From positions 1 through 64,000 of the forward strand of contig CAIJPN010000008.1 in the NCBI GenBank assembly GCA_903822545.1: a stretch of 64,000 bases of DNA, given 5' to 3'. The position numbers and the translations under genes were made by a program. Below, one piece after another: positions 1-64,000 of this stretch (position 1 is its first letter; each line of letters begins with the position of its first letter). Source of the DNA: an uncultured Anaerolineae bacterium (GTDB taxonomy: Bacteria; Chloroflexota; Anaerolineae; Anaerolineales; Villigracilaceae). Under the pieces are notes generated by a model. It made no database searches, was not told the origin of the DNA, and saw only the letters and a program-made list of their open reading frames with translations.

Positions 1-104
1 CCGCGCCACTTCAAAGACTCTTCCCGCAGCCACTCAAAAACATCGTTGACGCTGCCAGGGAGAGCATATTCAGAGCCTTCACCGCTGATTGAAAAATTAT
101 CCAT
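1..104 (-). CDS. Hypothetical protein, N-terminal fragment (runs off window)
   Basis: An ATG at 102-104 on the minus strand opens a frame that stays open to the window edge and gives 34 residues starting MDNFSISGEGSEY. A purine-rich AAAGGATG lies upstream of the ATG as a plausible ribosome binding site. The peptide is acidic, without a signal peptide or membrane segment. I do not recognise the family. It is transcribed in the same direction as, and downstream of, the recombinase at 249-1220, so it could be element cargo. Confidence 0.4.
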   Translation of the reverse strand, partial: MDNFSISGEGSEYALPGSVNDVFEWLREESLKWR

Positions 105-248
105 GTTTGCACATCCTTTCAGGTTCCCGCCCGATGTGCTAAAATTTGCGCACCAGGCCGGTCATGTCGGTTTGGTCACTGCCCCGGATGTTTCAGCATC
201 GCGGGGCGTTTTGTTGTCAAGATGATACTACAAAACCGAACAGACGTT

Positions 249-1220
249 TCACAACTTCATCCGGTCGGCTGGACTTGCGCGCCTGTGGGCGTTCTGGGTA
301 TCCGCTTGCGCCAATTCCAGGTAGATTTTTACCGTTTCCAGGTCGGCGTGTCCTAAGAGCCTTTGAAGGCTGAAAACATCGCCGCCATTGCGTAAAAATT
401 CAATTGCGAACGTGTGTCTAAACCTGTGGGGGTGGACATTCTCCACACCTGCCCGCTGCCCCATATCAGCCAGCAAAAGGCGGATAGAATTCCTGTTCAT
501 CGGGCTGCCATCCCTTGACGACACAAAGAGCGGGTCAGCGGGAGAGTGAGCGGGCCGGGCTGCCAGGTAACGCCACAGCGCCCGCAGAGCCACTTTGCCC
601 AAGAACACCGCGCGGGATTTGGTTTTGCGCCGACTTTCCCCAAAGGGCGCTATGAAAATCTCGCCTGTAGTGATGTTGACATCCTTCACGGTCAGCCGGG
701 CCAATTCGCCCACACGCAAGCCAGTATCCAGGAGCACAAGCACGATTGCAGCATCACGGTCGGCGGTTCGCCTTCGCATGGTGAACGCTTTTCGTGTTCC
801 CGTTTGGGCCGCCTTCGTGCGTTCTGCCACCGCCATGAGTGCTTTTATCTCGTCCTGGGTGAGGGGTTTTATCAATCTGGGATTATTGTCTGGGAGTTTC
901 AGGCGGGTATCGGGCCGGGTTTTGAGCCGTAATTCATCCGCAGCCCACCCAAAAAACGCCTTAACGCCTTTGTGATGATTCTGCAGGGTGGAGCCAGCCA
1001 GCGGGGAGGCGTCGCCGCTTTTCCTGTTCGGATGGTATCCATCACGCAAATAAGCAAAATAGCGGTCAAGGTCGGCGGGTTTTATCCTGCCCACTTCGGG
1101 GTTATCCAGGAAATCCGCGAGATTGTCCAGCACATAGCGATATAATTCAATCGTGGCCAGGGCATATCCGCGCGCGCGCAAAGACAACAAAAAGCCATCC
1201 AGGGCAGTAAGTAAATTCAT
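249..1220 (-). CDS. Tyrosine recombinase / phage-type integrase
   Basis: Site-specific tyrosine recombinase of about 323 residues. The N-terminal half is a SAM-like core-binding domain (LTALDGFLLSLRARGYA, YRYVLDNLADFL). The C-terminal half has the catalytic pattern: Arg in DTGLRVGELARLTVKDV, a beta-hairpin Lys near KTKSRAV, HPHRFRHTF (H-x-x-R), LLGHADLETVKIY with the second His and the nucleophilic Tyr. The frame is open further upstream to 1364, but that extension would run into the tRNA gene and reads as non-protein sequence; the ATG at 1218-1220 starts a normal integrase N-terminus. It is transcribed away from tRNA-Pro. It could be a mobile-element integrase using that tRNA or a free-standing XerC/D-like enzyme; no second att copy is visible in the window. 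Confidence 0.85.
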   Translation of the reverse strand: MNLLTALDGFLLSLRARGYALATIELYRYVLDNLADFLDNPEVGRIKPADLDRYFAYLRDGYHPNRKSGDASPLAGSTLQNHHKGVKAFFGWAADELRLKTRPDTRLKLPDNNPRLIKPLTQDEIKALMAVAERTKAAQTGTRKAFTMRRRTADRDAAIVLVLLDTGLRVGELARLTVKDVNITTGEIFIAPFGESRRKTKSRAVFLGKVALRALWRYLAARPAHSPADPLFVSSRDGSPMNRNSIRLLLADMGQRAGVENVHPHRFRHTFAIEFLRNGGDVFSLQRLLGHADLETVKIYLELAQADTQNAHRRASPADRMKL

Positions 1221-1304
1221 GTTTTGAGACCTTTTACAACGGTTTTTGAGACTTGGCACCACAGCCTTCTTACATGCCGTACAGCCGTTGTAAGCGGTCT
1301 CAAT

Positions 1305-1379
1305 CGGGGCGTGGCGCAGCCCGGCTAGCGCGCTTGCATGGGGTGCAAGAGGTCGAAGGTTCAAATCCTTTCGCCCCGA
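1305..1379 (+). tRNA. tRNA-Pro (GGG anticodon)
   Basis: Cloverleaf folds by eye: acceptor CGGGGCG (1305-1311) pairs with CGCCCCG (1372-1378), discriminator A at 1379. The anticodon stem CTTGC/GCAAG encloses the loop ATGGGGT, giving anticodon GGG for proline. The T-loop is GGTTCAAATCC. CCA is not encoded. A good intrinsic terminator follows within 10 bases. Confidence 0.93.
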
Positions 1380-1385
1380 CTGACG

Positions 1386-1420
1386 AACCGCTGACCATCA
1401 AAAGGTCAGCGGTTTTTTCT
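1386..1420 (+). terminator. Intrinsic terminator of tRNA-Pro
   Basis: Perfect 11-bp stem AACCGCTGACC / GGTCAGCGGTT with a short A-rich loop followed by TTTTCTT, directly after the tRNA. Confidence 0.85.
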
Positions 1421-1543
1421 TAACTTAACCCGGGTTAGACCCTGCGCAAATTACGAAGGAATCAACGCAAAGCGCAAAACGAAGATCAAAAGCCAAAAGT
1501 AGCAACCTGTGTTAATTTAGCACACAATGGTGACAATTCAACC

Positions 1544-1885
1544 ATGAACCTTCCACACAACCGCATCGCCCTTGCCAGCCTGCTCACAGCCGGCCTTACA
1601 CTCATTTCATTCTGCCTTGGCATTGCTCCCATCCCCATGACGGCTCTCGCCTGTTACCCGCTGGCAGCCTTCACCGGGGTTGTCTCCCTGGTCACCGGGA
1701 TCATTGCCCTGCGCCAAATCCGTCAAACCGGCCAGCCCGGCCGCTGGATGGCTCTGGCAGGCATGGGGCTGGGTGGAATAACCCTCCTCGCAATCATCTG
1801 CGCCACCACCATCACAGCCATCTTGCTTTATTTTGGCGCAGACTACCTGCAAACCATCAACCCCGATCTGTTCCCCAAAAACTAA
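1544..1885 (+). CDS. DUF4190-type small membrane protein
   Basis: A 113-residue protein with hydrophobic segments at about residues 8-30, 32-54 and 70-97. The layout, with an internal GIIALRQIR followed by GRWMALAGMGLGGI, is typical of DUF4190 membrane proteins, whose function is unknown. The start has no clear Shine-Dalgarno sequence. The gene stands alone between tRNA-Pro and tRNA-Sec. Confidence 0.7.
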   Translation: MNLPHNRIALASLLTAGLTLISFCLGIAPIPMTALACYPLAAFTGVVSLVTGIIALRQIRQTGQPGRWMALAGMGLGGITLLAIICATTITAILLYFGADYLQTINPDLFPKN

Positions 1886-1931
1886 GCACTGCCCCTTGCC
1901 AGGAACGCCTCCCTCGTGTATCCTTACCTGC

Positions 1932-2025
1932 GGGAGTGGATAAGTTCCGGTGGGCTTCGCGGTCTTCAAAACCGTTGTTGGGTCGCGTTGCGGTCCAGGG
2001 TGGGTTCGACTCCCATGCACTCCCG
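1932..2025 (+). tRNA. selC: tRNA-Sec (UCA anticodon, selC)
   Basis: About 94 nt. Acceptor GGGAGTG pairs with CACTCCC, followed by discriminator G. The D stem is the long 6-bp form of selenocysteine tRNAs (AAGTTC/GGGCTT around CGGT). The anticodon loop is CTTCAAA, giving anticodon UCA, and there is a long GC-rich variable arm before GGGTTCGACTCCC. These features together separate tRNA-Sec from serine or suppressor tRNAs. CCA is not encoded. It implies a SelA/SelB system and UGA-containing genes elsewhere in the genome. Confidence 0.9.
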
Positions 2026-2144
2026 CTCACCAGTGCCGGAGAAGAAATGGAGAAACTCTCCCATTCCATCTCCGGCGCAACTGTTAAAAATCCAGCCTGC
2101 GTGGATACTAACGAATTGCATCCCGAACAACTTACAGGTTCAAT

Positions 2145-3332
2145 ATGTCACTGCCCGAACAAGAAATCCTGAACAGCACCATCTCGCGTTTTTTCCAAAT
2201 AGAAGATATCACCACAGGGGACAACAAAGATGGCTACCTGGTACGCTATCGTGGAAAAATGACCACCAGCGACATCCCAGCTGCCTACGACAGCCTGGCC
2301 GAAAACCTGCGCCCGCACAAAGTCACCCCACTTTTCCGCAAAGACGACCAGGGCACACACATCATCTTCATCACCGATGGCATCATCGAACCACAACCAT
2401 CACGCATCAGCATCAACATCATCATGCTCATCCTGACCATCATCAGCGTCATGTTCACCGGTGCCCAAATGTCAGCCACCGAAATGCCGCCGGATGCCGC
2501 CGGGCAAATCCTCGCCAGCCTCAAAAACATCTTCAGCGGCGCACCATTTGCCCTGGCGCTGCTATCCATCCTCGGCGCACACGAACTCGGACACTACTTC
2601 GCCGGACGCTACCACAAAACCGCCGTCACCCTGCCCTACTTCATCCCGCTGCCATTAAGCTTGCTCGGAACAATGGGAGCCTTCATCCAACTTAAAGATT
2701 TCCCCAAAAACAAACGCCACCTGCTCGATATCGGTATTGCCGGGCCGCTGGCTGGATTAATAATCGCCATCCCGGTGCTGCTCATCGGGCTGTCACTCTC
2801 CGAAATTGGGCCCATCCAACAAACCCAGGGCGGATTCATCGAAGGCAACTCCCTGCTCTACCTGGCGGCCAAATACATCACCTTCCACCAACTCCTGCCA
2901 GCCCCGGCCAGTTACGATGGCATGTCGCCCATCCTTTACTGGCTGCGCTACTTCTTCACCGGCTCGCCCATCCCCTATGGCGGCACAGATGTGCTCATCC
3001 ATCCGGTAGCGCTGGCAGGCTGGGCAGGCATTCTCGTGACAGCCATCAACCTCATCCCCGCCGGTCAGCTCGATGGCGGCCACATCATGTACGTTCTCTT
3101 CGGCAAACGACTGCGCTACGCCTACCCAATCATCCTTACCATCCTGCTGATTATGGGTTACTTCTGGAACGGTTGGTGGCTGTGGGTTGGCTTGCTGCTC
3201 CTGTTTGGCCGTAATTACGCCGAACCGCTCGACCAGATTACCGAACTCGACCCGGCACGCCGGATCCTTGCCATTTGCGCCATCCTGATTTTCATCATCG
3301 TCTTCACCCCGGTTCCCATCGCCCTGATGTAA
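2145..3332 (+). CDS. M50 (site-2) family intramembrane metalloprotease
   Basis: A 395-residue polytopic membrane protein. After a soluble N-terminal domain of about 85 residues comes a hydrophobic segment, then the zinc motif HELGH in a membrane segment (about residue 146) and the second metal-ligand motif LIPAGQLDGGH (about residue 307), the M50 equivalent of NPxDG. At least six hydrophobic segments are visible. The N-terminal soluble domain plus the HELGH context resembles the plant/cyanobacterial EGY-like branch rather than RseP, and no PDZ domain is apparent. Such proteases cleave membrane-bound regulators; the target is not indicated by the neighbours. Confidence 0.85.
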   Translation: MSLPEQEILNSTISRFFQIEDITTGDNKDGYLVRYRGKMTTSDIPAAYDSLAENLRPHKVTPLFRKDDQGTHIIFITDGIIEPQPSRISINIIMLILTIISVMFTGAQMSATEMPPDAAGQILASLKNIFSGAPFALALLSILGAHELGHYFAGRYHKTAVTLPYFIPLPLSLLGTMGAFIQLKDFPKNKRHLLDIGIAGPLAGLIIAIPVLLIGLSLSEIGPIQQTQGGFIEGNSLLYLAAKYITFHQLLPAPASYDGMSPILYWLRYFFTGSPIPYGGTDVLIHPVALAGWAGILVTAINLIPAGQLDGGHIMYVLFGKRLRYAYPIILTILLIMGYFWNGWWLWVGLLLLFGRNYAEPLDQITELDPARRILAICAILIFIIVFTPVPIALM

Positions 3333-3393
3333 TGTGCCACCTATTTGGAGATAAAGAACACTCTCCAAAACATCATTCTGGAAAAACTGACCA

Positions 3394-4791
3394 ATGCGCC
3401 GCTTCGCCCTCCTTAGCCTGGTATTCGCCATCTTGCTGGCCGCCTGCGCCCCATCTGTGACGCTGCTGCCCCTTGTAACGCCCACCGTTAAACCGACAAT
3501 CCCCGCCCCGACAAAGACCCCATCACCAGCCCCCAGCATTCCCACACAGACCCCCGCCCCCAACCTTGGCGTAGATACCGAAGCCTTGCGCGGCCTGACC
3601 ATCAACCTGTGGCACGGCCTGGATGGGGAATCTGCCAGCTTACTGGGGCAAATGACAACAGAATTCAACCTGTCCAACCCCTGGGGATACACCGTCAGTT
3701 TGGAGGGAGCCGGCAACATGACCGGAATGCTGGAAAAAGTCAACCAGGCAGAAGCCACTGCCGGAGCGGTGGATGTAGTGCTGGCGCTGCCCGAGCACCT
3801 GAACGGCTGGGGAACCGCGAACTGGCTCGTCGACCTGAATCCCTACATCCAAAATAAAGAATTTGGCCTGACCCCCACTGAAATAAGCGATTTTACGCCC
3901 GCCATTTGGGCACAAGAGCAAGCCGGGAAACAACGTTTTGGCGCGCCGCTGGCACGCACAGCCCGATTCTTGTTCTACAACGTCACCCTGGCAAACGAAT
4001 TGGGTTTCAAAAAACCCCCACAAACACTGGAAGATTTCCGCGAACAAGCCTGCGGGGCAAACGCTGCCTGGAAAACCGACAGTGACCAGACCAATGATGG
4101 CTACGGCGGCTGGGCCTTCGACAACGACCCCTGGACAGCTTATTCATGGCTGATGGCTGCTGGCGGCCAGCCTTTTACCGATGGTCAATTCACCTTTGCG
4201 ACCCCGCAAAATACCGCCGCCCTGGCCTACCTGCTGGAACTGCGCGCCGATGGCTGCCTCTGGGTGCCTAATTCGCTAACAAATAGTGAATTCCTGGCGC
4301 GGCGCGCAGCCTTATTTGTAACGGGCTCGCTGGAAGATATTGCCGCACAAAATGTAGCTTTCACCGTTTTCGCTTCGTCTGATACCTGGACAATTTTGCC
4401 CTTCCCGGGCGAAAAGCCGTTGATTGTGACTTATGGCCCATCCTTTGGGGTAATGGCAAACGGCCCGGCCCGGCAACTGGCGGGTTGGCTGTTTGTGCGC
4501 TGGATGCTTTCGCAGGAAAACCAGGCGCGTTGGGCCAGCACCACCGGGTTGCTCCCGGCACGCACCAGCGCCTTGAGGCTGATGCAAGCGTATCGCACAG
4601 CCCACCCAGCCTGGGCTGCCGCCGCTGACCTGATGCCACTGGCGCAGCCTTATCCGGCGGCCCCATCCTGGCGACTGGCCCGCAATGTACTGGCAGATGG
4701 GTTTGGTTCGCTCTTCCGGATGTACCCGTTATATGGGCCTGATGCGATGCTGGAACAGATGGATAAAACGATGCTGGAGTTGTCCAAGTAG
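3394..4791 (+). CDS. Extracellular solute-binding lipoprotein (sugar ABC family 1 type)
   Basis: 465 residues. The N-terminus MRRFALLSLVFAILLAACA is a lipoprotein signal with lipobox LAAC (Cys18), followed by a Pro/Thr-rich linker (about 20-55). The remainder has the pattern of cluster B solute-binding proteins: TINLWHGLDGESASLLGQ at the start, a hinge-like YNVTLANELGFKKPPQTLEDF, and KPLIVTYGPSFGVMA later. No ABC permeases are adjacent, so it is an orphan in this window; its ligand cannot be read from the sequence. It converges on the RodZ-like gene with a gap of about 20 bases. Confidence 0.8.
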   Translation: MRRFALLSLVFAILLAACAPSVTLLPLVTPTVKPTIPAPTKTPSPAPSIPTQTPAPNLGVDTEALRGLTINLWHGLDGESASLLGQMTTEFNLSNPWGYTVSLEGAGNMTGMLEKVNQAEATAGAVDVVLALPEHLNGWGTANWLVDLNPYIQNKEFGLTPTEISDFTPAIWAQEQAGKQRFGAPLARTARFLFYNVTLANELGFKKPPQTLEDFREQACGANAAWKTDSDQTNDGYGGWAFDNDPWTAYSWLMAAGGQPFTDGQFTFATPQNTAALAYLLELRADGCLWVPNSLTNSEFLARRAALFVTGSLEDIAAQNVAFTVFASSDTWTILPFPGEKPLIVTYGPSFGVMANGPARQLAGWLFVRWMLSQENQARWASTTGLLPARTSALRLMQAYRTAHPAWAAAADLMPLAQPYPAAPSWRLARNVLADGFGSLFRMYPLYGPDAMLEQMDKTMLELSK

Positions 4792-4812
4792 CCGTTTGTA
4801 AAATGGTTCAGG

Positions 4813-6156
4813 CTACGGCGCGGGGATATCGGTAAAGGCCGGCAGGGGTGTGGAGGTTGGTGGAAGCGGCGTGGCTGTCGGCTGGAAGCGCGGGGTGTTG
4901 GTGGCTATGGGGGTGGCGGTTTGTGTGGGGGTCTGGAGGCCATCCAGCGTATAGATCATATTGGCAACTGCGCCAAACCCGCCCATCAATCCCAGGTCTG
5001 TATCATCCAATCGGATTTGAACCGCTGCACCATTGCCGGTCAATACTTCCACGCGCTGTTGGCCCTCGAAAACCAGGGCTGCGCCGGGCACCACCCGGCC
5101 ATCCTGTTTGATTTCGCCATCCACGGTAACGCGCAAGAAAGTACGCTCCAGTACGATGACTGTGATGCGGATGGTGTCACCGATGAAAAAGGGCGTGGGT
5201 GTTTCGGTGGCAACAGCACCATCGGGAGATTGGGTTTCCAGTTCACCTGCGGGGGTGAGGATAACTTCAGTTGGCAGGCCACCTTCGGGGGTGGAAAGAA
5301 TGACATCGGAAATGGATGGGCCCTGGGTAGCTGTGGCAGGGGTAGATTCGGTATTGCTGATAAAGCGGGCTGCACCCCAAATGCCCAACCCAAGCAAAAT
5401 GATGACCATACTTCCGCCAAAGATCAAGTCTGGGCTGATGAAGTTGCGCACCCAGGCCGGGATGATGAATTTTTTTCCTGAGCGAGCTGGTTTGTTGTTG
5501 TCAGGCTGATTTTCAATGCGGCGAGCCTGGAGAGCCTCGGCATAACGCAGCAGGATGGCATCCACATCCATATCGAGGAAAGCAGCATAGGTGCTCAACA
5601 TGCCACGCGCCTGGACGGGCGATGGCAGGTTATCGAACTGGCCGGCTTCGATGGCAAGGATGTAGTGTTTACGAATGTGGGTATGCCGCTCAACTTCGTT
5701 GATATTCAAGCTGATAAGTTCACGGCGGGTGCGGAGTTGCTGGCCTACTTCTGCGAAGATCTGGGCAGATGGAAGCGTCGGAAGCGCAGGGGCAGGTGGT
5801 TCTTCAGGTTCGATGGGGGTTTCGGCATCTGAAGCTGGCTCAGGCTCAGGTTCGGGTTCGGGGGGTGGGGCTGCTGGCGCCGGGCTGACAGGCTGGAGCC
5901 GCTCGGCGGTCAGGGCCGGTACAGGTTTAGATTCGGCCCTCAGGCGGGCGATCAGGTCGTCGCTGTTTAACCCCAGGAAATCGGCGTAGAGTCGCAAAAA
6001 ACCACGCGCCTGGACAGGCGATGGCAGTGGCGCAAAGTCGTCCGATTCAAAAGCTTCGATGTAGTGTTGGCGAATATGCGTGAGTTGGGCGGCTTTTTGT
6101 AGGGTTAGCTTGCGGGCTTCACGAGCCTGCTTGAGTTCTTCGCCGATGGTACTCAT
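4813..6156 (-). CDS. RodZ-like membrane protein with two helix-turn-helix domains
   Basis: 447 residues. Residues 1-70 are an HTH_25/Xre-like domain (GEELKQAREARKLTLQKAA, ALPSPVQARGFLRLYADFLG in related form), and residues about 130-205 repeat it (GQQLRTRRELISLNINEVER, LPSPVQARGMLSTYA). A Pro/Glu-rich linker separates them. One membrane segment lies at about 250-268, followed by a periplasmic DUF4115-like beta domain and a Pro/Thr-rich tail. RodZ family proteins link MreB to the envelope and affect cell shape; normal RodZ has a single HTH, so the duplication is notable. It lies downstream of rplI with a terminator between. Confidence 0.8.
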   Translation of the reverse strand: MSTIGEELKQAREARKLTLQKAAQLTHIRQHYIEAFESDDFAPLPSPVQARGFLRLYADFLGLNSDDLIARLRAESKPVPALTAERLQPVSPAPAAPPPEPEPEPEPASDAETPIEPEEPPAPALPTLPSAQIFAEVGQQLRTRRELISLNINEVERHTHIRKHYILAIEAGQFDNLPSPVQARGMLSTYAAFLDMDVDAILLRYAEALQARRIENQPDNNKPARSGKKFIIPAWVRNFISPDLIFGGSMVIILLGLGIWGAARFISNTESTPATATQGPSISDVILSTPEGGLPTEVILTPAGELETQSPDGAVATETPTPFFIGDTIRITVIVLERTFLRVTVDGEIKQDGRVVPGAALVFEGQQRVEVLTGNGAAVQIRLDDTDLGLMGGFGAVANMIYTLDGLQTPTQTATPIATNTPRFQPTATPLPPTSTPLPAFTDIPAP

Positions 6157-6164
6157 TGTTTTTT

Positions 6165-6214
6165 TATTAAGAAAACATCACCGATGTTACCCAGGATGGG
6201 CTTATCGGTGATGT
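6165..6214 (-). terminator. Intrinsic terminator after rplI
   Basis: Perfect 11-bp inverted repeat ACATCACCGAT / ATCGGTGATGT (6175-6185 and 6204-6214). Read on the minus strand it is followed by TTTTCTTAA, so it should end rplI transcription before the RodZ-like gene. Confidence 0.75.
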
Positions 6215-6235
6215 TCTACAATAGAAGAGGGTGGA

Positions 6236-6751
6236 TCAGGCGGCTGCAACTTCGGGGGCGGCTGCGGCCTTTTGGGCTTTTTCAGCTTCTTCCGCCGGGT
6301 TGGCTTCACCGTCGCGGTAAGCAATGATCGTGATGGTGGGGATCAGGTCAACCGTCAGGCGCACACGGGCAGAGAAAGAGCCAAGGGAGCGGATGGGCTG
6401 CATATCGATCTGCTGGCGTTTGATATCGATCTGGGTCTTGGCCTTGATGGAATCCGCGACCATTTGGGTGGTGATGGAACCGTAGAGCTTGCCCGTTTCA
6501 CCGGCTTTGCTGGAAAAGCCAAGCTTGATGCCGTTGATAACTTCGGCAACTGCTGCCATTTCGTTGTTCATGGCGGCACGCTTCTTGGTGGCTTCACTGC
6601 GGATTTTTTCGGATTGGCGGATGGCACCTTCGGTGGCGAGGACGGCGAGGCCCTGGGGAAGCAGGAAATTGCGGCCGTAGCCATCGGCTACTTTTTTGAC
6701 GTCACCGGCATGGCCGAGTTTGTAAACGTCTTTGATAAGGAGTACTTTCAT
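6236..6751 (-). CDS. rplI: 50S ribosomal protein L9
   Basis: 171 residues starting MKVLLIKDVYKLG, followed by the L9 N-terminal signature with GRNFLLPQGLAVLAT. The central helix and C-terminal rRNA-binding domain (GKLYGSITTQMVAD) are intact. L9 binds 23S rRNA at the base of the L1 stalk. The ATG at 6749-6751 gives the conserved N-terminus; a TTG three codons earlier is less likely. The tail is rich in Ala/Glu. It stands alone rather than with rpsF-rpsR, and a good promoter lies at 6836-6865. Confidence 0.95.
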   Translation of the reverse strand: MKVLLIKDVYKLGHAGDVKKVADGYGRNFLLPQGLAVLATEGAIRQSEKIRSEATKKRAAMNNEMAAVAEVINGIKLGFSSKAGETGKLYGSITTQMVADSIKAKTQIDIKRQQIDMQPIRSLGSFSARVRLTVDLIPTITIIAYRDGEANPAEEAEKAQKAAAAPEVAAA

Positions 6752-6835
6752 GTGATTCAAGCCCTTTCTGGCATAGAATGATTGCGCTGCGCGCAGTTTG
6801 GATTGGGGACGAAGGGTACAACGTCCCGGCCCGCT

Positions 6836-6865
6836 ATTTTACCAGATGTGGCGGAAGGGCGTCAA
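6836..6865 (-). promoter_or_regulatory. Sigma-70-like promoter for rplI
   Basis: On the minus strand, TTGACG and TAAAAT are separated by 18 bases, about 85-115 bases upstream of the rplI start. Confidence 0.6.
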
Positions 6866-6977
6866 TCATTTAAAAAGCAGGGAAATCAGGCTTTGCCAAA
6901 GTCAAAAGGGGTGTCTCACCACAACATAAAGAAATCCCTGTGAGAATTGCTATCACTTCTCGTCAAAAGGCCGAAAA

Positions 6978-6994
6978 TTATATATAATATATAA
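6978..6994 (+). promoter_or_regulatory. AT-rich promoter/operator overlapping the GntR start region
   Basis: A near-palindromic TTATATATAATATATAA contains TATAAT at 6983-6988. A start site 6-8 bases downstream would leave only a few nucleotides before the ATG at 6998, so the message may be leaderless. The -35 is weak (CGTCAA). Autoregulation by the GntR protein at this palindrome is possible but inferred. Confidence 0.4.
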
Positions 6995-6997
6995 AGT

Positions 6998-7735
6998 ATG
7001 GCAACCATATCCCCCCCGCAGGAAATTGAAACGCTGCAACGTCGCCCGATGAAGGAGGAAATTTTCGAGCTGCTGCATCGCCGCGTGATCGCGGGGAAGT
7101 ACCGCCCTGGAGAGTGGTTGCGCCAGGAGGAGATTGCTTCCCAGCTGGGGGTGAGCATGACGCCTGTGCGCGAAGCGCTGGATCTGCTGGTGGCTTCCGG
7201 CCTGGCGGAGCGCGTCCCGTATCGCGGTGTGCGGATTTTGGAACTTTCAGGCGAGGAAATCCTGGATTCGTATGTGATGCGGCTGGTGTTGGAGCAGACA
7301 ATTGCCCGGGTGGCGGCCATCTCGATTAAACGGGAGCAGTTGGCAGGGCTGGAAGAAATGCTCCAGCAAATGCAGCCGCTGGTAACGTTGAACGATCTGG
7401 CAGCGCTGCAACAGATCAATCGGGAATTCCACCTGCTGATTGCCAGGGCTGGCGGTAATGCCCTGCTGACTCGTCTTTACGTAACCGCCATCAACACTTT
7501 CCCAGACTGGATGTTGTACGAAGCCATGTTCCGCCACGAGGAGCTTTTGAGCGGCTACCTGGCGGATGAGTTTGAGCAGCACCGTGAGCTGGTGGCTGCG
7601 CTGGCAGAGGGCGACCCGCAGAAGGCGGGGGCGTGTGCGCTGGCGCATGTGCTCAAGTTGGGCGAGGAAATATCGGCGGTGCTGAACCTGCCGATTGAAG
7701 TTATCCATGACAGGGCCCGCGTGGCGCTGGATTGA
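6998..7735 (+). CDS. GntR-family transcriptional regulator (FadR subfamily, FCD domain)
   Basis: 245 residues. A winged HTH occupies residues about 12-80, with the GntR hallmark VIAGKYRPGEWLRQEEIASQ and SMTPVREALDLLVASGL. An all-helical FCD effector domain follows, with probable metal/ligand ligands in QQINREFHLLIARAG and EFEQHRELVAAL (D/H-x3-H type). It is first in a co-directional run with the corrinoid protein and MttB genes, so it probably controls methylamine/betaine-type catabolism in response to a small carboxylate or the substrate. No Shine-Dalgarno sequence precedes the ATG. Confidence 0.88.
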   Translation: MATISPPQEIETLQRRPMKEEIFELLHRRVIAGKYRPGEWLRQEEIASQLGVSMTPVREALDLLVASGLAERVPYRGVRILELSGEEILDSYVMRLVLEQTIARVAAISIKREQLAGLEEMLQQMQPLVTLNDLAALQQINREFHLLIARAGGNALLTRLYVTAINTFPDWMLYEAMFRHEELLSGYLADEFEQHRELVAALAEGDPQKAGACALAHVLKLGEEISAVLNLPIEVIHDRARVALD

Positions 7736-7777
7736 GCGCAATCAAATTTTATTCATCACCCCAAAGGAGAAATAAAT

Positions 7778-8428
7778 ATGTCGGAAGAACTGTTCAAAAA
7801 AATGGCCCAGAGCATCATCGATGGCGATTCGGATGTGGCAGTGGAGCTCGCCAATGAGGCGATTGCCGCGGGAATCGACCCGCTGGTAGCGATCACGGAT
7901 GGGTTTGTGATCGGCGTCAACCAGGTGGGCGATGCCTTTGCCTGTGGCGATGCCTTCTTGCCCGAACTTGTAATGGCTGGCGAAGCGATGAAGGCCGCTG
8001 TGACCACGCTGGAGCCCGAAATGGCGCGGCGCGGCAGCGAACGCCAGATTTTGGGCAAGGTGGTGCTCGGCACAGTTGAAGGCGATATCCATGAAATTGG
8101 CAAATCGCTGGTCGGGACGATGCTGGGAGCTTCTGGATTCCAGGTGTATGACCTGGGTGTGGATGTTTCGGCTGAAAAACTCATCGGAAAAGCTGTGGAA
8201 GTCGGTGCGAATATCATTGCCATGAGCGCGCTGCTGACCACCACCATGGTCAAGCAAAAGGAAGTCATTGAGCTGCTGGAACAGGAAGGCCTGCACAATA
8301 CCATCAAGGTGATGGTGGGCGGCGCTCCTGTAACCCGCGAGTGGGTCGGCAAGATCAAGGCAGATGGCTATTCTGAAGATGCCATCGGCGCGGTGGCTGT
8401 GGCCAAGAGCATCGTCGGCGCGGCATAG
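7778..8428 (+). CDS. Methyltransferase cognate corrinoid protein (MttC/MtbC/MtgC type)
   Basis: 216 residues. Residues about 5-85 form the helical cap domain; residues about 90-216 form the Rossmann-like B12 domain, with the base-off His motif GDIHEIGKSL and ISALLTTTM-like MSALLTTTMVKQKEV followed by MVGGAPV. It carries methyl groups on cobalt between an MttB-type enzyme and a second methyltransferase. It is the only corrinoid protein in the window, although three MttB paralogues are present, so it is likely shared. AAAGGAG precedes the ATG, and the next gene begins 8 bases after the stop. No corrinoid reductive activator (RamA-like) gene is seen here. Confidence 0.92.
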   Translation: MSEELFKKMAQSIIDGDSDVAVELANEAIAAGIDPLVAITDGFVIGVNQVGDAFACGDAFLPELVMAGEAMKAAVTTLEPEMARRGSERQILGKVVLGTVEGDIHEIGKSLVGTMLGASGFQVYDLGVDVSAEKLIGKAVEVGANIIAMSALLTTTMVKQKEVIELLEQEGLHNTIKVMVGGAPVTREWVGKIKADGYSEDAIGAVAVAKSIVGAA

Positions 8429-8436
8429 GGCTGACT

Positions 8437-9885
8437 ATGACAAAAAAAATCAAGTCTGTCACCAATCCCAAGCTCAAACTTGAGATTTTGACACCCACCG
8501 ATGTCAAAAAAATCCACGACGCCACGTTGTGGATCATCGAAAAGGTGGGTGTGCGCTTCCCCTCGAAGCGAGCGCTGGATATTTGGGCTGCCAACGGCGC
8601 GGAAGTCGATTTTGACAAGAAAATCGTGCGCGCAAAAGGCGAATTGATCGAGAAAGCGCTCAAAAGCGCCCCACCGGTCTATCCGTTGGCAGCGCGCGAC
8701 CCGCAGCAGGATCTGCCGCTGGATGGCAATCACGTTTTTGTCGGAACCGATGGCTGCGGCGTGGAAGTAATCGATATTGAAACAGGCGTGCGGCGCATCT
8801 CCAGGCTCGATGATGTGCGCGATATCGCACGTATCGCCGATGCCACCGAAGAAGTTGGTTTCCACTGGGTAGCGGTTTCAGCGCAGGATAAGCCCGTCGA
8901 AACGCGCGGCCTGCACGAAATCAAAACTATCTGGGAAAACTCTACCAAACACGTCCAGACCGAGTCCATTTACAACGAGCGCGAAGCCCGCGCCGCGATG
9001 GAAATCGCGGGATTGATCGTCGGCGGGAAAGATAAACTGCGCGAGCGGCCAGTTCTCTCGCTGATGCAATGCACCGCCCCGCCGCTGGGTCACGATGGCG
9101 GCAGCCTGGATGCGGCGCTGGTAGCGGCGGAATACGGCATCCCGACCGGTTTTATGACCATGGCGGCCAACATCACCACCGGCCCGGCCACCCTGGCAGG
9201 GAACCTGGCCCTGGGCAATGCCGAAGTCATTGCCGGGGCAGCGCTGATCCAGCTGGCATTCCCTGGCGCGCCAGTCTTCTACGCGGCCGCCCAGACCGCT
9301 TCGGATATTCGCTCTGGCGCATACACTGGCGGCGGCCCGGAAGATTTCATCTACGGCGCGGCTGGCAATGTGCTGGCTGACTATTACAACATCCCGATCT
9401 CAATGGGGTCATTCGCCACCGGCGCAAAAGAGCCGAACTGGCAGGCCGGCATCGAAAACAGCCTTTCAACTTTTATGGCGAGCATCGTCATGTCTGATAT
9501 GCTGCTGGGTGTCGGTTTCCTGCACGGCAGCCGCATCTGGTCTTACGCCGAAATGATGATGGACTGCGAAATCTTCTCGATCATCGAGAAGACGCTGCAA
9601 GGCATCGTAGTGGATGACGAAACGCTGGCGCTGGATACCATCGCGGCGGTGGGGCCAGGCGGTAATTTCCTCTCGCAGAAGCACACCCGCAAGCACATGC
9701 GCGAGGTTTTCCTGCCGCAGTTTATGGATCGCCGCCCTTACAACGAGTGGGAATCCAAAAAAGACAACGCCGCCGATTGGGCGCTGGCCAAGGCCCGCAA
9801 AACCCTGGCCGAGCACCAGCCCGAGCCACTGGATGAAAAAGTCAGCGCGGAGATGGCGAAGATTATCGCGGCGATGGAGAAGTAG
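8437..9885 (+). CDS. Trimethylamine methyltransferase family protein, non-Pyl (MttB paralogue 1)
   Basis: 482 residues, MttB/MtgB superfamily TIM-barrel methyltransferase. Recognisable stretches include ILTPTDVKKIHDATLWIIE, the GTDGCGVEVIDIETG strand, LMQCTAPPLGHDGGSLDA and the C-terminal GGNFLSQKHTRKHMREVF. There is no in-frame amber codon, so it is a member of the large non-pyrrolysine group; characterised members demethylate glycine betaine, proline betaine, carnitine or butyrobetaine. It should transfer a methyl group from such a quaternary amine to the corrinoid protein encoded 8 bases upstream. Closely coupled to that gene, making these two the probable cognate pair. Substrate is not readable from sequence. 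Confidence 0.9.
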   Translation: MTKKIKSVTNPKLKLEILTPTDVKKIHDATLWIIEKVGVRFPSKRALDIWAANGAEVDFDKKIVRAKGELIEKALKSAPPVYPLAARDPQQDLPLDGNHVFVGTDGCGVEVIDIETGVRRISRLDDVRDIARIADATEEVGFHWVAVSAQDKPVETRGLHEIKTIWENSTKHVQTESIYNEREARAAMEIAGLIVGGKDKLRERPVLSLMQCTAPPLGHDGGSLDAALVAAEYGIPTGFMTMAANITTGPATLAGNLALGNAEVIAGAALIQLAFPGAPVFYAAAQTASDIRSGAYTGGGPEDFIYGAAGNVLADYYNIPISMGSFATGAKEPNWQAGIENSLSTFMASIVMSDMLLGVGFLHGSRIWSYAEMMMDCEIFSIIEKTLQGIVVDDETLALDTIAAVGPGGNFLSQKHTRKHMREVFLPQFMDRRPYNEWESKKDNAADWALAKARKTLAEHQPEPLDEKVSAEMAKIIAAMEK

Positions 9886-9891
9886 CCCTTT

Positions 9892-9968
9892 CCCTCACCC
9901 CAACCCCTCTCCCGGTGGGAGAGGGGCCAAAGTTCCTTCCCCCTTCGGGGGAGGGCGGAGGGTGAGGG
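9892..9968. repeat. GC-rich multi-stem intergenic palindromic repeat
   Basis: Outer arms CCCTCACC / GGTGAGGG enclose CCCCTCTCCC-GGT-GGGAGAGGGG and CCCCTTCGGGG-type hairpins. This type of repeat is dispersed in many genomes. It separates MttB paralogues 1 and 2. Confidence 0.75.
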
Positions 9969-9988
9969 CCGATATATACTTAACATTG

Positions 9989-10010
9989 TCCAAAGTCTGG
10001 AGACTTTGGA
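9989..10010 (+). repeat. Hairpin with ACTCC tail before MttB paralogue 2
   Basis: Ten-base arms TCCAAAGTCT / AGACTTTGGA with a two-base loop, then CTCCGGAGAAG that supplies the ribosome binding site. Related hairpins precede two other genes of the locus (18892-18948, 20137-20156). Confidence 0.6.
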
Positions 10011-10023
10011 CTCCGGAGAAGCA

Positions 10024-11481
10024 ATGCAACCCAAAATCGAATTACTCTCACAGGAAATGATCGGCCGCATCATGGATGAGGCCTTCCAGTTGATGATGGA
10101 GCCCGGTATCAAAGTCCAGTCGGCGGAAGCGCGCCGGTTGCTGGCAGAGGCCGGGGCACAGGTCGATGAAAGCGCGGAAGTGGCAAAAATTCCCGAAGCG
10201 GTGGCACGCAAGGCCCTGGAAACCGTCCCGCACAGCTTCCAGCTGTTTGACCGGTTCGGAAATCCCAAAGTCACCTATGGCGGCGATGCCGTCCACTTCG
10301 ACCCCGGTTCATCCGGCGTACACATCCTCGACCCCGAAACGCTCGAACACAAGACTTCTTTCACGCCCGACCTGGCACGGGTGGTCAAAGTGACCGAAAT
10401 GCTGCCAGAATACGATGCGCAATCGACCGCCATCGTCTGCAATGAAGTACCCAAGGCGGTCGGCGACTTTTTCCGGCTGTATGTGGTGCTGCTGCACTCG
10501 ACCAAGCCGATTGTGACCGGCGCGTTCAACATCAAAACGCTGGATACGATGATCGAGATGCTGGCGATTTTTGCCGGTGGACGCAAGGAACTGGCCTCCA
10601 AACCCCAGGCTGTTTTCGATGTCTGCCCGTCACCGCCGCTGATCTGGAGCGGATTCGGCTCTGAGAATTTGATCGCCCTGGCCCGGGCTGGCGTGCCGGC
10701 CGAGATGGTTTCGATGCCGCTGGCAGGCGCTGCCGCCCCGGTAACGCTGCTCGGCTCGGTGGTGCAGCACACCGCTGAATGTTTGAGCGGCATCACCATC
10801 CACCAGCTGGCGCAGCCCGGCGCGCCGATTGTGTGGGGCGGCGCACCGGCGATCTTCGATATGCGCCGCGGCACCACGCCGATGGGCGCGATTGAAACCG
10901 CCATGATCGACGCATCCTACGCCCAGGTGGGCAAATCACTCGGGCTGCCAACGCACGCCTACCTCGGCGCAACAGATGCCAAGGTGGTAGATGCCCAGGC
11001 CGGGATGGAAAGTGGCATGAGCGCGCTGGTTGGCGCGCTGGCGGGCATCAACATGATCTCTGGCGCCGGGATGATCGATTTCCTGGCCTGCCAGAGCCCC
11101 GAAAAACTGGTGATCGACGCCGAAGCCATCGGCATGGTCAAGCGTCTGCTGGAAGGGATGAAGGTGCAAACTGACACGCTGGCAACTGCCCTGTTTGCCG
11201 GGATCAACTTCAAGGGTGATTTCCTGAAGCAAAAAATCACCCGCCAGTTGTTCTCCAAAGAACAGCATCTCCCATCGGCGGTGATCGACCGCGATTCCAT
11301 CCGCGGCTGGCAGGAAGCTGGTTCGCTGGATACGTTCGGGCGCGCGAAAGAGCGCACCCGGCAGCTCCTGGCGGCCTACAAACGCCCTGAGCTTGACCCG
11401 ACGCAGGAAAAAGCCCTGCACGAGATGGTCACAAGCCTTTCTCGCGCCGCCGGGATGGATAGTATCCCCGCGATGGAATAA
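10024..11481 (+). CDS. Trimethylamine methyltransferase family protein, non-Pyl (MttB paralogue 2)
   Basis: 485 residues, MttB superfamily, clearly divergent from the other two copies. Visible family stretches: LLSQEMIGRIMDEAFQLM, GSSGVHILDPETLEH, VFDVCPSPPLIWSG and a C-terminal IRGWQEAGSLDTFGRAKERT with the helical tail ending in PELDPTQEKALHEM. No in-frame amber codon. The ATG at 10024 is preceded by GGAGAAGC and gives a normal family N-terminus; a TTG at 10006 lies in the hairpin and is less likely. It may act on a different methylated substrate or a different methyl of the same compound. It is followed by 280 bases before the transporter genes. Confidence 0.88.
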   Translation: MQPKIELLSQEMIGRIMDEAFQLMMEPGIKVQSAEARRLLAEAGAQVDESAEVAKIPEAVARKALETVPHSFQLFDRFGNPKVTYGGDAVHFDPGSSGVHILDPETLEHKTSFTPDLARVVKVTEMLPEYDAQSTAIVCNEVPKAVGDFFRLYVVLLHSTKPIVTGAFNIKTLDTMIEMLAIFAGGRKELASKPQAVFDVCPSPPLIWSGFGSENLIALARAGVPAEMVSMPLAGAAAPVTLLGSVVQHTAECLSGITIHQLAQPGAPIVWGGAPAIFDMRRGTTPMGAIETAMIDASYAQVGKSLGLPTHAYLGATDAKVVDAQAGMESGMSALVGALAGINMISGAGMIDFLACQSPEKLVIDAEAIGMVKRLLEGMKVQTDTLATALFAGINFKGDFLKQKITRQLFSKEQHLPSAVIDRDSIRGWQEAGSLDTFGRAKERTRQLLAAYKRPELDPTQEKALHEMVTSLSRAAGMDSIPAME

Positions 11482-11502
11482 AAATTACAGACCGATTTTC
11501 AG

Positions 11503-11539
11503 CCAAGATGCATAAGGTGAACAACCTTGTGCATCTTGG
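11503..11539 (+). terminator. Hairpin after MttB paralogue 2
   Basis: CCAAGATGCA-T-AAGG / CCTT-G-TGCATCTTGG, about 14 bp with a small bulge, starting 21 bases after the stop. No strong U tract follows, so it may be a weak terminator or an mRNA 3' stabiliser. Confidence 0.45.
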
Positions 11540-11557
11540 TTATGTCTCATAACTACG

Positions 11558-11620
11558 GTCACAAATTGCGCTTTCCCGCTGATGAAAATAAACGCAATTT
11601 GTGACTGCGGTGGGTATAAT
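11558..11620 (+). promoter_or_regulatory. Perfect 13-bp inverted repeat and TATAAT box upstream of the ABC importer
   Basis: GTCACAAATTGCG (11558-11570) and CGCAATTTGTGAC (11593-11605) are perfect inverted arms. TATAAT lies at 11615-11620 and the right arm covers where the -35 would be. This could be an operator for the local GntR or another regulator, or a terminator stem; the overlap with the promoter favours an operator. Confidence 0.45.
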
Positions 11621-11761
11621 AGTTAGTAACAACGGTTCAACGACAGTCCAGCCGGGACTGGTAGAACGAGCGTATGTTGTTGCCAAGGAGGTGGAACAGG
11701 CAAAAATGGGTTTGCACGTGATGTCTTTCGTTTATTCGCTAAATGAAAAGAGGAGAAGACC

Positions 11762-13405
11762 ATGCTTAACAAATCATTCATTTTGAAAGTCCTGGTACTG
11801 GTTATGATCGCCAGCCTGGGCCTGAGCGCCTGCGGAGGCAGCCCTGCCGCCACAGCCCCAGCGGCATCCAAAGTCGCCACTTTGATTTTCACCCAGGAAC
11901 CGGACACGATGAGTCCGCTCTACACCAATATGTATTTCTCGCAAATCCTGCACCAAACCTGGAATGTGTGGACCTGGCAATATGATGAGAAGAACCAGGT
12001 TTACCCCGTACTGGTAAAGGAAATGCCGAGCATGGAAAATGGCGGTATCTCTGCCGATGGCAAAACCATCACCCTGCACCTGCGCGAAGATGTGCTCTGG
12101 TCGGATGGCGAAAAACTCACTTCGGCTGATTACAAGTTCACATACGATATGTATATGAACCCTAAGAACACCGTCTCGACCACCTACCCTTACGATCAAA
12201 TTGCCAGTCTCGAAACCCCCGATGATTTCACAGTTGTCATCAACTTTGCCGAGCCGTTTGCGCCCTGGTTGTCGCTGTTCCATGGCATTCTGCCCGAGCA
12301 CGTTTTGCAACCCGTCTTCGAAAAAGATGGCACACTCGATACCGCCGCATGGAACAAAGCTCCCAGCGCGGGCATCGGCCCGTTCAAGTTTGACAAATGG
12401 GAATCTGGTTCCTACCTGCGCTTTGTGCGCAACGACAAGTGGTTCGGTGAAAAAGCCAAACTGGATCAAATCTTTGTTCGCATCGTGCCGGATGATGCCT
12501 CCCAGGTGGCGGCGCTCAAAGCTGGGGATGGCGACCTGGGCATTTTCATCTCCTATCCTGACATCCCCGCGCTGGAAGAAGCCGGCGTCAGCGTTGTAAC
12601 AGTTCAATCTGGTTACAGCGAGGGCTGGTTCATCAGCATGGGCCCGAAGGCTCACCCAGCCTTGCAGGATGTGCGCGTCCGCCAGGCACTGGTTTATTCA
12701 GTCGACCGCGAAAAAATCGCCAAAGACCTGCTGCTGGGCAAAACCAAACCCGGCGCCAGCCTGTGGGATAACTCCCCATACGTAGATCCATCACTCCAGC
12801 CCTATCCATATGACCCCGAAAAGGCCAAGTCCCTGCTCGATGAAGCTGGCTGGAAAGACACCAACGGCGATGGTAGCCGCGATAAAGACGGCGTTGAACT
12901 CGTCCTGCGCTATGGAACCACCACCAAAGAAGTCCGCCAGAGCACCCAGGCCGTTGTCCAGCAGATGTGGGCATCCGTTGGCGTCAAAACCGACCTGACC
13001 AACTATGATTCAGATATCTTCTTTGCCAGTTACGGCGATAAAGGCCCGGCCTACACCGGCGAACTGGATGTGATGGAATGGTCAGATGTGTACCAATTCC
13101 CCGATCCGAACTTCACCTACTTCCTGTGTTCCGAAATCCCCAGCGACGAATCACCACAGGGCGTCAATGCCCAGTACTTGTGCGATGAAGAACTCGATGG
13201 GCTCTTCCAACAGCAAGCCACCCAGGTGGATACCAATGCCCGCATCGAAACCTTCCACAAAATCACCAAAATTGTTTTCGACCAGGTGTATTGGGCCAGC
13301 CTGTGGCAAGACCCCGATATCTGGGCCGTTGGCAAGCGCCTGGCTGATGTCAAACTCTCCGGCGTAACCCCATTCTACAACGCCGAAGCGTGGGACTTGA
13401 AATAG
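11762..13405 (+). CDS. ABC transporter substrate-binding lipoprotein (peptide/opine, SBP_bac_5)
   Basis: 547 residues. Lipoprotein signal with lipobox LSAC (Cys24) followed by an Ala/Pro-rich linker. The mature part begins ATLIFTQEPDTMSPLYTN and continues with the family core LREDVLWSDGEKLTSADYKF and VRQALVYSVDREKIAKDLLL, typical of DppA/OppA cluster C binding proteins. GAGGAG lies 6 bases before the ATG. It is the first of five importer genes set inside the methyltransferase locus, so the likely ligand is the methylated substrate or a peptide/conjugate containing it. A terminator-like hairpin after it would keep its expression above that of the permeases. Confidence 0.92.
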   Translation: MLNKSFILKVLVLVMIASLGLSACGGSPAATAPAASKVATLIFTQEPDTMSPLYTNMYFSQILHQTWNVWTWQYDEKNQVYPVLVKEMPSMENGGISADGKTITLHLREDVLWSDGEKLTSADYKFTYDMYMNPKNTVSTTYPYDQIASLETPDDFTVVINFAEPFAPWLSLFHGILPEHVLQPVFEKDGTLDTAAWNKAPSAGIGPFKFDKWESGSYLRFVRNDKWFGEKAKLDQIFVRIVPDDASQVAALKAGDGDLGIFISYPDIPALEEAGVSVVTVQSGYSEGWFISMGPKAHPALQDVRVRQALVYSVDREKIAKDLLLGKTKPGASLWDNSPYVDPSLQPYPYDPEKAKSLLDEAGWKDTNGDGSRDKDGVELVLRYGTTTKEVRQSTQAVVQQMWASVGVKTDLTNYDSDIFFASYGDKGPAYTGELDVMEWSDVYQFPDPNFTYFLCSEIPSDESPQGVNAQYLCDEELDGLFQQQATQVDTNARIETFHKITKIVFDQVYWASLWQDPDIWAVGKRLADVKLSGVTPFYNAEAWDLK

Positions 13406-13420
13406 CCCGCCGTTAAAACA

Positions 13421-13465
13421 GGTGCGTCGCAACTTTCACAGGTGCGACGCACCCCTTTTATTTTT
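13421..13465 (+). terminator. Partial terminator between binding protein and permeases
   Basis: GGTGCGTCGC / GCGACGCACC stem followed by CCTTTTATTTTT. It sits between the SBP and the permease genes, where attenuating hairpins are common. Confidence 0.65.
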
Positions 13466-13484
13466 GCGATACGGAACCCCCGCC

Positions 13485-14516
13485 ATGACCCGTTATATCA
13501 TCCGACGCATCCTGCAAGGCATCCCGTTGGTGTTTCTCGTCAGCCTGGTTTTGTTCATCATGATGCAAAACATGGGCGATCCACTTGCCACCATGGGTGG
13601 ACGCTCGGTGACGCGCAAAGAAGATCGCGCGCGTCTCTCCCGTCAGCTTGGGCTGGATCAGCCCGTGCTGGTTCAATATTTTTACTGGCTGGTGGGCAAC
13701 GACTTCGTCAAAATCGATATTGACGGGGATGGCACCCCTGAAACATACGGAACCCGCAAAGGCGTGCTACGCGGTGACTTTGGCACTTCCCTGGTAGCAC
13801 GGGAGCCCGCCATGGAAGTCATCCTGAGCCGCCTGCCCAACACGCTCATCCTGATGCTGACCTCAGAATTTGTCGTCATTTTTGGCGCATTATTGATCGG
13901 CGTTTATTCCGCGCTAAAGCAATATTCCCTGCTCGATAACATAGTGACCACCTTCTCATTTGTCGGCTACTCCATGCCGATCTTTTTCCTGGCCCTCAGC
14001 CTGATGTACATCTTCGCGGTGAATTTCAAACGCTGGGGACTGCCCTACCTGCCCACAGTCGGCATGTATGACCCGCAGGTCGGGGATACCCCCGCACAGG
14101 TACTTATCCACATGGTGCTGCCGGTTGTTACCATCGCGGTCAACAGCTTCTCAGCGTACAGTCGCTACATCCGCAGCACCATGCTCGAAGCGCTCGGACA
14201 GGATTACATCCGCACGGCGCGCGCCAAGGGCCTGCCCAAACGCGAGATTGTCTTCATCCATGCGCTAAAAAACGCATCCCTGCCAATAGTGACCATCGTT
14301 GGGCTAGATTTACCCTTCCTGTTGGGCGGCGCACTCGTCACCGAACGCATTTTCGCCTGGCCGGGCATGGGACGCCTGTTCATCGACCACGTTTCGCGCG
14401 GCGATACCCCCGTTGTAATGGGTATCATGGTGCTGATCGCTATCTCGGTGGTTGTTTTCCAGATCCTCACCGATATCGTCTACGCCTGGCTTGACCCCAG
14501 GATCCGCTACAGTTAG
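13485..14516 (+). CDS. ABC transporter permease (DppB/OppB type)
   Basis: 343 residues starting MTRYIIRRILQGIPLVFLVS, the classic DppB N-terminal membrane segment. Six membrane segments and the EAA-type loop (EALGQDYIRTARAKGLPKREI) that couples to the ATPases are visible. A frame extension upstream to 13422 reads through the terminator hairpin and is not used. An insertion with acidic KIDIDGDGTPETYG lies in the first periplasmic loop. It pairs with the DppC-like permease 9 bases downstream. Confidence 0.93.
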   Translation: MTRYIIRRILQGIPLVFLVSLVLFIMMQNMGDPLATMGGRSVTRKEDRARLSRQLGLDQPVLVQYFYWLVGNDFVKIDIDGDGTPETYGTRKGVLRGDFGTSLVAREPAMEVILSRLPNTLILMLTSEFVVIFGALLIGVYSALKQYSLLDNIVTTFSFVGYSMPIFFLALSLMYIFAVNFKRWGLPYLPTVGMYDPQVGDTPAQVLIHMVLPVVTIAVNSFSAYSRYIRSTMLEALGQDYIRTARAKGLPKREIVFIHALKNASLPIVTIVGLDLPFLLGGALVTERIFAWPGMGRLFIDHVSRGDTPVVMGIMVLIAISVVVFQILTDIVYAWLDPRIRYS

Positions 14517-14525
14517 GGAGCCAAC

Positions 14526-15473
14526 ATGACTCAACCTCCCCCCCCAATTGCCTCCCTGAACCTCGATGAGTTGGCAACACCGCCACTTTCACTGGCCAAA
14601 ATGGCCTGGCTACGCTTTCGCCGCCACAAAATGGCCCTGGTCGGGATGGTGATCCTGGCCTTCCTGGTGCTGTACTGCATTGGCGGTGCCCTTATTTACA
14701 GCGAAAAATACGCCAACTTCAACGAAACCAGCATCCATCTCCAACCCCCATCGCTGGCGCATCCCTTTGGCACTGACACCATCGGGCGCGATATCCTGGC
14801 ACGCACTATCTATGGCGGGCAGATTTCGCTGATGATCGGTTTGACGGCAGTTTTGTTGGAATTGACCATTGGCATTGTGGTCGGCGCGCTTTCAGGCTAC
14901 TTTGGCGGCTGGTTGGATAACCTTCTGATGCGATTCACCGAAGCCATTCTAATCATCCCGCAGATTTTCCTGCTACTGGTGATGGCAAAATTCTTCGCAG
15001 GCGACATCCCAGACATTTCATTTTTGGGCAGGGAATTCAGCGGCAGCGTGGTTGTGATTGTGGTCATCATCGGGTTGACATCCTGGCCATACCTGGCACG
15101 CATTGTCAGGGCGGAATTTCTCTCCATCAAAGAAAATGAATTCATCCTGGCCGCCCGCGCCATTGGGACTCCCACCTCCGAAATCATCTTCCTCCACATC
15201 TTGCCCAACAGCATCGCCCCGATCGTGGTTTCGGCCACCCTGGGAATCGCCAACGCCATCACGCTGGAAGCTTATATCAGTTTCCTGGGGCTGGGTGTGC
15301 GCCCGCCGACTGCCACCTGGGGCAACATGCTCGAAGGCGCATACAACTACATCGAATCGGCCTACTGGATGTGGTTGTTCCCCGGCCTGCTGATCCTGTT
15401 GATCGTGCTCGCCATCAACTTTATCGGCGACGGCCTGCGCGATGCCCTCGATCCGCGCAGCAGGACGGTATAG
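14526..15473 (+). CDS. ABC transporter permease (DppC/OppC type)
   Basis: 315 residues. N-terminal cytoplasmic stretch with WLRFRRHKMALVGMVIL, then the DppC signature HPFGTDTIGRDILARTIYG, and the EAA loop FILAARAIGTPTSEIIFLHI. About six membrane segments. It forms the heterodimeric channel with the preceding permease; AGGGAGCCAAC precedes its ATG. Confidence 0.93.
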   Translation: MTQPPPPIASLNLDELATPPLSLAKMAWLRFRRHKMALVGMVILAFLVLYCIGGALIYSEKYANFNETSIHLQPPSLAHPFGTDTIGRDILARTIYGGQISLMIGLTAVLLELTIGIVVGALSGYFGGWLDNLLMRFTEAILIIPQIFLLLVMAKFFAGDIPDISFLGREFSGSVVVIVVIIGLTSWPYLARIVRAEFLSIKENEFILAARAIGTPTSEIIFLHILPNSIAPIVVSATLGIANAITLEAYISFLGLGVRPPTATWGNMLEGAYNYIESAYWMWLFPGLLILLIVLAINFIGDGLRDALDPRSRTV

Positions 15474-15474
15474 C

Positions 15475-16467
15475 ATGGAAACCCATAAACTCATCGAAGT
15501 AAAAGACCTCGAGACGCAGTTCCACACACCCGAAGGCATCGTTTACGCGGTCAATGGTATCTCCTTTTTTGTTCACGAAGGGGAAACCCTGGCCGTGGTT
15601 GGTGAAAGCGGCTGCGGCAAATCGGTGACGATGCTGTCGTTTTTACGACTAATCCCCACCCCACCGGGAGAAATCGTCAGCGGGCAGGCCCTCTACCGCG
15701 AAAAAGACCTGCTTCGCATCTCAGAAGATGAGATGGAACACATCCGGGGCAAAGAAATCGCCATGATTTTCCAAGACCCGATGACTTCCCTCAACCCGGT
15801 GCTCACCATCGGGCGGCAGATCACCGAGCCGCTGCACACCCATCTTGGCCTGAACAAAGCCGAAGCCCGGGATCGCGCCATCAAGCTGCTGCTGGATGTC
15901 GGCATTCCGGATGCTGCCCGACGGCTGAATGATTATCCCCACCAGTTTTCGGGCGGGATGCGCCAGCGTGTGATGATCGCCATGGCGCTGGCCTGCGCCC
16001 CCAGCCTGCTCATCGCTGACGAACCCACCACCGCGCTGGATGTGACCATCCAGGCGCAGATCATCGAACTGGTGGCGCACATCCGCCAGCACATGAACAT
16101 GGCCGTCATCTGGATCACGCACGACCTGGGCGTAGTGGCCGGCATGGCAGACCGCGTGATGGTGATGTACGCCGGTTTTGTGGTGGAAGAAGCACACGTA
16201 GAAGAGCTATACGACAACCCCCGGCATCCCTACACACATGCGCTGCTTTCAGCCCTGCCGCGTGTAGATCGTCGCCGCGACTCGCGCTTAAAATCCATCC
16301 CTGGCGCGCCACCCAACCTGCTGGTCAAGCCGCACGGCTGCCCCTTTGCGCCGCGCTGCGAACACACCATTGAACGCTGCGGGAATGAAAACCCCCCATT
16401 ACAAAAAGTTGCCCCCGAACATTTCGCCGCCTGTTGGGTGGATGTCCGCACAGGAGCGCCCAAATGA
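15475..16467 (+). CDS. ABC transporter ATP-binding protein (DppD/OppD type)
   Basis: 330 residues. Walker [10 protein letters not shown]-loop [10 protein letters not shown], signature [15 protein letters not shown], Walker [14 protein letters not shown], and the C-terminal oligopeptide-transporter extension with a Cys-rich [14 protein letters not shown] region that can hold an iron-sulfur or metal site in this family. The start at 15475 is one base after the preceding TAG, and upstream frame extension into the permease is not needed. Partner of the DppF-like ATPase that overlaps its end. Confidence 0.94.
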
Positions 16468-17450
16468 GCACAGAAACGCCACTTGTCCAGGTCACTGACC
16501 TGAAAAAACATTTCCCCATCACCAAAGGCATTGTCATCCAGCGCCAGGTAGGCACAGTCCGCGCCGTAGATGGGATTTCATTCAGCATTGCGCGTGGCGA
16601 AACACTGGGGCTGGTAGGCGAGAGCGGCTGCGGTAAAACCACCGCCGGGCGCACCCTGCTGGGGTTGTACCCATCCACCGCCGGGCAGGTTGACATCGAT
16701 GGTCACGACCTGACCCACGCACGCGGCAAAAGTATGATGGAAATCCGCCGCAAAGCCCAAATGATCTTCCAAGACCCGTATGCATCGCTCAATCCGCGCT
16801 GGACGGTAAATGCCATCGTCAGCGAACCGATGCGCGTGCATCATCTCATTAATAACGAGAAAGACCGCCAGGAACGCGTGAAGGAACTACTTACGCTGGT
16901 AGGCCTGTCGGCGCGGCTGGTGAACCGTTTCCCACATGAATTTTCAGGCGGACAGCGCCAGCGCATTGGGATTGCCCGCGCCCTGGCATCGAACCCGCGC
17001 TTTATCGTGTGTGACGAACCCATTTCCGCCCTGGATGTGTCCATCCAGGCCCAGGTGGTCAACCTGCTGGAAGAACTGCAAGACCGGCTCAACCTGACCT
17101 ACCTGTTCGTGGCCCACGACCTGAGCATGGTACGCCACATCTGCGACCGGGTGGCGGTGATGTATCTCGGCATCATCGTTGAGATGGGCGAGCGCGACGA
17201 AGTCTACGAACATCCGCTGCACCCTTACACGAAAGCCCTGCTCTCTGCCGTGCCGATCCCTGACCCGCGCAAGGAGCGCGCCCGCCAGCGTGTCATCCTG
17301 ACTGGGGATGTGCCCAGCCCAATCAACCCGCCCTCCGGCTGCCGCTTCCACCCGCGCTGCCCGGTAGCGCTGGAAAAGTGCAAAACCGAGACGCCCGTGA
17401 TGAAAGAAGCCGCGCCGGGTCATTTTGTGGAGTGCCACGCGGTGAAATAA
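16464..17450 (+). CDS. ABC transporter ATP-binding protein (DppF/OppF type)
   Basis: 328 residues. Walker [13 protein letters not shown]-loop [14 protein letters not shown], signature [15 protein letters not shown], Walker [15 protein letters not shown]-loop VAHDLSM, and C-terminal [15 protein letters not shown]. The ATG overlaps the previous stop as ATGA, indicating translational coupling. With the preceding protein it forms the two-ATPase engine of the importer. Confidence 0.94.
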
Positions 17451-17472
17451 TTTAGAGTCAATGGAGATTTTT

Positions 17473-18885
17473 ATGCCTTCGTTCACTTTCCTTTCCCAGC
17501 AAGAAGTGGAAGCCATCCACCAGGCCACACTGCGCATTTTGAACGAGACCGGCGTGATCTTAAACCACGCCGGGGGCCGCAAGATTTTGCAGGAGGCCGG
17601 GGCGCGCGTGAAAAACGAGCGTGTGCAACTGCCGCCAGAGCTGGTTGAAAAATGCATCGCGCAGTGCCCCAAGACGGTCACAGTGCATGGGCGCGGCAAG
17701 ACGGGCAAAACGCTCGGGGACGGCACGCTGTATTTCCACAACCTGGGCGGCGCGCGCGATATTTTTGATATTGCCAGCGGCACGCAGCGCAACGCCATGA
17801 CCCAGGATGTCAAGGATGCCACCCGCCTGCTGGATGCGCTGCCCAACTGCCACACGATCACACCGTTTTTCACGCCAAGCGATGTGCCAGGGCCGCTGAT
17901 GTCGCTGGCGATGTATCGCCATGCGCTGCCGCACACCACAAAGCCTGTCCACGGGCCAGGAGTGCAGTATGCCGGGGAAGTGAAATTTGTGCTGGAGATG
18001 GCGGCGCTGCTCGGGACGCCGAGGGAGGTGCTGACCCTGGCAGTTTCACCAGTCAGCCCACTGACCATTCCTGGCCATGAAGTAGAAGCCATCATCGAGA
18101 TTGCCCGGGCGGGCATCGCCTTTGGCCCGCTGCCCTGCCCAACCGCCGGGACGACCGCCCCGCTATCGATTGCCGGGGCTGTGGCGCAGCAAAACGCCGA
18201 GGTGTTGGCTCCACTGGTTCTGGCGCAGGTGGTCAACCCCGGCCTGCCGATTTTCTACTGCGGGCGGCTGGCCATGATGGAGCCGCGCACTGGCATTTCA
18301 GTCTGGGGAGGCGTGGAACTGGCGCTGGCTTCAGCCGGAACGGTGCAGATTGGGCATCGCTATGGACTGCCGGTGAATGTCTATGGTTTTTCTACCAACG
18401 CGCACACGCTGGATATCCAGGATGGCTTCGAGCGGGGTATCAACGCCGCCATTCCAGCCCTGGTCGGCGCAGATGAACTCTCGGGTATCGGGGAGATGGA
18501 AGCAGGTGTGAGCGGTTCGTATGCGCAGATGGTAGCCGATAACGAGTTTGCGGGCAGCATCCAGCGCCTGCGACGCGGGTTTGCGGTCGATGCCGATTCG
18601 CTCGCGGTGGAAGTCATCGATACGGTGATGAATGGCACACACAACTTCCTCGGGCAGAAGCACACCATGAAATATCTCAAGGCTGGTGAGGTCTTTACCA
18701 CAAAGCTGGCCGAGCGCGGCAGTTGGGAGCAATGGGAAACTGCCGGGAAGAAAACCTTTGGCGAGCGCGCCCAGGCCGAAGCTGAGAGAATCCTGCGAGA
18801 GCACAGAGTCGAACCGCTGGAAGATGCCCAGGAGCGGGAATTGGATCGGATTATGGCAGCCGCGGAAAAAGAGTTAGTGAAATAA
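17473..18885 (+). CDS. Trimethylamine methyltransferase family protein, non-Pyl (MttB paralogue 3)
   Basis: 470 residues, MttB superfamily. Family stretches: FLSQQEVEAIHQATLRILNE, YFHNLGGARDIFDIASG, LAVSPVSPLTIPGHEVEA, CPTAGTTAPLSIAGA and the C-terminal HNFLGQKHTMKYLKAGEVF. No in-frame amber codon. The ATG at 17473 has GGAG six bases upstream; the ATG at 17461 has none. It resembles paralogue 2 more than paralogue 1 in the central PxTG-like barrel strands. It lies just after the importer and before the M20 hydrolase, again with the single corrinoid protein as the likely acceptor. Confidence 0.9.
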   Translation: MPSFTFLSQQEVEAIHQATLRILNETGVILNHAGGRKILQEAGARVKNERVQLPPELVEKCIAQCPKTVTVHGRGKTGKTLGDGTLYFHNLGGARDIFDIASGTQRNAMTQDVKDATRLLDALPNCHTITPFFTPSDVPGPLMSLAMYRHALPHTTKPVHGPGVQYAGEVKFVLEMAALLGTPREVLTLAVSPVSPLTIPGHEVEAIIEIARAGIAFGPLPCPTAGTTAPLSIAGAVAQQNAEVLAPLVLAQVVNPGLPIFYCGRLAMMEPRTGISVWGGVELALASAGTVQIGHRYGLPVNVYGFSTNAHTLDIQDGFERGINAAIPALVGADELSGIGEMEAGVSGSYAQMVADNEFAGSIQRLRRGFAVDADSLAVEVIDTVMNGTHNFLGQKHTMKYLKAGEVFTTKLAERGSWEQWETAGKKTFGERAQAEAERILREHRVEPLEDAQERELDRIMAAAEKELVK

Positions 18886-18891
18886 CCCAGA

Positions 18892-18948
18892 CTCAAAAGT
18901 CTCCCGACTTTTGAGAGATGAAACTCGAACATCTCCCGATGTTCGAGT
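18892..18948 (+). repeat. Tandem hairpins before the M20 gene
   Basis: Two perfect hairpins in a row: CTCAAAAGTC-TCCC-GACTTTTGAG and ACTCGAACAT-CTCCCG-ATGTTCGAGT. Both loops contain TCCC and the second is followed by CCGAAAAGAG. Likely members of a dispersed short inverted repeat family. Confidence 0.65.
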
Positions 18949-18970
18949 CCGAAAAGAGAGAGAGATAAAA

Positions 18971-20131
18971 ATGCTGAAACAATCCCATGCAATCTACGAA
19001 GACCTGGTCCACTGGCGGCGTGATTTTCACATGCACCCTGAACTCGGCTTCACCGAAAAGCGCACCAGCGAAATTGTGGCCGCCGAATTGGAAAAACTGG
19101 GCTACAAAGTCCGCCGGGGCGTGGGACGCACCGGCGTGGTGGCCGATTTTGGCGATGAAAACGGCCCAACGATTGCCATCCGCGCCGATATGGATGCCCT
19201 GCCCATCACCGAAAGCGCCGATCGTGAATATGCTTCGCTTAACCCGGGCATCATGCACGCCTGCGGACATGACAGCCACACCGCCATGGCGCTGGGCGTG
19301 GCATCCCTGCTGGCGAAAGAAAAATTCCCCGGACGGGTGCGCTTCCTGTTCCAACCGGCAGAAGAAGTTGGAGATAATGAAGGCATCAGCGGCGCACCAC
19401 GCATGATCGAGGACGGCGCACTGGAAGGCGTGGATTTCGTCATCGCCCAGCATGTTGATCCGCACGCCCCGGTTGGGACGATGGGTATCATCTCTGGCCC
19501 GGCTTCTGGCGGCGTGGACTCATGGTTTGGCAAAATTATCGGCGTGGGCGGGCATGGGGCGCACCCTGAAACAACAGTGGACCCGTTTTACATCCTGTCG
19601 CATGTCATCATAGGGTTGAATGCCATCGTTTCACGGCGGATTTATCCTTTCCAGCCGGCAGTGGTAAGCATTGGTACCGTGAAGGGTGGCTTCACCCAGA
19701 ATGTGATTCCAGAAGAAGTAGAAATCACCGGAACCCTGCGTTATACCGATCCGGCGCTTCATCCCAAAATTCGGAATGAGATTCGGCAGGTCTTTGAGAT
19801 TTCTCGCAATTTTGGCGGGGATTACAGCCTGGAATTCCAGTTTGGCGGCCCGCCAATGATCAACGCCCCGGCTGCGGCAGAGCTGCTGCGCGAGGCAGGA
19901 ATCGCCATCTTGGGGAAGGAGCATGTCCAGCCGCCGACCCCCACCCTCGGGGCAGAAGATTTTGGGGCGTTCACCGAAAAAGTGCCCGGGGCGATGTTCA
20001 CACTCGGGTCCCTGATCGATGGCGACGAGCGCAGCTTGCATCACCCGCGATTCGATATCGACGAACGCGCCATGCCCATCGGCACCGCGATTTTGGCCGA
20101 GGCGGTACTAAACTACCTGAGAAGACAATAA
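18971..20131 (+). CDS. M20-family amidohydrolase (N-acyl amino acid / hippurate hydrolase type)
   Basis: 386 residues. Zinc-peptidase motifs in order: DFHMHPELGFTEKRTSEI, IRADMDALPITE, HACGHDSHTAMALG (metal His and Asp), FQPAEEV (general base and ligand Glu) and the C-terminal GAEDFGAFTEKVPG. Central GGHGAHPETTVDP marks the dimerisation domain with its conserved His. The family removes acyl groups from amino acids; here it may release the methylated amine or amino acid from an imported conjugate. The start at 18971 follows a GAGAGAGAG run; the earlier frame covers the hairpin repeats and is rejected. Confidence 0.9.
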   Translation: MLKQSHAIYEDLVHWRRDFHMHPELGFTEKRTSEIVAAELEKLGYKVRRGVGRTGVVADFGDENGPTIAIRADMDALPITESADREYASLNPGIMHACGHDSHTAMALGVASLLAKEKFPGRVRFLFQPAEEVGDNEGISGAPRMIEDGALEGVDFVIAQHVDPHAPVGTMGIISGPASGGVDSWFGKIIGVGGHGAHPETTVDPFYILSHVIIGLNAIVSRRIYPFQPAVVSIGTVKGGFTQNVIPEEVEITGTLRYTDPALHPKIRNEIRQVFEISRNFGGDYSLEFQFGGPPMINAPAAAELLREAGIAILGKEHVQPPTPTLGAEDFGAFTEKVPGAMFTLGSLIDGDERSLHHPRFDIDERAMPIGTAILAEAVLNYLRRQ

Positions 20132-20136
20132 AACCA

Positions 20137-20156
20137 CCAACGTTGGGATACGTTGG
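20137..20156 (+). repeat. Short hairpin before the folate methyltransferase gene
   Basis: CCAACG-TTGGGATA-CGTTGG, followed by ACTCCACAAGG. Same layout (stem, then ACTCC, then ribosome binding site) as the hairpin at 9989-10010. Confidence 0.5.
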
Positions 20157-20175
20157 ACTCCACAAGGAAATGCGC

Positions 20176-21045
20176 ATGAAAACCATTCTAAAAGGCACAA
20201 AAAAGGAAGTTGTGATTGGCGACAGCAGGCCATTCACCATGATCGGCGAGAAAATCAACCCGACAGGCAGCAAAAAACTGGCGGCAGCGTTAACCGAGGG
20301 CAACCTGGATTTTGTCCGCGATCTGGCGCTGCGGCAAATTTCCTGGGGTGCAGATGTGCTGGATGTCAACGTCGGCGTACCCGGGCTGGATGAGCCGCCG
20401 CTGATGAAATCTGTGGTTGAGATGTTGGCTGGCGTTGTGGATGTGCCGTTATGCATCGACTCCGGCCACCCGGCAGTGCTGGAAGCCGGACTGAAGGCTG
20501 CCCCTGGCAAACCGCTGGTCAACTCGGTCAACGGCGAGGAGCGCCTGTTGGAAAGTGTCCTGCCGCTGGTAAAGGAACGCGGGGCAGCGGTTATCGGCCT
20601 GACCATGGATGAGAACGGCATCCCCAAAACAGCCGAAGAGCGCGTGGCAATCGCCGAAAAAATCATCGCGCGCGCTGCCAAATACGGCATTCCGGTGGAA
20701 GATATCATCATCGATCCACTGGTACTGACGGTCGGTTCAGATAGCAAGGCCGCGATGGTCACACTCCAAACAATTGCCCTGCTCAAAGAAAAAATTGGGG
20801 TCAACGTCAACTTGGGCGCAAGCAATGTTTCGTTCGGGCTGCCGGAACGTCACACCATTAACATGGCCTTTCTCTCGCTGGGCATCCAGGCCGGGGCAAC
20901 CTGTGCCATCACCGATGCCGTCAAGTTGGGCGCAACCATCCGCGCCACAGACGTGCTGCTCGGCAAAGATGATTTCGCCATGAAATACATCAAATATTTC
21001 CGGCAGTGTGAAGCGCTGCGGGTCAAAGAAGCCAACGGGGTTTAA
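20176..21045 (+). CDS. Methyl-corrinoid:tetrahydrofolate methyltransferase (MtgA/AcsE-like pterin-binding enzyme)
   Basis: 289 residues, a stand-alone pterin-binding TIM barrel like the folate domain of MetH and AcsE. Motifs: FTMIGEKINPTGSKK (first strand), DVLDVNVGVPG, LCIDSGHPAVLEAGL, PLVNSVNGE, DPLVLTVGSD and LGASNVSFGLPER. In MtgB-type systems this enzyme moves the methyl group from the corrinoid protein to tetrahydrofolate, feeding the Wood-Ljungdahl or one-carbon pool. It closes the locus and explains the destination of methyl groups. AAGGA seven bases before the ATG at 20176 sets the start. Confidence 0.9.
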   Translation: MKTILKGTKKEVVIGDSRPFTMIGEKINPTGSKKLAAALTEGNLDFVRDLALRQISWGADVLDVNVGVPGLDEPPLMKSVVEMLAGVVDVPLCIDSGHPAVLEAGLKAAPGKPLVNSVNGEERLLESVLPLVKERGAAVIGLTMDENGIPKTAEERVAIAEKIIARAAKYGIPVEDIIIDPLVLTVGSDSKAAMVTLQTIALLKEKIGVNVNLGASNVSFGLPERHTINMAFLSLGIQAGATCAITDAVKLGATIRATDVLLGKDDFAMKYIKYFRQCEALRVKEANGV

Positions 21046-21158
21046 TGGTGGCGCGGGATGGTGGCCCGCAACCAGGCGGATTAACGATCCACCCCACGAA
21101 ATCTGTGAAGAACTAAAAGTGATAATTATTACAAAATTTCCAGCAAAGTTCACCTTAT

Positions 21159-21187
21159 TCAGCCCGGGAGTGAAAACCCCGGGCTGA
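21159..21187 (+). terminator. Hairpin after the folate methyltransferase
   Basis: Perfect 10-bp stem TCAGCCCGGG / CCCGGGCTGA with a 9-base loop and a short T stretch. It separates the methyltransferase locus from the Lrp promoter just downstream. Confidence 0.6.
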
Positions 21188-21188
21188 T

Positions 21189-21217
21189 TTGAATCTAAAT
21201 ATGATTTCTCGTATAAT
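21189..21217 (+). promoter_or_regulatory. Sigma-70-like promoter for the Lrp regulator
   Basis: TTGAAT and TATAAT with a 17-base spacer, about 65 bases before the ATG. The rest of the leader is AT-rich, fitting Lrp autoregulation. Confidence 0.65.
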
Positions 21218-21280
21218 TTATGCAGATTATTCAACAGTTTGAGATACTCATCGAATATTAATAACAAGTAGCCGGGTTTT

Positions 21281-21763
21281 ATGATAAAAAATATTCAAGA
21301 TTTTTCGCTGGATGATGTAGACAGGGCCATTTTAAGTGCCCTGCAAACCGATGGTCGCCTGAGCAATGTTGAACTGGCGCGCAAAGTCAACCTGTCTCCA
21401 CCGGGAACACATGCGCGACTGCGGCGGCTGGAGAAGGAAGGCTTTATCCGCCAGTATACGGCCCTGGTGGATAGGGAAAAAGCCGGGTTCGATCTGCTGT
21501 GCTACATCCATGTCAGCCTGCAAATGCACCAGTTGGAGCAGGTCGAGGAGTTCCGCAAGCGCACCCGGGAGATGCCAGAAGTGCTGGAGTGTCACCACAT
21601 CACCGGTGAGTATGATTACATCCTGAAGGTGGCGCTGAAAAATCGCAAAGACCTGGAGCGTTTTGTTGTTGATCGGCTGACCCCGGTTCCAGGTGTGGCG
21701 CGCATCCACACCAGCCTGGTGCTGACAGAAATCAAATCCACAATGGCGTTGCCATTGGAATAA
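21281..21763 (+). CDS. Lrp/AsnC-family transcriptional regulator
   Basis: 160 residues. N-terminal HTH (DDVDRAILSALQTDGRLSN, ELARKVNLSPPGTHARLRRL) and a C-terminal RAM/AsnC ligand domain (VLECHHITGEYDYILKVALK). Such regulators sense amino acids. It lies 51 bases upstream of a tyrosine phenol-lyase-like gene in the same direction, so tyrosine or another aromatic amino acid is the obvious effector candidate (inference). Confidence 0.9.
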   Translation: MIKNIQDFSLDDVDRAILSALQTDGRLSNVELARKVNLSPPGTHARLRRLEKEGFIRQYTALVDREKAGFDLLCYIHVSLQMHQLEQVEEFRKRTREMPEVLECHHITGEYDYILKVALKNRKDLERFVVDRLTPVPGVARIHTSLVLTEIKSTMALPLE

Positions 21764-23227
<1,464 letters not shown>

Positions 23228-23236
23228 CAACTCTCA

Positions 23237-23270
23237 ATCCCCGCTGGAAAACCAGCGGGGATTTTTGTTT
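23237..23270 (+). terminator. Intrinsic terminator of the tpl gene
   Basis: Perfect 11-bp stem ATCCCCGCTGG / CCAGCGGGGAT followed by TTTTGTTT. Confidence 0.88.
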
Positions 23271-23329
23271 AACCACGGGGGCAGCTATCGAGCCTTATGG
23301 TCTTCTCAAAGTTGTTTGACAAAATAAGG

Positions 23330-23434
23330 ATGTCGTTGCGAGGACGGTGGTTTTCCGCCCGAAGCAATCTCCCAAGGTTCAGGTTTGCCCGTTTAACGGG
23401 AGCCTGCTTCGGGCTAATGCCCTCGCAGCGACAT
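23330..23434. repeat. Dispersed palindromic repeat (GTCGTTGCGAGG type)
   Basis: Outer arms ATGTCGTTGCGAGG and CCTCGCAGCGACAT, inner arms CCCGAAGCA / TGCTTCGGG, and a central CCCGTTTAACGGG. The layout with GAAGCAATCTCCC matches a widespread class of mobile-like intergenic palindromes. It fills most of the gap before the exporter leader. Confidence 0.7.
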
Positions 23435-23481
23435 TTCTCGGACTTTGTTTGAGAAATCCGCGTATCGACCCAAATTCACCC

Positions 23482-23511
23482 TTGACATCACTTTACCGCG
23501 GGTGATATATT
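23482..23511 (+). promoter_or_regulatory. Strong sigma-70 promoter of the exporter leader
   Basis: Consensus TTGACA and TATATT with an 18-base spacer, about 40 bases before the leader ORF start. Confidence 0.8.
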
Positions 23512-23551
23512 CGAAGCGTTAATCAAATTTTAAGGAAAGGAGACGCACTTC

Positions 23552-23629
23552 ATGGATTTCAACTGCACTTACATCTTCACCGCTGTTCCCGGTACCGTTG
23601 TACCTTCTTGGAGTGCGCCTGTTGACTGA
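23552..23629 (+). CDS. Leader peptide ORF (25 aa) upstream of the ABC exporter
   Basis: ATG at 23552 preceded by AAGGAAAGGAG, one of the best ribosome binding sites in the window, and ended by TGA at 23627-23629. The peptide begins MDFNCTYIFTAVPG and ends WSAPVD, 25 residues. It is placed between a consensus promoter and an intrinsic terminator that lies directly before the first exporter gene. The segment GAGTGCGC inside its last codons (23611-23618) is perfectly complementary to GCGCACTC in the terminator (23664-23671). This is the layout of a ribosome-dependent transcription attenuator, as known for the BmrB leader of Bacillus bmrCD. Function in cis rather than as a free peptide is inferred. 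Confidence 0.7.
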   Translation: MDFNCTYIFTAVPGTVVPSWSAPVD

Positions 23630-23655
23630 ACCCAGTCACCTTCTCGTGTCGTTTT

Positions 23656-23689
23656 GACCGTGTGCGCACTCGCACACGGTCTTTTTTTT
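23656..23689 (+). terminator. Intrinsic terminator / attenuator before the exporter genes
   Basis: Perfect 11-bp stem GACCGTGTGCG / CGCACACGGTC with loop CACT and eight Ts. The AAGG ribosome binding site of the exporter gene begins only a few bases after the T run, so read-through must be regulated for the exporter to be made. Confidence 0.88.
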
Positions 23690-23704
23690 ATTCAAGGTAA
23701 TGCT

Positions 23705-25564
23705 ATGGCTACTCTCGCACCCACCCAAACTACCCCACCCACTTATTTTGATTTCCGCGCCGCACTGAACGCCAACCGCCTGGTTGGATTGTGGCGCATG
23801 ATGACCGGCTTCCACTGGCAATACAGTGGAGCGGTTTTCTCGCTGGCTGTTTCTGCGCTCGCCAAAACAGCCACATTCCTGCTGCTGCGCTATTTTGTTG
23901 ACGGCGTTATGACCGAAGCTGCGGTCGGCGGCGGGCTTTCAGCAGAAGCAAGCCGCAACCTGATGATGATCGCTGGCGGGTTCGTGCTGCTATCGCTCTT
24001 CGAAGGCGGATTCGCCTTTATCTCGGGGCGGCTGGCAGCTTATACAGCGGAAAGCATCACCAGGCGCCTGCGCAACTTCCTTTTCGACCACATCCAGCGG
24101 CTGAGTTTCTCCTATCACAGTACCACGCCGACGGGTGACCTGATCGAACGGGTGACATCTGATGTGGATGCACTGCGCCGCTTCTTCAGCGAACAGGCCA
24201 TCGGCGTGGGACGCATCATCCTGCTGTTTTTTATCAACTTCATCGCCATCCTGAACCTGAACTGGACTCTCGGCTGGGTCTCCATCATCGCCATCCCGCC
24301 CATTTTGGTGGTCTCATTGTGGTTTTTTAAGAAAGTGACCACAGCCTACGAGAAGTACCAGGAACAGGAAGCCGCGCTCTCGACCACTTTGCAAGAGAAC
24401 CTGACCGGCGTGCGCGTGGTCAAAGCCTTTGCGCGGCAAGACTACGAGAAAAAGAAGTTTGAGAAGGTCAACTGGGAAAAGTACCTGCGCGGGAAAATCC
24501 TGCTGCTGATGCACTCGCTCTTCTGGCCGCTCTCAGACATTGTGCTGGGCTTCCAGATGCTCGGCGGCTTCATCTTCGCCGCCACGATGGCGATCCGCGG
24601 TGAGATTACCGTTGGCACCTACCTGGCATATGTCGGGCTAGTGGTTTGGCTAATCTGGCCGATCCGTAACCTGGGACGCCTGATCGTGCAAACTTCCACC
24701 GGCATGGTTTCCTATGGCCGCCTGATGGAAATCACCAAACAGGCACGCGAACCGCTCACCGATGGCAAAGTTCACCCAGAAGCACCGGTAAAAGGCGAGG
24801 TTGTTTTTGATAACGTTTCGTTCATGTACTCTGATGGCAAAACTGATGTGTTGAAAGACATCTCTTTCACCGTTCACCCTGGGCAATCGGTTGCGCTGCT
24901 TGGTTCCACCGGCTCTGGCAAGACTTCGCTGGTCAACCTGCTGCCGCGTTTCCATGAATATACATCCGGGCGCATCCTGCTGGATGGGATTGAACTGAAA
25001 GATTATCCGCGCGAATACCTGCGCCGCCAGATGGGCATTGTGGAACAGGAACCGTTCCTGTTCAGCCGCAGCATCCGTGAGAATATCTGCTACGGCGTGG
25101 GGCACACCGTCAGCCAGGAAGAGCTGGAACGCGCCGCCCGCGCCGCCGCCATCCACGATATGATCCTGACTTTCCCAGATGGCTACAATACCGTCGTCGG
25201 CGAGAAAGGCGTGACACTCTCTGGTGGGCAGAAACAGCGTGTGACAATTGCCCGCACCCTGCTGAAAAATCCACGCATCCTGATTTTGGATGACTCCACC
25301 TCCAGCGTGGATACTGAAACCGAAGCGGAAATCCGCCAGGCGCTTTACGACCTGATGCAGGATCGCACCACCTTCATCATCGCCCACCGCATCCAGTCTG
25401 TGATGAATGCTGATCTGATTGTGGTACTGGACAAAGGCGAAATCATCCAAATGGGCACACACGAAGAACTCCTGGCGCAAGATGGCATGTATCGCAAGAT
25501 TTATGACATCCAAACGCGGGTAGATGACGAACTGGCGCAGGAAATTCAGAATTCTGAAGTATGA
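23705..25564 (+). CDS. Heterodimeric ABC multidrug-type exporter subunit 1 (degenerate NBD)
   Basis: 619 residues: six-helix type I exporter membrane domain (about 45-345) and a C-terminal nucleotide-binding domain. Walker A GSTGSGKTS, signature TLSGGQKQR, Walker B ILILDDSTSSVD, H-loop IIAHRIQS. The residue after Walker B is Asp instead of catalytic Glu, which marks the degenerate site of heterodimeric exporters such as TM287/288 and BmrCD. The start at 23705 with AAGG upstream is used, because the earlier frame runs through the terminator. Its partner is at 25733. Substrate is probably a drug or lipid-like compound. Confidence 0.92.
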   Translation: MATLAPTQTTPPTYFDFRAALNANRLVGLWRMMTGFHWQYSGAVFSLAVSALAKTATFLLLRYFVDGVMTEAAVGGGLSAEASRNLMMIAGGFVLLSLFEGGFAFISGRLAAYTAESITRRLRNFLFDHIQRLSFSYHSTTPTGDLIERVTSDVDALRRFFSEQAIGVGRIILLFFINFIAILNLNWTLGWVSIIAIPPILVVSLWFFKKVTTAYEKYQEQEAALSTTLQENLTGVRVVKAFARQDYEKKKFEKVNWEKYLRGKILLLMHSLFWPLSDIVLGFQMLGGFIFAATMAIRGEITVGTYLAYVGLVVWLIWPIRNLGRLIVQTSTGMVSYGRLMEITKQAREPLTDGKVHPEAPVKGEVVFDNVSFMYSDGKTDVLKDISFTVHPGQSVALLGSTGSGKTSLVNLLPRFHEYTSGRILLDGIELKDYPREYLRRQMGIVEQEPFLFSRSIRENICYGVGHTVSQEELERAARAAAIHDMILTFPDGYNTVVGEKGVTLSGGQKQRVTIARTLLKNPRILILDDSTSSVDTETEAEIRQALYDLMQDRTTFIIAHRIQSVMNADLIVVLDKGEIIQMGTHEELLAQDGMYRKIYDIQTRVDDELAQEIQNSEV

Positions 25565-25732
25565 AAGGGATTCTGCCATAACAGATGAGAAAAATGACAG
25601 CTGCCAAATACCAGGAAGGCTGGCGCCCATTTAATCGCCATCCTTGTAACCATTGTGATGAAGGATAAGAATCGCACGAATCGATAGATTCTGAATTCAT
25701 ATTTCAGAATTCATAATTTTGGAGAATCATCC

Positions 25733-27559
25733 ATGTCTGACGACTTAATCGCACTCGAAGAAGAAGAGCACACCAGTCCCCTGACTGGAGCCGTGTTCCA
25801 GCGCATCGTAGGCCTGCTGCGCCCGCACTGGAAAATGGTCATTGGGTTCCTTGTAACCATCGCATGTGTCTCGGTGATGGACTCTCTCTTCACATATATC
25901 AATAAATCCATGATCGACCAGGGCATCATGCTCAAAGATGTTAACGCCCTGTGGCGGCTGGCAACCATTTATGGCGTCTTCCAGATCATCCAGGCCGGAT
26001 TGGTGTTCGTATTCATCTACATGGCCGGTGTGCTGGGCGAGCGCGTGCAGTATGACCTGCGCAAACTGATGTTTGAGCACTTGCAGGAACTTTCGCTCTC
26101 GTACTATTCCCAAAACGCCGTAGGACGCCTGATGGCGCGCGTCACATCCGATTCGGGCCGCGTGGCAGACTTGATCACCTGGGGCATGCTCGACACCACC
26201 TGGGCGATCATGAACATCACCACCGGTACCATCTTCATGATGATCATCAACTGGCGGCTGGGACTGATCGTCCTGATGGCCCTGCCCATCCTGATGATCA
26301 TTGCCGTTGAATTCCGCAAACGGATTCTCATCCAGTTCCGGCTCTCGCGCCGCGCCAACAGCAAGATCACCGGCGCACACAACGAGAACATCCAGGGCGT
26401 GCGCATCGTCAAGGCGCTCGGGCGCGAAGACGAAAACCTGCGAGAATTCCAGGAACTGACCGACACCATGTACAACGCATCCTACCGCGCCGCCTGGCTC
26501 TCAGCCTTGTTCCTGCCCACCGTGCAGATCATCACAGCCGTGGCGCTCGGCTCCATCGTCTGGTATGGCGGCATCCAGGCCCACCAGGGTTTGCTGACCA
26601 TCGGCGGCATCCACGCCTTCGTCTCGTACCTGACCTTCATCATGTGGCCGGTACAAGATATCGCCCGCGTCTACGCCGAAATGCAGCACGCCATCGCCTC
26701 GGCAGAGCGCATCTTCAAGCTGGTCGATACCCCACCCGAAGTTCACAACAAACCAAATGCCATCGACGCCCAAACGCTGATGGGCCGCATCGAATTCGAG
26801 AACGTCAACTTCTACTATGAAGACCGCAAACCCGTCTTACAAGATTTCACCCTCAGCGTGGAACCCGGCGAGATGATCGCGCTCGTCGGCCCGACCGGTG
26901 GTGGCAAATCAACCATCGTGAACCTGCTCTGCCGCTTTTACGAACCCACCGAAGGCCTTATCCGCATCAACGGGCGCGACTACACCGATTACACCCTGCA
27001 CAGCATCCATGACAAAATCGGCATCGTCTTGCAGACTCCGCACCTGTTCAGCGGCAGCGTCCGCGAAAATATCCGTTATGGCCGGTTAAATGCCAGCGAC
27101 GCAGATGTCGAAGATGCGGCAAAACTGGCCGGGGCGGATGAATTCATTGTCAAACTGGAAAAGGGCTATGAGCAGAATGTCGGCGAAGGCGGCAACCTGC
27201 TCTCAGTCGGGCAAAAGCAACTCATCAGCCTGGCACGCGCCGTTTTAGCAAAACCAGAGCTTTTCATCATGGATGAAGCCACCTCCAGCGTGGATACACT
27301 CACCGAAGCGTTGATCCAAAAAGGCATGGAACACCTGATGGCCGGACGAACATCGTTTGTCATTGCCCACCGCCTGAGCACCATCAAACGCGCCAGCCGC
27401 ATTGTCGTCATCGAAAATGGCCGCATCGCCGAAATGGGCACCCACGCCGAACTGCTCCACCGCCAGGGACACTACTACCGTCTCTATACGCAACAATTCA
27501 AATTCCAGCGCGAACAGGAATACAGCGTTGCGGCCATGGTGCCGCTCCCCGCCGATTAG
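25733..27559 (+). CDS. Heterodimeric ABC multidrug-type exporter subunit 2 (catalytic NBD)
   Basis: 608 residues: membrane domain (about 30-325) and NBD with Walker A GPTGGGKST, Walker B FIMDEATSSVD with the normal catalytic Glu, H-loop VIAHRLST. Its signature motif is LSVGQ instead of LSGGQ; in the heterodimer this signature would face the Asp-type Walker site of subunit 1, so both changes fall in the same, non-hydrolysing site. That complementary degeneration supports a functional pair. TTTTGGAGAATC precedes the ATG; a strong terminator follows. Confidence 0.93.
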   Translation: MSDDLIALEEEEHTSPLTGAVFQRIVGLLRPHWKMVIGFLVTIACVSVMDSLFTYINKSMIDQGIMLKDVNALWRLATIYGVFQIIQAGLVFVFIYMAGVLGERVQYDLRKLMFEHLQELSLSYYSQNAVGRLMARVTSDSGRVADLITWGMLDTTWAIMNITTGTIFMMIINWRLGLIVLMALPILMIIAVEFRKRILIQFRLSRRANSKITGAHNENIQGVRIVKALGREDENLREFQELTDTMYNASYRAAWLSALFLPTVQIITAVALGSIVWYGGIQAHQGLLTIGGIHAFVSYLTFIMWPVQDIARVYAEMQHAIASAERIFKLVDTPPEVHNKPNAIDAQTLMGRIEFENVNFYYEDRKPVLQDFTLSVEPGEMIALVGPTGGGKSTIVNLLCRFYEPTEGLIRINGRDYTDYTLHSIHDKIGIVLQTPHLFSGSVRENIRYGRLNASDADVEDAAKLAGADEFIVKLEKGYEQNVGEGGNLLSVGQKQLISLARAVLAKPELFIMDEATSSVDTLTEALIQKGMEHLMAGRTSFVIAHRLSTIKRASRIVVIENGRIAEMGTHAELLHRQGHYYRLYTQQFKFQREQEYSVAAMVPLPAD

Positions 27560-27571
27560 CGCATCACCCCC

Positions 27572-27609
27572 GGCTGGCAGTGCGATTGCACTGCCAGCCT
27601 TTTCTTTTT
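27572..27609 (+). terminator. Intrinsic terminator of the exporter operon
   Basis: Perfect 12-bp stem GGCTGGCAGTGC / GCACTGCCAGCC with GATT loop, then TTTTCTTTTT. Confidence 0.9.
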
Positions 27610-27680
27610 GAGCGCAAATTGATAGCTTTTGCCAGACCGGCATTGTAGAATAAAGAGAACCTTCCAAATAAGGATAAAAA

Positions 27681-28973
<1,293 letters not shown>

Positions 28974-28980
28974 CCCATTT

Positions 28981-29076
28981 CGTAGGGGCGACCCGCCCGA
29001 GCGCCAAAATCATCACTTCGGGCGGGAAAGTCTGGCTCACCGAAACACGGGAAAGCCATGAAGGGTCGCCCCTACG
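28981..29076. repeat. Intergenic palindromic repeat (GTAGGGGCGACCC family)
   Basis: Arms CGTAGGGGCGACCC (28981-28994) and GGGTCGCCCCTACG (29063-29076) enclose a further CCCGCCCGA/TCGGGCGGG stem. It fills the gap between mvaA and the HMG-CoA synthase gene. Confidence 0.85.
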
Positions 29077-29094
29077 CCATTCGGAGAGAACCCC

Positions 29095-30159
29095 ATGCCA
29101 AACAACACCCTGCTCAAACCCACCCGCCCCGTCGGCATTATCGGCTACGGAGCATACGTCCCCCGCTACCGCATCCCCGCCAGGGAAATTGCCCGCGTCT
29201 GGGCAGGCGGGAAAGCCGCGCTGCCGGTCAAAGAAAAAGCCGTCCCCGGCCTCGATGAAGATGTGATCACCATGTCGATCGAAGCCGCCCGCAACGCCCT
29301 CGCGCGCGGACAAATCCAGCCCTCCGACCTGCGCGCCATCTGGGTCGGCTCGGAATCGCACCCCTACGCCGTTAAACCGACCTCCACGGTTGTCGCCGAA
29401 GCGATTGGCGCGGTGCCGCACGTCCAGGCTGGTGACTGGGAATTTGCCTGCAAAGCCGGCACCGAAGCGATGGTCGCCGCGATGGGTTTTGTCGGCTCGG
29501 GCATGGCCGATTACGCCATGGCCATCGGCATGGATACCGCCCAGGGCAAGCCCGGCGACGCGCTGGAATACACCGCCGCGGCGGGCGGCGCGGCCTTCAT
29601 CATCGGCCCGGCGGAAAATTCGCTTGCCACCATCAATTGCTCGTACTCCTACGTCACCGACACCCCCGACTTCTGGCGGCGCGAGTACCAGAAATACCCC
29701 GAGCACGGCGTGCGTTTCACCGGCGAACCGGCCTACTTCCAGCACATCACCTCCTCATCCAAAACGCTGATGGAAGAACTCGGCACGACCGCCAAAGATT
29801 ACCAGTGGGCGGTTTTCCATCAGCCCAACACCAAATTCCCGCAGCGCGCCGCGCAAATGCTCGGCTTCACGCCGGAGCAAATCGCGCCGGGGCTGCTCGT
29901 GCCGGTCATCGGCAACACCTATTCGGGCGCATCCATCATCGGCCTGACCGCCATCCTCGACATCGCTAAACCCGGCGACCGCATCCTGCTGGCCTCCTTC
30001 GGCTCTGGGGCAGGTTCCGACGCCTTCGACATCACCGTGACCGACAAAATCAGCGTCCGCGCCGGGCTGGCTACCAAAACCCAGGATTACATCGCGCGCC
30101 GCATCGAGATCGATTACGCCACATACGCGCGCTATCGCGGCAAAATTACGATGAAGTAA
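29095..30159 (+). CDS. Hydroxymethylglutaryl-CoA synthase (archaeal type)
   Basis: 354 residues, a thiolase-fold condensing enzyme of the short archaeal HMG-CoA synthase group. [20 protein letters not shown] opens the protein; catalytic Cys in [11 protein letters not shown], Glu/His positions in [13 protein letters not shown] and [13 protein letters not shown]. It condenses acetyl-CoA with acetoacetyl-CoA. In archaea this enzyme forms a complex with the adjacent thiolase and a DUF35 protein; all three are present here, which supports the assignment. The bacterial MvaS type is longer and lacks this context. Confidence 0.92.
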
Positions 30160-30180
30160 GGGCGAACCATCGGTTCGCCC
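30160..30180. repeat. Short palindrome between HMG-CoA synthase and thiolase genes
   Basis: GGGCGAACC-ATC-GGTTCGCCC, perfect 9-base arms directly after the stop codon, a smaller relative of the GGGGCGACCC family in look. Confidence 0.6.
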
Positions 30181-30195
30181 CAACAAGGAATGAAC

Positions 30196-31353
30196 ATGAC
30201 AGACGTTATCATCGCAGGTATCGGACAAACCGAAGTAGGCGAACATTGGGATATTTCACTGCGGGATTTGGCCTATGCCGCCATCCGTGAAGCGATTCGG
30301 GATTCGGGCAGACTCCGCCCCCAGGCTTTGTACGTGGGGAACATGCTCGCCCCGAATCTTTCCAACCAGGCCCATCTGGGCGTGTTGCTGGCTGATCATT
30401 GCGGACTCACCGGGATCGAAGCCGTTACCGTGGAAGCTGCCGGGGCGTCTGGCGGGGCCGCGCTGCGCCAGGGCTACATCGCCGTTAAAAGCGGAATGGT
30501 TGACGCTGTGCTGGTGGTCGGCGTGGAAAAATTCACCGACCAGGTGGGCGCAGGGGTCGATTCAGCCCTCGCCACCACCACTGACAGCGATTTCGAGGCC
30601 ATCCAGGGCATCACCGCCGCCGGGCAGGCCGCGCTGATCGCCAAGCGTTACATTTACGAGAACAAAGTCCCGGCGAACGGGTTTGCCGGGTTTGCGCTGA
30701 CCGCCCACGCCAACGGCGCGGGCAACCCAAACGCCATGTTCCGCAAGGCCATCAAGCCCGAAGCCTACGCCAAAGCCGACATGGTCAGCGACCCGCTCAA
30801 CATGTTCGACATTGCCCCGGTCGCGGATGGCGCCGCGGCGCTGATCCTGACCCGCGCCGACCTGCTGCCGCATGATTACCACCATCCGCTGGTGAAGATT
30901 GCCGGTTCGGCCTCCTCGGTGGATACGCTGGCGCTGCACGACCGGCATGACCCGCTCGGGTTCGTCGCGGCGCGGGTGGCTGTGGAGCAGGCCCTGCAAA
31001 AGGCTGGAATTACGCTGGAACAGGTCGATTTCTTCGAGTATCACGACGCCTTCAGTATCTACGCCGCCCTGGCGCTGGAAACCGCTGGTTTTGCCGCTCG
31101 CGGCGAGGGCTGGAAGCTGGCCGCGGATGGCTCGATTGCGCCAAAGGGCAGAATCCCGTGTGCGACGATGGGCGGGTTGAAGGCGCGGGGTTTTCCCGGT
31201 GGCGCTGCGGGCGTGTACCAGGCCGTAGAAGCGGCGACGCAGCTGCGGGGCGGAGCCGGTCGCTGCCAGGTGGCGGGGGCAAAGACCGGGATGATTGAAT
31301 CGCTTGGCGGCCCGGCATCCACCGCCGTTGTCCACATCCTGCGCACAGATTAA
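30196..31353 (+). CDS. Acetyl-CoA acetyltransferase, SCP-x/archaeal-type thiolase
   Basis: 385 residues. Thiolase fold with VTVEAAGASGGAALRQGYIA in the position of the nucleophile region, EYHDAFSIYAALALET and a C-terminal GGLKARGFPGGAAGVYQAVE. No Cys is evident at the usual CASG nucleophile position (AAGASGG reads Ala), which is worth checking. The archaeal homologues channel acetoacetyl-CoA to the HMG-CoA synthase. AAGGA lies six bases before the ATG at 30196; the ATG at 30190 is too close to it. Confidence 0.82.
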   Translation: MTDVIIAGIGQTEVGEHWDISLRDLAYAAIREAIRDSGRLRPQALYVGNMLAPNLSNQAHLGVLLADHCGLTGIEAVTVEAAGASGGAALRQGYIAVKSGMVDAVLVVGVEKFTDQVGAGVDSALATTTDSDFEAIQGITAAGQAALIAKRYIYENKVPANGFAGFALTAHANGAGNPNAMFRKAIKPEAYAKADMVSDPLNMFDIAPVADGAAALILTRADLLPHDYHHPLVKIAGSASSVDTLALHDRHDPLGFVAARVAVEQALQKAGITLEQVDFFEYHDAFSIYAALALETAGFAARGEGWKLAADGSIAPKGRIPCATMGGLKARGFPGGAAGVYQAVEAATQLRGGAGRCQVAGAKTGMIESLGGPASTAVVHILRTD

Positions 31354-31367
31354 AAAAGGCTCCATCT

Positions 31368-32927
31368 ATGAAATCCTTTTTAAAAAAAACGATATTTGCA
31401 TGGTTGATCCTGGCGCTGGTTTCCTGTAATGGGTTAGCGCCAGAAAAACCCAAAATTACCCAGCCCAACATCATATTCATCCTGACGGATGATATGACGT
31501 ATCAAGACATTGAATATATGCCAAAAACCCAAAAATTATTGGGGCAAGGAGGGGCTTCGTTCTCGCAATTCATTGTGACAATGTCTTTATGCTGTCCTTC
31601 ACGGGCTTCCATTTTGCGTGGGCAGTATCCGCATAATTCTGGGATTACGGGGAATAATCTGCCAGAAGGTGGTTTTGAAAAAGCTTATTCCACCGGGCTG
31701 GAGAAATCTACGATTGCAGTGTGGCTTCAAAATGCTGGCTATCGCACGGTGCTAATCGGGAAATACTTGAATGGATATCCGGCCAATGCCAGCCAAAACT
31801 ATATCCCGCCAGGTTGGACGGAGTGGTTTGTGCCAGCCGGGGATATGCGCTACAATGACAGCGCGTATTCAGGATTTAATTATTTGCTCAACGAAAACGG
31901 CAACTTGGTGCAATATGGCGACCAGCCAGAAGATTACACGACGGATGTTTTTGCGGCGAAAGCAATAAACTTCATCAAGAGTAATAAGTCTGGTCAGCCG
32001 TTTTTTGCTTATATTGCGCCGTATGTACCGCATCGTCCCAGTACGCCTGCGCCCCGTCACGCCGATTTGTTTGCTGATATTCAACTTGCGGACAAACCAT
32101 CCATAAATGAAGCGGATACCGGCGATAAGGCCAGATTTTTCCAGACATTCCCGGAACTTACCCCCGAGCAGCTAGACAACTTCACCCAACAATACAGACG
32201 GCGTATCCAGTCTTTACAAGCGGTGGATGAGATGGTGGAAGCTATTTACACAGCGCTTGTTGATAGCGGGCAAATCGATAAGACGTATATCTTCTTCGCT
32301 TCAGACAATGGCTATCATATTGGAGAGCATCGGCTATTGCCCGGTAAAAATACACCTTTTGAGGAGGATATCCACGTCCCGCTGCTGGTTCGTGGCCCAG
32401 ATATCCAGCCGGGGCTGGTCATCAGCAATCTGGCATCGACTATCGATCTGGCACCTACATTCGCCGAGCTTACTGGTGTATCCGCACCCGATTTTATAGA
32501 TGGCAGATCCCTGGCGGCATTGTTACGGCAGGAGCAAGTACCTGAATGGCGAAATGCGATTTATATTGCGCGAGGCATCAGCAATACCAATTTTTCGACA
32601 TCGATGGGGGAAACTGCATCCAACGGGAATCTCATTACCACAAGCAGTATTTCAGGCTTTATAAGTGAACAGGAGCCGTCTGACTCGCTGTACGACAAGG
32701 CGCCATCGGGTCAGTTTTTTGGGATGAGAACTGAAAAATATACATATATCCGCTTCTTGAACGGTGATGTAGAACTTTATGATAATCAAAACGACCCATA
32801 TCAATTGGAAAATATTGCGCCAGTCACTGACCTGAAGTTATTAAAGAATCTTCAACTCTGGTTAAAAAATCTTAAAACGTGTAAAGCTGACTCTTGCCGT
32901 CAATGGGATATGGAACCAACCCCATGA
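31368..32927 (+). CDS. Sulfatase (formylglycine-dependent), probable lipoprotein
   Basis: 519 residues. The N-terminus has a signal with lipobox-like LVSC (Cys20), so it is probably surface-anchored. Family I sulfatase motifs: PNIIFILTDDMTYQD (metal Asp pair), MSLCCPSRASILRGQYPHNSG-type CxPSR with the Cys that becomes formylglycine, GKYLNGYP, and FFASDNGYHIGEHRLLPGK with the second metal Asp/Asn and a Lys. It removes sulfate from an unknown ester, perhaps a polysaccharide. The composition is visibly AT-richer than the neighbours and it separates thiolase from DUF35, suggesting late insertion. An anaerobic or aerobic formylglycine-generating enzyme must act in trans. Confidence 0.87.
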   Translation: MKSFLKKTIFAWLILALVSCNGLAPEKPKITQPNIIFILTDDMTYQDIEYMPKTQKLLGQGGASFSQFIVTMSLCCPSRASILRGQYPHNSGITGNNLPEGGFEKAYSTGLEKSTIAVWLQNAGYRTVLIGKYLNGYPANASQNYIPPGWTEWFVPAGDMRYNDSAYSGFNYLLNENGNLVQYGDQPEDYTTDVFAAKAINFIKSNKSGQPFFAYIAPYVPHRPSTPAPRHADLFADIQLADKPSINEADTGDKARFFQTFPELTPEQLDNFTQQYRRRIQSLQAVDEMVEAIYTALVDSGQIDKTYIFFASDNGYHIGEHRLLPGKNTPFEEDIHVPLLVRGPDIQPGLVISNLASTIDLAPTFAELTGVSAPDFIDGRSLAALLRQEQVPEWRNAIYIARGISNTNFSTSMGETASNGNLITTSSISGFISEQEPSDSLYDKAPSGQFFGMRTEKYTYIRFLNGDVELYDNQNDPYQLENIAPVTDLKLLKNLQLWLKNLKTCKADSCRQWDMEPTP

Positions 32928-33040
32928 TATTTTGGAGAGCTTTTGCGAGTTTGTAGACCTGCCAAAAAACGTTTGTGAGAGTTCCTGATAGTGTAGCTAA
33001 ATAAAATTAAGCTAAGAAATATTCAATAAGGAGTGACACT

Positions 33041-33466
33041 ATGGAAATTCCACGCCACTGGCGACTCAAAAAACAACGATATGGTCTGGTTGGTGAAGTT
33101 TGCCCACACTGCGATTATAAAATTTTCCCGCCCCGAGATGTCTGCCCGAACTGCGGAGACGAAGCGAAAGATTTATTCACCTTTAGCGGCAAGGGACAGG
33201 TTTACTCGTTCACAACTATTTATGAAGCCCCAACCGGCTATGATTCGAGCGCCCCTTACACCGTGGCGCTAGTCAAGCTTGACGAAGGCCCAATCATTAC
33301 CGCGCAGCTCACCGATGTGGAAGGCTCTTCTGTAGAGATTGGCATGCCCGTCGAAATGGTCACCCGCAAGATGCGCGACGACGGCGATGAACGCGGGATT
33401 CTGGTGTACTCTTATAAATTCCGGCCTTCGTTACTTGTACCGCAGGCCCATCATCCTGCTGGTTAG
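33041..33466 (+). CDS. DUF35 Zn-ribbon/OB-fold acyl-CoA-associated protein
   Basis: 141 residues. Zn-ribbon CPHCDYKIFPPRDVCPNCG (two CxxC pairs) followed by an OB-fold (GQVYSFTTIYEAPTGYDSSA, YTVALVKLDEGPIITAQL). In archaea this protein bridges thiolase and HMG-CoA synthase in a channelling complex, so it is the expected third subunit for the genes at 29095 and 30196, now 1.7 kb away because of the sulfatase gene. AAGGAG precedes the ATG. A decayed IS begins 12 bases after its stop. Confidence 0.9.
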   Translation: MEIPRHWRLKKQRYGLVGEVCPHCDYKIFPPRDVCPNCGDEAKDLFTFSGKGQVYSFTTIYEAPTGYDSSAPYTVALVKLDEGPIITAQLTDVEGSSVEIGMPVEMVTRKMRDDGDERGILVYSYKFRPSLLVPQAHHPAG

Positions 33467-33478
33467 GATTATTGGCTG

Positions 33479-34546
33479 TACCGCAAAACTTGCTATGGAG
33501 AGTTGGGTAAAAGTTTGGCCCAACGGAGTTCCAGTTTATTAAGTTGATGACCAGATTGTTTTTGGGAACGGGTGTGCATTTTGAAACGGTCGTGGTGCTG
33601 GGCAATGCGTTTTCGCTCATCTACAAAGTTATGGGGGCAATGTGGCGAAAAGCCAGGATTGTGTTTTGCAAAGTATCGGGGCGATGAAGCAGTTCCCATG
33701 CTCCAGTGCGCTGAATAACGCTGCGGGTCAAACCCTTTTGTCCGGTTGTTCGTAGCAGACGCCGGTTGAGATCGCGGAAATCACTTTCTCGGTCGTTATT
33801 GGTGCTAGGTGAACCAGGAATGTCGTAGCAGTGGAACAATCCGGGAGCATAACTGATGGTGGTTTTGAGAATAGTCTGGAAAAACGGTTGTACTTCAGGT
33901 TGCTGGTTGCTGATGGTCTCAATTTTCACCATGTAGTTGAGCAGGTCTTCTTGTACCTGTTCAGATGAACGCAGAGGTTTTCCTTGCGGGTCTAATAAAT
34001 CAGCAATCTTTGTAAGCCAGCCTGCTACTTGATGTAGGCGCTGGTAAACGGGCTGAACCTGTTGAAGCGCGGTGCATAACCCTTGGTAGAGTTGTTCTAA
34101 CCGAGGATGTGAATGATGAGCGATCAATCTTTCCAGACAATCTTTGACTTCCGAAGGTGAGACCGTCTCCATTGGTGAAGGAATCCCTCCGGTAACGGTC
34201 AAAACGCCTTCTTTTTCGATCTTTTCCTGGCGTACCAGCGGCCCAATCTCCTGCCGCACACCTTGGCGGAGTTCGATTTTCATGGCCTCGTCTGTCTTGT
34301 GAATGGGTTCCGCGATATTGCCAAGATAATGCAACTGGCAAAAGCAATGTTTGGCGCGCTTGAAGACACTTGCTACCGCGGGAACTAATCCACGCTGTTT
34401 GTCACTCATCACCAGGGCAACCGGCAGACCTAAATCGGCTATTTTTAGTGTAAAATTCTCGTTGGATTCTCATGGTTCTCTTCTTTCGCAAATCAAGTTT
34501 GCCACGAGAACCCCTTTTCATCAATTCAATAGCAAGTTTTGCGGTA
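33479..34546. mobile_element. Defective insertion sequence with 18-bp terminal inverted repeats
   Basis: Ends TACCGCAAAACTTGCTAT (33479-33496) and its exact reverse complement (34529-34546). Total about 1.07 kb. It contains a minus-strand transposase remnant that lacks an intact N-terminal part. No convincing target-site duplication: flanks read ATTGGCTG and TTGCGTTT. The right end abuts a decayed kinase gene. Confidence 0.8.
33621..34470 (-). pseudogene. Transposase remnant (MULE/IS256-like), C-terminal part
   Basis: The readable frame includes ADLGLPVALVMSDKQRGLV, followed by AVASVFKRAKHCFCQLHYLG, the pattern of a DDE transposase around its second catalytic Asp (SD-K-RGL ... C--H). Downstream is a helical region with a C-terminal NDRESDFRDLNRRLLRT. 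The frame is closed by a stop just upstream, and a short piece with MKRGSRGKLDLRKKRTMRIQ in another frame at about 34440-34530 looks like the detached N-terminus. An internal deletion or frameshift has inactivated it. Confidence 0.7.
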
Positions 34547-34943
34547 TTGCGTTTTTTTAGATAAAAACACCCGCACAATTTTTGGGAATTACATCGACCT
34601 GCTTTCGACAACCCGCAAGTAGAACATCCCCCATAAAGCGGATCTGGTCAAGGCCAGCGTGGCCTGTATTGATCCCCCGTTTCGAAAAGAAAGCGCCCTG
34701 GCTGGGCAATATGCCGTTGAATTGGGCATTCCCTACGTGACGATTGACTGCCCGCACGACCAGGCCCTGGCGCGCCAGGCGGCAGTTTTAATCATCTCCG
34801 GAGAATTCCGGGGGCGGGAATACCCGCAGGCTGACCTGGACGAGTTGTTTTTGGCTTACCAGCCGCTGCGCTTTCAGCGCTGGTGTGTGCCAGTTTCCCC
34901 GGGGTACTCAACAGCCCGAATCACGCAGCTGTGCTGGATTTGA
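34546..34943 (+). pseudogene. PfkB-family carbohydrate kinase fragment
   Basis: One frame reads FLDKNTRTIFGNYIDLLSTT, an in-frame TAG, then ADLVKASVACIDPPFRKESA and GIPYVTIDCPHDQALARQAA, then EFRGREYPQADLDELFLAY. This is the middle of a ribokinase/PfkB-like sugar kinase (mid-domain strand and 'E' lid region), without the N-terminal substrate-binding part or the C-terminal GAGD motif. The IS end lies exactly at its left side, so the insertion or an associated deletion removed the start. Confidence 0.6.
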
Positions 34944-35039
34944 TCGCAAATTCGCAAGAGTAAAAATCCTGGGGGCTTTGCTGTAAAGCGAATCTCGGCA
35001 GGCTCCCTGCTTTTCCCCATTCAACTGGCCGGGAGCTTG

Positions 35040-36707
35040 TTATTTCCTTGATGTGGTCAGGAGGGAGATAGCCAGCCATACCCCGGCGCCAAGAATCGGG
35101 ATCAAGCTGGCCAGGATCAACCAGTTGGGCAAACTGCCAGGGGTGGTGACTTGCAGCAAGAGTGGCAGGCCCACCACAAAGGCTGCAACCAGTAAACTGA
35201 GTGCCAGGCGTGTGACCAACCGATCTGCCCGGCTCAGGATGCGGTCAATATCCTTAATCTCCATGCCAAAAGGCTCGTTGCGTTCCAGGCGTTCCAACAG
35301 GCGGTTGCCCACCCGGGGCATACGGTGGAGTAGTTCCCCCCAGTTGGTGCCATCCATCAACACAGAGCGCACCCAATCTCCGCGAGGAAGCAGCAGGTTT
35401 TTCATCAGGCTTTGGATGTGGGGCGCAGCCGCTTCGAAAACATCGAAGTCTGGATCCAGTTGCAGGCCGATTCCTTCCAGCATGACGATGGTCTGCCCCA
35501 CCAGCCACCAGGTCGCGGGCAACCGCAGGTGATGCCGAAAAGTGATGTTTGTGATCTCGTCGATCAATTCGCCCGCGCGAACATACTTGATCGGAACACC
35601 ATAGTATTTGTTCAAGAAACGGCTTAGATCGTATGCCAGCCTGTTCCGGTCAACATCCTCGCGCACAGCCCCTACACGCACCAGCTGGTCAATGATCCCC
35701 TCAACATCCATTTCAATCGCCACGATATACAGCCGGATCAGGTCCATCCGATCTTTATCTCGCAAATAGCCCACTTTGCCAAAATCCACAAGCCCGATCA
35801 CTTCGCCGGGCATAATAAGATAATTCCCTGAATGGGGGTCGGCGTGGAAAAAGCCATCTTCAAGCACCTGCTTGACCGTCATGCTGGCGCTGTGCAAGGC
35901 CACTTTGTGACGGTCATACCCGGCGGCATCCAATGCCGGGATATCATTGATCTTGATGCCGTGGATGCGTTCCATCACCAGCACTTGCCGGGTGCTTAAT
36001 TGCCAGTACACTTTGGGAATGTATAACAGGTGTTTTTCGTGGGCAAAACTCTCCCGCAGGCGGTCAGCATTGCGCCCCTCGCGCTGGTAATCCAGCTCAT
36101 TACGCAGGGTAAAACCGAAATCATCTGCGATCCCCGTAAAATCATACACTTTTCCCCAAGATGAAGTTTGGGCGCTTGCCGCCAGCGAAGCCAGGATTTC
36201 AAGATCGGTATTGATGATGGCAGAAATATTCGGACGCTGGATTTTAATGACAACTTCCTGCCCATCAGGCAGGACGGCAGCATGAACCTGCGAAAGCGAG
36301 GCGGATGCCACCGGCTGTGGATTGATGGAAGCGAAGACAGTTTCCGGGTCGCGCCCAAGTTCCCGGGCCAGGAGGGCGCGCATCAGTTCCCAGGGTTCAG
36401 GGGAAACCGAATCGACCAGTTTGCTCAATTCGGTGATAAAGGAGAGCGGCAGCACATCGGGACGGGTGGAAAGGATTTGCCCAAATTTTATAAAGGTGGG
36501 GCCCAACTCTTCCAAAGCCAGGCGAAAATGAACCGCCAGTTGATCAATCTGCGGTGGCACATCCTTTTGACGAGAGCGCCAGGGAATTTGGAACCGGCTA
36601 TCGGTACCCGGTCGGTTAAACAGAAAACCAAATCCGTGCCGGGCGAATACGGTCACGATCTCGCTGTAACGTTGCAGATGGCGAATGGGGCGTTTGGGAT
36701 TGAACAT
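35040..36707 (-). CDS. ABC1/UbiB-family atypical kinase, membrane-anchored
   Basis: 555 residues. ABC1 (ADCK/UbiB) motifs: KxGQ helix as GPTFIKFGQILSTRPDVLP, the Ala-rich nucleotide loop VASASLSQVHAAVLPDGQ, VVIKIQRP with the Lys, catalytic FFHADPHSGNYLI and metal motif VIGLVDFGKVG. Two C-terminal membrane segments (about 500-520 and 527-548). Family members support quinone or other prenyl-lipid metabolism through an ATPase/kinase activity. It follows a phasin-like gene in the same direction, 137 bases apart. Confidence 0.92.
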   Translation of the reverse strand: MFNPKRPIRHLQRYSEIVTVFARHGFGFLFNRPGTDSRFQIPWRSRQKDVPPQIDQLAVHFRLALEELGPTFIKFGQILSTRPDVLPLSFITELSKLVDSVSPEPWELMRALLARELGRDPETVFASINPQPVASASLSQVHAAVLPDGQEVVIKIQRPNISAIINTDLEILASLAASAQTSSWGKVYDFTGIADDFGFTLRNELDYQREGRNADRLRESFAHEKHLLYIPKVYWQLSTRQVLVMERIHGIKINDIPALDAAGYDRHKVALHSASMTVKQVLEDGFFHADPHSGNYLIMPGEVIGLVDFGKVGYLRDKDRMDLIRLYIVAIEMDVEGIIDQLVRVGAVREDVDRNRLAYDLSRFLNKYYGVPIKYVRAGELIDEITNITFRHHLRLPATWWLVGQTIVMLEGIGLQLDPDFDVFEAAAPHIQSLMKNLLLPRGDWVRSVLMDGTNWGELLHRMPRVGNRLLERLERNEPFGMEIKDIDRILSRADRLVTRLALSLLVAAFVVGLPLLLQVTTPGSLPNWLILASLIPILGAGVWLAISLLTTSRK

Positions 36708-36844
36708 GAATGTTATCGATCAGGATTTGTCCGCTTTCCTTGCAACAAGCGCAAAGAAAACACATCCCAAAAAGCTTTGAGACTCGTCCGGGCGATTCTC
36801 ACCAGCAATTTGAGCCGGGATACTCTGACCTAGAAATGTCCAGG

Positions 36845-37117
36845 CTAATCCTGTTTCTTCAAAAGTTCTTTGATATCTTCCTTGGTGACCAATCCCATTT
36901 CATCCAGGACTTTTTTCATCTCATCCCGGATCAGTTTGCGCAACGCCTGGCGCTCTTCTTCGCCCCGGTCAGAGAGCTGGTCAACCCACTGTTTCGCTTC
37001 GTTTTTTTGAAGCTCACCCTCGTGGCTGAGTTCTTCGATAATATCCTGGGCTTTTTCACGGGTCATGGAGAGCAGCCCAATTCCTGCCAACAACCCTTTT
37101 TCAAATAGATTTGTCAT
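36845..37117 (-). CDS. Phasin-like small helical protein
   Basis: 90 residues starting MTNLFEKGLLAGIGLLSMTR, then an amphipathic, highly charged helix (EKAQDIIEELSHEGELQKNE) and a Lys-rich C-terminus. This resembles the short phasin/PhaF-like proteins that coat polyhydroxyalkanoate or lipid granules. GGAG precedes the ATG at 37117; the earlier start at 37132 overlaps the binding site. The neighbour downstream is an ABC1 kinase; in plants such kinases occur on lipid plastoglobules, an interesting parallel but only an analogy. Confidence 0.7.
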   Translation of the reverse strand: MTNLFEKGLLAGIGLLSMTREKAQDIIEELSHEGELQKNEAKQWVDQLSDRGEEERQALRKLIRDEMKKVLDEMGLVTKEDIKELLKKQD

Positions 37118-37418
37118 AACAACTCCTTTCAAAACCTGATTGAGAATTTTTGTTGATACTATTTTGATTATGTCACATTTCGCCCTTCAATGGCATTGCA
37201 CTTCGACAGGCCAGTTGCGGGCACACGGCAAGTCCACATCTGGCATTGTCAACTAAATAGATTGTACCGTGTTAATGGGTTGAAGACAAATCATCCCGAA
37301 CCGGGGATTTCACAGCAGCCAGGAAATAAACACCCTGAATATCATGTAGAGTCATGCCCCGGCTTGCCGTATAATTTCCGCATCCAAATCTCTCGGCCCA
37401 TGAAAGGAATTCTAAACG

Positions 37419-38189
37419 ATGAAGAATATGGCTGAATTTGAACATAAAATCGCCCTGGTAACCGGTGGCAGCTCTGGGATTGGTCGCAGCGTGGCGGAAT
37501 TATTTGCGCGTGGCGGCGCCCGGCTGGTGGTGGCCGATGTAAACGATGATGGCGGCGCTGAAACAGTTTCCACGCTCCGCAACCTGGGGGCTGAAGCGCT
37601 GTACTTCCACGCAGATGTTTCCAGGCCAGGAGATTGCCAGGAACTGGTAGATTTCACGCTGGAAAAGTTCGGGCGGCTGGATATTGCCTGCAACAACGCC
37701 GGGATTATGGGCGAAGCCGCCCTGACCGGAGATTACAACCCGGAAGCCTGGCAGCGGGTCATCAACATCAATCTCTCTGGGGTGTTTTACTGCATGCGCT
37801 ACGAGATTCCGGCCATGCTCAAAAATGGCAGTGGGGTGATCGTGAATATGGCCTCGGTGCTGGGGCAGGCTGGCTTTGCCACCGCCCCGGCTTATGTGGC
37901 CGCCAAACACGGTGTCATCGGGCTGACGCGCACGGCGGCGCTGGAATATGCCCAGATGGGAATCCGGGTGAATGCTGTCGGGCCATCGTTTATCCACACT
38001 CCCATGCTCAATGCGGGTGGCGCTGAAGATGTGCCATACATTCACATGATGCTGGCGAATATGCACCCGGTCGGCCGCCTGGGTGAGCCCGATGAAGTGG
38101 CCGAGTTGGTAGCCTGGCTCAGTTCGGAGAAGGCTTCTTTTGTAACCGGGGCTTTTTACCCGGTGGATGGGGGGTTCCTGGCGCGCTAA
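37419..38189 (+). CDS. Short-chain dehydrogenase/reductase
   Basis: 256 residues, classical SDR. NAD(P) motif TGGSSGIGRSVAELFARGG, NNAG in IACNNAGIMGEA, catalytic Ser in MASVLGQAG, and YVAAKHGVIGLTR (YxxxK). Asp in VVADVNDDG after the second strand favours NAD over NADP. Substrate unknown. It ends overlapping the convergent methyltransferase gene by four bases, and may or may not belong with the biosynthetic operon, since it runs in the opposite direction. Confidence 0.9.
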   Translation: MKNMAEFEHKIALVTGGSSGIGRSVAELFARGGARLVVADVNDDGGAETVSTLRNLGAEALYFHADVSRPGDCQELVDFTLEKFGRLDIACNNAGIMGEAALTGDYNPEAWQRVININLSGVFYCMRYEIPAMLKNGSGVIVNMASVLGQAGFATAPAYVAAKHGVIGLTRTAALEYAQMGIRVNAVGPSFIHTPMLNAGGAEDVPYIHMMLANMHPVGRLGEPDEVAELVAWLSSEKASFVTGAFYPVDGGFLAR

Positions 38190-39181
38190 GCGCCAGCCGG
38201 TTTTTGCGCGCGAAAGACCCCGTATTCGCACAAGCCTTTGCGGAAGGCTGAATCGTACAACAAAATTGTGTAAGCATCACGTATATTACCCCACCACGCA
38301 ACCGGTTTTGACCAGCCCAGGCCATTACCATTACGCAGGGCAACAAAAATGGCTTCACGCCAGCTTGGCATGGTTGCCTGAGCCCAATCTTCTGCGTGGA
38401 TCTCTGAAAAACCGCAGCGTTCAAAAAGCTGGATGCTTTCGGGGATGGAGTCGAAACTGGTGTGACACCATTCATTCACCAGGTACTGGACATGCTTTTG
38501 TTCGGAAGCGCTCAGCGGCGCGACGAAGGGATCGCGCACATTCCAGGTGGCCACAATGACCCTGCCGCCGGGTTTGAGCAGGCGCGCCATCTCGAGCATG
38601 AAGCGCTCCTTGTCAGGCATGTGCATCTCAGATTCCAGTGACCAGATAATGTCAAAGCTCCCGGCGGCAAATGCCTGATTCATAGCATCGCATTTCAAAA
38701 AAGAAACATTCTCCAGCCCGCGTGAACGCGCCAATCTGGTCGCATAATCTGCCTGAACACCGGAAAGCGTAATGCCTGTGATCTGGACGCCCTTGCCCCA
38801 GCGCTCTGCCAGGTAAACGGCACTGCCTCCCACCCCGCAGCCCACATCCAAAATTCTGATGGGAATTGCTCCTGGTTGCGGGTTTTCCAGTTGTTGAAGA
38901 ATCGTCGGGGCAGGTTGGGCAATTCCCCAGTTCGCCAATGCATCGATCATGTCAAATTTGGCGCGGATGAAATCCTTGCGCCCGGCGGGCTGGCCGTAAA
39001 ACCCGGCATGTAGATGATTCCCCCAGTAAAATTTCATCTTCGGATCGTTGGCCCACATATCGTAGATGCCAGAAACAGAGGCTGGCCCGGTGTAAGAACG
39101 GCTGGGGTTTCTCAACAAGATCAGCACAATCACCCAGGCCAGTAACCACAAGGCGATTAAGGTGGTAATCAATTGAAGCAT
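38186..39181 (-). CDS. SAM methyltransferase, tocopherol-O-methyltransferase-like, membrane-anchored
   Basis: 331 residues. A single N-terminal membrane segment (ITTLIALWLLAWVIVLILL) is followed by a class I methyltransferase domain: motif I ILDVGCGVGGSAVYLAERWG, GITLSGVQADYATRLA, LKCDAMNQAFAAGSFDIIWS and LLKPGGRVIVATWNV. The GITLS-Q and SLES-H-D patterns are like gamma-tocopherol and related methyltransferases (also cyclopropane/sterol-type C-methyltransferases). It is the last gene of the PKS/NRPS operon, so it probably methylates the product or an intermediate at the membrane. Confidence 0.85.
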   Translation of the reverse strand: MLQLITTLIALWLLAWVIVLILLRNPSRSYTGPASVSGIYDMWANDPKMKFYWGNHLHAGFYGQPAGRKDFIRAKFDMIDALANWGIAQPAPTILQQLENPQPGAIPIRILDVGCGVGGSAVYLAERWGKGVQITGITLSGVQADYATRLARSRGLENVSFLKCDAMNQAFAAGSFDIIWSLESEMHMPDKERFMLEMARLLKPGGRVIVATWNVRDPFVAPLSASEQKHVQYLVNEWCHTSFDSIPESIQLFERCGFSEIHAEDWAQATMPSWREAIFVALRNGNGLGWSKPVAWWGNIRDAYTILLYDSAFRKGLCEYGVFRAQKPAGA

Positions 39182-39223
39182 GGGTTTGTGCTCCTTCGCT
39201 TTCGAGCTGATTATTAACGCATT

Positions 39224-39973
39224 TTACAGCGTAATTCCGCCATCTATCTGAATCACCTGCCCGGTAAGGTAAGCGGCTTTATCTGAGAGCAGGAAACAAA
39301 CCATAGGGGCGATATCTTCCACGTTCCCCAGGCGGCGCATCGAGATACGGGATTTGATGTAGCTGAGCGTATCGGGGTCAAGGATCGAGATCATATCGGT
39401 GTTGATGTAGCCGGGTGCCACAGCATTAACGCGGATGTTCTGCGGGGCAACTTCCGCCGAAAGCGATTTGGTGAAGCCAATGATCCCGGCTTTGGCGGCA
39501 GAGTAGTTGGTCTGGCCGTTGTTGCCATAAATGGCAGCAACGGAGGTAATGTTCACAATCGCGCCATTGCGCTGTTTCGCCATCTGGACAATCAGTGGTT
39601 TGGTGATGTTGAACATACTGCCCAGGTTGGTATTCAGCACGCTGTCCCACTGGCTGCGATTCATGCGCGCAAAAACAACATCGCGGGTGACTCCGGCATT
39701 GTTGACCAGCCCATCGATGGAGCCAAAATCGGCCAGCAGGTTTTTTACGGCAGCCTGGGCCGCGCCTTCATCCGAGACATCGCACTCAATGGCGATGCAG
39801 CGCTGGGACGGGTGAGTCGCGGACAGCTCAGCTGCCAATTTTTGGGCTTCGTCTGCGCTGTTGCGATAGAAGAAGGCCACATCTGCACCTTCCGCCACGG
39901 CCTCGCGGACAATACCCGCGCCAATTCCCCGGCTGCCGCCGGTGATCAAAACCTTTTTTCCCTTGAGAAGCAT
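39224..39973 (-). CDS. 3-oxoacyl-ACP reductase-like SDR (FabG type)
   Basis: 249 residues. FabG-like: TGGSRGIGAGIVREAVAEGA, NNAGVTRDVVFARM, INITSVAAIYGNNGQ, YSAAKAGIIGFTK (Tyr-Lys pair), PGYINTDM and the C-terminal TGQVIQIDGGI. It reduces 3-oxoacyl thioesters with NADPH. The PKS of the same operon has no ketoreductase domain but does have a dehydratase, so this protein is the natural candidate for a trans-acting ketoreductase. Confidence 0.9.
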   Translation of the reverse strand: MLLKGKKVLITGGSRGIGAGIVREAVAEGADVAFFYRNSADEAQKLAAELSATHPSQRCIAIECDVSDEGAAQAAVKNLLADFGSIDGLVNNAGVTRDVVFARMNRSQWDSVLNTNLGSMFNITKPLIVQMAKQRNGAIVNITSVAAIYGNNGQTNYSAAKAGIIGFTKSLSAEVAPQNIRVNAVAPGYINTDMISILDPDTLSYIKSRISMRRLGNVEDIAPMVCFLLSDKAAYLTGQVIQIDGGITL

Positions 39974-40054
39974 GAAAACCTACCTTGATTGGAATAATGA
40001 CTATGTAGGTTACGCTTGAAGCCTGACCTACCATTTGACGTGACCATAGGAGGC

Positions 40055-43000
40055 TTAAGCCTGTCCTATAAGCTCTTGGGGTGTGGGGATGAAACCAATG
40101 CCGCGCAGGTAGCGGAAGTAGGTTTCAAAGAGTTTTTCATCTGCCGGGGCGCAGGTAATGCCTGAGCCTTCGAGTGCGCGGCGCGTGTCGCGGGTATCGT
40201 AGGTGGGAAGCTGCATGCTGACCTGGTTCATATCCTCCAGGGCGGCCTGGTAGGCGAACAGGGCGTTCGATGCGAAGTCCGGGCTGGCAACCAGCCGGTC
40301 GCGCAGGTCAAGGAAGGGCATTTCATCGAACTGGTAGCCCAGGCTGCGGAGAAAGCCCAGGGCTTCGCTCATGCGGCGACGGGTTGGGTTGGTCAGGTGA
40401 AAAGCCCGCCCGATCGGTTTGCGGTTGAAGGCCAGGAAAACCATCGCTTTGGCGACATAATCCACCGGGGCGACATCCACTTCAATATCCAGCTCGGGGA
40501 AAGCCCCAAATTGCAGGAATCCCTTGAAGGAGGCCAGCAGGAAATGATCGGTAACGCAGTGACCCGTGACGCTATCCCCGCCGACTTCACCGGGGCGGTA
40601 GCGCGCGGCGGGCAGGCCGCGTTCCATGGCGTTGAGCAGAACCTTTTCGCCAACCCACTTGGCTTCATCATATCCCAGATTGAGCAAACCGTTGTGATCA
40701 ATTGGGTCGCGCTCATAGAAGGTATACTGTGCGCCCATCGGCCAGATGGCTGCGGTGGAAAGGTGGTGGACTGGCTTGATGCGCGCATGGAAGGCAAATT
40801 TGATGATCTCATGAACGCCCAGCACATTGGTGGCGCGCAGGGCTTCATACGGGTAAATAAAATTAACATGCGCCGCGCCATGGAAAATGGCGTCCACCTG
40901 GCGGGCGAGATGTTCGTACACATCATCAGGCAGGCCTATGCGCGGTAAGGTGACATCGCCCTCAACAATGTGCATCCGCGTATCCCAGGCGTGCTGCCAG
41001 GCCTCATCGCCACCCCAGACCTGGTAGTTGCGCATGCCTTTCTCGATACGCGCTTTGCAATCTTCGCCGCGTTTGGCGCGCACCAGGCAGTAAAGCTCGG
41101 CCCGGGTGGTTTTCAGGATCTCGGCCACGATGTAAGCGCCCAGGAAACCGGTGGCGCCGGTGATAAACACTGTTTTGATCTCGGATGGGCGGTAGGTGAG
41201 ACCACGAGCCGGGGCAATATAATGCGGCAACTCAGCCTCGCGGGTCAGGAAAGCCATGCGCTGGCGCGCCCATTCAGCGTCACGATAAGAAGATGGAAGC
41301 TGGCCCACCGTCACCAGGCTGCCCTGCTTTTGGCGGCGTTCATCGATCAGCGCGGAGAAGCTCTCGATGGTGGGAGCGCTGAATAGTTCGCGCAGGTTGA
41401 AAGTCACCTGGAAGCGTTTGCGGATCTCAAGCATCAGGCGCGTCATCAGCAGGGAGTGACCACCCAGGTCGATAAAATCGGAATCGCGCCCGATCAGGCC
41501 CTGGTCGATATCGAGCACGCTGGCCCAGGCTTCGGCCAAAAGGCGCTCGGTGCCCGTCCCAGGCGAGACCAGCACCCGGCTGGCCGGGGCTGCCGAAGCT
41601 GAATCAGGGCCAGGCAAGGCCGAGCGCTGGATTTTTCCATTGGCCGTCAGCGGGAAAGCCTGCAAAAACAAAACAAAGGGTGGAACCATCACTTCTGGCA
41701 GGCGCTCGCGCAAATGGGCGCGCAATTCGGCAGCCAACGGGGCAGGTTCAGCCGCAGGAATAACATGCGCCACCAATTGGGCATCCCCATGCTGGTCACG
41801 CCAGGCCGTTACCACTGCATCGCGCACACCGGGCAGGCCGCGCAAAACGCTCTCAATCTCTCCGAGTTCAACGCGCACACCATGAATCTTAACCTGATCA
41901 TCGATGCGGCCCAGGCAAATAACTTCACCATCAGCATCGTAACGGGCCAGGTCACCAGTGCGATAAATGCGTCCTTCAGGCTGGAAGGGGTCGGGCAGGA
42001 AACGTTCGGCAGTGAGTTCGGAGCGCTGCCAGTAGCCAGGAGAAACCCCCTCGCCGCCGATATACAATTCACCCACCGCGCCAATCGGCACGGGCTGGAA
42101 CTGGGCATCAAGCACGTAAAGGCGCGTGTTGGGCACGGGCCGCCCAATCCGCACCGGGCTGTTCGGCGCACTTGTCACCCGCCAATAAGCGGAATAAACT
42201 GTCGTTTCAGTGGGGCCATACAGGTTCCACAGACTGGCGCAACGCTTGAGCAATTCTTCGGCCAACTCGCGGGTCAGGGCTTCGCCGGCGCTCAGCAGGC
42301 AAATGTTTTTGTCACCAGGCCAGCCTGCCGCCAAGAGCATCTTCCAGATAGAGGGTGTAGCCTGGATGTGGGTTGGACGCTGCGCACTGATCCGTCCAGC
42401 TAACTGGATGCCATCGGCTGCCAGGCCGTCCTCGCCCACTTCCACAACACCACCCGCCATAAGCGGGATGAACAACTCAACCGTGGAAATATCAAAAGAA
42501 AAAGTGGTAAGGGCCAGCAGGTGGCTTTGGGCATTGATTTCGAGATAACCGCGCACTGCCAGCAAAAGGTTGACCAGCGCTCGGTGTTGTATTTCAACAC
42601 CTTTGGGTTTGCCGGTCGAGCCAGAAGTGAACATGATGTAAGCACCATCCAAGGCACTGGCGGGGCGCAGGTCAAGCGGCAAGCCGGCAGCATCCGCCAG
42701 TGTAGCGTCGATGCAAAGTGTCGGGGTGTCACTTTCGAGCAGCGGGAGCAGGTCGCTGGTGGTTAAAACCGTTCTGACACCGGCATCTGCCAGCATAAAA
42801 GCCAGCCGCTGGCGCGGGAAAGCCGGGTCAAGCGGGACATACAGCCCGCCCAACCGCCAAACGGCCAGCAAGGCGGGGATCAGGTCAATCGAACGCTTCA
42901 GCAGGATTCCGACCCGATCACCGCGCCGCACCCCGGAATCATACAACCGGGCTGCCAGCTGCTCACTGCGCGCTATAAGTTGACCGTAGCTGATGCTTTC

Positions 43001-44737
43001 CCGGCCAAACCGAACGGCCAACTGTCCGCTGCGCTGAAGGGCCTGGTCGCAAATCAGATCAAAAACGGTGCGCTCGGGGATGAACTTTTCGGTGCGATTC
43101 CACTGTTTGAGCACCAGCTCAAGCTCGGGCTGGGTCAACACCGGCAGCAACCCGCAGGGCCGAGAAACATCATCCAGGGCAGAATCGAGCAGGGCCAGCA
43201 TCCCGGTCAGGTAACGCGAGATGGTTGGGGCTTCGAACAATTCCGCGCTGGCGTCACAGGCCAGGCGGAGGCCAGATGTAGTTGAAATCAGTAAAAGTTC
43301 CAGGTCGTAACGCGCCCCGGCGCTGGGCGGCAGGATGAAATCGACTTGCAGGCCATCAAACAAGGGTGGGTGAGCTAAATCAATTTGGCGGAAGGCTGTT
43401 GTAAACAGGGCCGAGCGGCTCTGGTCGCGGGGCACGCGCAGGTGCTGGATCAATTCAGAAAGCGAAAAATGCCTGTGCGGGTCGGCTCCGTTCAAAAGTT
43501 CGGCCACGGTTGAGACCTGGGATGCGAAACTGCGGCTGGCATCATACCTGCCGCGAAGGGGCAGCATGTTGCGCGTGTTTGCCAGGGCTGGCAATCCACT
43601 TTCAGGATACAGCGGAGAACTCTCCACTCCGATGATCAGCTCAGGGGTTGAAGAGAGCCGCTGGAGGTAGATCATGCCGGCTGCCAGGAAAACTGCCTGG
43701 TGGCTGAATCCAGCCGATTTTGCCCAACCGGTCAGTTTCTTTTCGAGAGCGGCATCCAACGGGGTAGATTGACGAATACCCTTATATTTTTTGATTGCTG
43801 GGCGGGGGTGGTCGGCAGGGAATTCCGGGCGAGGCAGTTCACCGCCAAGTTGGGCCTGCCAGTAGTCGCGGGAAATTTCGCGGGCCTGCTGAGCGGCATG
43901 GGTTTCTCCGAGAGCCAGGTAATCGGTCCATTGCAGGCAGGCGGGGGCCGCAACAGTTTGTTCGTCGCGGGCAAATTGTCCGTATAGTTCGGCAATGGAT
44001 GTTAGTAAAAGGCCAAGGGCTTGTTGGTCGAGCAGGAGGGCGTGTCCCACCAGGGCCAGGATATGTTCATTTTCAGACAAGCGCAACAATTCAGCCCGGA
44101 AAAGGCGTTTGCCGCTCGCGAAGGGGGCAGAAACAATCTCAGTCAGGCGGCTGTCGAGCTGTGCTGCCGGAACCGGTGAAACCTGCAAATCCAGGGCTTC
44201 GCCATCGCCAATTTGGAGCGTATCGCCATCGGGGTTGAGGGCGGTGCGCAGCGCATCGAAACGATTGGCGGCTTCTTCCAGGGCGGCCTGCAAGGCAGGG
44301 CCGTGCAATTCGCCTACCATGCGAACCAGCATAACTTCGTTGAAGGCAGCGCTGGCTTCATCGGAATAACGGCTGAGAATGGCAACGTGCTGCTGGGAGG
44401 CCGCCAACGGCACGTCGCGCTGGATTTTCCACTCGCCGCGCACTGCCGAGGCCAACCGTTGTTGATTTTGGGCGTTTTTGAGTTCGTCTTCGATATACAG
44501 CGCCAGGCTGCCAATGGTAACCTGGCCTTCGATAACCCGTCGGATGGAAACCAGAACGCCAAAGCGGTCGTAAACGCGGCGCATACCTTCAACCAGTGCC
44601 AGGGAACTGATGCCCAGGTCAAGGATGGGCACATCGGTGGGCATGTACGGCAGGGTTTCGCCAAAGGCTTCAAGGATCAGCCGTTGAAGTTCTGCGCGGA
44701 TTTGGGAAGAGTCGGGATTGGTTTGTGTTGGGGTCAT
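40055..44737 (-). CDS. NRPS: carrier - C (degenerate) - A - PCP - thioester reductase
   Basis: 1560 residues from the ATG at 44737 (a GTG at 44758 is possible; neither has a clear ribosome binding site). Domains: carrier about 10-90 (LGISSL, Ser45); condensation-like about 105-520, where HHxxxDG reads GHALLLDQ with Ala at the catalytic second His; adenylation about 555-1045 with YIMFTSGSTGKPKG, NLYGPTETTVYS, YRTGDLARYDADGE and NGK; PCP about 1060-1135 (LGGHSL, Ser1095); reductase about 1187-1560 (TGATGFLG, Ser1327, YDEAK with Tyr1356/Lys1360). By alignment to GrsA, the pocket reads D-I-V-Q-L-A-L-V-Y-K, most like glycine-type codes but not certain. The reductase would release an aldehyde or alcohol. 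It follows the radical SAM gene across hairpins. Confidence 0.93.
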   Translation of the reverse strand: MTPTQTNPDSSQIRAELQRLILEAFGETLPYMPTDVPILDLGISSLALVEGMRRVYDRFGVLVSIRRVIEGQVTIGSLALYIEDELKNAQNQQRLASAVRGEWKIQRDVPLAASQQHVAILSRYSDEASAAFNEVMLVRMVGELHGPALQAALEEAANRFDALRTALNPDGDTLQIGDGEALDLQVSPVPAAQLDSRLTEIVSAPFASGKRLFRAELLRLSENEHILALVGHALLLDQQALGLLLTSIAELYGQFARDEQTVAAPACLQWTDYLALGETHAAQQAREISRDYWQAQLGGELPRPEFPADHPRPAIKKYKGIRQSTPLDAALEKKLTGWAKSAGFSHQAVFLAAGMIYLQRLSSTPELIIGVESSPLYPESGLPALANTRNMLPLRGRYDASRSFASQVSTVAELLNGADPHRHFSLSELIQHLRVPRDQSRSALFTTAFRQIDLAHPPLFDGLQVDFILPPSAGARYDLELLLISTTSGLRLACDASAELFEAPTISRYLTGMLALLDSALDDVSRPCGLLPVLTQPELELVLKQWNRTEKFIPERTVFDLICDQALQRSGQLAVRFGRESISYGQLIARSEQLAARLYDSGVRRGDRVGILLKRSIDLIPALLAVWRLGGLYVPLDPAFPRQRLAFMLADAGVRTVLTTSDLLPLLESDTPTLCIDATLADAAGLPLDLRPASALDGAYIMFTSGSTGKPKGVEIQHRALVNLLLAVRGYLEINAQSHLLALTTFSFDISTVELFIPLMAGGVVEVGEDGLAADGIQLAGRISAQRPTHIQATPSIWKMLLAAGWPGDKNICLLSAGEALTRELAEELLKRCASLWNLYGPTETTVYSAYWRVTSAPNSPVRIGRPVPNTRLYVLDAQFQPVPIGAVGELYIGGEGVSPGYWQRSELTAERFLPDPFQPEGRIYRTGDLARYDADGEVICLGRIDDQVKIHGVRVELGEIESVLRGLPGVRDAVVTAWRDQHGDAQLVAHVIPAAEPAPLAAELRAHLRERLPEVMVPPFVLFLQAFPLTANGKIQRSALPGPDSASAAPASRVLVSPGTGTERLLAEAWASVLDIDQGLIGRDSDFIDLGGHSLLMTRLMLEIRKRFQVTFNLRELFSAPTIESFSALIDERRQKQGSLVTVGQLPSSYRDAEWARQRMAFLTREAELPHYIAPARGLTYRPSEIKTVFITGATGFLGAYIVAEILKTTRAELYCLVRAKRGEDCKARIEKGMRNYQVWGGDEAWQHAWDTRMHIVEGDVTLPRIGLPDDVYEHLARQVDAIFHGAAHVNFIYPYEALRATNVLGVHEIIKFAFHARIKPVHHLSTAAIWPMGAQYTFYERDPIDHNGLLNLGYDEAKWVGEKVLLNAMERGLPAARYRPGEVGGDSVTGHCVTDHFLLASFKGFLQFGAFPELDIEVDVAPVDYVAKAMVFLAFNRKPIGRAFHLTNPTRRRMSEALGFLRSLGYQFDEMPFLDLRDRLVASPDFASNALFAYQAALEDMNQVSMQLPTYDTRDTRRALEGSGITCAPADEKLFETYFRYLRGIGFIPTPQELIGQA

Positions 44738-44788
44738 AGGGTGGGTAGGTTTTCTCACACAAAACCGCCGATGGCGGCCAGTCCAAAA

Positions 44789-44839
44789 GGCTTCGTTTTA
44801 TAGCCCGGACGTTGCGCGTCCGGGCTATAAAACGAAGCC
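44789..44839 (-). repeat. 51-base perfect hairpin between radical SAM and NRPS genes
   Basis: Two 23-base arms (GGCTTCGTTTTATAGCCCGG... and its complement) around a 5-base loop. Smaller hairpins flank it: CGCC-TAAAGA-GGCG and TTTCCC-TTC-GGGAAA to the right, GCCGCCATCGGCGG to the left. There is no U tract, so it may slow transcription, protect the upstream mRNA or be a repeat element. Confidence 0.8.
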
Positions 44840-44919
44840 GCCTAAAGAGGCGACTATTTTCCCTTCGGGAAAGCTCAAAACCTATCCTTGCAAAAAGGAG
44901 CCGAGGGATGAGTCACCAT

Positions 44920-46326
44920 TTAACCGTGGTTTTCAACCACCAGCTTCTCGCGCAGCTGCTGGTAGCGCTTTTCGGCCAGAAGGGTCTGGATGAGCGGGGT
45001 GTAGAATGGGCCATCACCAGTCAGCCGGATTTTATGAGGGGTGATTTCCACAAAGTTATATTCTTCTAGCGCCCGCCAAACCCCTTCAAATTCCTGATAA
45101 ATATCGGTATCAAAAGAACCATTGAAGCTCTCGCGGTCCAGCTCCATGCCAAACAGGTTACGCCAGATGAGCGAAATCATAAAATCCTTGCGCTCATGCT
45201 TGAAACCAACCTCGGTTGGGAACTGGCCCGCGTCAATTTTGGCTTTGTACTTGTCCAAATCGCGCTCGTTAATGAACGACCAGGAATGCCCCGGCTCGAG
45301 GGCGATATCGCTGAAGAAAGTCAGGGCAGCGTAGCCAATGCCGAGTGTATCCATGTTGTCAAAGCGGTGGGTAACGCCTTCTTCATATTTTCTTTCATAG
45401 GGATTGCCCGGTTTGCGCCAGTTGTAGGCCGTAACCTGTTCGTAGCCGTGGCTGGTCAGCAAGTCACGCGCTTCTTTGTACATTTCCAGGTTGCTGAGGG
45501 TGCTGGGCAGTTCGTGGTAGCGGTTCAAGGCAAAATCGGTCGGGCCGCCCACGTTCAGTTCGTAGTGGGTGATATCATACACACCCCAGCCGATGACTGT
45601 TTCGAGATCTTCGAGCATGGTTTTAACGGTTTGCTGGGGCCAGCCAAAAATGAGATCGACATTGGCCGCCAGCCCAAACTCGTTCGCCCATTCGATGGTC
45701 TGGATCACGTGCTGGGTCTTCTGCTTGCGTCCGCTGAAGCTGTTCAGCCGTTCATTGACCTGCTGCACGCCCATGCTGATGCGGTTCATCCCGGCTTCCT
45801 TGATGGCCTGGACTTTCTCACGGCTGAAGAGCTGCGGGATGCCTTCCAGCGTAATATCCACATACTCGGGGATGACCGGGAACAGGGAGCGCACTTGTTC
45901 CATCAACTCGTGGTATTTCTCTGGCCGGTACAGGTTGGAAGTGCCGCCTCCAAAGAATACTGCGCCGAGCGGCAGTCCGCGCAAGCCATCGCGATACATG
46001 TCAACCTCGCGTTTGAGATAATCGAAATAAATTTCCAAATCTCGATTGCCAGTGAACGCCTGCACCGGGAAAAGACAGTAACCGCATTTCCCAGGCTCGG
46101 TCTGGATGCAGTATGGCACACCCATATACAGGTTAATAGGCGCGCCCAGTCCACGGGCATGCAATTTCTGACGGTCTTCCAGCATCTGTTTGACCGGGAT
46201 TTCGGTCTCATTCCAATAGCGGGGCGACGGGAAAGCATGCTGGATCTTGTTAACCTGGCGTCTATCCAGGTTCCTTTCAATATAATCGCGAGCGTAATCC
46301 AGGTCGGCGGAAATTGTAGTAACCAT
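44920..46326 (-). CDS. HemN-like radical SAM protein with CX7CX2C cluster motif
   Basis: 468 residues. Radical SAM barrel with N-terminal YMGVPYCIQTEPGKCGYC (Cys73, Cys81, Cys84: CX7CX2C instead of HemN CX3CX2C), SAM-binding GAVFFGGGTSNLY, ISMGVQQVNERLNSFSGRKQ (HemN-like), DLIFGWPQQT and a HemN-type C-terminal domain. AAAGG precedes the ATG, 20 bases after the PKS stop. HemN-like proteins in polyketide clusters can act as C-methyltransferases or cyclopropanases with two SAM molecules; a true coproporphyrinogen dehydrogenase is less likely because of the location and changed cluster motif. Confidence 0.88.
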   Translation of the reverse strand: MVTTISADLDYARDYIERNLDRRQVNKIQHAFPSPRYWNETEIPVKQMLEDRQKLHARGLGAPINLYMGVPYCIQTEPGKCGYCLFPVQAFTGNRDLEIYFDYLKREVDMYRDGLRGLPLGAVFFGGGTSNLYRPEKYHELMEQVRSLFPVIPEYVDITLEGIPQLFSREKVQAIKEAGMNRISMGVQQVNERLNSFSGRKQKTQHVIQTIEWANEFGLAANVDLIFGWPQQTVKTMLEDLETVIGWGVYDITHYELNVGGPTDFALNRYHELPSTLSNLEMYKEARDLLTSHGYEQVTAYNWRKPGNPYERKYEEGVTHRFDNMDTLGIGYAALTFFSDIALEPGHSWSFINERDLDKYKAKIDAGQFPTEVGFKHERKDFMISLIWRNLFGMELDRESFNGSFDTDIYQEFEGVWRALEEYNFVEITPHKIRLTGDGPFYTPLIQTLLAEKRYQQLREKLVVENHG

Positions 46327-46346
46327 AGTTTTACCTTTAAGTGTGA

Positions 46347-49300
46347 TTAATCAGCCGGGGCAGCTTCAAGCTGGAGGTCTGCCGCCAGGACATCGCTGAG
46401 CAGGAATTCTGCCAGAGATTCAATGGATTGATAATCAAGGCCCTGCATGGGCTTGAAACGGAATTCGAGCTTTTCCTGGATGCGGCGCTGGAGTTCGGTT
46501 ACAAGCAGTGAATCCAGACCAATTTCAAGGAAAACAGTCGACGGCGGCAATTTTTCGATACTCAAGCTGTCAGCCGCCTGGCCCATGGTCTGCTTAATTT
46601 CAGATGTCAGCCATTTGGACAGCAGACTGACACGTTCCCTGCGCGAGAGCGGGCGCAACATATCGACCAGTTCGCCACGGGTCTTGAAAATCTGGGGCGC
46701 GCTATCCCTGGCAGCTGTCCTGGCGGTTTCCTTTCCACCCAGCGAGGTCATGCGCCGCAGTTCTAGATTTTCAATTTCCATCAACAAGGTGCCATCATCG
46801 CCAAAAACGCGCAGGTTTGCCAGTGCGGCGCGCCCATTGTTGTTGGCGCGCACCTGCACATGGCTCCAGGCCTGGGCTGGCAGGATGTGATACAGCGTCA
46901 GCGACTGGATGGCTGTTTGAACCACTGCGCCTTCCAGGCTTTTTTCGCTGAGCATGCCAAAACCTGCGCCGACGGCGTGCAGGCAGCTATCCATCAAGAT
47001 AGCGTTGCGATAGGGATCATCTTCCGGGATGGTTGGGCTGTGTGCCACGCGCCCGTAGGCTTCACCGGAGGCCGGTTTGCCGAGCCACAGTTCACGCAGG
47101 TTGGCAAAGCGTCCGCCAAAATCGAGGCCGCTGTTGCGCAAATCGTTGTAGAAAGGCCCAACTTTTAACTCAGAAACGCGCCCGGCGAGTTCAATGTTCA
47201 GGTCGGCGCGCACGCGGCTTTCCCTGGTGCCCACGATCCGGCCGCGGCAGTGGATATTGCCAGCCGAGGAAAGGGTGAAATTAGCGACATCCAGGCCGCT
47301 GGTGCCGAATTCAAGCGTCAGGGTCAGTTTACGCTCTTCTTTGTAAGAAAGCGTAAGGGCGCGTTCAAAAATCACATCCTTGAAATCCACCGGACGCCAT
47401 TCCTTGCCCGATGCGGCCGCAAAACCGCGCGCAGCCATCTCGAGATAGCCAGTGCCGGGGAAAATGGTCGATTCGAGCACACGATGGTCTGTCCACGGGA
47501 TGGTGGTGCGCACGCCGTTCTCGAAAACAATCTTTTTGGCACTGCGGCTGACCAGCTTGCCGAGTAGCGGATGCAGTTCGGGCAGGGCTGGTAGTTCTTC
47601 TTCCAGCGCACCGGGCCGGTTGATGGGGAAATCTCCGGGGGCGACATCCAGGATGCCGGTGGCGTTCAGCCAATATTTTTCGCGCCGGAACGGGTAGAGC
47701 GGCAGGGAAACCCGCTGGTAATAAGCTCCGCCAAACAGGTTTTCCATCTTGAGCGGTGCGCCGCTGACATACAAGGCGGCCAGGCTGCCCAGCAGGTTGG
47801 AAACATCATTTTTATCGCGCTTCAGCGTTGGAATGGTGTGCAAATTGGGGGCATCGAAAGCTGTCACCACAGCAGGGGTCAGCGCCGGGTGTGGGCCAAC
47901 TTCCACCAGCAACGAACAGCCAGCGTCGATTATGTTCTGCATCCCCTGGTGGAACAGTACCGCCTGGCGCACCTGCGTGCTCCAGTAAGAGGCCGGTACA
48001 TCATCCCCGAAAAATTCGCCGCTAGTGTTGGATGCAATCGGAATGCGGGGCGGGTAAACCCGCATCTCGGCGGCGGCTTTGGTCAGTTCATCGAGGATCG
48101 GCTCCATGAGTGGAGAGTGGAAGGCATGCGAAACTTCCAATTCCTTGGTCTGGCGGCCCGCAGATTGAGCCAGGTCGTCAATCGCCATGACAGCATCAGC
48201 TGTGCCAGAGACAACCACAGCGCGCGGCCCGTTGACCGTGGCGATGGAAACTTCGCTTTCGCGACCCTGAATCCACTTTTGCACCTGTTCGACAGATGCG
48301 CCAATCGCCAGCATTTTGCCACCTTCGGGCAGTTGCCCCATCAGGCGACCACGCGTAACCACAAAGCGGGCGGCATCTTCCACATCGAGCATCCCGGCCA
48401 CACAGGCAGCCACCAACTCCCCAATGCTGTGCCCAATGACGTAATCGGGTTTCAGGCCCCAAGAGTTGAGCAGTTCGGCCAGGGCATATTCAATTGCAAA
48501 CAGGGCGGGCTGCACATAACGGGTATTTTCGAGATATTCGGCTGATTTTTCACCGTAGAGCACATCCAGTAGGGGCACGCCAAGTTCAGGGTCGATCAAC
48601 TCGGCCACCTGGCGCAGGGCTTCGGCAAAACGCGGCTCATTTTCGTACAACTGGCGTCCCATGCCGGGGTATTGCGCACCCTGACCAGTGAACATAAAAG
48701 CGGTTTTGGTTTTGATGCGGGTGACAACCTGCCCGGTAGCCAATCCCTGTGGCACGCGCCCGGCGCGCCAGGCTTCCAGCTTGCGCTTGATCTCATCCTT
48801 TTCTTTGCCTACCACCGCCAGGCGATGGTGGTGCTGGGTGCGGTCAAGTGCGGCAGAATAAGTCAGGTCGCGCAGCGAGGCGGGGTGTTTGTCGAGCAGA
48901 TCCACCCATTTATCGGCCAATTCTTCCAGCGAGGCAGCCGATTTGGCAGACATGAACAACAATCCGTTTTCGCGGTCGAGCAGGCCTGCCTGCTCATCTT
49001 GCAAAACTTGTCCGTTCGCAGAAAGCGGCGCTTCCTGCAAAATGGCATGGGCATTGGTGCCGCTATAGCCAAAAGAGTTGATTCCTGCCAGGCGCGGGGC
49101 AGCCCCACGCCGCCAGGGAATGCGCTGGGTGGCAACCTGCACCGGGGCGCGGCCCAGGTTGATATTCGGATTTAATTTTGTAAAGTGGATGCTGGGGAGG
49201 ATTTCCTCGTACTGGAGCGAAAGCGCCACCTTGGCCAAACTCAACAACCCGGCGCCTGCCTCCAGGTGCCCGAAGTTGCTCTTCACTGAACCAACATACA

Positions 49301-50354
49301 GCGGATTATCCGCCAGCCGCTCGGGGCCAAAAACGTTGACAATGGCGCTCATCTCAATTGGGTCGCCGACCGGGGTGCCGGTGCCGTGCGCTTCAACGTA
49401 CTGCACATCGGTGGGGCTGACGCCCACCCGTGCCAACGCGCTGCGGATGACTTTTTCCTGCGCACGGCCATTGGGCGCAGTCAGCGCCGGGGTGTGACCA
49501 TCCTGGTTGACAGCCGTGCCAACGATGCTGGCGTAAATCCGGTCGCCGCGTTCGATGGCATCCGATTGGCGACGCAGGATGATCGCCATGCAGCCCTCGC
49601 CGCGGATATAGCCATCGGCAGAGGCATCAAAAGCAGCGCAATGCCCATTGCGAGACATCAAACCGACTTTCGAAAAAGCGATGTGCAGGCCAGGGTGAAG
49701 CATGATATTAATGCCCGCAACAATAGCCATGTCGCAATCGCCCGCCAGTATGCTTTGACGGGCGACATGCAAGGCTACCAGCGAACTGGAGCAGGCGGTA
49801 TCCAGGGTCAGGCAGGGCCCTTCGAGACCGAGAAAATGGGAGATACGCCCGGCAGAAATACTCATCGCATCACCCATGGCATCGTAACCAGTAATGCCGA
49901 GGGGGCCTTCATAAATGCCCTTTAACTGGGAATATCCGTTGGTATTCATCATCGCCAGGAACATGCCGGTGTTGCTGTGAGCCAGTTCCTCGGCAGATTG
50001 CCCGGCATCTTCCAGGGCGTGCCAGACCGTTTGCAAGATCAAGCGCTGCTGCGGGTCCATTCGGGCAGCTTCAGCGTCAGAAATGCCAAAGAAACCGGCA
50101 TCAAAGGCTTCGATATCTTCAACAAAGCTGCCTTTGCGCACGTACGTTTTCCCAGGGGTGACCGGATCAGGATCGTAGAATGCGTTCACATTCCAGCGAT
50201 TGCGCGGGACTTCGGTTACCAGGTCGCGGCCACTGCGCAATGCTTCCAGCAGCTCGGCAGTGGATGTGATGTTACCGGGAAGGGTGCAGCCAATGCCGAT
50301 CAGGGCGATTGGTTCTGCACTGGCTTTCTTGTTCTCGTTGGTTTGTAAAGTCAT
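46347..50354 (-). CDS. Type I polyketide synthase module: KS-AT-DH-ACP
   Basis: 1335 residues from the ATG at 50354 (GGAGG upstream). KS about 13-445 with intact triad: Cys188 (DTACSSS), His323 (EAHGTGT), His363 (NFGHLEA). AT about 550-850 with GHSIGE (Ser643) and HAFH (743-746), which predicts malonyl-CoA. DH about 925-1205 with His957 and D1122-x3-H1126; the HxxxGxxxxP motif has Glu for Gly (HRVLESTIFP). ACP about 1240-1325 with IGLDSL (Ser1282). There is no KR or ER domain; a FabG-like SDR in the operon may act in trans. The single module may be used once or iteratively. First gene of the minus-strand biosynthetic operon. Confidence 0.95.
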   Translation of the reverse strand: MTLQTNENKKASAEPIALIGIGCTLPGNITSTAELLEALRSGRDLVTEVPRNRWNVNAFYDPDPVTPGKTYVRKGSFVEDIEAFDAGFFGISDAEAARMDPQQRLILQTVWHALEDAGQSAEELAHSNTGMFLAMMNTNGYSQLKGIYEGPLGITGYDAMGDAMSISAGRISHFLGLEGPCLTLDTACSSSLVALHVARQSILAGDCDMAIVAGINIMLHPGLHIAFSKVGLMSRNGHCAAFDASADGYIRGEGCMAIILRRQSDAIERGDRIYASIVGTAVNQDGHTPALTAPNGRAQEKVIRSALARVGVSPTDVQYVEAHGTGTPVGDPIEMSAIVNVFGPERLADNPLYVGSVKSNFGHLEAGAGLLSLAKVALSLQYEEILPSIHFTKLNPNINLGRAPVQVATQRIPWRRGAAPRLAGINSFGYSGTNAHAILQEAPLSANGQVLQDEQAGLLDRENGLLFMSAKSAASLEELADKWVDLLDKHPASLRDLTYSAALDRTQHHHRLAVVGKEKDEIKRKLEAWRAGRVPQGLATGQVVTRIKTKTAFMFTGQGAQYPGMGRQLYENEPRFAEALRQVAELIDPELGVPLLDVLYGEKSAEYLENTRYVQPALFAIEYALAELLNSWGLKPDYVIGHSIGELVAACVAGMLDVEDAARFVVTRGRLMGQLPEGGKMLAIGASVEQVQKWIQGRESEVSIATVNGPRAVVVSGTADAVMAIDDLAQSAGRQTKELEVSHAFHSPLMEPILDELTKAAAEMRVYPPRIPIASNTSGEFFGDDVPASYWSTQVRQAVLFHQGMQNIIDAGCSLLVEVGPHPALTPAVVTAFDAPNLHTIPTLKRDKNDVSNLLGSLAALYVSGAPLKMENLFGGAYYQRVSLPLYPFRREKYWLNATGILDVAPGDFPINRPGALEEELPALPELHPLLGKLVSRSAKKIVFENGVRTTIPWTDHRVLESTIFPGTGYLEMAARGFAAASGKEWRPVDFKDVIFERALTLSYKEERKLTLTLEFGTSGLDVANFTLSSAGNIHCRGRIVGTRESRVRADLNIELAGRVSELKVGPFYNDLRNSGLDFGGRFANLRELWLGKPASGEAYGRVAHSPTIPEDDPYRNAILMDSCLHAVGAGFGMLSEKSLEGAVVQTAIQSLTLYHILPAQAWSHVQVRANNNGRAALANLRVFGDDGTLLMEIENLELRRMTSLGGKETARTAARDSAPQIFKTRGELVDMLRPLSRRERVSLLSKWLTSEIKQTMGQAADSLSIEKLPPSTVFLEIGLDSLLVTELQRRIQEKLEFRFKPMQGLDYQSIESLAEFLLSDVLAADLQLEAAPAD

Positions 50355-50386
50355 TCTGCCTCCAAAAATTAATAATAAAAAGCGCA

Positions 50387-50414
50387 GTGTGCCCTTTATA
50401 ATTGGAGGGCACAC
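50387..50414 (-). promoter_or_regulatory. Inverted repeat (candidate operator) upstream of the PKS gene
   Basis: GTGTGCCCT / AGGGCACAC, 9-base arms around an AT-rich centre with TATAA-like sequence, 33 bases before the PKS start. Overlap with a possible -10 suggests regulation of the operon; no cognate regulator is next to it. Confidence 0.4.
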
Positions 50415-50463
50415 GTAATTTCATTATGGTCAAATGACAATAATCACTTTTTTTAGAGTACAA

Positions 50464-50491
50464 TTGTCTTAATATTGATACATAATATAAC
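50464..50491 (+). promoter_or_regulatory. Promoter candidate for the plus-strand ABC1/FHA operon
   Basis: TTGTCT and TATAAC with a 16-base spacer, in a 200-base AT-rich divergent region, about 75 bases before the first gene. Confidence 0.45.
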
Positions 50492-50564
50492 CAAGATAAT
50501 GGTTTGTCAATCCTGTTTTGATTAGGCTCATTACAATCACATCTACATAGAAAGTGAGGAAGGT

Positions 50565-50828
50565 ATGGCAGAAGAAACGAAGGAAAGCAGCACCGAAATG
50601 GCCCAACCCATCATCATTGACCTGGGAAAACAGAAGTCGAGCAAGTTGAAGGACCTGAAAAAAGGGAAAGGCAAATTATGGGATGAAGTCTTCGATGTTG
50701 TCGATGAAGCCAGGGAAATGCTTGGCGAAGAAGCAGATGGAAAAGTAATCGTTCCGATTATTGTCATCTACGAAAAGAAACCAAAACGTTCCAGCCTCGA
50801 CAAATTAATATTCCCGCTTGCCAAGTGA
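50565..50828 (+). CDS. Small conserved-looking protein, unknown function
   Basis: 87 residues, no signal peptide. MAQPIIIDLGKQKSSKLKDL is followed by KKGKGKLWDEVFDVVDEARE and a short strand-rich end with VIVPIIVIYEKKPKRSS. The I-I-D-L-G-K-Q followed by a basic stretch and G-K-L is a pattern I have seen in short uncharacterised proteins, but I cannot name the function. GAGGAAGGT precedes the ATG. It is the first gene of a five-gene plus-strand run (next gene 18 bases on) with ABC1 kinases and an FHA-ABC transporter. Confidence 0.65.
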   Translation: MAEETKESSTEMAQPIIIDLGKQKSSKLKDLKKGKGKLWDEVFDVVDEAREMLGEEADGKVIVPIIVIYEKKPKRSSLDKLIFPLAK

Positions 50829-50846
50829 AGCTGAAGGAGACTCACC

Positions 50847-51308
50847 ATGTCTGCTGAAGATGATAATGCGAAAGTCCACGCACTGGGTCAGGAAGTTGAA
50901 TCCCAGGAAGAATCCAGGATTAAGCCAATTGTCCTGAAATACAAGAAGTTAAAGAAGAAAAAAGCCGAGGCGGCCGAAGGTGAAAGCAAAGAAAAATATT
51001 CCAAAGGCCTGGAAAATATCCAGCGGTTGGAGGGAAATGTTGTTCGAATCAGCCAGAAGGCCACCAAGGCGCTCTCAAAAGGGTTGGAAGTTTACGAGAA
51101 AGAAAGAGAAAAGTCGGCGCAGGAAAAGACCGATGGCGCGATTGAGGATTTCATCCACAATTCTGCCAAAGCAACCAGCACGTATTTGAAAGAAGCCAGC
51201 GATATTCCGCTTGATGTTGCTGATGCGGTGAGCAATTCATCTTACCGAAAGGAACTACGTAAAAACCTGCGGCGAGCATCCAAATTCCTGCGTTTGTGGC
51301 GGATATAA
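50847..51308 (+). CDS. Charged, helical (coiled-coil/phasin-like) protein, unknown function
   Basis: 153 residues, very rich in Lys and Glu, with long predicted helices (residues 20-55 and 60-110) and an amphipathic middle section with RISQKATKALSKGLEVYEKE. No signal or membrane segment. A coiled-coil or lipid-granule surface protein is possible; no family is recognised. AAGGAG precedes the ATG. It lies directly before the paired ABC1 kinases, echoing the phasin-like/ABC1 pairing at 35-37 kb. A hairpin (51328-51357) follows. Confidence 0.65.
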   Translation: MSAEDDNAKVHALGQEVESQEESRIKPIVLKYKKLKKKKAEAAEGESKEKYSKGLENIQRLEGNVVRISQKATKALSKGLEVYEKEREKSAQEKTDGAIEDFIHNSAKATSTYLKEASDIPLDVADAVSNSSYRKELRKNLRRASKFLRLWRI

Positions 51309-51368
51309 CGGATAACTACTGAAAGATACCAGCCAGGTTCACAAGAGCCTGGCTGGTGCAAATCAAAT

Positions 51369-53234
51369 ATGAGAAGCGCGCAAAAGCAAGCCCCACCTGA
51401 ACTCACTGTAGACGGCAAACCGCAAGGAACGATTGCTGCCCTGCCCCGACGCGATTTTATCAAGCTCTCAAGCAATGACACCGACTTGCCGCAAATGCGC
51501 TTTGTGACGTTTGAACTAAAGCGCGCGCACGCTTTTCAACGTTTGTTCAACTGGTTTCAATTACTTTTTTATTTTTACACTCACATTTTCCTTGATAAAT
51601 TGCGCGGCCAGAACACGCCCAGGCGGCGCGCGGCACATCTCAGGCAGGCTTTTGAGCGTCAGGGGGGGGCTTTCATCAAGCTCGGCATTCACCTGGGGAT
51701 GAGAATTGACCTGATCCCATGGTATTACAGCAATGATCTTTCTTGCATGGTCGATCGGATGGCCCCTTTTGATGTGACCGAAGCAATCGCCACCATCGAA
51801 CGCTGTATCAAAAAGCCGCTCCAGTCTGTTTTTGCGCGATTTGACCCCCAACCCATCCTGTCAACATCCACAGCCTGCACCTACCAGGCTGTGCTCCACA
51901 GCGGCGAGAGAGTGGCCGTCAAAGTGCGCCGCCCGGGAATTGGTGAGCAGTTCACGGCAGATATCGAAGCTTTTGACTGGCTGCTGACCCTTGCAGAATT
52001 CCTGACCATTTTCCGCCCCGGCCTGACCAAGGGCATGCGGCAAGAATTTCGCACCCTGTTGATGGAAGAACTGGATTTTGTGCAGGAAGCGCGCCGCCAG
52101 GATGCTTTCAGGCGCGCAGCAGAAGAATCACGTAAGAATTTTTTCACCGCCCCGCGCGTTTATCTTGAATATTCGGGCGAGGAAGTTGTGGTAAACACCT
52201 TCGCAAGCGGGATGTGGCTGTGGGAACTGCTCTCAGCCATCGAGCTGGGTGATGAAACAGTGCTGGCACAGGCCCGCGCAATGAACATCGATCACCAACA
52301 GGTAGCCAAAAGGCTGATGTGGGTCAATTATTGGGCGAGAGAAGAAAACCTGTTCTTTCATGCCGACCCGAACTCGAACAACATCATTCTTGGCCGCGAT
52401 GGCACGCTTTCATTCATCAATTTCACCAGCACGGGCACACTCAGTCGCACCAAACAGCAAGCCATGCGGCAAATCTTATATTACGCCTGGCAACGCGATC
52501 CCCAAAACATGGCACGTTCATCGCTGATTTTGATGGAGCCCCTGCCACCCATCGACCTGATCAAAATGACCCAAGAATTGGAAACCTACAACTGGCAGAT
52601 GCTATATGCCATGGAGGCCACACCCGGCAGCATCGCATGGCAGGAACGCACATCTGCCATGTTGTGGATTGGAATCATCGAAATGGCGCGCAAATATGGC
52701 GTTGTCATCGATGTTGAAGTGCTGCGCCTGCTGCGCGCAACGCTCCTGCTCGAATCGATGGCAGTAAGGCTTGACCCTGACATCAACTTCATTCTGGATT
52801 ATCGCAAATTCCGCGTATATAAAGCCGAACAGGTGCGCCGGCGTGTTACCGATAAAATCCTGGATCAACTGGACGGTAAGGGCAACGAGCAGTTGATCAT
52901 CCGCGTTGACCGTATCATCCAAACGCTAGAAGGGCTGTTCAACCGAACCATCCACATGTTCACCCTGCCATCGGTCAACTTCAATGTGCTGATGAGCAAA
53001 TGGTCATTCGCAGTTTATATCGCAGTGCGGTTTTTCGCGCAATCGCTGGTAGTCACCGGGATTGCGCTGGCGGTCAGCCTGGCATTCTTGATGCTCAATC
53101 AGCAAAACCCATTCTCAATTCAAGAATTAATCACCTGGACGCTAACCAATCCGCTCTACCAGGCAGTGATCATCGTGCTGGTCTTCATCAATGGCCGGAC
53201 AGTTCTGTTCCGCATGGATGACAAAGAGGTCTGA
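51369..53234 (+). CDS. ABC1/UbiB-family pseudokinase-like protein
   Basis: 621 residues, ABC1 domain about 85-400 and two C-terminal membrane segments (about 545-568, 590-610). Key positions are altered: KxGQ is KLGI (104-107), the Ala-rich loop is LSTSTACTYQA, HADPHPGN is HADPNSNN (331-338), and the metal DFG is NFT (351-353). Lys185 (RVAVKVRRP) and the Asp333 of HADP remain. The loss of the DFG Asp makes normal catalysis doubtful. It overlaps the next, normal ABC1 gene by one base (TGATG), so the two are translated together and may form an active/pseudo pair. The start has no obvious ribosome binding site. Confidence 0.88.
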   Translation: MRSAQKQAPPELTVDGKPQGTIAALPRRDFIKLSSNDTDLPQMRFVTFELKRAHAFQRLFNWFQLLFYFYTHIFLDKLRGQNTPRRRAAHLRQAFERQGGAFIKLGIHLGMRIDLIPWYYSNDLSCMVDRMAPFDVTEAIATIERCIKKPLQSVFARFDPQPILSTSTACTYQAVLHSGERVAVKVRRPGIGEQFTADIEAFDWLLTLAEFLTIFRPGLTKGMRQEFRTLLMEELDFVQEARRQDAFRRAAEESRKNFFTAPRVYLEYSGEEVVVNTFASGMWLWELLSAIELGDETVLAQARAMNIDHQQVAKRLMWVNYWAREENLFFHADPNSNNIILGRDGTLSFINFTSTGTLSRTKQQAMRQILYYAWQRDPQNMARSSLILMEPLPPIDLIKMTQELETYNWQMLYAMEATPGSIAWQERTSAMLWIGIIEMARKYGVVIDVEVLRLLRATLLLESMAVRLDPDINFILDYRKFRVYKAEQVRRRVTDKILDQLDGKGNEQLIIRVDRIIQTLEGLFNRTIHMFTLPSVNFNVLMSKWSFAVYIAVRFFAQSLVVTGIALAVSLAFLMLNQQNPFSIQELITWTLTNPLYQAVIIVLVFINGRTVLFRMDDKEV

Positions 53235-55168
53235 TGGCACTGACGCAAACCCCGGCAGGTTTAAAACATCCACAAATACGCCGCAAAGTCGCCGAGGCTG
53301 TCAGCGCGTGGAAACAACAACGCCAGGCCGCCGCAGCAGCCCTGGCGCAGCGAGAAACCCTGTCGCTGGATGAAGTCTTGCAGAGCCTGCCTCGCCGCGA
53401 ACAAATGCCCCAGCGCGATGAACGGCAGTTATGGCTGCCTTTTATCGAGCCGATGCACTTCAAGGTGAGCAAACTGCGCAGCATTATCCGCCTGTTCAGT
53501 TGGTTCAACCTGCTGGCGACCATCCTGCTGGGAACCCTGTTCGACCAGATCCTGCGGCGCGACACAGTGGAACGGCGCGCAATCCGTTTGCGCCAGGCGC
53601 TCGAAAAAGCGGGTGGCACCTTTGTCAAACTGGGACAACAGATCGCCATGCGCATCGACCTGGTACCCTGGGCATACTGTGTGGAACTGTCCAAAATGCT
53701 TGATCGCATGGTGCCATTCCCAGCTGAGCAAGCCCTGGCCGCCATCGAAAGAACCATCAAACGCCCCTGGCAGGAAGTCTTCGAGGTCTTTGACCCCAAA
53801 GCCATCGGTTCGGCCTCGATTGCCTGTGTCTACCAGGCTGTGCTAAAAGATGGCACCAAAGTTGTGGTCAAGATCCGTCGGCCAGGCATCGCCGAATTGT
53901 TCAGGGCCGACCTGCAAGTGCTGGACTGGCTGGCAGGAATAGGGGAATTCCTGACCATCATCCGCCCCGGGTTTACGCGCAACCTGCGAATTGAACTGCG
54001 CGAACTCCTGCTGGAAGAGCTGGATTTTCGCCGCGAAGGCCGTTTCCAGGATATTTTCCGCCGCAACGCCGGGAAATCTGGCAAAGATTTTTTCACCGCC
54101 CCCCAGGTTTACTTCGACCTATCGGGAGACGAGGTGCTGGTGCAAGAATTCGTCTCAGGATTGTGGCTATGGGAAGTGATCGCACTGGTAGAACAGAACA
54201 CAGCCCAGGGACGTGCCCTGCTCAAACAGTTGAACATCGACCCTGGCATCGTTGCCCGGCGCATCCTGTGGGCTGCTTTTTGGAGCATGGATGAGCACGT
54301 TTTCTTCCACGCTGATCCGCATCCGGCCAACATCCTGGTGCGCCCCAACAACCAGGTCACTTTCATCGATTTTGGCAGCTGCGGCAGCTTCAACAACCAA
54401 CAAAAAGTCGCTCTGGAACAAATGGTTTTAAGTATGCGAGACCAGGATGTAGAATCGATGACACGCGCCTCCCTGGCCCTAATGGAACCACTCCCCCCGG
54501 TGGATGTTCCCAACCTGGTAAAACAGGCCCAAAATGAATACATGCGCGTCCTGCACACCTTCAACACCCCGGCCAAATACACCCAATACTGGGAACGCAC
54601 CTCCGCCCGTCAGTGGTTTGTGCTGATTCGCGTTTCGCAAAAGTTCAACCTGCCCATGAACCTGCACATGCTGCATATGATCCGCGCCACCCTGCTCTAC
54701 GACTCCATCGTGCTGCGTCTCGATAACCAGCTGGATCGCTATTATGAATATACACAATTTATGAAAGATCGCGCCAACCTGGTCAAAGACAAGTGGCGCG
54801 AAAAGCTCAAAGAGAATAGTGGCGATGGATTCTTCCTCAATATCGAAGAAATCAGCAAGAGTTTCAATGATTTAATGATCCGCACTCAAACAGTGCTGGG
54901 CCAACCGCTGGTACACATCGGTTCAACCGTGGATAAATGGATCTTTGCCATCAGCGTGATAAGCCGCATGGTCGGGCGCATCCTGTTACTGACCATCCTG
55001 GGGATTGCGCTGGCCGATATTATCCTGGTTCTCAACCAGCAGCCGGTTTCGGCTTCCATCATCTTCAACACAGTTATCCAGAACAAGTTCTATCAAATTT
55101 TCATTATCGCGGCTGTAATCCTCAACATCAGGCACATTCTCTTCCGCCTGAGAGATCTGGATCGATAA
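53234..55168 (+). CDS. ABC1/UbiB-family kinase, canonical
   Basis: 644 residues. N-terminal helical extension of about 110 residues, then intact ABC1 motifs: VKLGQQIAMR (KxGQ, 132-135), AIGSASIACVYQAVLKDG, VVVKIRRPG, FFHADPHPANILV and VTFIDFGSCGSF. Two membrane segments near the C-terminus (about 575-600, 612-632). Together with the degenerate paralogue upstream it probably acts at the membrane on lipid or quinone metabolism. The role relative to the divergent PKS/NRPS operon is inferred from position only. Confidence 0.92.
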   Translation: MALTQTPAGLKHPQIRRKVAEAVSAWKQQRQAAAAALAQRETLSLDEVLQSLPRREQMPQRDERQLWLPFIEPMHFKVSKLRSIIRLFSWFNLLATILLGTLFDQILRRDTVERRAIRLRQALEKAGGTFVKLGQQIAMRIDLVPWAYCVELSKMLDRMVPFPAEQALAAIERTIKRPWQEVFEVFDPKAIGSASIACVYQAVLKDGTKVVVKIRRPGIAELFRADLQVLDWLAGIGEFLTIIRPGFTRNLRIELRELLLEELDFRREGRFQDIFRRNAGKSGKDFFTAPQVYFDLSGDEVLVQEFVSGLWLWEVIALVEQNTAQGRALLKQLNIDPGIVARRILWAAFWSMDEHVFFHADPHPANILVRPNNQVTFIDFGSCGSFNNQQKVALEQMVLSMRDQDVESMTRASLALMEPLPPVDVPNLVKQAQNEYMRVLHTFNTPAKYTQYWERTSARQWFVLIRVSQKFNLPMNLHMLHMIRATLLYDSIVLRLDNQLDRYYEYTQFMKDRANLVKDKWREKLKENSGDGFFLNIEEISKSFNDLMIRTQTVLGQPLVHIGSTVDKWIFAISVISRMVGRILLLTILGIALADIILVLNQQPVSASIIFNTVIQNKFYQIFIIAAVILNIRHILFRLRDLDR

Positions 55169-55211
55169 AATTTTAATCGTTTACCCGCTATTTAAATTTT
55201 TGGAGGCAGGT

Positions 55212-58200
55212 GTGAGCACAGAACAAGATCATTTTGTCTTTTTGAGCGGCCCCAGAAAAGGCGAGAAACTCTCGCTGGAAAATACACCTTTGATGATTGG
55301 GCGTATTGCGCCGGCAGATGTCATCATCAGCATAGACAGCATCTCGCGAAAACATGCGCGCATCTCCAGCGGCCCCAGCGGTTACACAATCGAAGACCTG
55401 GGCAGCAGCAATGGCACCTTTGTCAACGATGAACGCATCCAGGGCGGTCGGAATCTCCGTAACGGGGATAGGATTCGGCTGGGAGCAGATGTGGAAATGC
55501 AGCTAATGGTCACCCCACCCGCACAAATCCCATCCGCCCCGGCGCTTGCTCCCGATGCCACCAGGGTAGAAACTCCGCTGGCAGTTGCCTCCTCACCAGC
55601 AGCCACCGCTGCGCAGCAGGCTCCCATCGCAAAACCAGACCCCAACGCCACCTTCTCGATGGATGCGGCTGAAATGGCCGCCCTGGAAAACGCAAACGGC
55701 GGGGGCCGCACCATGATGATGAGCAAAGCCGACATCCCAGCCGCCCCACCCCCCCAGCTTGTTATCAACGAATCTGGGGCCGAGCCGAGGATATTCACCA
55801 TCACCGCCGAAAAAGTCAAAATCGGGCGGCTGACCGACAACGACATTGTAATCAACAATAACTTTATCTCGCGCTACCACGTCGAACTGGAAAAGCGTGG
55901 TGAAGATTACTACCTGGTGCCACGCCCCAACATCAGCAATGCGCTGTTAATCGATGGCGAGCCGGTCATGGAACCCACCCGCCTGCGGCACGGCATGAAA
56001 ATCCGCATGGGCGGCTGGGGGCCTGGAGAAATGGCTACGCTGGATTATCTCTCGCCACAGGAAAGCCTGGGGCTGGGCCAGCGGAAAATCCAGTTTGCCG
56101 AGAACAAGCTGATGACGATTGGCCGCCACAAAGACAACAGCATCGTGCTGCCAGCGCCCACCATCTCCAATTTCCACGCCGAGATCGAAAAAATCGGCCA
56201 GCGCTACCGGGTGCGCGACCTGCGCAGCAGCAACGGCACCTTTGTTAACGGCAAACCCATCAGCGGCGAGGTCTGGGTGCAGCCCGGCGATGCCATCCAG
56301 ATTGGGCCGTATCGCTTCGCCGTCGATGCCAACGAATTCTCCCAGTCTGACCAGAGCCAGGGCGGGGTGCGCGTGGAGGCGATCGGCCTGAATAAATGGG
56401 TCAATAAAAAGCTCAACATCATCCAGGATACCTCGCTGGTTTTCGAACCGAAGGAATTTATCGTAGTGGTCGGCCAAAGCGGCGGCGGCAAATCCACCCT
56501 GGTAGATGCCATCACCGGCTACCGGCCCGCCACGCACGGCAAAGTGCTGGTCAACGGCACCATCGATGTCTACAAAGAATTCGACGCCATCCGCTCAACA
56601 ATTGGCTATGTACCGCAAAAAGACATCATCCATATGGAGTTGACTGTTTTCCAGGCGCTCGACTACGCTGCCCAGTTACGCATGCCCCCAGATACAACAA
56701 AAGCCGAGCGCATCCAGCGCATCGAAGAAGTGATGGATGACCTGGATCTCGGTCACCGACGAGATACACAGATCAGCCAGTTGAGCGGCGGCCAGCAAAA
56801 GCGCGTTTCCATCGGCGTAGAGTTAATCACCAAACCGGGTCTGTTCTTCCTGGATGAACCCACCTCCGGGCTTGACCCCGGCATGGAAACCGAGTTGATG
56901 CGCCTGATGCGCCGCCTGGCCGATCAGGGACGCACCATCGTCATGATCACGCACGCCACCAAAAACGTTATGCTGGCCGATAAAGTGGTCTTCCTGGCCC
57001 GCGGCGGGTACCTCACCTGGTTCGGCCCGCCAGAAGAAGCCCTGACCTTCTTTGACCAATATCGCACCGAGCGCGACCGGCGCTCCAGCCCGATGGAGTT
57101 TGACCACATCTACACCCTGCTCGACAACCCCGATCTGGGCAAAGGCCCAGACTGGGCCAAACGCTTCCGCGAAAACCCGGCCTATCACAAATACATCGCC
57201 GATCCGCTCAAGAAAAGCGGCGCAGATAGCACCCAGCAAAAGAAACAGGGCCCACAGGCAGCGGTGAAGATGCTCAACCAGCAAAAGCAAGTCTCAGGGC
57301 TGCGGCAATTCTTCATCCTTTCAGGGCGCAATGTCAAAATCCTGACTCGGGACCCATTCAGCATGGCACTGCTCTTGTTGACCGCCCCGCTGATGGCTTC
57401 GCTCGACTTTGTGCTGGCCCAGGGAGCCGGGCGCAATCCGCTCGCATTTGCAGACGGTAACTTTAACAGCATGATCATCACGCTCATCACGCTCACCAAC
57501 ACCACCATCCTGGTGGGCGGCCTGGCGTTTATGCGCGAACTGGTTAAAGAACGTGAAATCTACAAACGCGAACGGATGGTAAACCTGCGCCTATCATCGT
57601 ACATCCTTTCAAAAATCTGGATTGCGCTGATCCTGGCCCTTTACCAGGCCACCTGCTATACCGCCATCCGCTACATGGCCTTTGATGTGCCTGGCGGCAA
57701 CGAAGAAATGCTTTTCTTCTTTATCACAGTTTTCCTGCTGATCACCGCCGGCGTGATGATGGGCTTCTTTGCCTCGGCCCTGGCCCCTAACGCTAACTCT
57801 GCGCCCCTGCTGCTGATTATGTTCATCATCCCGCAAATGGTGATGAGCGGCGCGCTCGTTCCACTGCCCAGCACCACCACCGCCCCAGCCTCCAGCCGTT
57901 GGGCCTTCCAGGCGGCAGTCGCCATCGGCGGCGCTGGGTCTGATGTGGCTGCAGATGCCTGTTGGGCCAAAACAGAAGAAGAACAAGATGATATGACCCT
58001 GGACGAAAAGAACGCCAACTGCACCTGCATGGGTGAAAATGCCCTACACCAGAGCAGCTGTAACTTCCCAGGCTTGGGTGAATATTATGATAAAGCCATC
58101 GATGAGCCAGATCCCATTAAACCGGCGGAACCCGGCCCGCAGCCCAAAGAACCCACCTTCCCGCCCGCCCCAGAAAAACCCGCAGATGTAAACAACGTAC

Positions 58201-58556
58201 TGCTGCTTCAAAAATACCTGGCAGATTTAGATACCTACAACAAGGATGTTGACGAAATCCGCACAAAATACCAGGAAGACATTGACACCTGGAAAGCTGA
58301 ACAGGATAGCTACAAAACCGACATCGAAACCTACCAAAAAGATTTGACCGAGCTAAAAGTCAAACGTGCCATCGCGGTTGGCTCCGCCGAAGCAACCATC
58401 CGGCGCTACAAAGATGACTACGGCTGGACCTTCATCAACAAAAACGATCGTGAGAACTACCTGAACACCCTGTATACCACCTGGGGTGCCCAGAGTATCA
58501 TCATCCTGATACTGTTCGTTGGCACGGTCATCCTGCAAAAGCGCCACGAAGCCTGA
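55212..58556 (+). CDS. Triple-FHA ABC transporter (ABCG-type ATPase plus permease)
   Basis: 1114 residues from the GTG at 55212, which has GGAGG five bases upstream. Three FHA domains: about 8-100 (ISRKHARI ... DLGSSNGTFVN), about 190-275 (degenerate, ISRYHVEL but NISNALLI instead of SSNG), about 290-370 (ISNFHAEI ... DLRSSNGTFVN). ATPase about 385-610: GQSGGGKSTLV, TGYRPATHGKVL, LSGGQQKRVSIGVELI, LFFLDEPTSGLDPG. An ABC2 membrane domain follows (about 730-930), then a Cys/Pro-rich and coiled-coil loop (about 940-1080) and a last membrane helix. FHA domains bind phosphothreonine, so activity may be tied to Ser/Thr phosphorylation. It could export the product or lipids. Confidence 0.92.
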   Translation: MSTEQDHFVFLSGPRKGEKLSLENTPLMIGRIAPADVIISIDSISRKHARISSGPSGYTIEDLGSSNGTFVNDERIQGGRNLRNGDRIRLGADVEMQLMVTPPAQIPSAPALAPDATRVETPLAVASSPAATAAQQAPIAKPDPNATFSMDAAEMAALENANGGGRTMMMSKADIPAAPPPQLVINESGAEPRIFTITAEKVKIGRLTDNDIVINNNFISRYHVELEKRGEDYYLVPRPNISNALLIDGEPVMEPTRLRHGMKIRMGGWGPGEMATLDYLSPQESLGLGQRKIQFAENKLMTIGRHKDNSIVLPAPTISNFHAEIEKIGQRYRVRDLRSSNGTFVNGKPISGEVWVQPGDAIQIGPYRFAVDANEFSQSDQSQGGVRVEAIGLNKWVNKKLNIIQDTSLVFEPKEFIVVVGQSGGGKSTLVDAITGYRPATHGKVLVNGTIDVYKEFDAIRSTIGYVPQKDIIHMELTVFQALDYAAQLRMPPDTTKAERIQRIEEVMDDLDLGHRRDTQISQLSGGQQKRVSIGVELITKPGLFFLDEPTSGLDPGMETELMRLMRRLADQGRTIVMITHATKNVMLADKVVFLARGGYLTWFGPPEEALTFFDQYRTERDRRSSPMEFDHIYTLLDNPDLGKGPDWAKRFRENPAYHKYIADPLKKSGADSTQQKKQGPQAAVKMLNQQKQVSGLRQFFILSGRNVKILTRDPFSMALLLLTAPLMASLDFVLAQGAGRNPLAFADGNFNSMIITLITLTNTTILVGGLAFMRELVKEREIYKRERMVNLRLSSYILSKIWIALILALYQATCYTAIRYMAFDVPGGNEEMLFFFITVFLLITAGVMMGFFASALAPNANSAPLLLIMFIIPQMVMSGALVPLPSTTTAPASSRWAFQAAVAIGGAGSDVAADACWAKTEEEQDDMTLDEKNANCTCMGENALHQSSCNFPGLGEYYDKAIDEPDPIKPAEPGPQPKEPTFPPAPEKPADVNNVLLLQKYLADLDTYNKDVDEIRTKYQEDIDTWKAEQDSYKTDIETYQKDLTELKVKRAIAVGSAEATIRRYKDDYGWTFINKNDRENYLNTLYTTWGAQSIIILILFVGTVILQKRHEA

Positions 58557-58585
58557 TTTCCCAAACCCAGGCGGCAAGCCGCCCT

Positions 58586-58954
58586 ATGTTTGCAAAAACC
58601 AACCTGTTCAACAAAAAAACATTCTCACCGGACCTGATCGACCTGTCCGGTGAGAATGTTCATATCTGGAGAGCTTCACTGACCCGCCCGCAAGAAATGC
58701 ACAGCAAATTGCTCCAGTTGCTGTCTGATGATGAGTATAAACGCGCCAAACGCTTTTACTTCGAGCGCCACCAGCATTCTCGCACGACTTGTCAATTTCT
58801 ACCCGCCCCTACTGGGCGCGACACCGTGAACACCACATTCCGCCCCAACAGGTGGATGAAATCCGTCTCGCGGCCGATTCCAGCCCGAAAGTGGAGCCGA
58901 TTTTCAGTGGGGATGTTCTGGATGCTGATTGCCAGGGTGGAAAAACTTCTGTAG
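58586..58954 (+). pseudogene. Truncated 4'-phosphopantetheinyl transferase (Sfp type)
   Basis: The first about 60 residues fit the start of an Sfp/AcpT-type PPTase: LSGENVHIWRASLTRPQEM, then LLQLLSDDEYKRAKRFYFER, matching the usual V-x-W-x-A-x-L and LS-DE--RA--F-F-RDR layout. The remainder (after HQHSRTTC) has no PPTase features such as the GRP/FSWSH or W-KE-K motifs; the sequence looks joined to unrelated DNA that has another short frame (58789-59052). A PPTase would be needed for the carrier domains of the adjacent PKS and NRPS, so this is a lost or recombined cluster gene. Confidence 0.65.
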
Positions 58955-59049
58955 GTACGCAAGAAAAATTCAGCCTCGAAAAATTAAATCACAAAGGCGC
59001 AAAAGCCCAAAGAGTTTCTGGCTCTCCCGTTTTTAACGGGATGGTGCGG

Positions 59050-59140
59050 TAGGGCGACCCGTCAGGGCGTAAATGAGCGTCTTTTTGCAAGAAATCCAGG
59101 CATAAATGGGTGATTTCTCACGCTTGACGGGTCGCCCTTA
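59050..59140. repeat. Intergenic palindromic repeat (GGGCGACCCGTCA)
   Basis: Arms TAGGGCGACCCGTCA and TGACGGGTCGCCCTTA flank an inner part with AAGAAATC / GATTTCT. Related to the GTAGGGGCGACCC repeats at 28 kb. The rest of the 58957-59204 gap shows no gene. Confidence 0.75.
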
Positions 59141-59204
59141 CGGTTTTCACACCAGAAACGGTGGAGCCGAGTTTCTTTAAGACTTAGCGCCTTTTGGTTT
59201 AATA

Positions 59205-60383
59205 TTACCGGTTCAGCAATTCTACGGCAGTGGCGGCAAACAGGGCTGCCGCGCGGGGTAGTGATTCTTCGTCAATATCAAATTTGGGGTGGTGATGACC
59301 GTAATTCAGTCCCTTTTCTGCGTTGGCTGAACCAACAAACATGAACAAACCCGGCACTTTTTCCATCATAAAGGCAAAATCTTCGCCACCCATGGTGATC
59401 GGGCCACTGGTGGTTACCGGGCTATCCGGGAAGATCCGCGCGGCAACTCCCTGGGCGATTTTAGTGGTTTTGGCGTCATTGATCAGCGCCGGGGTCATGC
59501 GGACGTGCTCAATTTGGGCAGTACAGCCCATCCCGGCGGCCACACCGTTGACAATTTCATCGAAGCGGCGCAAAACCATCTCGCGCACATCCAGGTCAAA
59601 GGTGCGGATGGTGCCAGTCAAGTCAACATGCGGGGGGATAACGTTGAAGGCTTCCCCGGCGTGGAAAGTTGTCACCGTGACGACTGCCGATTGGAGCGGA
59701 GCCACATTCCGCGATACGATGCTTTGCAGGGCACTGACAATTTGCGCCCCGGCCAGGATCGGATCAACCGCCAGGTGTGGGATAGCCCCGTGTCCGCCTT
59801 TGCCGCTGACGCGCACCTTGAAGATTTCCGTCCCAGCCATGGTGGGGCCTGCCGCCAGGGCAAAGGAGCCTACCGGCATTTCATTCCACAAGTGCAGGCC
59901 GAGGGTAATATCCACCTTGGGGTTGTCGAGCACGCCATCCGCGAGCATACCTTCTGCGCCGCCCTGGCCTTCTTCGGCGGGCTGGAAAACCAGCTTGATG
60001 CTGCCAGGCAGCTCAGCGCGAATGCCATGCAGCATCTTGGCAACCGTCAACAGGATGGCAGTGTGACCGTCGTGGCCGCAGGCGTGCATCACGCCAGGGT
60101 TCTGGGAGGCATATTCAGCGCCAGTTTGTTCGAGGATGGGTAAAGCATCCATATCGGCACGCAGCAACAGGGTCGGGCCAGGCTGCGAGCCTTCGATCAT
60201 CGCCACCACGCCGGTTTTGCCCACGCCAGTGGAAACTTCCAATCCCAAAGCCTGGAGTTCTCTTGCTACAATTCCCGCCGTACGGATTTCCTGGTGTCCA
60301 AGTTCGGGGTGCAGGTGGAAGTCGCGGCGCATGTCGCGGGTGTAGGTGAAGTATTTTTGGGCTTCTGCGAGAAAATCGAACAT
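59205..60383 (-). CDS. M20-family amidohydrolase, second copy
   Basis: 392 residues. Motifs: RDFHLHPELGHQEIRTAGIV, LRADMDALPILEQTGAEY, HACGHDGHTAILL, FQPAEEGQGGAEGM, GKGGHGAIPHLAVDPI and GGEDFAFMMEKVPG. All metal-ligand positions of the amidohydrolase/IAA-amino acid hydrolase group are present. AGGAG lies six bases before the ATG at 60383. It is a distant paralogue of the enzyme at 18971 and follows a PIG-L deacetylase gene with a gap of about 60 bases, in the same direction. Confidence 0.92.
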   Translation of the reverse strand: MFDFLAEAQKYFTYTRDMRRDFHLHPELGHQEIRTAGIVARELQALGLEVSTGVGKTGVVAMIEGSQPGPTLLLRADMDALPILEQTGAEYASQNPGVMHACGHDGHTAILLTVAKMLHGIRAELPGSIKLVFQPAEEGQGGAEGMLADGVLDNPKVDITLGLHLWNEMPVGSFALAAGPTMAGTEIFKVRVSGKGGHGAIPHLAVDPILAGAQIVSALQSIVSRNVAPLQSAVVTVTTFHAGEAFNVIPPHVDLTGTIRTFDLDVREMVLRRFDEIVNGVAAGMGCTAQIEHVRMTPALINDAKTTKIAQGVAARIFPDSPVTTSGPITMGGEDFAFMMEKVPGLFMFVGSANAEKGLNYGHHHPKFDIDEESLPRAAALFAATAVELLNR

Positions 60384-60445
60384 GGTTATCTCCTGAGTCA
60401 AAAGTCAAAGGTCGAAGGTTGTTAAATTTTGACCTTTGACCAGTT

Positions 60446-61180
60446 TTAGCGCCATAAAACTACGCGGAATCTTTCCTCGTAGCGGGGGTTTTCTTCGCTG
60501 CTATCTTCTGTTCGGCGACTGCGGATGCGTTCTTCCAGTTTGGCTGGGTCGCCGATCTGGGATTTGTGCTCTTTAAGTGCGTGAATTTTTGTATCCCAAT
60601 GATCGGTCACATCCATGGCGACATTGGGCTGGCTGGTGAGTGAACACCAGATTTCTTTTGGTGAATGTGGCGCAAGGCCTCGTTTGAGCAGTTCCGGGAA
60701 AAAAAGCTCGTTCCCGGCGGCTGGAAAAGCCGCATCGAGCACCACCTGGCCGGCGGCGCGGTGGTCGGGGTGATTCAGGCCGAAAGGCGTGAACAAAGTC
60801 TGGGGATCACACGTCACCAGCACATCTGGTTTGTATTTGCGGATGTAGCCGGTCACTTCTTCGCGCAGTGCGAGGTCGGGGACAACATAGCCATCTTCCC
60901 GGTCGAGGAAAACGATTTCTTTTACCCCGATGATGTCAGCCGCGGCGCGCTGTTCCAGGTGGCGAATAGTACACAGTTCGTCACCAGGGATGTCTTTGTT
61001 GTTGTCATTACGGCCTTTATCACCGCAAGTTAGCAGCACGTAGTTGATTTCGTGCCCGGCTTTTGCCCAACCGGCGAGCGTTGCGCCACAAAAAAATTCC
61101 GGGTCATCTGGATGAGCCAAAACAACCAGGATTTTTTGTTTTTCAGGCCATTTTATATCGGGGGTGGGGGTGATAAGCAT
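60446..61180 (-). CDS. PIG-L (LmbE-like) family deacetylase
   Basis: 244 residues from the ATG at 61180, chosen because the residues before it run through an intergenic hairpin. Zinc motif KILVVLAHPDDPEFFCGATL (HPDD), and GLNHPDHRAAGQVVLDA with the third His. The family removes N-acetyl groups from sugars or small conjugates (for example mycothiol or bacillithiol precursors). Paired with the M20 hydrolase downstream; substrate unknown. Confidence 0.9.
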   Translation of the reverse strand: MLITPTPDIKWPEKQKILVVLAHPDDPEFFCGATLAGWAKAGHEINYVLLTCGDKGRNDNNKDIPGDELCTIRHLEQRAAADIIGVKEIVFLDREDGYVVPDLALREEVTGYIRKYKPDVLVTCDPQTLFTPFGLNHPDHRAAGQVVLDAAFPAAGNELFFPELLKRGLAPHSPKEIWCSLTSQPNVAMDVTDHWDTKIHALKEHKSQIGDPAKLEERIRSRRTEDSSEENPRYEERFRVVLWR

Positions 61181-61211
61181 AATTGAAGAACCTGTAAATG
61201 ATAAATGGAAC

Positions 61212-61240
61212 ACGCAACACGGGGAAAGGTCGTGTTGCGT
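61212..61240 (-). terminator. Hairpin between ricT-like and PIG-L genes
   Basis: ACGCAACACG / CGTGTTGCGT, 10-base perfect arms with a 9-base loop, after the RicT stop on the minus strand. The T tract is weak. Confidence 0.5.
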
Positions 61241-61266
61241 GCCGTGTGGGGTTGGAGAAATGGGAA

Positions 61267-62214
61267 TTACTTCTTGGTTGGTTTGTTTTTCCCGCAGTCG
61301 CACTCACCGCCCTCATGCTTATCGCAGGGCGCTTCGGCTTTGCGGCGCAAGGCTTCAAGTTCATCCCAGGGCTCAAGCACATCGCGGTGAAATTCCTTCC
61401 AAACCGGACGTTCGGGGCGATCCTGCGGGCGGTCGGATGGTTTGGGGTCAAGCTCGACAATTACCACGTTGCGCAATGGATACACATCGATAACTTTGCC
61501 TTCGCCATCCGGGCTGACCACGCGCTTGTTGCGCTTGGGCAATTCCTTGCGCGCGGCCACGTATTGTTCATATTCATAGATCAGGCAGCAGCGCAAGCGT
61601 CCACACATACCGGTGATTTCGGTTGGCGTGAGCGAAATACCCTGTTCTTTGGCCATTTTGATGGAAATCGGGCTGAAATCGGTCAGGAACTTGGAGCAGC
61701 AGCGGGTTTCCAGGCCGCAAGCGCCCATGCCGCCAAGCATTTTCGCCACATCGCGCGGGCCAATCTGACGCATGTCCACCTGTGAATCAGAGAACATACG
61801 CTGCATATCCTTGCGCAACGACTTCAATTCGGCCTTTTCTTCATTTTCAGAACTGAACATAAAGGTCAGCCGCGTACCATCGAAACTATATTCTGCTGAG
61901 ATGATTTTGATGCCATCCAGTTGCAGTTCAGCAGAACGGGCACGACATTCGATCATCGCCGGGGTTTGTTTTTGGGCCCACTCCTGGCGCAAGACAAGAT
62001 CAGCGGCAGTGGCTTTGCGTTCAATTGATTTCCAGCCACCTTCGGGTGGGTCCCCGGGTTTTTCGACTTTGATGATCACTTCACCCAATTGTCGCCCGCG
62101 TGTCGTTTCAACCACCGCAAAATCACCAATAGATAAATTCGCCACGTTGCTGGCGTCAAAATGATAAATTTTTCCAATTTTGTTAAAGCGAATACCGTAA
62201 AGTGAGGGTTCCAT
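61267..62214 (-). CDS. RicT/YaaT-like PSP1-domain protein
   Basis: 315 residues. PSP1 C-terminal domain with the Cys clusters MGACGLETRCCSKFL and GMCGRLRCCLIYEYEQY that bind an iron-sulfur cluster in the RicA-RicF-RicT complex. N-terminal YGIRFNKIGKIYHFDASN and the GDFAVVETTRGRQLG strand are typical. In Bacillus the complex promotes RNase Y processing. The C-terminal tail is charged and carries an extra CDKHEGGECDC stretch. The gene lies upstream of the PIG-L deacetylase. Confidence 0.9.
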   Translation of the reverse strand: MEPSLYGIRFNKIGKIYHFDASNVANLSIGDFAVVETTRGRQLGEVIIKVEKPGDPPEGGWKSIERKATAADLVLRQEWAQKQTPAMIECRARSAELQLDGIKIISAEYSFDGTRLTFMFSSENEEKAELKSLRKDMQRMFSDSQVDMRQIGPRDVAKMLGGMGACGLETRCCSKFLTDFSPISIKMAKEQGISLTPTEITGMCGRLRCCLIYEYEQYVAARKELPKRNKRVVSPDGEGKVIDVYPLRNVVIVELDPKPSDRPQDRPERPVWKEFHRDVLEPWDELEALRRKAEAPCDKHEGGECDCGKNKPTKK

Positions 62215-62322
62215 GGAAGGGATTATACCTTTGTGGAAATAAGAAATGGGAAAGAGTTATAACCTTTGATAAGGATTAGACTGCCTTTTACGCATTCAGC
62301 GTGATCAAATATCACGAGTATA

Positions 62323-64000
62323 TTATGGAACTACTTTTAAGACCCGAATCGAACCATCTTTGCTGCTGTAGAGTACTTTGTATCTGGTATCAATGCCTCT
62401 TTCTATCATTTGCCACATTGCTTTATTGTCTTTTGAGAGTGTTCCATCCACGTAAATACCTTTGACATCAGAATCTTTGAGCGTTTGATAGAACTCATCG
62501 TCAGATAATGAGACCAGCGAAAATGCTCCCAATGAAAAATGCCGCATATGAGCAGCATAGACAACGCCACGAGCACCAGCGCCAATATATGTGTTGGTGT
62601 CAAATGAGTTTTGTAATACGACCAGTGCTTGCTCTTCAGGAATTTCGCCAAAAGCCCTGCCAACCAGGACCGGATACTGTCCACGTATAAGCACACCTGC
62701 AAAAAGGAATAACAACATGCTGGCAGCGGGGGAAAAATTAACAGGCAATTTCCCTGAAATGTGAATAAGACGCGCGACAATGGTGGCTGCAAGTAGAATG
62801 ATGGTGGTGAAATACAAAGATGGTAACTGCGCCACAAACCCGACCAGGGTCAGCAGCACCAACAAACCGCCCCAGACCCAAAGTCGTTTTCCGTTTTGGA
62901 TCTGATCTGTCAGCGCCTTAAGCCCAAATGCCGATAAAATAAACAAAATGAAGTAGGATGATTGTAAATAGCCAGGCCTGATGAAGGTTGAAAAGTAGAT
63001 CACCAAATACAGGGGCCAACTCACCAGAATGGATAAAATGAAATATTGTTGGGTTTGCAACAGGTAAAGTATCCCCAATATTCCAAAAATGATAAATCCA
63101 TAGGCCAGGCGCATCCCATAGGCTCCATAAAAATTCCCGGGCAATGTGAGGATAATAACCTTGATTCGTTCCAAGAAAGCGCCCGGATTGCGTAGAATGG
63201 CCTTGAGAACCGAGTTATTATTTTCTTCTGGGGATCCAAATTTTTGGATGGCGTCAGCCACGGCACATTTTTGAAAACTGAGTTGACAATCATCGGCGCG
63301 CGAATAGACAAGTTGGTGGCCTTGCATAAAAGCAACATACGAACGAGCTGGCGTGCCAAATTCAAAAACACCTCTTACGGCCCAAAAGAGCAGGATATAT
63401 CCCCCAACCAAGAGCCAGAAGGGTACAACGATAGCGATACCCCATTCAGGTAACTTGATTTTATTCTTCACAGAAAAAACCAGGGTAAGCGCAAGAGTCA
63501 CAAAAAATAATATTAACCCATCGTTCCTGGACAATGCAGCTAATCCTAAAAAAGTAGAGGCGCCTGCCAGGTTTTTAGGGGATTTGTTTTTATAAAAGTT
63601 GAGCAGCTGCCAGAAAGTCAAACCAGCCATAGCCCCAAAAAGAGCATCACTTGGGTTCGTTAATATATCTGTAAATAACGGAGCGACAAACGCAATGCCA
63701 AGTAACCATCCAGGGTTTATATATTCTTTCAAATCCCTGGCCAGCAAGTAAACCGCGAGCCAAAGCAAGCAGAACAAGAGTATCCGCCCCAGCGTGATAC
63801 TTTCCAGGGTTCCATAAGGTGATTGGCGGGTGATAAAATAAAAGATAGCATACACAATGGCCAAGAGCGGATTCCATGCATAAGAAGGCCACAACCCTTC
63901 AATCAAAAATACACCGCTGTGCACGTAATCAGACTCATCCCATAAATTAATCTCGTTAAGATGGGGCAAGAATAATTGGGCAACCAGGAAAAAATTGAGA
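62323..64000 (-). CDS. GT-C family membrane glycosyltransferase (partial, start beyond window)
   Basis: The frame remains open to the window end, giving about 558 residues. The visible N-terminal part reads FFLVAQLFLPHLNEINLWDE followed by SDYVHSGV; an acidic pair in the first loop after a membrane helix is typical of GT-C (ArnT/PMT/GT39-like) transferases that use polyprenyl-phosphate sugars. About eleven hydrophobic segments follow, then a small C-terminal soluble domain (SDDEFYQTLKDSDVKGIYVD). The target is unknown. AT-richer than its neighbours. An apparent TTG start at 63969 is rejected because the upstream residues complete a membrane helix. Confidence 0.75.
   Translation of the reverse strand, partial: LNFFLVAQLFLPHLNEINLWDESDYVHSGVFLIEGLWPSYAWNPLLAIVYAIFYFITRQSPYGTLESITLGRILLFCLLWLAVYLLARDLKEYINPGWLLGIAFVAPLFTDILTNPSDALFGAMAGLTFWQLLNFYKNKSPKNLAGASTFLGLAALSRNDGLILFFVTLALTLVFSVKNKIKLPEWGIAIVVPFWLLVGGYILLFWAVRGVFEFGTPARSYVAFMQGHQLVYSRADDCQLSFQKCAVADAIQKFGSPEENNNSVLKAILRNPGAFLERIKVIILTLPGNFYGAYGMRLAYGFIIFGILGILYLLQTQQYFILSILVSWPLYLVIYFSTFIRPGYLQSSYFILFILSAFGLKALTDQIQNGKRLWVWGGLLVLLTLVGFVAQLPSLYFTTIILLAATIVARLIHISGKLPVNFSPAASMLLFLFAGVLIRGQYPVLVGRAFGEIPEEQALVVLQNSFDTNTYIGAGARGVVYAAHMRHFSLGAFSLVSLSDDEFYQTLKDSDVKGIYVDGTLSKDNKAMWQMIERGIDTRYKVLYSSKDGSIRVLKVVP

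Follow-up and report, generated by a model that had tools for sequence, protein, structure and literature searches.

A probable polycyclopropanating iterative polyketide synthase coupled to a one-module NRPS with reductive release in a Chloroflexota genome

The window analyzed in this study is a 64,000-nucleotide stretch from an uncultured Anaerolineae bacterium (contig CAIJPN010000008.1, positions 1 to 64,000). According to the ORF listing and Pfam, five minus-strand ORFs are present in the 38186-50354 region, encoding a polyketide synthase (PKS), a HemN-like radical SAM protein (hereafter CP), a nonribosomal peptide synthetase (NRPS), a FabG-like SDR, and a methyltransferase; genes, domains, and coordinates were essentially those given in the original prediction. 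The intergenic gaps from the PKS to the methyltransferase are 20, 182, 81, and 42 bp, which is compatible with a single operon. The PKS has two in-frame starts, ATG 50354 and GTG 50414 (longest ORF). The ATG, which coincides with the end of the region as originally predicted, is the likelier one because the KS domain starts 13 residues downstream of it, as in the related loci L006, L008, and L012; in L007 and L009, the ORF begins further upstream of the KS. The NRPS ORF reaches GTG 44758, and ATG 44737 is more likely to be its start. Promoter-like sites (10 versus 8.1 expected) and terminator-like sites (18 versus 17.0 expected) occurred in the region at chance level, the top promoter-like site being 50510-50482 with an 11/12 match. 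The 182-bp gap between CP and NRPS contains a perfect 23-bp inverted repeat (44789..44839, no strand assigned), possibly an attenuator or an insertion; a search of its own genome returned the repeat itself, one 47-bp partial match (87%) on a different contig, and nothing else.

The PKS (46347..50354 from the ATG, minus strand) is an iterative type I enzyme with the domain order KS-AT-DH-ACP, in which Pfam detected neither KR nor ER. The SDR (39224..39973, minus strand), assigned by Pfam and NCBIfam, carries the S-Y-K motif of a ketoreductase (KR) and is 48-56% identical to the SDR downstream of CP in 18 actinobacterial loci. The motif alignment showed that the catalytic motifs of the KS, AT, ACP, and KR are all intact, and that the DH retains its His and Asp, although the G normally found in HxxxGxxxxP is replaced by E. 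The AT domain carries an HAFH motif, which we take to indicate malonyl extension. Both the malonyl-derived chain and the ketoreduction in trans that had been predicted agree with these features.

CP (44920..46326, minus strand) has the cysteine motif C73-x7-C81-xx-C84. Its nearest NCBIfam models, ChuW/HutW, STM4012, and HemW/HemN, all scored under the cut-off. It was 58.9% identical to the CP of the S. albireticuli NRRL B1670 (fuelimycin) locus and 61.7% identical to that of the S. longispororuber locus, and it grouped with both (support 91/95) in the clade of polycyclopropanating iterative PKS (POP-iPKS) cyclopropanases, in a tree built without Jaw5 itself. In the tblastn extracts, including those of these two loci, Cx7CxxC was present in 37/37 CP-type rows and in none of the four outgroups, all of which have CxxxCxxC; the motif is not confined to the POP clade, since six looser relatives also carry it. 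Jaw5 is likewise given as a Cx7CxxC enzyme (PMC13389473). A Nonomuraea match (L005) considered as a relative served only as an outgroup, as it clusters with an annotated STM4012 protein. In the KS tree, a 29-row clade with 100/100 support united the window KS with those of the S. albireticuli and S. longispororuber loci.

The original prediction stated that the locus matches no known pathway. For its core this does not hold: the CP and KS clades, domain set, and gene order are those of the jawsamycin/fuelimycin POP-iPKS. Jawsamycin is an antifungal with a fatty chain bearing three-membered carbon rings. The fuelimycin (pfl1-4), jawsamycin (jaw4-6), and S. longispororuber (log1-4) clusters share the KS-AT-DH-ACP PKS, the Cx7CxxC cyclopropanase, and the stand-alone KR. 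Loci L024 and L019, assigned to Pfl and Log by strain and species names and by PKS-CP-KR order rather than by accession matching, have the same strand order of these genes as the window, with CP and KS each in one clade. The systems differ in release: Pfl and Log use a thioesterase and Jaw has no homologous thioesterase gene (PMC13389473), whereas the window has an NRPS reductase (R) domain, and Pfam found no stand-alone thioesterase among the five operon genes. For L024 and L019, Pfam gave no confirmation of the thioesterases in the ORFs chosen. The window further departs from Pfl, Jaw, and Log in its ACP-C-A-PCP-R gene between CP and KR, its Chloroflexota host, and an accompanying UbiB pair.

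The NRPS (40055..44737, or to GTG 44758 for the full ORF, minus strand) has the domain order ACP-C-A-PCP-R. The catalytic motifs of its A and R domains and of both carriers are intact, and the carrier Ser, A, and R motifs are kept across the NRPS loci where the sequence covers them. The A-domain pocket code was DIVQLALVYK, and the pattern DI-x-Q-x-[AT]-[LM]-[VI]-[YF]-K was found in 11/11 sequences. The glycine-like residue of the original prediction thus finds a plausible counterpart in the pocket code, and glycine is our best guess for the substrate, but the order of PDB matches gives it no backing: LgrA, considered as a pointer to glycine, owed its top rank to two summed A domains, and the best single stretch was 4zxh. 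The R domain has both GxxGxxG and YxxxK and appears redox-competent by motif; the Tyr reported to be missing from Dieckmann R* domains is present. Its nearest solved reductase is MxaA of the myxalamid terminal module (E 4e-79), which is reported to be an alcohol-forming NRPS reductase. The C-A-PCP-R order with an intact, MxaA-like R domain agrees with the reductive release proposed earlier. From the similarity to MxaA and the apparently glycine-like code, we predict an amino alcohol (or amino aldehyde) that carries a polycyclopropyl acyl group in amide linkage. The myxalamid PKS is modular, and that pathway is not known to include a HemN-like cyclopropanase.

A synteny search recovered the PKS-CP-NRPS set in 10 further loci, and the combination is therefore not a chance one. 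An NRPS gene separates CP from KR in the window and in 10/30 related loci (eight Chloroflexota, one Planctomycetota, and one Bacteroidota, counting L011, whose contig stops ahead of any KR), but in 0/18 actinobacterial loci. The POP core itself occurs in five additional phyla, Chloroflexota, Planctomycetota, Bacteroidota, Acidobacteriota, and Pseudomonadota, as labeled in the assemblies, most of which are metagenome-assembled genomes subject to possible binning errors. No relative was found in the viral contigs searched. An apparent PKS-CP fusion in L028 was rejected, as its 1943-aa ORF has only a radical SAM domain by Pfam and the KS-AT-DH lies in another frame. Within Chloroflexota, the cluster is rare, as supported by the detection of CP in one of 400 sampled genomes (E<=1e-40), namely its own, and in 5/152 genomes of its own family (E<=1e-60). 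Uncharacterized Deinococcus plasmid clusters (L003/L061 and L004) encode a CP homolog (43-44%) with Cx7CxxC adjoining a PKS, an A domain, and a thioester reductase; however, these homologs fall outside the POP clade, unlike the window CP, and L061 combines a fully reducing KS-AT-DH-ER-KR-ACP PKS with a C-A-nitroreductase gene and an aminotransferase. The main text of PMC13389473 contains none of the terms "NRPS," "nonribosomal," and "Chloroflex," and our literature search found no paper joining polycyclopropanation with Chloroflexota; nonactinobacterial loci may be on record in a 2022 paper on POP (PMC13389473, reference 24).

Divergent to the operon, on the plus strand, lie a 153-aa charged protein (50847..51308) with a weak, below-cut-off match to DUF6312, and two UbiB/ABC1 proteins that the original prediction had overlooked. 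Both of the latter, probably membrane-anchored members of the UbiB/COQ8 atypical kinase-like family, have an ABC1 domain by Pfam and hydrophobic C-terminal segments. UbiB1 (51369..53234) is degenerate, with KxGI and NFT (KLGIHL, FINFT), whereas UbiB2 (53234..55168) has the canonical KxGQ and DFG (KLGQQ, FIDFG). Homologs of the 153-aa protein (54-66%) were found in all six other Chloroflexota loci extending this far upstream, and the UbiB pair likewise in 6/6 that extend to it; the L025 flanks examined contained no such pair, and L029 does not extend far enough upstream for comparison.

Because the core is a POP-iPKS core, the radical SAM enzyme most likely carries out repeated cyclopropanation. 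A methylase, or an enzyme installing a single ring, might be considered instead, since the class C relatives ChuW/HutW and NocN bear methyltransferase names. We regard this as unlikely: the tested ChuW protein was only 27% identical, lacked Cx7CxxC, and branched far from the POP clade, and the window CP groups with enzymes of loci reported to be multi-ring (PMC13389473). A further idea is that CP and the methyltransferase form a two-component cyclopropanase. In CC-1065 biosynthesis, the HemN-like C10P turns a SAM-derived methylene into a cyclopropane on the pyrrole of a nearly complete scaffold, and the methyltransferase C10Q participates and is required (PMC6050322); the operon holds both kinds of enzyme. 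The methyltransferase (38186..39181, minus strand), a class I enzyme with a hydrophobic N-terminal segment assigned by Pfam, has orthologs (60-63%) in 3/7 other Chloroflexota loci extending that far (L006, L009, and L010; L011 is too short to be counted) and was not found in the examined flanks of L007, L008, L012, and L013. Judged by gene content, it is a dispensable accessory rather than the obligate partner seen in C10P/C10Q, and its C10Q-like role was dismissed on these grounds. Since POP cyclopropanation is also described with iPKS, CP, KR, and TE only (PMC13389473), we consider a two-component enzyme highly improbable. On the release side, the C domain is atypical by motif, reading GHALLLD at HHxxxDG (HHIVSDG in Txo1), where the first His is gone, the second is kept, and D is replaced by L/I. 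This could mean that it joins no amino acid, and that the NRPS merely takes the chain for reduction by the R domain to polycyclopropanated fatty aldehydes or alcohols. Such a bypass also seems unlikely to us, because three phyla share the pocket and the motifs of the A and PCP domains, and the second His is kept in 11/11 C-domain sequences.

The UbiB/ABC1 pair probably belongs to the cluster. The pair and CP occurred in an identical set of 5/152 family genomes from four genera, and in three or more of the four, some of the members listed lack both. UbiB proteins are common, the five genomes are kin rather than independent, and the pair was not seen beside the POP cores of other phyla except for a distant ABC1 gene in L028, so a mere genomic neighbor is conceivable; given the exact co-occurrence, we find this doubtful.

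Taken together, these features make it likely that the locus joins an iterative, polycyclopropanating PKS to a single NRPS module that releases the product reductively. On the observed genes, motifs, clade membership, gene order, and UbiB co-occurrence we base a pathway whose chemical steps are predicted from homology. Malonyl units would extend the PKS chain, and the separate KR and internal DH would give a trans-enoyl thioester on the ACP in each cycle. The HemN-like enzyme would use one SAM to form the 5'-deoxyadenosyl radical and a second as the methylene source to cyclopropanate the enoyl double bond, iterated cycles giving a cyclopropane chain. The NRPS would then take over this chain on its N-terminal carrier, the C domain may couple the chain to one small A-activated amino acid, with glycine as the best guess, and the R domain with NADPH would free the acyl amino acid as an amino alcohol amide (of the N-acyl ethanolamine type if glycine) or an aldehyde. 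Tailoring would involve the methyltransferase here and a P450 or flavoenzyme in relatives. The probable task of the UbiB/ABC1 pair is to extract or traffic this highly hydrophobic product at the membrane. Substrate, ring number, and the UbiB role are our extrapolation. More tentatively, and with some doubt, we suggest that a new class of lipids is made by some Chloroflexota and by one lineage each of Planctomycetota and Bacteroidota, namely polycyclopropanated N-acyl amino alcohols that end in ethanolamine-type heads and are set free by an NRPS reductase, and that in Chloroflexota a dedicated UbiB pair, with one active and one degenerate member, lifts the rigid product from the membrane.

The core is already known from POP-iPKS, and the new part is the ACP-C-A-PCP-R release arm. 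POP-iPKS pathways are the sole known source of molecules with more than two cyclopropanes; Streptomyces-type clusters have been examined as sources of dense fuels, and priority for divergent non-Streptomyces cyclopropanases has been recommended (PMC13389473). The window and its relatives extend the POP core to five further phyla by assembly labels, and an amino-acid-adding reductive exit in place of the thioesterase would be a ready engineering part. The UbiB association is a testable case for the handling of hydrophobic products by this family and, if the extraction reading is true, would give it a role in natural-product handling. Beyond the pair, an FHA-ABC transporter (55200..58556, plus strand; Pfam) is a candidate exporter with a weaker association: its value as a specific cluster marker is reduced because 40/150 family genomes have one, although copies with at least 68% identity were found only in the five CP genomes.

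All five minus-strand genes were found at the positions given in the original prediction, and a domain search bore out the content proposed for each: a KS-AT-DH-ACP PKS, a HemN-like radical SAM protein (hereafter CP), an ACP-C-A-PCP-R NRPS, a FabG-like stand-alone ketoreductase (KR), and a methyltransferase. ATG 50354, the PKS start already predicted, is the preferred one, and the sequence and the related Chloroflexota locus L006 point to ATG 44737 as the better start of the NRPS. The radical SAM protein matched no named NCBIfam equivalog above the cut-off. The active-site motifs of the operon proteins were intact with two exceptions: the DH carries Glu within HxxxGxxxxP, a spot occupied by D, E, or N in some relatives and by G in others, and the C domain has GHALLLD, versus HHIVSDG in Txo1.

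A protein search of plasmid records with CP matched 401 records; among the best 40, two Deinococcus plasmids ranked first by far (43–44% identity), and the next 38 showed 22 to 28%. An alignment of CP with the two Deinococcus proteins, run once against the genome collection, gave 33 loci, including those of Streptomyces albireticuli NRRL B1670, S. longispororuber, S. klenkii, and Streptantibioticus ferralitis, whose CPs are 59 to 62% identical to that of the window. The next CP-like protein of the window's own genome is 28 to 29% identical, and the next-best match to the PKS there is 31%. According to PMC13389473, NRRL B1670 is the fuelimycin cluster strain, cyclopropanases of the other three species were tested, the core of a polycyclopropanating iterative PKS (POP-iPKS) consists of a KS-AT-DH-ACP protein with CP and KR, and a Cx7CxxC motif is invariant in CP. 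This motif (C73-x7-C81-xx-C84 in the window) was present in all 37 rows of CP type, 31 from the POP clade and six from looser relatives, and in none of four outgroups, which show CxxxCxxC. In a CP tree of 41 rows, whose root is unsure because the outgroup branches are very long, the window fell inside the 31-row clade (support 91/95), which also includes 18 actinobacterial rows; the outgroups (ChuW, STM4012-type, and own-genome proteins) lay outside it. The six looser rows outside this clade were two from Deinococcus, Nocardia takedensis, two MAGs, and the second copy of L015, a Rhodobacter MAG locus in which two CP-like genes occur (1847–3247 and 9983–11446; 44% and 65% identical to the window CP). 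A KS tree of 35 rows agreed, with the window in a 29-row clade (100/100). On the 6.7-kb acidobacterial contig L014, the PKS leaves one end and resumes at the opposite one, as would fit a circular molecule or tandem copies.

We judged the core to be of the known POP type and the new part to be the NRPS release arm. Among 30 named loci of the CP clade, 10 have A and R domains that follow CP on its own strand: L006 to L013 (Chloroflexota), L025 (Planctomycetota), and L029 (Labilibaculum, Bacteroidota). Nine of the ten have a KR match, 4.7 to 6.2 kb from CP; the contig of L011 stops before any KR. No same-strand A or R domain was found within the 2.5 to 10 kb searched downstream of CP in the other 20 loci, and in the 19 of them with a KR match the CP–KR distance is 59 to 199 bp, so that the slot is empty there; L015 gave no KR match. 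The NRPS about 6 kb beyond CP in L027 is on the opposite strand and was taken to be unrelated. Among the papers listed by literature searches, mostly without subscription papers, none dealt with a POP cluster that has an NRPS or occurs in Chloroflexota. In the planctomycetal MAG locus L036, a C-A-PCP-nitroreductase NRPS gene (11564–15679) directly follows a 44% CP homolog.

The nearest solved relative of the R domain is MxaA of myxalamid, which PMC2835699 lists among R domains shown to yield alcohols. The Tyr that R* Dieckmann domains lack, according to PMC8949500, is present in the window R domain. The A-domain pocket code, with positions mapped from motifs by hand, is DIVQLALVYK, and its D, I, Q, and K residues do not vary among the other ten sequences. 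DILQLGLIWK is what we take to be a glycine code, and glycine is no more than our best guess. The order of PDB matches is no guide to the amino acid, because LgrA ranks first through the summing of two A domains and the best single stretch is 4zxh.

Accessory genes differ among the seven other Chloroflexota loci extending far enough: a methyltransferase occurs in L006, L009, and L010, a P450 in L007, L009, L010, and L012, and a halogenase-like flavoenzyme in L006, L007, L008, and L013. An epimerase-like SDR follows in gene order in L025 and L029. This variability argues that the methyltransferase is a tailoring enzyme with no part in cyclopropanation, unlike that of C10P/C10Q, which takes part in it according to PMC6050322.

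Upstream of the PKS, on the opposite strand, are genes for a 153-aa protein and two ABC1/UbiB proteins, UbiB1 (51369–53234) and UbiB2 (53234–55168). All three occur in each of the six other Chloroflexota loci reaching that far (L011 and L013 are too short), with the UbiB proteins 60 to 71% identical and UbiB1 split in L008. Among 152 genomes of the window's family, CP (E ≤ 1e-60) was found in five, spanning four of 26 genera, and UbiB2 orthologs (E ≤ 1e-100) in the same five, each with both paralogs; these counts overlap those of the loci, since some of the five are probably the L006 and L009 to L011 assemblies. In one of the five, G512, CP and UbiB are on separate contigs. The chance of five coinciding with five in 152 would be about 2e-9 under independence, a figure that is indicative only because the genomes share ancestry. 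In 400 sampled Chloroflexota genomes, CP and UbiB were each found in the window's own genome only. Of 18 actinobacterial POP-type loci, one, L028 (Actinacidiphila yanglinensis), has an ABC1 gene (12940–14451), directly after KR. UbiB2 has KxGQ and DFG motifs and UbiB1 has KxGI and NFT; the closest solved structures are ABC1/COQ8 proteins. NCBIfam matches both, below the cut-off, to MABP-1, a macrolide-binding ATPase of the ABC1/UbiB family, and contact of this family with polyketides thus has some precedent. By analogy with COQ8, we infer that the pair may act in membrane extraction. The amino acid, C-domain state, ring number, and UbiB role are the weakest links of the whole reading.

The gap between CP and the NRPS contains a perfect 23-bp inverted repeat with a 5-nt loop (44789–44839), and a 165-nt fold of this region lies 7 sd below shuffles. 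By ORF coordinates the gap is shorter in relatives, at 11 to 30 bp in L007, L009 to L012, and L029 and 76 to 115 bp in L006, L013, and L025. A 122-aa ORF at 58586–58954 looks like a truncated gene, since at its start it matches the N-terminal region of a phosphopantetheinyl transferase (34%); three ACPS-family matches lie elsewhere in the genome. A selenocysteine tRNA is predicted at 1932–2026. On a plasmid of Deinococcus sp. QL22, a cluster (L061, 3723–22824) combines a reducing PKS and a C-A-nitroreductase with a PCP-thioester reductase, an aminotransferase, a GNAT protein, a CP-like radical SAM protein, a ketoacyl-ACP synthase III, and an ACP, a gene content that would make it a sister type of cyclopropanase-like pathway.
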